A model generated the notes under the pieces. That model saw only the letters and a program-made list of their open reading frames with translations, made no database searches and was not told the DNA's origin. A program made the translations under genes and the position numbers. From Deltaproteobacteria bacterium (GTDB lineage: Bacteria; Desulfobacterota; Dissulfuribacteria; Dissulfuribacterales; Dissulfuribacteraceae), in NCBI GenBank assembly GCA_015494155.1, contig WGBU01000055.1, positions 1-33,087 of the forward strand: a stretch of 33,087 nt of DNA, given 5' to 3'. The number at the start of each line of letters is the position of its first letter. Positions within the stretch are counted from its first letter, which is position 1. This document shows positions 1-33,087 of this stretch, piece after piece.

Positions 1-1246
1 CATAATCTAAAAGTTGGTTCTTTCTGTACCAATCGTGTGGGATTGAGGCAAAGAAGGCGTGAAATATATCCCTTAGTCGCGCAAAGTCGTTACCGCTAAG
101 GGCCTTGTAAAACTTTATGATATTTTTCTCCTTGGTGGAGGCGTTTCTTACATAGAAATCCAGGATGTAATCAGTAAGGCTCATCCTCACTTCCAGATTT
201 GGATAGCCAAGTAGATAGTTCTCTCTGTCCCCAATTTTTATCGTGTCCTTTATGGTAAGATATCCTGTCTGGAAAAGGAGCGTCTCCACATCGAGGTAAT
301 CGATGTCGAAGCTTCCTATAATCCTTTCAGATGCCTCCAGGTGTTCGAGATCAGGGATAAAATACCTTCTTTCTTGAAGTAGCCTTATGAGAAAAGTAGG
401 AGTTCCAGTCTCGAACCAGTAGGGACGAAATCTCTTCTTATCTAGAAAGAGTAGTATGTCAAAGGGATTGTAAAGAGTGCCATTTCCCCAAGAATAACCA
501 TTGTACCACATCTTTACTTCTTCAAGGCTTATTCCCTCAAGCCTCTCTTTAAATACCAGTTCAAGTTCTTCTTGGGTGTATCCACAGATGGCGGCATAAC
601 TCTCGTCAAGGGTTATGTCGTTCAGGTTGTTGAGCCCGCTAAAGATGGAGACCTTAGAGAACTTGGTTACGCCTGTTATAAAGACAAATTTAAGGTATGG
701 GTCAGCATCCTTTAAGACTGAGTAGAAATTTTTTAACTCATCCCGGATCTCCTGGGCAACATCCCTCCTTTCGATATTGTCCAAGATGGGTTTGTCATAT
801 TCGTCTATGAGTACAACTACTCGTTGTTTGAGGCCTTCAGATATCTTCACTATGGCCTCGTTGAATCTGTCCTTGATACTCTTCTTTTCATACCTTATGG
901 AAAATTCATTTTTCCAATCTATGAGAAGGGACTCTAGGGTGTCTCTAAGTTCCTCTATATTTCTATATACTCCAGCCCCAAAGCTTATATGAATAACAGG
1001 ATACGTGGTGTCCCAATTCCAGTTATTCTGGAGAAAGAGCCCTTCAAATAGCTCCCTTTTCCCCAAAAAGGCCTGCCTCAAGGTATCGAGAAAGAGACTT
1101 TTTCCAAAGCGCCTGGGGCGGGCTAAGAAAAAGAAACCTCCACCCTCTTCTACTAGTCTTTTTACATATGGGGTCTTATCCACATAGTAAAAGTTGTCGG
1201 ACCTTATTTTTTGAAAGCTCTGTATGCCTATGGGAAGTCTCTTCAT
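1..1246 (-). CDS. AAA-ATPase-like / PD-(D/E)XK nuclease-like protein, truncated by window edge
   Basis: I translated this frame from the ATG at 1244-1246; it stays open for about 415 codons to the window edge, so the C-terminus is missing. The start MKRLPIGIQSFQKIR is followed by YVDKT, then FLARPRRFGKSL (a degenerate Walker A, about residues 41-52) and VVVLIDEYDKPI (Walker B-like, about residue 143). The later KFVFITGVTKFSKVSIFSGL block and the WYNGYSW motif are typical of the AAA-ATPase-like family (PF09820), which normally ends in a PD-(D/E)XK nuclease-like domain (PF08011). These proteins occur in many copies in anaerobes and gut bacteria; their function is unsettled, with links to mobile or defence-related genes suggested. 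It is the last gene on this strand after the porin and probably has its own promoter (see the palindrome at 1268-1293). The family call is firm; the role is unknown. Confidence 0.85.
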   Translation of the reverse strand, partial: MKRLPIGIQSFQKIRSDNFYYVDKTPYVKRLVEEGGGFFFLARPRRFGKSLFLDTLRQAFLGKRELFEGLFLQNNWNWDTTYPVIHISFGAGVYRNIEELRDTLESLLIDWKNEFSIRYEKKSIKDRFNEAIVKISEGLKQRVVVLIDEYDKPILDNIERRDVAQEIRDELKNFYSVLKDADPYLKFVFITGVTKFSKVSIFSGLNNLNDITLDESYAAICGYTQEELELVFKERLEGISLEEVKMWYNGYSWGNGTLYNPFDILLFLDKKRFRPYWFETGTPTFLIRLLQERRYFIPDLEHLEASERIIGSFDIDYLDVETLLFQTGYLTIKDTIKIGDRENYLLGYPNLEVRMSLTDYILDFYVRNASTKEKNIIKFYKALSGNDFARLRDIFHAFFASIPHDWYRKNQLLDY

Positions 1247-1267
1247 TTAAGGCCTTAAAATATGATA

Positions 1268-1293
1268 TTGTGTTTTAAGATTATATAACACAA
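1268..1293 (-). promoter_or_regulatory. Palindrome overlapping a -10-like box upstream of the AAA-ATPase-like gene
   Basis: TTGTGTT (1268-1274) and AACACAA (1287-1293) form perfect 7-bp inverted arms around a 12-bp centre. Read on the minus strand, the centre contains TATAAT (1285-1280), 34 bp before the ATG at 1246. No good -35 box is visible. The arrangement resembles an operator over a promoter, but AT-rich sequence makes chance likely. Confidence 0.3.
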
Positions 1294-1411
1294 AAATTTC
1301 GAGAGAACATTTAAAATGGACTGAAAGAGACACACACTTCGTGGAAATCTAGGCCCTATTTAACCTTGAGACCTCCACCATATTTTTCATTATTAAGGCA
1401 TAGAATATCCC

Positions 1412-1453
1412 AGGGGGCACGCTAACTTTTTGACATCATTCGTGGTGCCCCCT
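1412..1453. repeat. Inverted repeat with AGGGGGCAC / GTGCCCCCT arms (copy 1)
   Basis: Perfect 9-bp arms at 1412-1420 and 1445-1453 flank a 24-nt loop. It lies 85 bp beyond the porin stop codon, where a terminator would sit, but no U-run follows. Read on the minus strand it begins AGGGGGCACCACGA, nearly the same as the hairpin between nifK and nifE (AGGGGGCACACGA). It may be a transcript-end hairpin, a REP-like element or the remnant of a mobile-element end. Confidence 0.45.
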
Positions 1454-1537
1454 ATCTCATATGTTGAGCAAGGCCTTTGAGCCCTCTAATTGAGAATTAT
1501 ACCTGTCTTCAGCCCAGTTGTTACAAGGGCTGCACCT

Positions 1538-2929
1538 TTAGAATGCCACTTGTAGGGTGGTCTGTATTCTGAACCCATTATCGAGATTGTTTACTCCATT
1601 GGGGTCGTATTTCCCCCACTTTCCAAAATCTAGCGATGGCTTGAGCCTATAATTTTTTGAATAGTCCATCCATTCTGCATTTAATAGGATGAAGTTTTTC
1701 CCTGTAAGATAATATGCCAGACCCACCATCCAGTGGCGAGCCATATCAGAGGTCCCCTCATCGTCTGGATCAAACCAGTCTGCCCTCCCCATGATGTGTA
1801 GTTTCTCGTCCATGAGTGGCAGAGTGACGTCTCCAAAGATGGAATAGCAAGTGGTGTCCAGTTCGCGGTAGCCACCGTCCATCTTCTGAACTACCCAGCT
1901 ACCGGAATTGTTACCCCTTGAGGTGCTGTACTCGCCTGTAATCACAAACCATGGATGTTGATAGCTCAACATGAAGAGATTTACCTCATAGTCAGGGGCG
2001 TCTCCATCTACGATGTCATTCTTATTTCCCTCTCCAATTATGAAAAAGTAGCTCGCCTGAAGGCCTGCTAGTGGTAAGGTGCCGTTGACCATGTTTCCAA
2101 AGGGTCGGAGGGTGATCCTTCCTTCTATGCATTTGTCCTGATTAACCTCTCGGTTGTGGTAGCCAGAGCCGTTCATTACGGAAAGCCAAAATGAACCGTA
2201 TTTGCCAATGTAATGATCAAAGGTAGGGTAATGGATACTGAGGCTATCTACATATTCCTTTTCAAGTTTGCCTCCGAGATAGCCTGCTATACTTACGCCC
2301 CTGTCTGCTGAGTTGAATGTGCCAAAGAACTCCCTGGGCATGGTACCCTGCATCCTATAGGGATTTATGTGTTCTTGAAAATCCAGCCATGGAAAGTGTC
2401 CCTGGCCTGCCTCTATGAAGAGGTCTGTGAGCAGACCGACTGAGGGCAATTTGAACTTGGCATAGGCATATTTGACCCTGAGATCGTAGTCGTCGTTGTT
2501 GCTTCCATGTATGTCAGGTGTAAACCTGAATGAAAGCCAGGGAGTGAGGCTTTTTTCGATATTTATATATCCACGTGTAATGGAAAAGTAATTGGTACTA
2601 TCTCTGCCGCCATTGGAGGAAAAAGGGCCATAACCTGCGGAATAGTCAAGATAGGTAAGGGTGCCGATCTTAATACCCCTAAGTCCTTTGGGAACAGTTG
2701 TAGATGCAGTGGCAGCAACCTCTTTTTTAATCTCTTCCTTCTCCTTTTTGGCCTCTAATTCCGCCTCCTTTTTGATCTCGATCGCCTCTTTTTCAGTGAG
2801 TATCCCTTTTCTAACTAGGACCCTTAGTAGTGGGTCTTTGATCTCTGTGGCCCTGCTATTTTGTGGTATCACATAAAAAAGTGTCAAGAAAAATGCCCAG
2901 AAGAGACCTAGCAAAATGCTTTTTTTCAT
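1538..2929 (-). CDS. Outer-membrane porin, phosphate-selective porin O/P-like
   Basis: This is a 463-residue protein with an N-terminal signal peptide (MKKSILLGLFWAFFLTLFYVI, cleavage probably near SRA-TE). A short charged helical or coiled-coil stretch follows (about residues 35-75, rich in EKEEIKKE). The rest is beta-rich with many aromatic girdle residues, and the chain ends in phenylalanine (TTLQVAF), the usual signal for outer-membrane barrel assembly. The layout fits the OprP/OprO-like porin family (PF07396), which forms anion-selective channels; the substrate cannot be read from sequence. The ATG at 2929 is chosen because AAAGGAGG precedes it. An in-frame ATG at 3031 would bury the signal peptide behind 34 residues. 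It is likely a single-gene unit. Confidence 0.8.
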   Translation of the reverse strand: MKKSILLGLFWAFFLTLFYVIPQNSRATEIKDPLLRVLVRKGILTEKEAIEIKKEAELEAKKEKEEIKKEVAATASTTVPKGLRGIKIGTLTYLDYSAGYGPFSSNGGRDSTNYFSITRGYINIEKSLTPWLSFRFTPDIHGSNNDDYDLRVKYAYAKFKLPSVGLLTDLFIEAGQGHFPWLDFQEHINPYRMQGTMPREFFGTFNSADRGVSIAGYLGGKLEKEYVDSLSIHYPTFDHYIGKYGSFWLSVMNGSGYHNREVNQDKCIEGRITLRPFGNMVNGTLPLAGLQASYFFIIGEGNKNDIVDGDAPDYEVNLFMLSYQHPWFVITGEYSTSRGNNSGSWVVQKMDGGYRELDTTCYSIFGDVTLPLMDEKLHIMGRADWFDPDDEGTSDMARHWMVGLAYYLTGKNFILLNAEWMDYSKNYRLKPSLDFGKWGKYDPNGVNNLDNGFRIQTTLQVAF

Positions 2930-3258
2930 AATCAGGTACCTCCTTTTTTTAGAGAAAAATTTTGGGAATTTTTTAACATATTTTTTTAAAATCTCTGCAA
3001 AGGAGTCCTGATTTTCACAAAGATGTAACATAGGGGTGAGAGGGGCGAGAATTAGAATTTAGAAAAGTAACGGGGAGCCTCTGGGCATTGAATCAATGAG
3101 GGATTTGGATGCATCGTGGAAGGTGTGATTAACGGGAAGGCAGACCGCAGGGCTCAATCTCCCTTACGACTGAGTTTAACGGTCGATATGATATCAACAA
3201 ATGCGCTGGTGGATTGCCATCACGAACTAGTACGATCAGGGCTAAGTTAGCGCAAGAA
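2930..3258. other. Intergenic gap upstream of the porin; nothing recognised
   Basis: This 329-bp gap lies between the porin start and the stop of the heme protein gene. The 5' half is AT-rich near the porin and presumably holds its promoter. The other half (about 3080-3240) is less AT-rich than typical gaps here, yet it carries no convincing gene, hairpin or repeat. It may be a decayed gene; I could not identify one. Confidence 0.4.
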
Positions 3259-3846
3259 CTAATTCTTTAAGATCTTTTTAAGGCTAAAGGCCCCTCTAAT
3301 GTCTCCTACCTTATAACCAGTGGCTTTATCATTGGGGTAATACTCATGAATTTTTTCAGCAACCGGTGGGTTCAATCTTTTACCATGACAAGTCAAACAG
3401 ATACCACTGGTTGGAATGGCTTTCATATATCGAAAAACAGGCTGACCATCCTCCACTACCTTAGTGGCGTACTCCAAGTCTTTGGGGGCTTTTCCAGATC
3501 GTTTTTCTCTATCAAATTTTACCAAGATCTGTTTTTCAAAGTCATCTGGCTCTGCATATGGATTGCGAGGCCTAAGACTCACCCGCTTTATATCCCAACC
3601 AGAATCCTCTGAGACAGATTTGGCAATTTGTAGGGCCTTTTTATGGCAGACATCGATTGCATTTACTGGTCCACCATCCTGCATAGCCTTTATCAATTCA
3701 GATTTGAGCTCCGAGAAAAACTGCTGTGTCAACTGTCTCGCCGATTGGACGAGAGGGGTCAAGTCTTCTGCCCAACTACTCTGTGGTTGGGCTATAAGAA
3801 ATGTCGTCAATATACCTAGTAATAAGACATGTTTGGGCCCTTTCAT
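3259..3846 (-). CDS. Secreted single-heme DUF3365 (Tll0287-like) protein
   Basis: A 195-residue protein with a cleavable signal peptide (about residues 1-26, ending SSWA-ED), so it is periplasmic. It has one heme c motif, CLTCH, at 150-154, after the pattern PVFRYMKAIPTSGIC seen in DUF3365/Tll0287-like proteins (PF11845), and a second CH pair at 67-68. Known family members bind one c-type heme in a PAS-like fold and act as redox or gas sensors or small electron carriers. The same domain is the sensor of the chemotaxis receptor at 30512-32260. AAGGA lies just upstream of the ATG. It follows the DsrE gene on the same strand with a 186-bp gap. The partner and role are not shown by the sequence. 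Confidence 0.8.
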   Translation of the reverse strand: MKGPKHVLLLGILTTFLIAQPQSSWAEDLTPLVQSARQLTQQFFSELKSELIKAMQDGGPVNAIDVCHKKALQIAKSVSEDSGWDIKRVSLRPRNPYAEPDDFEKQILVKFDREKRSGKAPKDLEYATKVVEDGQPVFRYMKAIPTSGICLTCHGKRLNPPVAEKIHEYYPNDKATGYKVGDIRGAFSLKKILKN

Positions 3847-4032
3847 ATCATTAATCCTTCTTAGAATCGTTCCTTTTTTCTCTTTTAAGGCACAACCCTT
3901 CTTTTCTTGGCCTTACCAAATCTCTTCTGTTTCCGCAAGCATGAACTCAGATCATATGAACGCCGATTCTCAAGGCCTTTTCTCATGTAAGAGGCATGAC
4001 TTTTTCTGGGATTACATTATTAAAACTATCTT

Positions 4033-4380
4033 TTACATAGTAACTATATCGTAGCCATCTTTAATAAAATCTGCCATAGAGACATGGCCAGACATGGAAT
4101 TCAATATCTTTAGACCTTGTTCTTCTGCGGCATCCAAGGCCCCCAGTTTTTTAGAACATGCATAACATACACCCTCAATGAGCCCTGCCTCTTTCGCCTC
4201 AATATAAAGACCATTTAGAAAGTGTCCCTTCTTTGCCATTTCTGGGATGAGTTTAACTGCCTCACCCTCAATGACTATCTTTCCACCTAGGCCCTTTTTA
4301 TTGAGGTCAAGGCCGTTTAGAAGGACATGTATAAAACACATGGGATCTCCTTTAAAGGCGAAGATGACGATTTTACTCAT
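4033..4380 (-). CDS. DsrE/DsrF-like family protein
   Basis: A 115-residue cytoplasmic protein of the DsrE-like fold. It starts MSKIVIFAFKGDPMCFIHVLLN (nucleotide-like beta-alpha start) and has GKIVIEGEAVKLIPEM and the cysteine-bearing segment VCYACSKKLGA. In DsrE/TusD relatives a conserved cysteine in this region carries persulfide sulfur; here there are two candidates in CYAC (about residues 72-75). The family is small and also includes members of unknown function, so sulfur transfer is an inference. The start has a strong ribosome site (AAAGGAGG). It follows the Sec-peroxiredoxin with an 88-bp gap and may share its transcript. Confidence 0.75.
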   Translation of the reverse strand: MSKIVIFAFKGDPMCFIHVLLNGLDLNKKGLGGKIVIEGEAVKLIPEMAKKGHFLNGLYIEAKEAGLIEGVCYACSKKLGALDAAEEQGLKILNSMSGHVSMADFIKDGYDIVTM

Positions 4381-4468
4381 CCACTAGTACCTCCTTTGCT
4401 ACCACTAAGGGTATGGTACAGCCTAAAAATACCATTTATTTAAGGACACTACCATCTTTATCAACTCA

Positions 4469-5191
4469 TTAATCCTTAAAGGCCATATCCGTATTCCATA
4501 CTTCCCATACCTTGCCAACAAGATCTATTCCAGGTTTTAGTGTTGGTTTGCCTGGCTGCCATCCTGATGGAGTGGCCTCTTTCCCTTTGGTTTTTCTGAC
4601 TAGTTGAAACGCCTGGATTTGTCTGAGGGACTCGGCTACATTCCTTCCAACTGGAGGTGTTAGTACTTCATATCCCTGAATGATGCCATCGGGGTCAATT
4701 ATAAATCGTCCTCTTGTCTCCACGCCGGCCTCGGGGTCATATACGCCATAGGTGCTCCCCACCCTGCCAGCTGCATCAGACAGCATTGGGAAGGGGATGC
4801 CACCTGGCACCATTTTAGATAGCTCTGTCTCATCCCACATTTTATGTACAAACATACTGTCAACACTCATTGCAAGAACTTCCACTCCCAGTTCTTTAAA
4901 GTCATTGTATCTTGCAGCAACTGCTGCGAGTTCTGTTGCTCAAACAAAGGTAAAATCACCTGGATAGAAACAGAGCAGTACCCACTTGCCTCTGTAGTCG
5001 GAGAGCTTAAAGTTTAAAAATTTGCCGTTTTGATATCCAGGTGCTGTAAAGTCAGGGGCCTCTCTACCTATCATAATCATTGTTTTCTCCTCCTTTTTGC
5101 TTTCATGTTTTATGGTATTAGGCTCAGTTAAAACACCTTCTACTTCACTTCCCACTGGACGCGCGCAGGAGATATCCAATTCTTTGGCCAT
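4469..5191 (-). CDS. Selenocysteine-containing peroxiredoxin (in-frame UGA read as Sec)
   Basis: Two ORFs (5191 to the TGA at 4940-4942, then onward to 4469) form one AhpC/Prx-type peroxiredoxin if the TGA is read as selenocysteine. The joined text is [18 protein letters not shown]. In ordinary members the peroxidatic cysteine is exactly here (FTFVCPTE). Sec-peroxiredoxins with FTFVUATE are known in Deltaproteobacteria. The downstream part is uninterrupted ([33 protein letters not shown]). The resolving cysteine usual near the C-terminus is absent ([10 protein letters not shown]), so it would act 1-Cys-like. The enzyme reduces hydrogen peroxide and organic peroxides in the cytoplasm. Two starts have strong ribosome sites: 5191 (AGGGAGG; adds about 37 residues beginning [14 protein letters not shown]) and 5080 ([17 protein letters not shown]). 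Sec is residue 84 or 47 respectively. Confidence 0.87.
4914..4942 (-). promoter_or_regulatory. Candidate bacterial SECIS hairpin with its UGA
   Basis: On the transcript, the UGA at 4942-4940 is followed by 12 nt and then GCAGC-AGUU-GCUGC, a perfect 5-bp stem (6 bp if the loop is reduced to GU). The apical loop begins 18 nt after the UGA and has G at its second position. Known bacterial SECIS elements sit inside the coding region with the loop about 16-37 nt after the UGA and a G early in the loop, so this fits. I cannot compute its folding energy. Confidence 0.65.
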
Positions 5192-5390
5192 GTTTGCCTC
5201 CCTTTTAATGCAATTATATAAAAATAGTATGAATGAAATAATATTTTTTGTAAAGACTTAAAAATTGACTGTTTATTCCTCCTATTTATATTAATAGTTT
5301 TAAAAATAGAAATTATTCGTAAATAAGAAACTACCCTTTTTAAAAATTGATGTCAAGAGTAATAGAAGCTCCGTCTCAATCTCTTAACCT

Positions 5391-6698
5391 CTAGTGTGAG
5401 CCAGTGAAGACGCAATCCCTTCCAGCACCCCCTTTACAAAAGGTGTTTTTGCTTTTTTTATATGCATTTATGTTTCCACCAGGCCTTAGGGCCAATAGAC
5501 ACTCTTCGATAAAACCAGAGACCACTAGGGGCGTTATGCCCGATTTGATCAAGACCTCCTTTGGCCTTTCGCCAATCCCGCTGACGAGTAGAAATTTGCA
5601 GTCTTTGAGTATGCGGGAGAGTTCCACCCAGCGTCTAAGTCCTGTACCTGGCCTTGGAGTAGGGCGTCTTTCAATCAACTTAATACCATCGGGACTCCCG
5701 CCATCTCCCATAGACCAGATCTCGAGGGTTTCAGCCTCTCCCAGGTGCTGATTCACAAGGATGCCCTCACGGGTGGCAACGGCTATGTAAATCCGATCTC
5801 TTGAACCATCTCGCGGGGCCTTTGAACATGCAGAAAGGCACCCCCTAAATTCACTCGATCTATCTTCACCCAGGAGCCCTACTGCATCGGCCCTACACCT
5901 GGTACAGTGGCGCATCTGTGGAAGATAGATGGCGGCCTGCCTTCTGATCTCCTCCATTGCCTCTTTAGAAGGTTGGGCTATATCTCCAAAGGGTGTGCCA
6001 GGGTTTGGAAAGATAGCCATGGCGTTAAAAAGATCCACCCCGTACTCCTTTATCTCTTTGGCCACGTCAAGGATATGGTCATCATTTATGCCAGGGATGA
6101 GGATGGAGTTTACCTTGACGGTCATGCCACACGCCTTTAGGCGAACTAGGGCCTCTCTTTGCCTCTTTAGAAGGAGTTTAGCCCCCTTTTCGCCCCTATA
6201 CACCACTTTTCCATCCCTTACCCAGCCATATATCTTTGCCCCTATCTTGGGGGATGTGGCGTTAATGGTGACTGTTACATGGGTCACGCCAATCCTCTTG
6301 AGTTCATCCACGTAAGGACCAATATTTAGCCCATTGGTTGCTAGGCAGAGGAGAATTTCTGGAAATTCCTTTTTTATTAGCCTTAACGTCTCCAAGGTCT
6401 CCACTGGGTTGGCAAAGGGGTCACCTGGGCCGGCTATCCCAGCCACTGTGATCCTTGGTTCCCTTTCGAGTACCTTTTTCATATAAGAGAGGGCCTGGTG
6501 GGGTGAGAGCACTTGGCTCGTTACCCCTGGGCGGCTTTCATTAACGCAGTCATACTTTCTGTCGCAGTAGTTGCATCTTATATTGCACTTGGGCGCAACT
6601 GGAAGGTGCACCCTGCCGCAAGTGCCCTTTACCTTTTCATTGAAACATGGATGCATAATCATGGTGTCTATTCCTTTCAGGGTTTTGGTTGATTTCAT
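5391..6698 (-). CDS. nifB: NifB, FeMo-cofactor precursor (NifB-co) synthase
   Basis: Radical SAM enzyme that fuses [4Fe-4S] clusters and inserts carbide to make NifB-co for nitrogenase. Counting from the ATG at 6698, the SAM-cluster motif CNIRCNYC (about residues 38-45) follows HPCFNEK, and the conserved tail motif HCTRCRADAVGLLGED is present. Beyond about residue 300 it carries a NifX/NafY-like cofactor-binding domain (IYIAVATREGILVNQHLGEAE). The length of about 435 residues is normal for the two-domain form. The ATG at 6698 overlaps the nifN stop (TGATG). A second ATG at 6662 has a better ribosome site (AAAGGA) and starts MIMHPCF, so it could be the true start. It is the last gene of the nif operon. 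Confidence 0.95.
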   Translation of the reverse strand: MKSTKTLKGIDTMIMHPCFNEKVKGTCGRVHLPVAPKCNIRCNYCDRKYDCVNESRPGVTSQVLSPHQALSYMKKVLEREPRITVAGIAGPGDPFANPVETLETLRLIKKEFPEILLCLATNGLNIGPYVDELKRIGVTHVTVTINATSPKIGAKIYGWVRDGKVVYRGEKGAKLLLKRQREALVRLKACGMTVKVNSILIPGINDDHILDVAKEIKEYGVDLFNAMAIFPNPGTPFGDIAQPSKEAMEEIRRQAAIYLPQMRHCTRCRADAVGLLGEDRSSEFRGCLSACSKAPRDGSRDRIYIAVATREGILVNQHLGEAETLEIWSMGDGGSPDGIKLIERRPTPRPGTGLRRWVELSRILKDCKFLLVSGIGERPKEVLIKSGITPLVVSGFIEECLLALRPGGNINAYKKSKNTFCKGGAGRDCVFTGSH

Positions 6699-8059
6699 CA
6701 AAAATATCCGTAACCTACAACGGAATCTCGCTGGCGCTTTCCGATGATGGCATTTACTACCCTGTCGAAAAGCATCTGCGCACCCCTGTAACCTATGTGG
6801 AGTATGCGCTGGCCGCCAAGGCGATCGTGGATTGGAAAACCTATGCGTACAAGGGGCACATCGAGTGCCCTGGCAATCTTGTAGCCCTTGCTGTGCCCCA
6901 TGATGAGATCAGGGCAAAGTTCCTTAGAGAGCCCTTCGATCTCCCAGAAGTCACAGTCCTCCACTACATGGGGCATGGTATCTAGGATGCCGTCTGTGAC
7001 CTTTTTTATGGCCTCTTTTAGACCGCCACTCTTTCCACCTGTGGCGCACAGAACGGGGCGAGCCCCGATCTCTGCCAGAAAGGACGTTATACCTGTTACG
7101 AGATCCTCTTCACCATAGACTACCACCTTCTTTCCAAACATATACTTGTGGCCGTCCACCATGGAATCTATGAGCCTATCCCTTTCGTCTTTGTGCCATG
7201 GAGGGGTCGGTCTTCCAGAGATGGCCTCGAGGATGGCGAAGAACCGGTCAGATTCCCTGATTCCAATAGGGGTCCCCATCCTGAAGGCCTTAACCTTGAA
7301 TCTCTCCTCTAAAAAATGGGCTGAAGAGAGTTCATCAGTAACTGTGAAGCCAAATTCTACTGACGCACAGTTTGACGCCATCCCTTGAATGGACTCAATG
7401 GAAGTACCCCCACGTGGTATTTTGGGATATTCACGTAGGATCGGGGCGTCCAATGTCTGAGAGATGTCTGGCAGTATGGTCATTGGAAGTTCAAAATCCC
7501 TGGATAACTCTTTTAAGTATCTGATATCCTGGGGAGACAAGAACCCAGGAAAGACATTTAGCCCCTTTTTTGCCACCTCCCTCGGCCTGGATCCTGCCAC
7601 AGTTTCAACTGCCACCCTGGTGGCAAGCCTGAAGCCCTCCATGTGAGTCCCCTGATAGCTTGGGGTAGAGGCATGGACGAGTATGGGGCCCAGGCCTTCG
7701 TGGAGGAATTCTCTTTTGAATTCATCCATTATCATTGGCACATCGTCTCCGATGGTTTCCGTAAGGCAGGTTGTGGCAATACCTATGAGTGATGGCCTGT
7801 ACTTCTTGATTACGTTTATGATCCCCTGTTTTAGATTGGGGCCGCCACCGAAGACCGCATGCTTCTCACCGAGGGAAGAGGAGGCAATGTCTATGGGCTC
7901 TCCAAAGTGGCTGATGATATACCTTCTCATATAGGTAGCGCAGCCTTGAGACCCGTGTAGAAATGGTACGGCGCCTTCAATCCCTCGAAAGGCGAGACAT
8001 GCCCCAATGGGGGTACAGAGTTTGCAAGCATTCGTTGTGGATACGTATTCCCCACTCAT
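6698..8059 (-). CDS. nifN: NifN, FeMo-cofactor scaffold beta subunit
   Basis: NifN pairs with NifE as the scaffold on which NifB-co matures to FeMo-co. The protein (453 residues) shows the NifK/NifN pattern CTPIGACLAFRGIEGAVPFLH-GSQGC near the N-terminus (cysteines at about 12, 15 and 40), FGGGPNLKQGI, TTCLTETIGDD and the C-terminal IGFPIHDR block. I chose the ATG at 8059 because AAAGGAGATGA lies just before it and it overlaps the nifE stop (ATGA). A longer reading from 8092 has no such support. It is closer in style to anaerobe NifN than to Azotobacter-type NifN. It sits between nifE and nifB, with overlaps at both ends. Confidence 0.93.
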   Translation of the reverse strand: MSGEYVSTTNACKLCTPIGACLAFRGIEGAVPFLHGSQGCATYMRRYIISHFGEPIDIASSSLGEKHAVFGGGPNLKQGIINVIKKYRPSLIGIATTCLTETIGDDVPMIMDEFKREFLHEGLGPILVHASTPSYQGTHMEGFRLATRVAVETVAGSRPREVAKKGLNVFPGFLSPQDIRYLKELSRDFELPMTILPDISQTLDAPILREYPKIPRGGTSIESIQGMASNCASVEFGFTVTDELSSAHFLEERFKVKAFRMGTPIGIRESDRFFAILEAISGRPTPPWHKDERDRLIDSMVDGHKYMFGKKVVVYGEEDLVTGITSFLAEIGARPVLCATGGKSGGLKEAIKKVTDGILDTMPHVVEDCDFWEIEGLSKELCPDLIMGHSKGYKIARALDVPLVRIGFPIHDRLGGQRILHIGYRGAQMLFDRVVNAIIGKRQRDSVVGYGYF

Positions 8060-9405
8060 GACCTCATCTCCTTTCTTGGCACAAAGCGCCATACTGGGCT
8101 CATCACAGTGGCATGGACCTCCTTTGCAAAGTTGTACATGCCTATGAAGCCCTCTAGTGCCTCTTTTCTTTCGTGGTTATGGTCGCAAAAGCCAATGCCC
8201 AGTTTGTAGGCAATAGGGCGTTCCTTCACTCCGCCCACAAAGATATCTACATCCTTTTCCTTTAAGAATTCTGAAAGCTCGAGGGGGTTAGAGTCGTCCA
8301 CTATCACAGTCCCAGGATCTGTTACTGCCTCTAGTTCCTCATAGTCCTCCCTGGTCCCTGTCTGTGAGCCCACCAGCACTACCTTCATTCCAAGGAGCCT
8401 GAAGGCCTTTATGAGCGAAAAGGCCTTGAAGGCGCCGCCAACGTAAATGGCAGCGCGTTTTCCCTTGAGATCCTTTCTGAATTCTTTTAAGGCAGGATAG
8501 AGGGAATCCAATTCTTCCTTGATGAGACTCCGGGTGTTTTCCATGATCCTTTTATCCTTGAAGTGGTCTGCAACCCTGTAGAGGGCATCTGCCATGTCAT
8601 CCACCCCAAAGTATGAAACCCTTATGTATGGAATCCCGTAGCGCTCCTCCATCATCTTTGCCAGGGAAAGGGTGGCCCCAGAGCACTGGACCACGTTCAA
8701 CCTTGCCCCATGGGCCCGCTGTATCTCCTTTACCTTTCCATCACCTGTAATGGTGGAGACCACCTCTATGCCCATCCGCCTGTAATAGTCCTTGATGATC
8801 CATATCTCACCTGCAAGGTTGAAGTCTCCCAATATGTTGATACTAAAGGGAGAAATGCCGTCTATTGGGCCACTCCCCACAAGCTCTATGAGCGCATTAC
8901 ATGCAGCCTCATATCCTGCCCTCTTGTTCCCTTTGAATCCCTCGGATTGTACAGGGATGCATTTTACGCCGGTCTTCTGGGAGACCCTCTTACATACCGC
9001 CTGGATGTCGTCTCCTATGATCCCCACTATGCATGTGGAATAGACAAATGCCGCACTGGGCATGTATCGCTCTATGAGCTCAAGGAGGGAGGCCTCTAGC
9101 TTTTCCTCTCCTCCAAATATTACGTCTCGCTCCCTCAAGTCTGTGGAAAAGCTCAACCGGTGTAGCTCTCGGTTGGAGGAGAGGGCACCCCTTATGTCCC
9201 ACGTATAGACTGCACACCCTATGGGACCATGGACCAGGTGAAGGGCATCGGTAATGGGATAGAGCACCACCCTTGATCCACAGAATACACACGCCCTCTG
9301 GCTCACTGCCCCAGGGAGGCTATCCAGATTGCACTTTAGGCTAAACGGGCCCTGACCCTTTTCATACACCTGTCCTGTGCGTTCCTCTAAGATGTTTACG
9401 TTCAT
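8056..9405 (-). CDS. nifE: NifE, FeMo-cofactor scaffold alpha subunit
   Basis: NifD-like scaffold protein (449 residues) that works with NifN. Visible marks are RACVFCGSRVVLYPITDALHLVHG-PIGC near the N-terminus (cysteines 39, 42, 64), STCIVGIIGDDI, SEGFKGNKRAGYEAA and NVVQCSGATLSLAKMM, where the structural subunit would have the cofactor-ligand cysteine context. The start has AAGGAGATACC before the ATG. The gene follows nifK after 91 bp, the only sizeable gap inside the operon, and that gap carries a stable hairpin. The C-terminus overlaps the start of nifN. Confidence 0.93.
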   Translation of the reverse strand: MNVNILEERTGQVYEKGQGPFSLKCNLDSLPGAVSQRACVFCGSRVVLYPITDALHLVHGPIGCAVYTWDIRGALSSNRELHRLSFSTDLRERDVIFGGEEKLEASLLELIERYMPSAAFVYSTCIVGIIGDDIQAVCKRVSQKTGVKCIPVQSEGFKGNKRAGYEAACNALIELVGSGPIDGISPFSINILGDFNLAGEIWIIKDYYRRMGIEVVSTITGDGKVKEIQRAHGARLNVVQCSGATLSLAKMMEERYGIPYIRVSYFGVDDMADALYRVADHFKDKRIMENTRSLIKEELDSLYPALKEFRKDLKGKRAAIYVGGAFKAFSLIKAFRLLGMKVVLVGSQTGTREDYEELEAVTDPGTVIVDDSNPLELSEFLKEKDVDIFVGGVKERPIAYKLGIGFCDHNHERKEALEGFIGMYNFAKEVHATVMSPVWRFVPRKEMRS

Positions 9406-9427
9406 GGTATCTCCTTAAAAGTGAGGG

Positions 9428-9465
9428 GAGGGGGCACAAAATTGGTGTAGCTCGTGTGCCCCCTC
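9428..9465 (-). terminator. Hairpin between nifK and nifE (copy 2 of the GGGGGCAC inverted repeat)
   Basis: Perfect 11-bp arms GAGGGGGCACA (9428-9438) and TGTGCCCCCTC (9455-9465) surround a 16-nt loop. Only a short TTTT follows a few bases later on the transcript, so complete termination is unlikely. More probable roles are partial attenuation or protection of the upstream nifHI1I2DK message from 3' decay. This would let structural genes outproduce nifENB. Confidence 0.6.
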
Positions 9466-9496
9466 AAGGTATTATGCTGCTGACACCACACCAAGA

Positions 9497-10870
9497 TTAC
9501 ATGACTAATTCGAAGCTCGATTCTGGCGCATCCCTGTCTAATCTGTCCAGGATTGCGTCGAGCATCTTTTCAAGGAGCCGCAAGGCCCCTCTGTAGCCTG
9601 TAGTCGGGAAATAGCTGTGGCCTATCCTGTCCAGGATCGGGAATCCAAAGCGCACGAATGGGATGTCTTCAGCCCTCGCAATGTACTTTCCGTAGGTGTT
9701 TCCTATGAGAAGGTCCACAGGCTCATTCTTGATCCACTGATGCAACATGAAAAGGTCTGAGAATGCCCTTACGTTGGCATGCTTCACCTTGCCATCGAGT
9801 ATCTTTTTTATGCGGTGTTCAAAGTATTTACCAGGGGTCCCTGTAACCACATGGATGGGCTTCATACCAAGGTCCACCAAAAACTCCGTCATACTGATCA
9901 CATGGTCTGGATCTCCAAAAAGCGCCACCTTTTTCCCATGGAAGTACTGGAGCATGTCTGTCATCACATCGACGACCCTTCCCCTTTCGTCTGTGATGGT
10001 GGCTGGAGGGGTTTGGCCACTAAACTCTATGAGCGCCTCAATGAATCTATCCGTTGAAGAAATCCCTATGGGAAGGTCTAGGCACTGATAGGGCACATCG
10101 CACATCTGTTCAAGAAGTGCACCTGCGGCTTCTGACGCAAACTTTCCAAGGGAGAGTGTCGCCCTTGAGGAGCCGGTCTTTTTAAGGGCATCCACCTTTA
10201 CCCCTCCCTTGGGATACATGGAGAAACGGGCTGTCTGGGGGGCGTCGAGGACGCCAGAAGTGTCTGGAAAGAGGATTGCCTCAAGCCCCATCTCGGTCGC
10301 AAGCCTTTTTATCTCTGCCATGTCAGAGGGCTCCACATAGCCTGGGACGATGTTTATGGCACTAGTCCGACCTCCATTCTTCTCTGAAAAGTATTTGACC
10401 ATGGCGGTGGTCATGTTGGAGAATCCTGTCACATGGGACCCCACATAGCTTGGGGTATTTGCATGGATCACATACTTTCCATCCGGGACTATGCCGTCCT
10501 CCCTGGCCTTTTTTACGAGGCTTGGAATGTCATCTCCGATGGTCTCGGAGAGGCAGGTTGTGTGAACTGCTACGATCTCAGGGTCATAGACCTGAAATAT
10601 GGTCTTTAGGGCCTGCCTCAGATTGGCCCCGCCGCCAAACACAGAGGCCCCTTCTGTAAAGGAGCTCGTGGAGGCCATGACGGGTTCCTTGTAGTGGCGT
10701 GTAAGGTGGCTCCTGTGGTATGCGCAGCAGCCCTGGCTGCCGTGACTGTGCGGGAGGCAGCCATGTATCCCTAGGGCCGCATACATAGCCCCAATGGGCT
10801 GGCACGTCTTGGCAGGATTTATCCTAAGGGCCTTTCTCTCGAATATCTCCTTGGGTGTCATGTCGAGCAT
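9497..10870 (-). CDS. nifK: NifK, nitrogenase MoFe protein beta subunit
   Basis: Beta subunit of dinitrogenase; it shares the P-cluster with NifD. The start is the ATG at 10870 (AAGGAGG upstream), giving 457 residues. The P-cluster cysteines are visible at 23 (KTCQPIGA), 48 (GSQGCCAY) and 106 (HTTCLSE). FGGGANLRQAL and the C-terminal RFGFPILDRIGHSYFPTTGYRG block are typical. It lacks the roughly 50-residue N-terminal extension of Azotobacter/Klebsiella NifK, as in clostridial and green-sulfur enzymes. A longer in-frame reading to 10954 would overlap nifD and is not supported. nifD ends 17 bp upstream. Confidence 0.96.
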   Translation of the reverse strand: MLDMTPKEIFERKALRINPAKTCQPIGAMYAALGIHGCLPHSHGSQGCCAYHRSHLTRHYKEPVMASTSSFTEGASVFGGGANLRQALKTIFQVYDPEIVAVHTTCLSETIGDDIPSLVKKAREDGIVPDGKYVIHANTPSYVGSHVTGFSNMTTAMVKYFSEKNGGRTSAINIVPGYVEPSDMAEIKRLATEMGLEAILFPDTSGVLDAPQTARFSMYPKGGVKVDALKKTGSSRATLSLGKFASEAAGALLEQMCDVPYQCLDLPIGISSTDRFIEALIEFSGQTPPATITDERGRVVDVMTDMLQYFHGKKVALFGDPDHVISMTEFLVDLGMKPIHVVTGTPGKYFEHRIKKILDGKVKHANVRAFSDLFMLHQWIKNEPVDLLIGNTYGKYIARAEDIPFVRFGFPILDRIGHSYFPTTGYRGALRLLEKMLDAILDRLDRDAPESSFELVM

Positions 10871-10887
10871 TGTCAGCTTACCTCCTT

Positions 10888-12519
10888 CTATTCCGTTATT
10901 ACCGCGCCCTTTATGAGTGGGGCCTTTTCCCACGGGGCCCTGGTAAAAGACCATGCGGGGTTGTTTATGAGCATGTCTATCTCCTTTGCAAAGTTCACAG
11001 CACCCCTGTACCCTGCAAAGGGGCCGCTATAGTCGTAGCTGTGGAGTTGTTTTGAGGGGACCCCCATCTTCTGGATCACATACTTGTCCTTTATGCCAGA
11101 GCAGACGATGTCGGGCTTTAGGGTCTCCATCAGGTATTCGAGTTCGAAGTGGCTTATGTCGTCAACGATGAGGGTCCCTGGCCCCATGTCTCGCATCATC
11201 CCCTCATAGGTATCCACAATGCCCATCTGCCTTAGCCGCTCCAGGGTCTCTGGGTCCTTTCTCGGTCTAAAGCGCTCAGGGTCTGGTTCCACTTCGAGTT
11301 CAGGGATGTTTCTAGAGTCTGCATCCACTTTGATCTTTGGGAGCACGTCTCGGCCCTCGTAGTCGTCCCTGTGGGCAAATTCATAGCCTGCAACTATGGT
11401 CTTCATGCCAAGGTCGCTAAAAAGGTCCTGGTAGTGGTGTGCCCTGGATCCACCTACGAACAAGAAAGCGGTCTTACCCTCTAGTCGCTCCCTGTAAGGG
11501 GCGATTTGCTCTTCGGCCTTCTCTTCCTCGTCTCTTATGACCTCTTCTATCCTTTTTGAAAGGGCATCGTCTTCAAAGAACTCTGCCAATTTTCTAAGCG
11601 ACTTAGAGGTTGCCTTAACACCTATGAAATTTACCTTGATCCAGGGTATCCCGAATTTGGTCTCCATCATCTCTGCCATATAGTTTATGGAACGGTGGCA
11701 CTGGACGAGGTTTACGTCTGCCATGTGTGCCCGCCGGAATTCATCGTAGGAGCCGTTTCCGCTAAAAGTCGAGGCCACCTTTATGCCGCAACGGTCTAGG
11801 ATGCGCTCTATCTCCCAGGCGTCCCCTCCAATGTTGTATTCGCCCAGGCAGTTTACAGTGAAGCCCTCGAGCTCAACGTCGTCCTGCCCAACTATGTGTT
11901 CGAAGAGACCGTTGTTTGCTATATGGTGGCCTGCAGACTGGCTCACCCCACGATAACCCTCGCAACTGAAGGCCACTATGTCTATTCCAAGCTCCTGACT
12001 CATCTCCTTGGCCACTGCGTGTATGTCGTCTCCAATGAGACCCACAGGACAGGTGGCGTGAACACTAATGGCCTTTGGATGAAAGATCTCGTAGGCCTCC
12101 TTGATAGCAGCCCTCAACTTCTTTTCTCCACCGAATATGATGTTTTCCTCCTGCATGTCAGTGGAAAAGCAGTATTCGAGAAAGTAGTGTCCATCCTCCC
12201 TTGGAACGCCCTGGTTGCGCCTTGTCATCCATGCATAAAAGGAGCACCCAATGGGGCCATGGACGATGTGGACCATATCCACGATGGGGCCAATGACCAC
12301 ACCCTTGCACCCTGCATAGCAACAGCCGCGCTGGGTTATGATGCCAGGGACCGTCCTCACATTTGCCTCGATCTCCTGTGGCACTGAAGGGTCCCTGGCA
12401 ATGATGTGCCGTCTTCTCTTTCTGGCAACCTTTGTGGGGTAGACCCGGATGATGTTTTCGACTATCTCTTCGAGGTCAAACTCTTCTGTCCTCTTGGGTT
12501 CCTCTAATAGTACGCTCAT
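10888..12519 (-). CDS. nifD: NifD, nitrogenase MoFe protein alpha subunit
   Basis: Alpha subunit of dinitrogenase, which holds FeMo-co. The key residues are all present: P-cluster cysteines at 66 (or 67), 92 and 157; cofactor ligands Cys274 (NLVQCHRSINY) and His493 (QLHSYDYSGP); Gln194 and His199 of the cofactor pocket; and Arg359 (GGSRAHHY). At 543 residues it is longer than Azotobacter NifD because of an insert around residues 395-445 (ADSRNIPELEVEPDPERF onward), the feature known from Clostridium pasteurianum-type enzymes. This goes with the short NifK. It follows nifI2 by 19 bp. The residue set argues for Mo-nitrogenase, not V/Fe-only: there is no vnfG/anfG between D and K. Confidence 0.97.
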   Translation of the reverse strand: MSVLLEEPKRTEEFDLEEIVENIIRVYPTKVARKRRRHIIARDPSVPQEIEANVRTVPGIITQRGCCYAGCKGVVIGPIVDMVHIVHGPIGCSFYAWMTRRNQGVPREDGHYFLEYCFSTDMQEENIIFGGEKKLRAAIKEAYEIFHPKAISVHATCPVGLIGDDIHAVAKEMSQELGIDIVAFSCEGYRGVSQSAGHHIANNGLFEHIVGQDDVELEGFTVNCLGEYNIGGDAWEIERILDRCGIKVASTFSGNGSYDEFRRAHMADVNLVQCHRSINYMAEMMETKFGIPWIKVNFIGVKATSKSLRKLAEFFEDDALSKRIEEVIRDEEEKAEEQIAPYRERLEGKTAFLFVGGSRAHHYQDLFSDLGMKTIVAGYEFAHRDDYEGRDVLPKIKVDADSRNIPELEVEPDPERFRPRKDPETLERLRQMGIVDTYEGMMRDMGPGTLIVDDISHFELEYLMETLKPDIVCSGIKDKYVIQKMGVPSKQLHSYDYSGPFAGYRGAVNFAKEIDMLINNPAWSFTRAPWEKAPLIKGAVITE

Positions 12520-12538
12520 ATGTATAGACCTCCCTTTT

Positions 12539-12946
12539 TCATCCTCGTGCGATTTTCATCTCGTCGATTGCGAGTTCCCCGGTCTCTTCTGTCCTCACCC
12601 TCACCACATCTGTGACGGGGAGCACAAATATCTTTCCATCACCAGGGTGATTGGTCTGGTTGGCCTTGATGATGGTCTCCACAACAGTGGCCACGGCCTC
12701 GTCTGGCACCACTAGCTTCAACATACGCTTTGGCAGAAGCCGCGGTCCCTGTGCCACCATAGAGAGGGCATCCAGGCCATCTTCTGGGTTTTCTTCAATG
12801 GCAGACACGAGGTCCTGATCAAGGGCCTTCCTTCCCCTACCCATCACCTTTGTAGCGGTGAACGCTGGAAAGCCTGCATCCACAAGGGCCTCTTTGGTCT
12901 TATTCATCTTGTTCATCCTGATGATGGCCACCACCTCTTTCATCAT
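12539..12946 (-). CDS. nifI2: NifI2, PII-like nitrogenase regulator
   Basis: GlnB/PII-family protein of 135 residues (134 from the second ATG). It forms a complex with NifI1 that binds dinitrogenase and stops it when ammonium rises; 2-oxoglutarate relieves the block. The PII fold is clear: MKEVVAIIRMNK start, ALVDAGFPAFTATKVMGRG, and the C-terminal GDGKIFVLPVTDVVRVRTEE. The T-loop region is longer than in NifI1, as usual for NifI2. The start overlaps the nifI1 stop (GATGATG, preceded by AAGGAGGCAGG). Confidence 0.94.
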   Translation of the reverse strand: MMKEVVAIIRMNKMNKTKEALVDAGFPAFTATKVMGRGRKALDQDLVSAIEENPEDGLDALSMVAQGPRLLPKRMLKLVVPDEAVATVVETIIKANQTNHPGDGKIFVLPVTDVVRVRTEETGELAIDEMKIARG

Positions 12947-13275
12947 CCTGCCTCCTTTTTGCCAGAGCTTATGGTGTAGATCTCATCCACTGGTGATACG
13001 AATATCTTGCCGTCTCCGTAGGCGCCCTTTTCTCCGGTCTTTGCGCTCTCTAAAATGGCCTTTATCACCAGGTCCTTCTCTTCTTCTGGTACCACTGTAA
13101 ATAGCATGACCTTGGGGAGTTCGTCGTAGTGGACATCGCCCACTTTGATCCCCCGCTGTTTGCCGCGTCCATAGACCTCTATCTTGGTCACTGCCGGGTA
13201 ACCTGCATCGAGAAGACTCGCCATGACTGTGTCTGATTTCTCTGGCCTTACTATGGCCCTTATCATTGTATTCAT
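12943..13275 (-). CDS. nifI1: NifI1, PII-like nitrogenase regulator
   Basis: PII-family protein (110 residues) that partners NifI2 in direct switch-off of nitrogenase. Sequence marks are MIRAIVRPEKSDTVMASLLDAG, VYGRGKQRG, the T-loop VGDVHYDELPKVML and YGDGKIFVSPVDEIYTI. Its position directly after nifH (18 bp) and before nifI2 is diagnostic for the archaeal/anaerobe arrangement. Systems of this type usually lack DraT/DraG, although the NifH arginine target is conserved here. Confidence 0.94.
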   Translation of the reverse strand: MNTMIRAIVRPEKSDTVMASLLDAGYPAVTKIEVYGRGKQRGIKVGDVHYDELPKVMLFTVVPEEEKDLVIKAILESAKTGEKGAYGDGKIFVSPVDEIYTISSGKKEAG

Positions 13276-13293
13276 CTCTCTTTTCTCCTCCTT

Positions 13294-14139
<846 letters not shown>

Positions 14140-14154
14140 TTAGGGTGATAGAGT

Positions 14155-14169
14155 GCAGGAAGGGGGCCA
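14155..14169 (-). promoter_or_regulatory. Sigma-54 (-24/-12) promoter of the nif operon
   Basis: On the minus strand TGGCCCCCTTCCTGC has GG and GC separated by exactly 10 bases, as sigma-54 requires (consensus TGGCAC-N5-TTGC). Transcription would begin near 14143, about 25 nt before the nifH ATG and just ahead of its ribosome site. The adjacent nifA gene supplies the needed enhancer-binding activator. Confidence 0.7.
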
Positions 14170-14513
14170 AATTGTGTATAATGGTTGATATTTTTTATAA
14201 TTTATTGATATTATAATGAAAAAAATGAATCCCTTGTTAGAGTTTTTTTATGAGGGGAACACTTTATCAATTACCAAAATGTATTCTTTTGCCAAAAATG
14301 TAGGCAATTTTAGTTCAGAAAGGTAATATGTTGATAATGCATATAGTTTTTAATTATGACTAAGGCTTTTCGATTCCCTTATCTTGGAGGTCGTTAAATA
14401 TTTGCAAAAATGTAATATTTATACTAAGCAGTACTACAAAATTGTATTAAAAAATATTGTCCCCATGCTGTCAGTAATTAGTTAACCTTCTGTAATTGCT
14501 AGATTAAACTCTT

Positions 14514-14528
14514 TGGAATGCTCTTTGC
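14514..14528 (+). promoter_or_regulatory. Sigma-54-like promoter of nifA
   Basis: TGGAATGCTCTTTGC matches the -24/-12 pattern with the exact 10-base spacing of GG and GC and a perfect TTGC half. The start point would be near 14540, 40 nt before the nifA start codon. If real, nifA depends on sigma-54, perhaps on itself or another activator. Confidence 0.6.
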
Positions 14529-14579
14529 ATAAAAATTGCAAAAGGTTCTTAAAGCATTATCTTTGGAGATGTCTCAAAC

Positions 14580-16163
14580 GTGATGAATGACTTCAACCTA
14601 AAAAATATAGAACTCGAGACCTTGTGGGAGATCTCTAAGCTTGTTGGTTCTGCCCTTAACCTCGATACTACCCTAGAGAGGGTGCTCAAGATACTTAACG
14701 AAAAGCTCCACATGGAGCGGGCCACACTATTGCTTTTGGATGAGAGCGGGCAGATATTGAGAATAAAGGCCTCTGTAGGGCTCTCCCCCGAGCAGGAACG
14801 CCGAGGGATATATCGAATATCAGAGGGGGTGTGTGGCAAGGTGGCGAGCACAGCCACCCCCTTTGTAGTCAAAGATGTGGAGAGCGAGCCACTCTTTTTG
14901 AACAAGACTGGCGCGCGTACCAATATCAAGAAGGGCCGGATATCCTTTATAGGAGTGCCCATATTGGTGAACAACCATGTGGTTGGTGTCCTCACAGTTG
15001 ATAGGCTCTTTGGGCCGAATATATCCTTTGAAGAGGATGTGAACTTTTTGACAGTGGTGGCCACGCTTATTGGCCAATTCCTCATGTTACACAATGCCAT
15101 AAACCTGAGACACGCCCATCTCATAGAAGAGAACCGCTCCCTAAAGGCTGAGCTCAACAGTAGATATTCCTTTTCAAATATCGTAGGAAACTCAAAGGCA
15201 CTCATGGATCTCTTTCGGCTGATTAAAAAGGTGGCCCCAAGTAATGCTACTGTCCTTATCATGGGGGAATCTGGGACAGGAAAGGAGCTCGTGGCCCGTG
15301 CCATCCATAAAAATAGCCACCGTGCAAGTGGACCATTCGTGAAGGTAAACTGTGCTGCCCTTCCAGAGACACTCCTTGAGAGTGAACTTTTTGGACACGT
15401 AAAGGGTGCATTCACTGGTGCTGTGACCCAGAGGATTGGACGCTTTGAAGCAGCCCATGGTGGAACGCTCTTTTTGGACGAGATTGGGGAGATGCCCACA
15501 TCCCTACAGTCTAAGCTCTTGAGGGCCATACAAGAACGGGAGTTTGAGCGTGTAGGGAGCACGAAGACCATCTCTGTGGATGTTAGGATCATCGCCGCCA
15601 CCAATAGGGATCTTGAAGAGGCGGTAAGAAAGGGTGAGTTCAGGCAGGATCTCTACTACAGGTTGAATATCGTCCCCATCGTAATACCACCTCTTAGAGA
15701 GAGGAAGGCAGATATTCTGCCCCTGGTGGACCACTTTCTGAGAAAGAGTAACGAGCGCCATAACAGGCGCACGAGGTTGTCCAAAGAAGTGATGGACGTC
15801 TTCATAAATTATGACTGGCCTGGCAATGTGCGTGAACTTGAGAATCTCATCGAACGGTTGGTGATCATCTCGGAAAATGGCCACATTACTCCAGATGACC
15901 TCCCACTCTACATGCTCCCAGAACTCATGCATGTAAAACATAATGGAAATGGAGGAGGGAGTGATAAATCCATCTCAACGGTAGATGCAGGCATAGAGCA
16001 TGTAAGGCTTCGTACACTACAGGAGATCGAGAGGGAGGAGATCATATCTGCACTCTCCAGAAACGGATGGATTCAGGCAAAAGCAGCTAAGGAATTGGGG
16101 CTCACCCAGAGGCAGATCGGCTACAGGATCAAAAAATACAACATCAGGCCCCCATGGGAGTAA
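14580..16163 (+). CDS. nifA: NifA-type sigma-54 activator (GAF-AAA+-HTH)
   Basis: Enhancer-binding protein of 527 residues that drives sigma-54 promoters, here presumably the nif operon. Domains: GAF about 20-165; AAA+ about 200-430 with Walker A GESGTGKE (229-236), the sigma-54 contact loop GAFTGA (276-281) and Walker B GTLFLDEIGEM; a short linker; and a Fis-type HTH at about 480-520 (AAKELGLTQRQIGYRIKKY). The cysteine-rich linker of oxygen-sensing NifA proteins is absent, so it resembles the Azotobacter/Klebsiella class, which needs another partner for redox control; no nifL is nearby. It starts at GTG 14580 or ATG 14583. The identification as NifA rests on domain order plus divergence from nifH. 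Confidence 0.88.
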   Translation: MMNDFNLKNIELETLWEISKLVGSALNLDTTLERVLKILNEKLHMERATLLLLDESGQILRIKASVGLSPEQERRGIYRISEGVCGKVASTATPFVVKDVESEPLFLNKTGARTNIKKGRISFIGVPILVNNHVVGVLTVDRLFGPNISFEEDVNFLTVVATLIGQFLMLHNAINLRHAHLIEENRSLKAELNSRYSFSNIVGNSKALMDLFRLIKKVAPSNATVLIMGESGTGKELVARAIHKNSHRASGPFVKVNCAALPETLLESELFGHVKGAFTGAVTQRIGRFEAAHGGTLFLDEIGEMPTSLQSKLLRAIQEREFERVGSTKTISVDVRIIAATNRDLEEAVRKGEFRQDLYYRLNIVPIVIPPLRERKADILPLVDHFLRKSNERHNRRTRLSKEVMDVFINYDWPGNVRELENLIERLVIISENGHITPDDLPLYMLPELMHVKHNGNGGGSDKSISTVDAGIEHVRLRTLQEIEREEIISALSRNGWIQAKAAKELGLTQRQIGYRIKKYNIRPPWE

Positions 16164-16185
16164 CAACTGGGGGGCCGGCAAACCC

Positions 16186-19002
16186 TTATGCCCTCTCTAC
16201 TCTCACTGCACTTGAGCTAAAGTCTGGTATGCCACCGATCTCATCCACATATGGCGTGTAGCCATATTTGGGGTCTAGAAGGGCGAGGTCATTGGGATTG
16301 ATTCCCACACCGAGGCGTGGGTCAGGGATGGCATAGGAATTTATACCCCTTATGTCAACCCTAGATGCACCAAGTTGGCTGTGACCATAAGATATTGAGA
16401 TTGCTACAACTCCTTCCCTGATTAACCCAGTGGCCTTGACCCTTCCCCTCTTTCCAGTGTTGCACGTCCTGCTGCGCACCACTACCTCATCCCCATCTCG
16501 AAGGCCAAGTCTTTCGGCATCTTTTTTGTTCATCAGCACGAAATTGGTTGGGTGAAGTTCCAGGGCAGTTTTATGCCAAATGGTCCTGGATTGTGTGTGT
16601 AGTGCCCTCTTGAAGCTTATGAGTCTCAAGGGGTAATCATGGCTTGTGAGGTCGAGGGGTGGGGTGTACGTAACGCTTCCAAACAGTCGCCTACCAGTAG
16701 TGGAAGATATCGTGCGCGAAAGGCGCTCATTGTACATGTAGAAATGTGTGGTGGAAGACATGAAGATCTCCCCATGGAACTGTTTATCATAGGGGGAGAA
16801 TAGACCACCTCTTGCGAGGACTCCACACACCTTTTTCCACTCTTCATCCTTCAATATCCCCTTATACCTTGACACAGGATAGTTTTTCTCCACAAACTCG
16901 ATGGCCATCTTGTCCCCTTTTGTGACGTCGGCATTGTGGGCAATGTTGGCAAAGCCCCTAAGATAAAAGTCTTCTGCCCGCTTTAGGGGGTGGAGCCTTC
17001 CAGTGGCATCTGGTATGGCGTCTTTCCCAAAACCTGGAAGGTCCAGGGTCTCTGCGAGATCTATCAGAAAGGTCTCCAGCATAATGGGCCGGCCGTCTGG
17101 TGTGCGGTGTGTGAGGGGTTCTATGGCCGGGGTCCTTATGGCAGTGAACCGTTGGCACGGGGCATGGGGTGGAAGCCACCCATAGTGGCCCTCTGCATAT
17201 GTGACGTCCGGTATGATGTAGTCGGCATAGATGTTGGATTCGTTTATGCCAATGTCTATGGAGACCAAGAGTGGGACCTTTTCAGTGTCTTTTAGTGTCT
17301 CTTCAAACCTCTTTCCACCTGGAGTGGAATAGACTGGGTTGTAGAAATAGAGAAAGAGCGCCTTTATGGGATATGGATAGGCCTGGTCTATACCAGAGAG
17401 TGCCTCAACAGAGAGCCCTCCCTTGGTGAATGGAAACCACGGTCTCTTGGAAGGGTAGGGCGATTTCCCCTGCCTGGTCATATTTCTAAACTCGGTAGTA
17501 TCTTCATAGTGGGCCTTTTCCCTGGAGATCTTGACGCCTCTAGGCCTCTTTTTGCCAGGGAATGAGACGAGATCATAGGGGTCCTTTTTGTAAGACGCTA
17601 GGTGTCCACCACTTGAACAGTAGCCACCTTGCCTCTGGAGGCTCCCAGAAAATGCATTTAAGAGCGCCACTGCATAGGCACTATAGGTGCCATTTACATA
17701 GTTGCCTGCCCCATGGTACTGGCACACAGCAGAGTATGGGGCATAGCGGCTGAACTCCTCTGCCACCTCCTTTATGATGTCTGGCTCAACACCACAGAGC
17801 TTGCCATAATCTTTTAGTGTATACTTCATCACCTCTTCTTTGAGGATGTTAAAGGATGACCTGACACGGACCCTTCTTTTACCACCTTGGGTGCTAAGGG
17901 TGGTGTCCACATCAAGGATGGCACTTTTGGCCCTATTGTACTGTATGGCATCCCCTGTCTGGTCGGATATCACCACAAAGGAGTCGTCTTTTCCTGGAAA
18001 AAGGTCATTCCGCCTGAGAAGGGCCCTATCTCGTGGGTGGCTCTCGTCCCATATGACAAGGTGGGTCGCATTTACAAAACCGCCATTACCCAGCCTCTTT
18101 GCAGCCTCAAGATTGGGGCACTTTAGAAATTCCTTATTGAAGGTGCCCTTTTCAATGAGCCACCTCATTATTCCCATGGCAAAGGCACCGTCCTGACCTG
18201 GCAATATTGAAATCCACCTGTGGGCATGGACAGAGGCCTTCTGTGCCCTGGGGTCCACAATGACAAACTTCACTCCATCCTCAGAGTACCTCTTGGCCAG
18301 GGTGGCACCATACGTATTTACCCCTGGTTGAAGTGCCTCGTATACATTGGCCCCAAAGACAATTATATATCTTGCACTCCAGGGGTCTGCCTTTAGCTCT
18401 ACCTCCTTTCCATTGGTAAAGGCAAGGTTTCCCATCCTGAAGCCAATTCCACAGATGTCTGTGTGGCCAATCCTGTTGATGGAACCAAAGGCATATTTTA
18501 CAAACCGGTCTATGAACTCCTTTCGCCCAGGCTGGAGCCTGCCCGTCATGAAACAGAGACCATTGGCCTTGGGACCTAGCTCAGGGGCCTTTGGGTCTAG
18601 GGGAGAATCGTTCAAAAGATCCTTGAGGCCTGGCACATGACGCCCCTCGCCGAGGTGGGAGAAGTGTCTTCCGCCAAAGGCGATCTCCCTTATGAGGGTC
18701 TCCCACGATATGGGCTCAAACTTTCCCTCACCACGTCTCCCTGCCCTTTTTAGGGGTGTAAGGATGCGCCTGGGATTATAGACATAGCTCTTTACGTCTC
18801 TTGCCTTTCCACACAGAGAGCCCGTTGCCTTCAAGCCCTTTTTTATGGGTGTCTCAAAGGGAATTTGTCTCCCCAACATGTTATAAGGATGGTAGGGGTT
18901 TCCTGTGACACCCTCTATCCTACCATTCCTAATATGGAATCTTATGCCACATCGGGCATTACAGCCGAGACAGACTGAATGGACCTTGTTCATATCCTGC
19001 AT
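16186..19002 (-). CDS. ttrA: Tetrathionate-reductase-like molybdopterin oxidoreductase (TtrA-like catalytic subunit)
   Basis: Complex iron-sulfur molybdoenzyme catalytic subunit (938 residues). The N-terminal [4Fe-4S] cysteines are 11, 14, 18 and 64 (CLGCNARC, GSLCGKARD). Cys183 in HTDICGIGFRMGN is the probable Mo ligand, in the same context as TtrA. The bis-MGD domains follow and the chain ends with the MopB-binding barrel (LGLRDGDEVVVRSR). The best relatives are TtrA, then polysulfide/arsenate-type enzymes, so the substrate (tetrathionate, thiosulfate or other) is inferred. The ATG at 19002 has GGGGAAGGG upstream. A reading from 19029 lacks one, and a stop lies just above it, so no Tat signal can be encoded. 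It overlaps ttrB by 44 bp. Export would be by hitchhiking on TtrB. Confidence 0.78.
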   Translation of the reverse strand: MQDMNKVHSVCLGCNARCGIRFHIRNGRIEGVTGNPYHPYNMLGRQIPFETPIKKGLKATGSLCGKARDVKSYVYNPRRILTPLKRAGRRGEGKFEPISWETLIREIAFGGRHFSHLGEGRHVPGLKDLLNDSPLDPKAPELGPKANGLCFMTGRLQPGRKEFIDRFVKYAFGSINRIGHTDICGIGFRMGNLAFTNGKEVELKADPWSARYIIVFGANVYEALQPGVNTYGATLAKRYSEDGVKFVIVDPRAQKASVHAHRWISILPGQDGAFAMGIMRWLIEKGTFNKEFLKCPNLEAAKRLGNGGFVNATHLVIWDESHPRDRALLRRNDLFPGKDDSFVVISDQTGDAIQYNRAKSAILDVDTTLSTQGGKRRVRVRSSFNILKEEVMKYTLKDYGKLCGVEPDIIKEVAEEFSRYAPYSAVCQYHGAGNYVNGTYSAYAVALLNAFSGSLQRQGGYCSSGGHLASYKKDPYDLVSFPGKKRPRGVKISREKAHYEDTTEFRNMTRQGKSPYPSKRPWFPFTKGGLSVEALSGIDQAYPYPIKALFLYFYNPVYSTPGGKRFEETLKDTEKVPLLVSIDIGINESNIYADYIIPDVTYAEGHYGWLPPHAPCQRFTAIRTPAIEPLTHRTPDGRPIMLETFLIDLAETLDLPGFGKDAIPDATGRLHPLKRAEDFYLRGFANIAHNADVTKGDKMAIEFVEKNYPVSRYKGILKDEEWKKVCGVLARGGLFSPYDKQFHGEIFMSSTTHFYMYNERLSRTISSTTGRRLFGSVTYTPPLDLTSHDYPLRLISFKRALHTQSRTIWHKTALELHPTNFVLMNKKDAERLGLRDGDEVVVRSRTCNTGKRGRVKATGLIREGVVAISISYGHSQLGASRVDIRGINSYAIPDPRLGVGINPNDLALLDPKYGYTPYVDEIGGIPDFSSSAVRVERA

Positions 19003-19660
19003 AAAAGACCCTTCCCCTGTTTGGACCATTGACGGACATTGTGTAAAGCCTTCTTTCCTCTAAGTAGTACCTGAATTCACCCTGAGGCCTGTCTAGATAC
19101 CCAAAGATCCTTGCCCTGCTGGGGCACGTCTCGACACAGGCAGGACTCTCCCCAACTCTGAGCCTCTCTATACAAAAATTGCACTTTCCAGACCTCATCC
19201 CATGGTTTGGATCGAGGTACCGCGCCCCAATGGGACACGCCTCTACGCAACTGCCCTCACCACTACACTTGGACCAGTCTGTAAGAACCAGTCCAAGGCC
19301 ATCTCTATAGATGGCATTCTCTGGACACGCCTTCATGCATGGGGCATCTGTACAGTGGTGGCAGAGTGTTGGCAAAAACACACATCTTTCCATGCCCCCC
19401 TTTCCCAGTATCTCCGCCTCTAGGATCTTTGTGTTAAATACACCGTGTGGGGTCTCTTGAAGGGTCTTACACGCAATCACACAGGCCTCGCATCCCATAC
19501 ACCTCCTAAGGTCGATGACCATGGCAGGCCCCTTCTTTGGAAACGGTATGGACTTAGCACTATTAGCCATTAAGTCACCTGGAGCAAACGCAATGCCAAC
19601 CCCCAATAGTCCTGATATCTTTAAGAAAGTACGTCTTGTCACCATAGTTTCTTTCCTCAT
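18959..19660 (-). CDS. ttrB: TtrB-like four-cluster ferredoxin subunit with Tat signal
   Basis: Electron-transfer subunit (233 residues) for the molybdoenzyme encoded just downstream. It has a twin-arginine signal (TRRTFLKISGLLGVGIAF), so the folded complex goes to the periplasm. Four [4Fe-4S] motifs follow: CMGCEACVIAC, CHHCTDAPCMKAC, CSGEGSCVEAC and CNFCIERL with CVETC. The segment MVIDLRRCMGCEACV closely resembles TtrB of enteric bacteria. The start at 19660 overlaps the transglutaminase stop (ATGA); an ATG five codons later has AGGAAAG before it. No TtrC/NrfD-type quinol subunit is in the operon. Confidence 0.82.
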   Translation of the reverse strand: MRKETMVTRRTFLKISGLLGVGIAFAPGDLMANSAKSIPFPKKGPAMVIDLRRCMGCEACVIACKTLQETPHGVFNTKILEAEILGKGGMERCVFLPTLCHHCTDAPCMKACPENAIYRDGLGLVLTDWSKCSGEGSCVEACPIGARYLDPNHGMRSGKCNFCIERLRVGESPACVETCPSRARIFGYLDRPQGEFRYYLEERRLYTMSVNGPNRGRVFYAGYEQGPFSLSRL

Positions 19661-20694
19661 GGTAGGGGCCTATATCGGATTTTATAGGAGAACTCTTTTG
19701 GTGAAAGTGGGTCGAGGGGCCTTTCTCCTACCTCTCCATATGGGTACATGAAGTAGTTTAGGCGAGGTCCGGCCTGAGGTGGGTTGAGCATGATCTCCCT
19801 TCCCCTGGAAAGCCCAACCCTAAAGGGATCAATAGAACAGAAGTAGTATGAGTAGAGTCTTTTTGCCTCTGGGTCTTTGTGGCAGAGCCTTTTGGTGAGA
19901 ATGGCCTTTAGGTAATCCGCAGGGTCAGAGGCCACCCACCCATGGCCTGGTATGTAGAACTCCGCCCAACAGTGTTGCCATGTGGTGATGTCTGCGATCC
20001 CCTTTTCAGGCCTTCCAAGCCTGAGCCCAAAGCGTTCCCTAGAAGGGATGCCAGCCGCCCTAAGGAGCGCCACATATACGCTGGATATGTCTGCGCACTT
20101 CCCAGATCTTGCTCTAAACAGCGTGTAACACACATCCCCCCTGCCACACCCCCTGGTGGCAGGGTTTCTCCTAAGATTCCTGGTCACCCACTCATAGACG
20201 GCCCTGGCCTTTTCAATGGGTGAACGTTTACCTTTGGTTATCTCTTTGGATATGGCGAGTACCCTCTCGTCACCACCTGTTTTAAGATATCTGGCAAGAA
20301 AACCCCGGTCCATGCCGCTATTGGATGGCATTTCAGGAGGACAGTCTATACGTTCCTCCCTTTTCACCTCAAACGAGAGGGTGAGCCTCCTTTCCCTGAC
20401 GCCCCTTGGCCAATATGCATATAGTATTGGATTTCCATACTGGTTGTCCGTATATACTGCCCCCTCCTTGTGCGTACCCGTGATCACTATCTTGGAAATG
20501 GTCTGATATGGATCTGAAACAGGATATGGGACCCAGAGGCGCGCCTCTTCTCTTTCGCCATGTTGGGAGAGATCGAACTCAATGGTTACTATACCGATGG
20601 CCACCCTTTTTGCGTGTACGCTTGTGGGATAGGGTGTTAGAATAAAGAAATATACAAATAGGATTAATAGTATGTTATGTGAACTTTTTTGCAT
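19657..20694 (-). CDS. Exported transglutaminase-like (cysteine protease fold) protein
   Basis: Protein of 345 residues with a signal peptide (MQKSSHNILLILFVYFFIL, cleavage near SVHA-KR) and a C-terminal transglutaminase-like domain. The Cys-His-Asp triad is visible as SGKCADISSVYVALLRAAG, TTWQHCWAEFYIPG and WVASDPAD. Such bacterial domains act as peptidases or peptide ligases; the substrate here is unknown. It is the first gene of the operon with ttrB and ttrA, joined by an ATGA overlap, which suggests a job in the same compartment (the periplasm), perhaps processing or assembly of the enzyme or cell-wall work. The ATG at 20694 gives a normal signal peptide; a TTG at 20730 would add 12 hydrophobic residues. 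Confidence 0.82.
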   Translation of the reverse strand: MQKSSHNILLILFVYFFILTPYPTSVHAKRVAIGIVTIEFDLSQHGEREEARLWVPYPVSDPYQTISKIVITGTHKEGAVYTDNQYGNPILYAYWPRGVRERRLTLSFEVKREERIDCPPEMPSNSGMDRGFLARYLKTGGDERVLAISKEITKGKRSPIEKARAVYEWVTRNLRRNPATRGCGRGDVCYTLFRARSGKCADISSVYVALLRAAGIPSRERFGLRLGRPEKGIADITTWQHCWAEFYIPGHGWVASDPADYLKAILTKRLCHKDPEAKRLYSYYFCSIDPFRVGLSRGREIMLNPPQAGPRLNYFMYPYGEVGERPLDPLSPKEFSYKIRYRPLP

Positions 20695-20849
20695 GGGCAG
20701 GACAATAAATAAAAAGGCTAATGATGTCAAATAGATATATTAAATGGATTAGTGGTTTTACATAGCTTTTATCGATTGACCAAGGATGCAGTGTTCTTGA
20801 GAAGTTGTCACAATTAGAATCTTGTTTTTTTGTATGTCTGGAACAGACC
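20695..20849. promoter_or_regulatory. Divergent promoter region of the transglutaminase-ttrBA and norQ/norD-like units
   Basis: A 155-bp AT-rich spacer separates two diverging operons and must hold both promoters. No clear -35/-10 pair, sigma-54 box or strong palindrome could be picked out by eye. Confidence 0.35.
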
Positions 20850-21644
20850 ATGCTGGAGAATTTTTTAATAGATGAAGAGCCATTTTACCTCCCCCATGGA
20901 CGGGAGGTGGAGATTGCCAAGACGTGTTACAAGGCGAGGCTTCCACTCCTCCTAAAGGGTCCTACTGGGTGTGGTAAGACACGCTTTATGGAGTATCTTG
21001 CCTGGAGCCTTGGCCGCCCGCTCATCACTGTATCGTGCCACGATGATCTAAGTGCCAACGACCTTGTGGGCCGTTATCTCATAAAGGGTGGTGAGACCAT
21101 TTGGATGGATGGTCCTCTCACTATGGCAGTTAAAGGCGGCGCCATATGCTACCTCGATGAGATCGTTGAGGCAAGAAAGGATACCACTGTGATCATTCAC
21201 CCACTGACCGATCACAGGAGGACACTTCCCATAGAAAAGAGGGGCGAGATTATAGAGGCGCCACAATCTTTCATGTTGGCCATCTCGTACAACCCTGGGT
21301 ACCAGAGCGTCTTAAAGGACCTCAAAGAGAGCACTCGCCAGCGCTTTGTGGCCATTGAATTCAAGTACCCAGCCGAGGCAGCCGAGGTAGAGATCGTGGT
21401 TAAAGAGTCTGGGTTGGACAGAGAGACTGCCTCACGCCTTGTGAGGCTGGCACACCTCACCAGAGACCTCAAGGACCAAGGACTCATTGAGGGCGCTAGC
21501 ACAAGGTTGTTGGTCCACTGTGCCAAACTCATGGGCCTTGGGGTGGACTGTATGGATGCAGTGGAAACGGCAATCCTTGCCCCTCTCACCGACGACCCAG
21601 AGACACTCCTTGGGCTTAGGGAGATGGCCAAGACAATCTTCTGA
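20850..21644 (+). CDS. NorQ/CbbQ-type MoxR AAA+ ATPase
   Basis: Cytoplasmic AAA+ ATPase of 264 residues. Walker A is GPTGCGKTRFMEYLA, Walker B is ICYLDEIVEA, and YNPGYQS with RQRF are sensor/arginine-finger segments typical of the CbbQ/NirQ/NorQ branch of MoxR. These proteins pair with a VWA partner (CbbO/NorD) to activate Rubisco or mature nitric-oxide reductase. Neither target is encoded here. ATG 20850 is preferred because it gives the usual family length; a TTG at 20805 would add 15 residues. It is followed after 7 bp by the NorD-like gene. Confidence 0.88.
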   Translation: MLENFLIDEEPFYLPHGREVEIAKTCYKARLPLLLKGPTGCGKTRFMEYLAWSLGRPLITVSCHDDLSANDLVGRYLIKGGETIWMDGPLTMAVKGGAICYLDEIVEARKDTTVIIHPLTDHRRTLPIEKRGEIIEAPQSFMLAISYNPGYQSVLKDLKESTRQRFVAIEFKYPAEAAEVEIVVKESGLDRETASRLVRLAHLTRDLKDQGLIEGASTRLLVHCAKLMGLGVDCMDAVETAILAPLTDDPETLLGLREMAKTIF

Positions 21645-21651
21645 CAGACCG

Positions 21652-23916
21652 ATGGACAAGGGAGAAAAGAGGAGAAAGGCCCTAAAGAATGCCCTTTTAG
21701 AGGTCTTTTTCGCAGAGACCGTGGGTGGCTTCCATGTGGACGATGCAGTCGAGTGGATATTGGGGTGCAGTCAAAAGATCATTCCACATATATTAAATGG
21801 GGCGAGGCTCATTGCCTTTTCCATTTCAGACCTTCTCGCCTTTCACTTCATTCAGGCCATAACAGAGGCACATGCACCCTGGACCCCTCAGGGTGTAATG
21901 GAACTTGCAAAGACTTGTATCGATGTCTATGAACGAAAGGGGCTCCAGCAGGCTATTGAACTGTTGAAGGGCCGGTGTCTTAGAGACCCCACGGAGATCT
22001 CACGTGGTATATCACTAGACGAAATAAGGCATAGATATGCCATCTTGGTAAATAGCATCTCTAGGAGGGCAGTAGAGTTTCGGGAGGGCAGAGAGCTGGT
22101 CTTCGATGGGGCCTATATCACCATTCCAGAGAGGCTTTTATCCTATTTTAGAGATCGTGAATGGGACTTAAGGCTCATTAAGATATCCCTTTTCATAAAG
22201 GCACTTGAGATGCGCCTTCACTCCTTTGTATGGCTCAATGATCTTGGGCTGGATCTACTAGAAAAAAGGGGTGGCTTTAGCTACCTTTACCCCTTTTTAG
22301 TACTCATGGGTCTCGAAGGGCATATTCATGAACGCTTTCCACGAATTTACCACGAGTTCTCCGAGTTAAAGGGCCGCTGTATGTCCAGGTTTTTGGAAGA
22401 TGGAAAGGGGGGTGGTAGCCTCAAATTGGACCCACTACTTTTAAAGGTGGTGAGTTTTTTAAAGAGTTCACCCCATCACTATAGCACATTCGCCCCTTTA
22501 AATGATAAAGACACCATACTGAAAATGGCACTCAGCCTTTCCAAGGCATGGCGAGGTGCTGAGCATGAACGCGCCTTTAGGCTACTACTACCCTTTTTAG
22601 GGCCTCTTACAAGGCGTGAGGTAGACCTTCAGCGAGAAGACCTTGAAAGGGTCTTGGAGTCACGTTTCTTAGAGGCCTATTGGGCAATTCATAAAAAGGG
22701 GCCAAAAGGGATGCGGCGACACAAGGAGGGGCCATTCTTTAGGGATGGCATCCACCAGGGTGAGCAAGTCCTTGCCATTGTCCCTCAAGGGGGAGTTAAA
22801 ATAGGGCCACAGGATAAGGAAGAGGGAGCCCCACCCAGATCATTCATAGAGCTTTCATCTAGTTCTAATATGGCAGAAAAGCTCTTACAGGAACTTGAGA
22901 CAAAGGCCCTCGAGGGGCTTGGACCAGTGCCAGACGATCTTGTCCAGAGTGCCATTGGTAGGGCCTCTAGATACTTTGATCCCAGGTTTCATGTGGACCA
23001 GCAGGCCCATCCCATGGAAGATGACAATGAAAGCGGTGAAGCTTTATCGTTTTACCTCTATGATGAATGGGACTTTAGGCGCCAGGGATATAGAAAAGAG
23101 TGGTGCAAGGTCAGAGAAATAGAGCTAAAGGGGGTTAAAGGCGATTTTTTTAAGCGTACCCTCGAGGCACACAAGGGGAGTGTTACCACCTTAAAGAGAC
23201 AATTTGAGGCCCTAAGACAGGAGTATAGGATATTTAGACGACGATATCATGGTGACGAATTGGACCTCGATGCGGTGGTAGAGGCAGAGGCAGATAGGCT
23301 TGCCTCTGGCAGGCTTACTGACCGTCTCTATATGCATTCAAAGAGAGACAAACGTGATATATCTGTCTTGTTTTTGGTTGATATGAGCGCCTCTACTGAA
23401 GGTTGGGTCTCAACTGCCATCAAGGAGTCTCTGATCATATTGACACAGGTCCTTAATGCCACAGGGGATAGATATGCCATCTACGGATTTTCAGGCATGA
23501 GGAGGACCGGATGTCAGGTCTATAAGATCAAGGGATTCAACGATCCATATAGCACGCTTGTGGAAGAGCGTATAAATGGGATCGGACCCAGGGACTACAC
23601 CCGTATGGGGGCGAGCATAAGACATGCAAATCAAATTATTAGTAAGGAACCATCTAGAACAAGGCTTCTCATCATAATAAGTGATGGCAAGCCAGAAGAC
23701 TATGACGAATACAAGGGGCCTTATGCCCTGGAGGATACTAGGCACGCAGTGATTGAGGCGAGATTAAACGGCACAAACACCTTTTGTATTACAGTTGACA
23801 AAGAGGCAAGGGACTACATCCCATTTATCTTTGGACCATTAAATTATATCCTCATAAGGGACCCCAGGTCATTGAAAAAGAGGATGCCAGAGATATACAG
23901 GCGATTGGCCATATAA
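21652..23916 (+). CDS. NorD/CbbO-type von Willebrand factor A protein
   Basis: Partner of the upstream AAA+ protein, 754 residues. The C-terminal VWA domain (about 560-750) has the MIDAS motif DMSAS, a downstream TRMGAS threonine and IISDGKPEDY. The long helical N-terminal part is typical for NorD/CbbO. In known pairs the VWA subunit docks the ATPase on its client. ATG 21652 follows the ATPase stop by 7 bp with a weak ribosome site, so translation is probably coupled. Upstream in-frame codons overlap the ATPase gene and look unrelated. The client is unknown; the divergent TtrAB-like enzyme is the nearest metalloenzyme. Confidence 0.87.
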   Translation: MDKGEKRRKALKNALLEVFFAETVGGFHVDDAVEWILGCSQKIIPHILNGARLIAFSISDLLAFHFIQAITEAHAPWTPQGVMELAKTCIDVYERKGLQQAIELLKGRCLRDPTEISRGISLDEIRHRYAILVNSISRRAVEFREGRELVFDGAYITIPERLLSYFRDREWDLRLIKISLFIKALEMRLHSFVWLNDLGLDLLEKRGGFSYLYPFLVLMGLEGHIHERFPRIYHEFSELKGRCMSRFLEDGKGGGSLKLDPLLLKVVSFLKSSPHHYSTFAPLNDKDTILKMALSLSKAWRGAEHERAFRLLLPFLGPLTRREVDLQREDLERVLESRFLEAYWAIHKKGPKGMRRHKEGPFFRDGIHQGEQVLAIVPQGGVKIGPQDKEEGAPPRSFIELSSSSNMAEKLLQELETKALEGLGPVPDDLVQSAIGRASRYFDPRFHVDQQAHPMEDDNESGEALSFYLYDEWDFRRQGYRKEWCKVREIELKGVKGDFFKRTLEAHKGSVTTLKRQFEALRQEYRIFRRRYHGDELDLDAVVEAEADRLASGRLTDRLYMHSKRDKRDISVLFLVDMSASTEGWVSTAIKESLIILTQVLNATGDRYAIYGFSGMRRTGCQVYKIKGFNDPYSTLVEERINGIGPRDYTRMGASIRHANQIISKEPSRTRLLIIISDGKPEDYDEYKGPYALEDTRHAVIEARLNGTNTFCITVDKEARDYIPFIFGPLNYILIRDPRSLKKRMPEIYRRLAI

Positions 23917-24063
23917 AAAAATAAAGTAAAATGATTTTAATGCCGAAAGAAATAGTACTTGGACCTAAAGAGATTAGGTTAGAAGTTGAGTGACCACTAA
24001 GGTGGGTCTTCATAATAAATATCAAAGCTGCTGGAGAGATTTCGCATCTTATATCCCCTGGAG
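23917..24063. other. Spacer before the PAS kinase
   Basis: A 147-bp spacer with no gene and no strong terminator hairpin. It presumably carries the promoter of the kinase gene. Confidence 0.35.
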
Positions 24064-26958
24064 ATGAACGTTTTTTCTGAAGAAAAATTTTTAAGGTATC
24101 TTGGGCTAATAGACTCGGTCATCTATGTAGTTGAGATAAAGGGTGATTCATATAGCCCAAAATGGGTGAGTCCCAATATTGAACGCATACTTGGTTACAC
24201 AGTAGACGAGGCCTTGGCACCCAATTGGTGGTATGACCACATCCATCCAGATGACAGGCGAGAGGTAGAACGGCGTCAGGCAAAGCTCTTCAAGTACCAT
24301 TCCCTCCAACACAAATACAGACTCAGAAAAAAGGATGGTGGATATATATGGGTGTTTGATAAGCTAGGCTTTTACCCAGATGATGAAGGCGAGGGTGGAG
24401 AGTTGGTTGGATCTATCACAGATGTTACCTCTGAGGTGGACCTAGAGGAGAGGGCAAGAGAGAGTGAGGAGCGCTTTAGACTTTCATTCCATACAAATCC
24501 AGATGCAGTAAATATCTCAAGGCTCCCGGATGGGGTCATTATAGATGTCAACAAGGGCTTCTGTCGCACATTTGGCTATTCTAGAGATGAGATTTTGGGC
24601 AGCACCAGCCTAGGGCTTGATCTCTGGGCAGACCGGAGCGTACGAGACGAACTCCTTTTTAGACTCGAGGAGCTTGGTGAGATACGTGGTGAAAAGGTGA
24701 GATTTCGCAGGCGTGATGGCTCATGTTTTACAGGGTTATTGAGTGCCTCGATCTTTGATGTTAAAGGCGAGAAGTATTGTCTTTCGGTTACAAGGGACAT
24801 TGAAGACCTGTTAGGGGCAACAAGGGAGCTCCAGCGACGTGAGCGCATGTTGAGGGATGCCCAGCGCATTGCCAATGTGGGTTGCTGGGAACTCGACATC
24901 CTGGCAGACAGGCTCTGGTGGTCAGACGAGGTATATCGCATCTTTGAAATTGACAAGGAGGGATTTGGTGCCACATATGAGGCATTTTTAGATGTCGTTC
25001 ACCCAGAAGATAGGGAGCTAGTCAATGATGCCTATACTAAATCCCTTGCCACAAAGAGGCCCTACGCAGTGGAGCATAGGCTTCTTCTGCCAGATGGTCG
25101 TATAAAATGGGTAGAGGAACAGTGTGAGACCTTTTTTGATGAAAAGGGCAGGCCCATTAGATCCATTGGTACAGTCCTGGACATAACAGAGAAGAAACAG
25201 GCCTACCTCACCATAAAAGAGAACGAGGAGCGCTACAGATATCTCTTTGAAAATTCACCAACGCCTCTTTGGGAAGAAGATCTATCAGAGATGGTTCGAT
25301 ACTTGAACGAGGTGGTGGTGCCATTGGCAGGGGGCGAACCTGAAATCGAGAGATTCCTTTCGGATAATCCAGAATATCTTGAAGAGTGTATAAGGCGTGT
25401 AAAGGTCATAAATATCAACAAGGCGGCATTAGAGCTCCATGGTGCCTCTAGAAAGGAAGAGCTCCTCGAAGGTCTTAATAAAATCTTCACCAAGGAGACA
25501 TACCAGGTCTTCCTAAAGCAGATCGTTGCCATTTGTAAGGGGCGAGACTTGTTCGAGACAGAGTCAGTGGTGAGGACCTTAGAAGGTGATAAAAAAAATG
25601 TGCTAGTACGGTTCAACCTTAGAAGGGGTGGGGCCGATGCTGGTTCAACCCATGCTACATATCATGCCATAGTCTCTACATCAGATATCACCCCCCTTAA
25701 GGACGTACAAAAGAGGTTGAAGCAGCATTCTCACTATGTGGAGACCCTGTTAGAGCTGGATAGGGCCATCTTAGAGGCAAGGGGTATAGAGAAGGTCATC
25801 GATGTATCCTTGGGGTGTGTGGAGAAGATAATCAAGGGCGACAGGACCTCTGTTGCCCTTTTACACGATGGGCCTGAAAAGATTAAGATATATGCAAAGG
25901 GGCTTTTAGATGATCAATATGGTCAGGGGCTCTCGATCCCACTGGAACAAGCCTTCCCCAATCTTGAGAAGCTAAGAGATGGCATCATAGTCATGGATGA
26001 AGGGGCAGATAACTCCAGCCCCTTGAATACAGAGGTGTGTAGAGAGCTTTCTCAAATTGGTATAACGGGCTTTCTTAGTTGCCCCATCCTGGCACGAGGA
26101 AAGTTTTATGGCTCTCTCAACATTGGGTTTAGGCATCAGAGAAAATTGACCAATGAGGAGGTGGAATTTCTCAAGGGCATAACTGCTACACTGGCCATCG
26201 CCCTTGAAAAGGAGAGCCTCATAGAGCGATTGAAGAAGAGTGAAAACGCCCTTGAAAAGAGGGTGGAGGAGCGCACGAGACAGCTATTTGAGGCGAACAG
26301 GGAGTTAGAGGCATTTGTCCACTCTGTCTCCCACGATCTCAGGGCGCCACTTAGGGCCATAAAGGGTTTTTCCAAGATATTAAATGAGGATTACTTTGAT
26401 CTCTTGGACCAAGAGGGGAGGCGTATACTCGGTGTGATCATTGAAAACGCACACCTCATGGGGAGATTCATAGAGGACCTGCTGCGCCTCTCAAAGGTAG
26501 GAAGAAAAGAGCTGGTAAAGACGAAGATAGACATGAAGGGCATGGCCTGGTCCATCTACCATGAGGTCACCACAGAGGAAGAACGGAATAGAATCGAGTT
26601 CATATTGAGAGATCTCCCAGATGCAGAGGGAGACCCCGCTTTGATCAGACATCTTTTTTCGAATCTCATCTCAAATGCCGTAAAATTTTCACAAAAGCGT
26701 AAAAGGCCAGAGATCGAGGTGGGTTTTATGGATGAAGGTGGAGTAGTCACATATTTCATTCGGGACAATGGAGTAGGCTTTGACCCGTGTCATAGGAATG
26801 AGATCTTCAAGATCTTTAAGAGGTTTCACCCTGTAGAGGAATTTGAAGGCACAGGCGTTGGACTCTCCATTGTAGAGCGGATCGTGAAAAGACATGGAGG
26901 CACCATATTTGCCACAGGTAAACCTGGAGAGGGGGCAACATTCTACTTCACCTTGTAG
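24064..26958 (+). CDS. Soluble multi-PAS/GAF sensor histidine kinase
   Basis: A 964-residue kinase with no membrane segment, so it senses cytoplasmic signals. Domain order: PAS about 15-125 (WVSPNIERILGYTVDEAL), PAS 140-250, PAS 270-375 (PEDRELVNDAY), a degenerate PAS 390-545, GAF 565-710, a coiled linker, HisKA with His757 (VSHDLRAPLR), and HATPase with N box near 868, DNGVGFD and GTGVGLSIVERIVKRHGG. The catalytic end is bacteriophytochrome-like. No heme or flavin residue can be assigned. The start has GGAG directly against the ATG, which is poor, so a later start is possible. The next gene on the strand is a hybrid kinase with an N-terminal receiver, a plausible phosphotransfer partner. Confidence 0.9.
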   Translation: MNVFSEEKFLRYLGLIDSVIYVVEIKGDSYSPKWVSPNIERILGYTVDEALAPNWWYDHIHPDDRREVERRQAKLFKYHSLQHKYRLRKKDGGYIWVFDKLGFYPDDEGEGGELVGSITDVTSEVDLEERARESEERFRLSFHTNPDAVNISRLPDGVIIDVNKGFCRTFGYSRDEILGSTSLGLDLWADRSVRDELLFRLEELGEIRGEKVRFRRRDGSCFTGLLSASIFDVKGEKYCLSVTRDIEDLLGATRELQRRERMLRDAQRIANVGCWELDILADRLWWSDEVYRIFEIDKEGFGATYEAFLDVVHPEDRELVNDAYTKSLATKRPYAVEHRLLLPDGRIKWVEEQCETFFDEKGRPIRSIGTVLDITEKKQAYLTIKENEERYRYLFENSPTPLWEEDLSEMVRYLNEVVVPLAGGEPEIERFLSDNPEYLEECIRRVKVININKAALELHGASRKEELLEGLNKIFTKETYQVFLKQIVAICKGRDLFETESVVRTLEGDKKNVLVRFNLRRGGADAGSTHATYHAIVSTSDITPLKDVQKRLKQHSHYVETLLELDRAILEARGIEKVIDVSLGCVEKIIKGDRTSVALLHDGPEKIKIYAKGLLDDQYGQGLSIPLEQAFPNLEKLRDGIIVMDEGADNSSPLNTEVCRELSQIGITGFLSCPILARGKFYGSLNIGFRHQRKLTNEEVEFLKGITATLAIALEKESLIERLKKSENALEKRVEERTRQLFEANRELEAFVHSVSHDLRAPLRAIKGFSKILNEDYFDLLDQEGRRILGVIIENAHLMGRFIEDLLRLSKVGRKELVKTKIDMKGMAWSIYHEVTTEEERNRIEFILRDLPDAEGDPALIRHLFSNLISNAVKFSQKRKRPEIEVGFMDEGGVVTYFIRDNGVGFDPCHRNEIFKIFKRFHPVEEFEGTGVGLSIVERIVKRHGGTIFATGKPGEGATFYFTL

Positions 26959-27052
26959 TATGTGGTAGTGTATCCTAACACTATGTGAACACCTGGTGCC
27001 GCCCATGGGCCTTTAGATGTTGGAAAAAAATTTTCGAGGAGATGAGAGATCA

Positions 27053-29707
27053 ATGGAACAAAGGCCACTTCGGATATTGATAGTGGAGGATTTATCTACT
27101 GATGCTGAATTGATAAGACGTGAATTAAATGGCCTTGGGGTTCCCATTGAGACAATGGTTGTTCACGATGGTGAGGGGCTAAAAGATGCGCTCTTAGAGT
27201 TTAAACCAGATATTGTCCTGTCTGATTATCTCATGCCAGGGTTTTCCGGCATGGAGGCCCTTAGGATAGTGCATTCCTTTGATCCTGATTTGCCGTTTAT
27301 CATAGTCACAGGTTCTACCAATGAGCTGATCGCAGTGGACTGCATGAAGGCAGGTGCATGGGACTACTGCCTAAAGGAGAAACTCTCAAGGCTCGTCCCA
27401 GCTGTGAGGGCCGCCCTACAGAAAAAGCATCTAATAGAGGAAAAAAAGGCGGCTACACAGGCATTAAAGGCAAGTGAAGAACAGTTCAAGAACATCATTG
27501 AGAATTCTCCAATTGGCATGGTGGTAGTAGGACCAGATGAGAAGATACTCTTTGTAAATAAAGTCGCCTTCACGCTCTCTCGGGCAAGGGACAAGTCTGA
27601 GGTCCTGGGTAGACCAATATGGGACTTTATACACCCATCCTCTCTCGATCTAGTCAAAGGGAGGGTGGAACGCCTTCGGGAAAAACAGGTACCTGGCATC
27701 ACAGTGGAACGATTCCTGAGAGTGGATGGCAGTGAATTGGATGTGGAGGTGAATTCTGTACCAATCAAATTTAATGGCGCTGAAGCCTTTTTGGTAATCT
27801 TCAAGGATATAACCAAAGAAAGGGAACTCATTCAAAGATACCAGGCTATTATCGAAAATACTAGCGATGCGATATTCCTTGCAACAGATGGAAGGTTCGA
27901 GTTTGTCAATCCAAGATTCAAAGAGCTCTTTGGTTATACGCTGGATGAGTTGAGGGCACCTGGTGTGACTATGCTGGATCTTGTCTCGCCTGAGTCCCAC
28001 GAGTGGGTGATAAAGCGCCTCGAGATGGTCAGGCAGGGGTGTGAGCCAGACCGGTTCTGTGAATTCGTAGGCCTTACAAAAGACGGGTCCAAGATCTATT
28101 GCGAGGCCAGCACTAGCGTTGTGGAACTCAAGGGGAAGAGATCAGTCCTTGGGATTATTAGGGATAAGACTGTGGAGAGAAAGGTCCAGGACCAGTTGAG
28201 GAAGCTCTCGAAGGTGGTCACTCAAAACCCCCTGTCCATTGTCATCACCGATGACAAAGGGCGTATTGAATATGTCAATCCTGCATTTTCAAAGATCACT
28301 GGCTATAGTCAGGAAGAGGTCATAGGTAAAAATCCCCGAATATTACAATCTGGCCTTACACCCAGGGAGACCTTTGAGGATTTATGGACAACCATACTCT
28401 CCAAACGGGTGTGGAAGGGTGAGTTCATAAACAAAAAAAAGGATGGGTCTATCTTTTATGAAGAGGCGATTATAAGTCCCATACTAGATGAGAGTGGGGA
28501 GATCACCAATTTTGTGGCTGTGAAAGAAGACATCACAAGGAGGAAGGAGCTTGAGGAACGGGTGAGACAGGCCCAGAAGATGGAGGCAATTGGGACTCTT
28601 GCAGGGGGGATTGCCCACGATTTCAACAACATCCTCATGCCCATAATGGGGTATGCAGAACTGGCCCAGAACATGCTACCAGAGGGCAGTAAAATTAAGG
28701 GGTACATACAAGAGATCCACAAGGCCACAAAGCGCGCAAAAGACCTGGTACAACAAATCCTTAAGGTGAGCCGTCAGACCCCTGTTTCCCAGAAGGACGT
28801 GGATATAGTCCCAGTAGTCAAGGAGACCCTTAAGCTCTTGAGGGCCGCCCTTCCCTCAACAATCACCCTGGAACAGGAGATCTCTTTGGATAGGGCAGTG
28901 ATAGAGGGTGATCCAGTAGATATACACCAGGTACTGATGAACCTGTGCATCAATGCACAACACGCCATGCCAGAGGGAGGCACCCTCAGGGTCGAGCTAG
29001 GGAGGGAGAGCGCAGAGACCCCAATAGTTGACACACACCCACAGCTTCCCCCAGGGGAATATATCAAGCTCGTGGTGGCAGACACTGGAACTGGTATAGA
29101 AAAGTCCATACTGCCAAAGATCTTCGACCCATACTTTACTACAAAAGAGAGGGAGAAGGGGACAGGGCTTGGACTTGCAGTGGTCCAGGGCGTTGTAAAC
29201 CGTTCACATGGGGGGATTCGCGTAAAAAGCGAGCTTGGAAAGGGCACCACATTTACCATCTTCATCCCTGTGAGTAGAGATGTCAATGAAACAGACGAGG
29301 TGGTTTCTTCCTCGGATCTCTCACACCTTTTCTCAAGTGGGAGACAGGAGAAGATACTCTTAATAGATGACGATCCCCTGGTGTTGGAGCTCACAGAGGA
29401 GATGCTCAGGCAGTTTGGGTATGACGTTATACCTGTTATGGACCCCAAGAAGGCCCTTGAGCGTTTTAAAGAGTCGCCTGGTTCATTTCATTTGGTAATC
29501 ACAGATATGACCATGCCAGGTATTACAGGAGATATACTCCTTAAGGCAATAAGGGAGATAAGGCCAGAGATACCAGTCATAATCACTACAGGTTATCATG
29601 AACGCATGGACGAAGAGATGGCAAAAAAGATTGGCGCCTCAAGATACTTGGAAAAGCCCTTTAGTATGGAGTCTCTGGCAGAGGCAGTGATGGACCTACT
29701 CGCCTAA
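27053..29707 (+). CDS. Hybrid sensor kinase: receiver-PAS-PAS-PAS-HisKA-HATPase-receiver
   Basis: An 884-residue cytoplasmic protein. An N-terminal receiver (about 5-120, phospho-acceptor Asp58 in VLSDYLMPG) is followed by three PAS domains (about 140-255, 262-375, 385-500), HisKA with His522 (GGIAHDFNNILMP), HATPase (GTGLGLAVVQGVV) and a second receiver (Asp818 in VITDMTMPG). No DNA-binding or enzymatic output is fused. ATG 27053 is preferred (GAGGAG upstream) over the ATG at 27017, which has no ribosome site and adds 12 residues. It lies 94 bp after the other kinase, with which it may form a relay through the N-terminal receiver. Confidence 0.9.
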   Translation: MEQRPLRILIVEDLSTDAELIRRELNGLGVPIETMVVHDGEGLKDALLEFKPDIVLSDYLMPGFSGMEALRIVHSFDPDLPFIIVTGSTNELIAVDCMKAGAWDYCLKEKLSRLVPAVRAALQKKHLIEEKKAATQALKASEEQFKNIIENSPIGMVVVGPDEKILFVNKVAFTLSRARDKSEVLGRPIWDFIHPSSLDLVKGRVERLREKQVPGITVERFLRVDGSELDVEVNSVPIKFNGAEAFLVIFKDITKERELIQRYQAIIENTSDAIFLATDGRFEFVNPRFKELFGYTLDELRAPGVTMLDLVSPESHEWVIKRLEMVRQGCEPDRFCEFVGLTKDGSKIYCEASTSVVELKGKRSVLGIIRDKTVERKVQDQLRKLSKVVTQNPLSIVITDDKGRIEYVNPAFSKITGYSQEEVIGKNPRILQSGLTPRETFEDLWTTILSKRVWKGEFINKKKDGSIFYEEAIISPILDESGEITNFVAVKEDITRRKELEERVRQAQKMEAIGTLAGGIAHDFNNILMPIMGYAELAQNMLPEGSKIKGYIQEIHKATKRAKDLVQQILKVSRQTPVSQKDVDIVPVVKETLKLLRAALPSTITLEQEISLDRAVIEGDPVDIHQVLMNLCINAQHAMPEGGTLRVELGRESAETPIVDTHPQLPPGEYIKLVVADTGTGIEKSILPKIFDPYFTTKEREKGTGLGLAVVQGVVNRSHGGIRVKSELGKGTTFTIFIPVSRDVNETDEVVSSSDLSHLFSSGRQEKILLIDDDPLVLELTEEMLRQFGYDVIPVMDPKKALERFKESPGSFHLVITDMTMPGITGDILLKAIREIRPEIPVIITTGYHERMDEEMAKKIGASRYLEKPFSMESLAEAVMDLLA

Positions 29708-30177
29708 TCTTTAAGGGACCTAAGCCTCTTGGCCCGCCTCCGCTTTGCCTCCTGATACCGCCTCTTCTCTGTCTCTGTTTCAGGGACGAGTGGTGGTATG
29801 GGTGTTGGGCGGTTGTTTTCATCTAGTGCCACAAACGTGAGGTATGCAGAGGCAGTGTGCCTCACGGTCCCGCTAGTGAGGTGTTCTGCCTCTACCCTCA
29901 CCCCTATCTCCATGGAGGTGCGCCCAACATAGTTCAAAGAGGCCTTCAGGGTGACCAACTCCCCAACGTATACAGGATAGAGGAATTTGAAGCTGTCGAT
30001 ACAAAGGGTCACACAGTTTTTCCTAGAGTGTCTTACAGCAACCACATAGGCAGCATTGTCCACGAGCTTCATAATGGTCCCGCCGTGGACATTGCCTGAG
30101 GGATTGGCATCTTCTGGCAACATGACCTGAGACAAGATGACAGCCGATTCCCTGGGACTCTTTCCAACAGTTGTCAT
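29704..30177 (-). CDS. Acyl-CoA thioesterase, hotdog fold (YciA/BACH-like)
   Basis: Cytoplasmic hotdog thioesterase of 157 residues that hydrolyses acyl-CoA. The signature NPSGNVHGGTIMKLVDNAA (residues 25-43) contains the conserved Asn and catalytic Asp; KFLYPVYVGELVTLKASLNYVGRTSMEIGV and the basic C-terminal tail are typical of YciA/acyl-CoA thioesterase 7-like enzymes. It has a good ribosome site (GAGGAG). The gene is convergent with the hybrid kinase and their stop regions overlap by 4 bp. It is unrelated in function to its neighbours as far as can be seen. Confidence 0.88.
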   Translation of the reverse strand: MTTVGKSPRESAVILSQVMLPEDANPSGNVHGGTIMKLVDNAAYVVAVRHSRKNCVTLCIDSFKFLYPVYVGELVTLKASLNYVGRTSMEIGVRVEAEHLTSGTVRHTASAYLTFVALDENNRPTPIPPLVPETETEKRRYQEAKRRRAKRLRSLKD

Positions 30178-30511
30178 GCCTTTGTGCTCCTCAATTTGTT
30201 GGTGTTGTATGAAAAAAGATCAAATAAAGGGTATGCCATCCATCCACAGATGCAACTATTAACTTTCCATAAAAAATTTATAGTTTAAGAAAAAGCGCCG
30301 ATATGTAATTAGGAAAATTTGCCTTACAACCTGAATCTTATAAGGGGCTAGTTTATAGAAAATATGAGAATCAAGGGGGAAAGACATACTTTTTGAACCC
30401 CGTGCCCCGAGCGAAAAAGTGGAATGGGTGCTAAATAGCCCGAGGGTTGGTAATAGGGGCCCATTTCACGATTTTAGGATTTAGATAGAAATATCACAAA
30501 GGAGCGTAACT
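30178..30511. other. Divergent spacer with long leader upstream of the chemotaxis receptor
   Basis: A 334-bp gap between the thioesterase and the receptor. The half next to the thioesterase is AT-rich. The half next to the receptor (about 30395-30470) is G/C-rich and carries the inverted repeat at 30419-30469. No ORF is convincing. Confidence 0.45.
30419..30469 (+). promoter_or_regulatory. Stem-loop in the receptor leader
   Basis: GTGGAATGGG (30419-30428) can pair over all 10 positions (one G-U) with CCCATTTCAC (30460-30469). The 31-nt loop contains two short pairings of its own (GCTA/TAGC and CCC/GGG). It ends 42 bp before the receptor ATG. It matches no riboswitch class I know, and could be an attenuator or a structured leader. 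Confidence 0.4.
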
Positions 30512-32260
30512 ATGGGATTCTGGTCGAGACTCAATCTCACAACAAAGGTGCTCTCATCAGTCCTTGCAACCATATTGCTTGTGGCCTTTTTCATCATTTT
30601 GTTTGGGGGCTATCGTGAATATGAAAAGACCAAAAAGGCTGCCCAACACGAGGCCAAGGCCATCTTGCTCCAGGGAGAAGCGGTCAGGGAGATGGTGGCT
30701 ACTTTAAATCAAAAGGGGGCGTTCAAGGACTATATCGAAGATCTCAAGGTGAAATTGAGGAGCGATGATCCCTCTATTAAGGAGAAGGCCATAAAAGACT
30801 TTTTGGACACAGTACCAGTGGTCTCTTCCATCTATATGCTATCTCGAAACGCAAAAAAGGGAGGCTATATCCTGAGGGTGCCCAAGGTATCCCCAAGGAA
30901 TCCAAAAAATATACCGGATGAAGTGGAACTCAAGGCCCTCGAGAGATTGAAGCAAGAAAGACTCAAGGAACTTGCCCTTATCACAGACTATAAGGACCCA
31001 TCCACAGGAAAGTTGCGTCCTGCCATTAGATATTTTAGACCCGTTGTTCTCACTAAAGAATGCGAGATGTGTCATGGCGACCCAAGGCTCTCGTCCAAAT
31101 TGTGGGGCAATGACCAGGGCCTCGACCCCACTGGCGCTAGGATGGAAGGCTGGAAGGCCGGAGAAATTCATGGTGCATTCGAGATCATTTATTATCTCGA
31201 TGAGCCACTAAAACAGATGATTCGTAACCAGATTGTAGTTGGTGGCTTCATACTCTTGGGGATGCTGCTCGTAGTGCTCTTGGTGTCTATAGTAGTGAAT
31301 CGAGTGGTAAAACGGCCTATAGATCAACTTATCGCCTTGGCCGAGAGGATGGCAAGCGGTGATTTTACTGGCACTGTGTCAATAAATACACAGGATGAGC
31401 TTGGTCGTTTGGGTATGGCATTTAAAAAGATGCAGGAAGGGCTCTTGAGGTTGTTCCAAAATACCAAAAAGAGCGCAGAGAATGTAGCTGGTTCTGCCGC
31501 AAGGCTTCTTGAAGTGAGTGAGGAGATGTCGAGACAGAGTGACATCTCACTAAAATCTGCAAAGGAGGCAGCTGAGACGAGCGAGAATGCGAGCAAAAAC
31601 ATCGATACCATAGCATCTTCTGTAGAGGATTTTTCCATTGCCTCTCAGGAGATCGCAACCAATGTCACACAGGCAGCATCCATCAGCAATACTGCGAAAG
31701 AACAGATGTCTCGTTCAAGTGAATATGTTTTTAAGCTGGGTGAGAGTTCTGAAGAAATAGGGACTGCTATAAAACTGATTAGTGACATCGCCGAACAGAC
31801 CAATCTCCTAGCCCTAAATGCCACAATAGAGGCAGCAAGGGCAGGAGAGGCGGGCAAGGGCTTTGCCGTGGTGGCCAATGAGGTGAAGGAACTTGCAAAA
31901 CAGACTGCCCAGGCAGCCGAAGACATCACCAACATGATCCAGAACATCCAAATGGATACAAAGAGTGCCGTGGACGCCATTGAGGATGTGAGCAATATAA
32001 TAGATCAGTTGAATGATATAAACAACACGATCGCCTCTGCTGTGGAGGAACAGACGGCTACAGTGAATGAGATCACAGCAAACATTACGAGTGCCGCTGA
32101 ATCCACAAAGGAGGTGTCAAATATCGTGACCCAAGTTGCAGATTCTAGTAGTCACACCTCAGAGTGTGCACAAGAGACCAAGAGGCAGGCAGAACACCTG
32201 GCACAACTCTCTGAAGAACTCTCAAGTATTATAAGTTCATTCAAGGTGAGGGAGGACTAA
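30512..32260 (+). CDS. Methyl-accepting chemotaxis protein with periplasmic heme c (DUF3365) sensor
   Basis: A 582-residue receptor. TM1 is about 13-33; the periplasmic sensor about 35-235 is a DUF3365/Tll0287-like domain with one heme c motif, CEMCH at 184-188; TM2 is about 240-264; HAMP about 264-318; the long signalling coil has the conserved hairpin tip EQTNLLALNATIEAARAGEAGKGFAVVANEVKELA (about 427-460). Heme sensors of this kind are expected to read redox state, oxygen, NO or related ligands and steer CheA through CheW. There is no C-terminal CheR-tethering pentapeptide. The start follows AAAGGAG. No che genes are nearby, so it feeds a distant pathway. Confidence 0.92.
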   Translation: MGFWSRLNLTTKVLSSVLATILLVAFFIILFGGYREYEKTKKAAQHEAKAILLQGEAVREMVATLNQKGAFKDYIEDLKVKLRSDDPSIKEKAIKDFLDTVPVVSSIYMLSRNAKKGGYILRVPKVSPRNPKNIPDEVELKALERLKQERLKELALITDYKDPSTGKLRPAIRYFRPVVLTKECEMCHGDPRLSSKLWGNDQGLDPTGARMEGWKAGEIHGAFEIIYYLDEPLKQMIRNQIVVGGFILLGMLLVVLLVSIVVNRVVKRPIDQLIALAERMASGDFTGTVSINTQDELGRLGMAFKKMQEGLLRLFQNTKKSAENVAGSAARLLEVSEEMSRQSDISLKSAKEAAETSENASKNIDTIASSVEDFSIASQEIATNVTQAASISNTAKEQMSRSSEYVFKLGESSEEIGTAIKLISDIAEQTNLLALNATIEAARAGEAGKGFAVVANEVKELAKQTAQAAEDITNMIQNIQMDTKSAVDAIEDVSNIIDQLNDINNTIASAVEEQTATVNEITANITSAAESTKEVSNIVTQVADSSSHTSECAQETKRQAEHLAQLSEELSSIISSFKVRED

Positions 32261-32318
32261 ACGGAGACACCTTGAAGAGTTTTAGTGGGATGGACGGCCC
32301 CTTTGGATTGTGTGGCCC

Positions 32319-32689
32319 CTATAAGGAAAAGAGTGAAACATAGTGATAGTCCCCGCACTCTATAGTCTTTTCTGGTTTAAAGCCAAAGGGGCTAACCAGT
32401 CTTTCCACCTCTTCTGGCGCAAGCCTTATAGCCTTGGGTGGGCCTGGTGGGCCATCTATCTTCTTAAACTCAAGGACTGCAAAGGTGCCCCCTGGCCTTA
32501 GACCCTCTTTATCTCTTGAAGGGCACCATGTGATGTGCCATCTTGAAAGAGGTCGTGTAGCACCGTTGCCATGAGGCAGAGGTCTATGAGCAGTACAGAA
32601 TCCCGTTTTAGCGGGAGGACAGAGAGCAGTCTATCGAGGTCGATTAGGTCAAAACTGCTCTTCCCTGCTGCAATAGGACTTTTCTTCAT
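32319..32689 (-). pseudogene. Decayed class I SAM-dependent methyltransferase
   Basis: The remnant begins MKKSPIAAGKSSFDLIDLDR (ATG at 32689, overlapping the stop of the upstream radical SAM gene) and runs in frame to a TAA at 32498-32500. In the next frame the family text continues without a break: LRPGGTFAVLEFKKIDGPPG to the stop at 32319-32321. One base is missing near 32501. The text also jumps from the first beta strand (SVLLIDL) straight to CLMATVLHDL, so the Gly-rich SAM-binding motif and about 80-90 residues expected between them are lost. Both lesions imply a dead gene unless the frameshift is an assembly error; the deletion cannot be explained that way as easily. Confidence 0.72.
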
Positions 32690-33087
32690 CTTTCCTCCTT
32701 AGCATGATGGCCCATATTTCCAATGGTAAGTGCCTCTTTCCCTTTGTCCGCTACTGATCTAAAGGGCTGTACTACGTGGGGTGCACCTGGTGGAAGAAGA
32801 CCTCTTATTACATCAACATCTTCTTGATCAAGGAGCCCTGGGACAAGGGTGGTCCTAAAATAGTGTGGTGTGCCACTTTCTGCGATTATTGCCAAAGAGT
32901 CCTTGATCCTTCCTGTGTCAACTTTAATACCGCAGAGGAGGTGATATTTTTCCAAGGGGGCCTTTATATCCATGGCTACGAGGTCGATTAGCCCCCTTTT
33001 TAATAGCTTTTCAATCACCTGGGGGTTTGTGCCATTGGTATCGAGCTTCACCTTAAATCCCATCTCTTTTATCTGTGCGATGGACTC
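32686..33087 (-). CDS. NrdG-like radical SAM activating protein, C-terminal part (cut by window edge)
   Basis: The frame is open to the window edge; ESIAQIKE precedes MGFKVKLDTNGTNP. The visible 133 residues match the C-terminal half of anaerobic ribonucleotide-reductase activating proteins (NrdG2-like): KLDTNGTNPQVIEKLL, LVAMDIKAPLEKY, YFRTTLVPGLL and the ending HVVQPFRSV. The radical SAM CxxxCxxC motif would lie off the window. These enzymes make the glycyl radical of the class III reductase in anaerobes. The last codon overlaps the start of the decayed methyltransferase (ATGA), so the two were once translated together. Confidence 0.75.
   Translation of the reverse strand, partial: ESIAQIKEMGFKVKLDTNGTNPQVIEKLLKRGLIDLVAMDIKAPLEKYHLLCGIKVDTGRIKDSLAIIAESGTPHYFRTTLVPGLLDQEDVDVIRGLLPPGAPHVVQPFRSVADKGKEALTIGNMGHHAKEER

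Follow-up and report, generated by a model that had tools for sequence, protein, structure and literature searches.

How can a molybdoenzyme of the tetrathionate reductase type (TtrA) operate where no membrane subunit is encoded beside it, and what does a secreted transglutaminase-like protein (TGase) do in the same gene unit? Both questions are raised by one locus in a stretch of deltaproteobacterial DNA of 33,087 nucleotides (contig WGBU01000055.1), which is called the window here.

The three-gene unit and its proteins

From the open reading frames we confirmed what the initial annotation of this DNA had described, namely the order and coordinates of three genes, a Tat signal on TtrB and none on TtrA. 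The features of the locus are as follows.

19657..20694, minus strand: ORF of the TGase, a secreted transglutaminase-like protein of 345 aa (ATG at 20694, stop ending at 19657)
20095..20097, minus strand: catalytic Cys C212 of the TGase (numbering from the TTG at 20730), Cys in 99/99 homologues covering the column
19972..19974, minus strand: catalytic His H253, 102/102 homologues
19924..19926, minus strand: catalytic Asp D269, 102/102 homologues
18959..19660, minus strand: TtrB-like iron-sulfur subunit with a Tat signal (NCBIfam TtrB model and alignments)
19256..19258, minus strand: codon of Glu135, which replaces the second Cys of motif III (cluster FS4) in the alignment
16186..19029, minus strand: TtrA-like Mo-bisPGD catalytic subunit without a Tat signal (molybdopterin domains and TtrA model)

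The TTG at 20730 opens an upstream extension of the TGase ORF. For TtrA, the ATG at 19002, preceded by AGGGGAAGGG, is a more likely start than position 19029. TGase and TtrB overlap by 4 nt, and TtrB and TtrA by 44-71 nt depending on the TtrA start, so that there is no room for a ttrC remnant between the genes. Overlap, as claimed initially, therefore stands, but co-translation as a requirement does not, because in relatives the TGase is first or last in the unit and the intergenic gaps range from -97 to +198 nt. The unit is flanked by nifA (TIGR01817) and a CbbQ-type AAA gene.

The TtrA model is the best of its library for the catalytic subunit, with 591.5 bits against an equivalog cut-off of 1750, and the molybdopterin domains score above their cut-off. 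The start lies 10 codons past the preceding in-frame stop. The FS0 cysteines C20/C23/C27/C73 and the Mo-ligand cysteine C193, which aligns with the ArrA cysteine, are invariant across 21 clade members and in the outgroups. For TtrB, which carries the RR (Tat) signal MVTRRTFLKISG, the TtrB model is likewise the best of its library, with 152 bits against an equivalog cut-off of 416, and 15 of the 16 canonical cluster cysteines are present.

The TGase has a Sec-type signal, MQKSSHNILLILFVYFFILTPYPTSVHA, and scores 92.1 bits on Pfam Transglut_core (PF01841; cut-off 23). Directly after H253 come C254 and W255, both invariant, and the Cys-His-Asp triad is intact in all 21 Ttr-linked copies. The solved structures nearest to its AlphaFold model (pLDDT 92) are 3isr, a putative cysteine protease of Cytophaga that matches the N-terminal beta domain too (330 columns, TM 0.56-0.68), and TgpA of Pseudomonas aeruginosa (6g49/6g4h), which shares the transglutaminase-like core. 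Identity to both is 13-19%, and in TgpA the core belongs to a membrane protein, as its periplasmic domain, whereas the window TGase is predicted to be a free secreted protein. Domain score, triad and the fold match of the model place it in the Transglut_core superfamily; sequence alone cannot tell a transamidase from a peptidase or amidase here.

Conservation of the transglutaminase link

Is the neighbourhood of these genes an accident of one genome? In the tree, TtrA proteins of the window type form a single clade with support 100. Nearest to this TGase-linked clade are the NrfD-partnered TtrA proteins of genome G002, one of which reaches 1192 bits on the TtrA model versus 591 for the window protein. 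TtrA neighbours at 39-41% identity were considered as clade members and left out, as they show the order TtrB-NrfD-TtrA and no TGase.

Two whole-genome samples were searched, one of 99 relatives and one of 395 genomes of the phylum. With TtrA as query, the TGase was directly adjacent and NrfD absent in 16/16 intact loci of both samples, and a search with the TGase gave five further named Desulfobulbales-type loci with TtrA and TGase, hence a TGase homologue adjoins TtrA in 21 of 21 intact loci. As the TGase occurs in 48 of the 395 phylum-sample genomes (E<=1e-50), the association seen at the 16 loci is far beyond chance; a further sample of the phylum, drawn with the L140 protein, added no new genomes. 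The initial annotation had named relatives whose transglutaminase is never linked as the finding that would speak against it, yet no intact relative lacks the link. It had also suggested a survey of the order TGase-TtrB-TtrA; here the link proved conserved but the order was not fixed, since three arrangements occur: TGase-TtrB-TtrA, TtrB-TtrA-TGase, and a fused TtrB-TtrA followed by the TGase.

The linked TGases are not one clade. At least nine changes between linked and unlinked are needed on the TGase tree, and one family with the TtrBA fusion has another TGase subfamily at the equivalent place, which suggests that the TGase was recruited or replaced repeatedly. Always adjacent across relatives, and often with a different TGase recruited, TGase and TtrAB very probably cooperate functionally. 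At the same time most genomes have this TGase family without TtrA, as do about 70 of 80 named loci, so its role must be a different or a broader one. The alignment contained no clade-specific TtrA insertion of useful size that might serve as a dock for the TGase. Another Mo family, of 1368 aa, lies near the TGase at loci L135 and L167; it is an FdhA-type fusion without signal peptide, separated by at least one gene, and was set aside as not significant.

Our literature search on transglutaminase-like proteins together with molybdopterin oxidoreductases and sulfur found no paper, and thus no report of the TGase link of TtrAB, whereas TtrAB without TtrC has been reported already.

Export, cluster FS4 and the membrane partner

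How TtrA, itself lacking a signal, could reach the periplasm has a very plausible answer from the sequences, namely that it hitchhikes on the Tat signal of TtrB, as had been proposed initially. Seven relatives have TtrB and TtrA fused into one chain, whose only RR stands at the N-terminus; most relatives with unfused genes have an RR on TtrA too.

The Glu135 column of TtrB holds W in NarH (1q16_B), H in EbdB (2ivf_B) and A in PcrB (4ydd_B), and C in PsrB (2vpw_B) and ArrB (6cz7_B). Among 18 full-length TtrB proteins of the clade, this FS4 cysteine is replaced in 11, by E, K, S, D, L or H, and 7 retain all 16 cysteines, while it is lost in none of the 10 NrfD-partnered homologues. Two fused TtrB-TtrA members, L194 and L201, miss the FS3/FS4 half altogether. 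A [3Fe-4S] FS4 is known from membrane-bound enzymes (NarH, ActB, QrcC). In the soluble periplasmic EbDH, FS4 is likewise a [3Fe-4S] cluster and comes last in the chain, ahead of the exit heme (PMC8840923).

An NrfD-type TtrC is absent at the window and at all 21 intact clade loci, in agreement with the initial annotation. That note had further considered an adjacent lost ttrC as a sign of simple decay, an idea that failed: neither this locus nor any relative holds a remnant or a decayed ttrC. It had also recommended a search for an unlinked nrfD-like gene. Outside this locus, the source genome has five NrfD genes. With an orphan NrfD-like gene on G000:C70, next to one for a sulfate adenylyltransferase, an unlinked membrane partner could still serve TtrB.

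Proposed functions of the unit and known systems

The explanation that we favour, at about even confidence, is a soluble periplasmic TtrA-type oxidoreductase that is uncoupled from the quinol pool and has a catalytic TGase as its obligate partner. It draws on the single TtrA clade, which at its intact loci always adjoins a TGase and has no linked NrfD, on the repeated recruitment or replacement of the TGase and its intact triad, on the retained Mo-Cys ligand and FS0, and on the degeneration or loss of the TtrB cluster that usually lies towards the membrane subunit, for which the FS4 of soluble EbDH offers a parallel. Such an enzyme would come from the same stock as the tetrathionate reductase TtrA and would have lost its NrfD-type quinol subunit. 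Folded TtrA would be carried out by the Tat signal of TtrB, and electrons would pass through the TtrB clusters to or from a soluble periplasmic carrier, e.g. a c-type cytochrome, and would not come directly from the quinol pool. The TGase may perform amide-bond chemistry in the periplasm, cross-linking or limited cleavage, on TtrAB or on what TtrAB docks to, and so mature or tether the anchorless enzyme. A sulfur oxyanion or polysulfide is the most likely substrate, with arsenate possible in one lineage. Against this explanation are the often TtrA-free TGase family, the [3Fe-4S] FS4 of membrane-bound enzymes, the 7 of 18 TtrB proteins with 16 Cys, the unlinked NrfD genes, and the three-gene unit itself, within which there is no cytochrome gene.

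Other roles of the TGase deserve weighing. It might be a thiol-based handler of sulfur or selenium, whose activated Cys and Cys254 pass periplasmic sulfane sulfur to or from TtrAB in the manner of rhodanese or SoxY, a possibility that we consider unlikely. C212 and C254 are invariant, and at six loci (L109, L115, L118, L119, L130, L141; Geobacteraceae, Desulfocapsa, Desulfobulbaceae) a stand-alone TGase has a gene for a secreted rhodanese-like protein immediately upstream. Double-cubane reductase genes adjoin stand-alone copies in eight loci (NF040772, 473 bits), a LysR regulator beside such copies bears the NCBIfam name selenium-metabolism associated, and sulfur disproportionators are among the bacteria with TtrAB without TtrC (PMC9751629). 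However, the triad would be equally conserved in an amidase or peptidase, and conservation does not extend to C195 in the linked f72 copies. We also know of no transglutaminase-fold protein that carries sulfur. A rather doubtful extension is that the TGase and a soluble sulfur molybdoenzyme function as partners, the TGase handling sulfane sulfur or otherwise acting in the catalytic cycle, and that the two together perform an initial step of sulfur-intermediate metabolism in disproportionators. Supply of substrate, in which the TGase would release, by hydrolysis of a periplasmic peptide or gamma-glutamyl-type thiol compound, a product for TtrAB to oxidise or reduce, seems quite improbable: the TGase is predicted to be a secreted, catalytically intact hydrolase-type fold beside an oxidoreductase, and in four genomes it also adjoins an unrelated single-subunit Tat molybdoenzyme, but to our knowledge TtrA relatives of known function use inorganic oxyanions, and we saw no transporter or peptide-uptake gene common to the loci.

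There is only a small chance that the enzyme is an arsenic oxyanion enzyme, similar to respiratory arsenate reductase, and the operon part of arsenic metabolism. Two genomes (G031, G017) have an ArsR-type regulator with a CVC motif 170-200 bp upstream of and divergent from the TGase, and after this regulator come ACR3, an ArsE-like thioredoxin and an efflux permease; a third (G010) has ArsR and ArsC 7 bp after TtrA on the same strand, and a tetrathionate reductase homologue has been proposed as arsenate reducer in Anaeromyxobacter (cited in PMC9751629). Yet these neighbouring ars genes were seen only in the family of those three genomes (f9), with none at the other intact loci searched, that of the window included, and the ArrA model gives 119.4 of 1600 bits on the window TtrA. 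Finally, linked genes can stay in operons for long times, and an ancestral TGase-TtrAB neighbourhood might be kept without functional need. This is very improbable: flanks differ across lineages, the TGase changes side, and linked TGases are scattered over their tree, the repeated recruitment already disfavouring inherited order.

How the disproportionation of elemental sulfur and thiosulfate begins in bacteria is an open question (PMC8780430, PMC12998232), for which exported Ttr-like molybdoenzymes are among the leading candidates. The unit is a precise, widely conserved and testable candidate, in which a Ttr-type enzyme without quinol subunit has gained an obligate partner protein of a kind that the literature searched does not connect with such enzymes, and a large family of secreted transglutaminase-like proteins gains a function-linked context. 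It may also illustrate a route for a membrane-bound respiratory enzyme to turn soluble, by loss of an exit-cluster ligand, loss of half of the B subunit and A-B fusion.

Compared with the NrfD-partnered TtrABC of the Salmonella type, the unit shares the best TtrA and TtrB matches, a Cys-ligated Mo-bisPGD and FS0 subunit, a four-cluster ferredoxin B subunit and Tat export; it differs in having no TtrC at 21/21 intact loci, an FS4 ligand lost in most, no Tat signal on TtrA here, an obligate TGase neighbour and, in one lineage, the TtrB-TtrA fusion. A two-subunit periplasmic ArrAB without membrane subunit exists in Shewanella. Of the solved structures, that of ArrAB (6cz7) aligns with TtrA over the longest single stretch, although the ArrA model score is low and ArrB keeps the FS4 cysteine absent from the window TtrB. 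The type II enzymes (ethylbenzene dehydrogenase, perchlorate and selenate reductases) lack the same cysteine and operate soluble in the periplasm, but their A subunit is of a different subfamily (TIGR03479 gives 127.5 of 984.75 bits on the window TtrA), and the EbDH-type gamma heme b subunit is absent from the window unit. PMC9751629 lists TtrAB without TtrC in Dissulfuribacter thermophilus, Caldimicrobium thiodismutans, Desulfobulbus propionicus and others, which very probably include members of the window clade, and in the part considered here has no mention of a TGase, a fusion or an FS4 change; it gives D. thermophilus two NrfD-partnered TtrA and one without, the same as we found in G002. 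The MOLY cluster molyABC, like the window unit, combines exported Mo A and B subunits as candidates for sulfur disproportionation and carries a TorD/DmsD chaperone (PMC12998232), whereas the window unit, with none adjacent, has the TGase instead.

The three-gene unit and its surroundings

The window is contig C55 of G000, a 2.38 Mb genome in 201 contigs. In it, a secreted transglutaminase-like protein (TGase), TtrB and TtrA are encoded by genes that overlap one another. Pfam and NCBIfam support these names, with TtrA and TtrB scoring far under the NCBIfam equivalog cut-offs (591 of 1750 and 152 of 416 bits).

Features of the window (the first three named by Pfam/NCBIfam)
ATG 20694 to 19657, minus strand: TGase, secreted transglutaminase-like
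19660-18959, minus strand: TtrB-like ferredoxin, with RR signal
19029-16186, minus strand: TtrA-like molybdoenzyme, no RR signal
14580-16163, plus strand: nifA, one flank of the unit, convergent to TtrA
20805-21644, plus strand: CbbQ-type AAA gene, the other flank

For TtrA, the ATG at 19002, preceded by AGGGGAAGGG, is a more likely start than 19029. The nif cluster (5391-16163) holds nifH, two PII-type genes, four nitrogenase component 1-type genes and a radical SAM protein with a C-terminal Nitro_FeMo-Co domain. Divergent from TGase lies a CbbQ/NorQ-type AAA ATPase and VWA protein pair (20805-23916), for which no client enzyme is obvious nearby in the window.

We searched TGase and TtrA separately in 99 relatives and in a sample of 395 genomes from the phylum, taking at least 50% identity as membership of the window's TtrA clade and counting only loci on intact contigs. 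The TtrA search gave intact loci in 16 genomes over the two samples (G000, G002, G004, G011, G017, G029, G031, G038, G196, G243, G272, G285, G305, G343, G395 and G413), and TGase is the direct neighbour of TtrA in all of them; the clade members of G037, G010 and G044 are interrupted by contig ends and were left out. The linkage described in the initial annotation holds in every one of these intact loci, so that none is a clade member with TGase unlinked, but its order is not fixed. TGase-TtrB-TtrA occurs in nine loci, and TtrB-TtrA-TGase in five further Desulfobulbales-type loci found with the TGase profile in named genomes (L132, L140, L151, L156 and L172, the last on a contig ending before TtrB); in seven loci TtrB and TtrA make up a single polypeptide (1063-1200 aa), with TGase following within ~30 bp.

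TtrB-TtrA fusions, each with a single Tat signal
L194: 9257-12499
L196: 8871-12473
L197: 691-4188
L198: 8942-12442
L199: 9315-12803
L200: 3914-7276
L201: 8524-11715

Remoter TtrA proteins (39-41% identity; L202-L204) stand in the order TtrB-NrfD-TtrA, and TGase is absent there. The genes flanking the unit vary by lineage. In one family it is directly flanked by genes for ArsR with a CVC motif, ArsC, ACR3, ArsE-like thioredoxin, ArsG and a permease, and also by RND efflux genes.

TGase-TtrB-TtrA units flanked by ars genes
L067: 906-10571
L068: 11703-20000
L090: 2115-11191

TtrAB without TtrC is already recorded for Dissulfuribacter thermophilus, Caldimicrobium thiodismutans, Desulfobulbus propionicus and others, and TtrBCA is described there as the most abundant protein exclusive to thiosulfate disproportionation in Desulfolithobacter (PMC9751629). 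A link of TGase to TtrAB was not found in the literature searched, whose coverage is partial.

Trees of the enzyme and of its partner

The 21 intact TGase-linked TtrA sequences, together with the interrupted one of G037, form one clade (support 100) on a long stem, to which the NrfD-partnered TtrA sequences of G002, a genome of the window's family, are nearest (support 98); with the TtrA model, one of these reaches 1192 bits. The TtrBA fusions are a single clade (support 100). The linked TGases are not one clade: at least nine changes between linked and unlinked states are required, an exact count that is soft because the tree is a quick one with long branches. The Desulfobulbales copies fall among stand-alone TGases from related taxa. 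In the four fusion genomes of family f72, a TGase of another subfamily occupies the same position, and it is remote from the other linked copies by plain score too (~105-113 vs at least 280 bits). On this tree, the TGase partner was recruited or replaced repeatedly, which argues for functional need and against inherited gene order.

The exit side of TtrAB

As initially annotated, the unit has no membrane subunit, and NrfD is found in 0 of the 16 intact loci from the TtrA search; simple decay of ttrC is not indicated, since TtrB and TtrA overlap and leave no space for it. The suggested search for an unlinked nrfD-like gene gave five NrfD genes elsewhere in G000, four of which have their own context (one in a Ttr-like cluster, DsrP, and two adjoining their own iron-sulfur genes). 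The fifth, an apparent orphan of HmcC type (45 of 550 bits) on contig C70 (L101: 8651-9904), adjoins a sulfate adenylyltransferase gene and is a possible membrane partner. G002 has, 380 bp downstream of TtrA and on the same strand, a cytochrome bd subunit I-like gene with a CxxCH motif and then a second membrane protein gene (L066: 2082-4642); their products are a possible electron partner.

Every clade member keeps the TtrA FS0 cysteines C20, C23, C27 and C73 and the Mo-ligand cysteine C193, which aligns with that of ArrA. All 18 full-length TtrB members have 15 of the 16 cluster cysteines; the remaining one, the second Cys of motif III, is substituted in 11 (E, K, S, E, S, D, L, L, D, D, H) and lost in 0/10 NrfD-partnered homologues. 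In NarH and DmsB, FS3 and FS4 are held by motifs II and III. By alignment, the substituted motif III position is occupied by Trp (NarH), His (EbdB) or Ala (PcrB), whereas PsrB and ArrB have Cys. In EbDH, FS4 is a [3Fe-4S] cluster, the final one ahead of the exit heme (PMC8840923), and in NrfD complexes the terminal cluster adjoins the quinone site (PMC8076601). The L194 and L201 fusions lack motifs II and III, so that two of four ferredoxin motifs are left; automatic alignment puts the last motif of L201 under motif II, but CDLC...CVQVCPTGAL is recognizable as motif IV. Variable substitution and deletion of the membrane-facing half would be expected of an enzyme undocked from NrfD. Seven clade members retain all 16 cysteines, so the motif III change is drift or tuning and no fixed requirement.

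In the window, the RR signal is in TtrB alone, as first described. Each of the seven fusions has one RR; unfused members mostly have two, the window and G029 having just one, on TtrB. This distribution fits export of TtrA on the TtrB signal.

The role of the TGase

The predicted TGase model (pLDDT 92) shows a transglutaminase core preceded by an N-terminal beta domain, and its closest structures are 3isr, a putative cysteine protease, and TgpA. C212, H253 and D269 (numbered from TTG 20730) are invariant in all homologues covering the column, as is C254. With a conserved TtrA-TtrB-TGase unit, no linked quinol subunit, an altered exit cluster and an intact TGase triad, all read from sequence, we propose that folded TtrAB would be exported through Tat on the TtrB signal and would trade electrons with a soluble periplasmic carrier, and that TGase may act on TtrAB or on its docking partner, at an amide bond, thereby maturing or tethering TtrAB.

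That TGase is instead a thiol-based sulfur handler seems unlikely, and that it is a hydrolase releasing the substrate is more doubtful still. An arsenic function of the unit, suggested because ars genes adjoin it in G031, G017 and G010 only, is the least probable of these readings.

Most TGase homologues occur without TtrA, and sulfur or selenium redox chemistry is the recurring theme among their neighbours. A divergent LysR regulator (NF040786, associated with selenium metabolism) adjoins TGase in ~22/80 loci, a secreted rhodanese-like gene is directly upstream in six (L109, L115, L118, L119, L130, L141), and double-cubane reductase genes lie no more than a few genes away in eight (L119, L126, L135, L138, L144, L146, L152, L172), the order in L172 being TtrA-TGase-double-cubane protein-activator. 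Within the window's order, four genomes pair TGase with a divergently oriented single-subunit Tat molybdoenzyme from another subfamily.

TGase with divergent single-subunit Tat molybdoenzyme
L077: 9142-13561
L078: 2807-7374
L079: 7822-12384
L080: 1089-5236

This molybdoenzyme best matches FdhA, PhsA and NasC, all below cut-off, and a selenium-associated LysR gene adjoins the pair.
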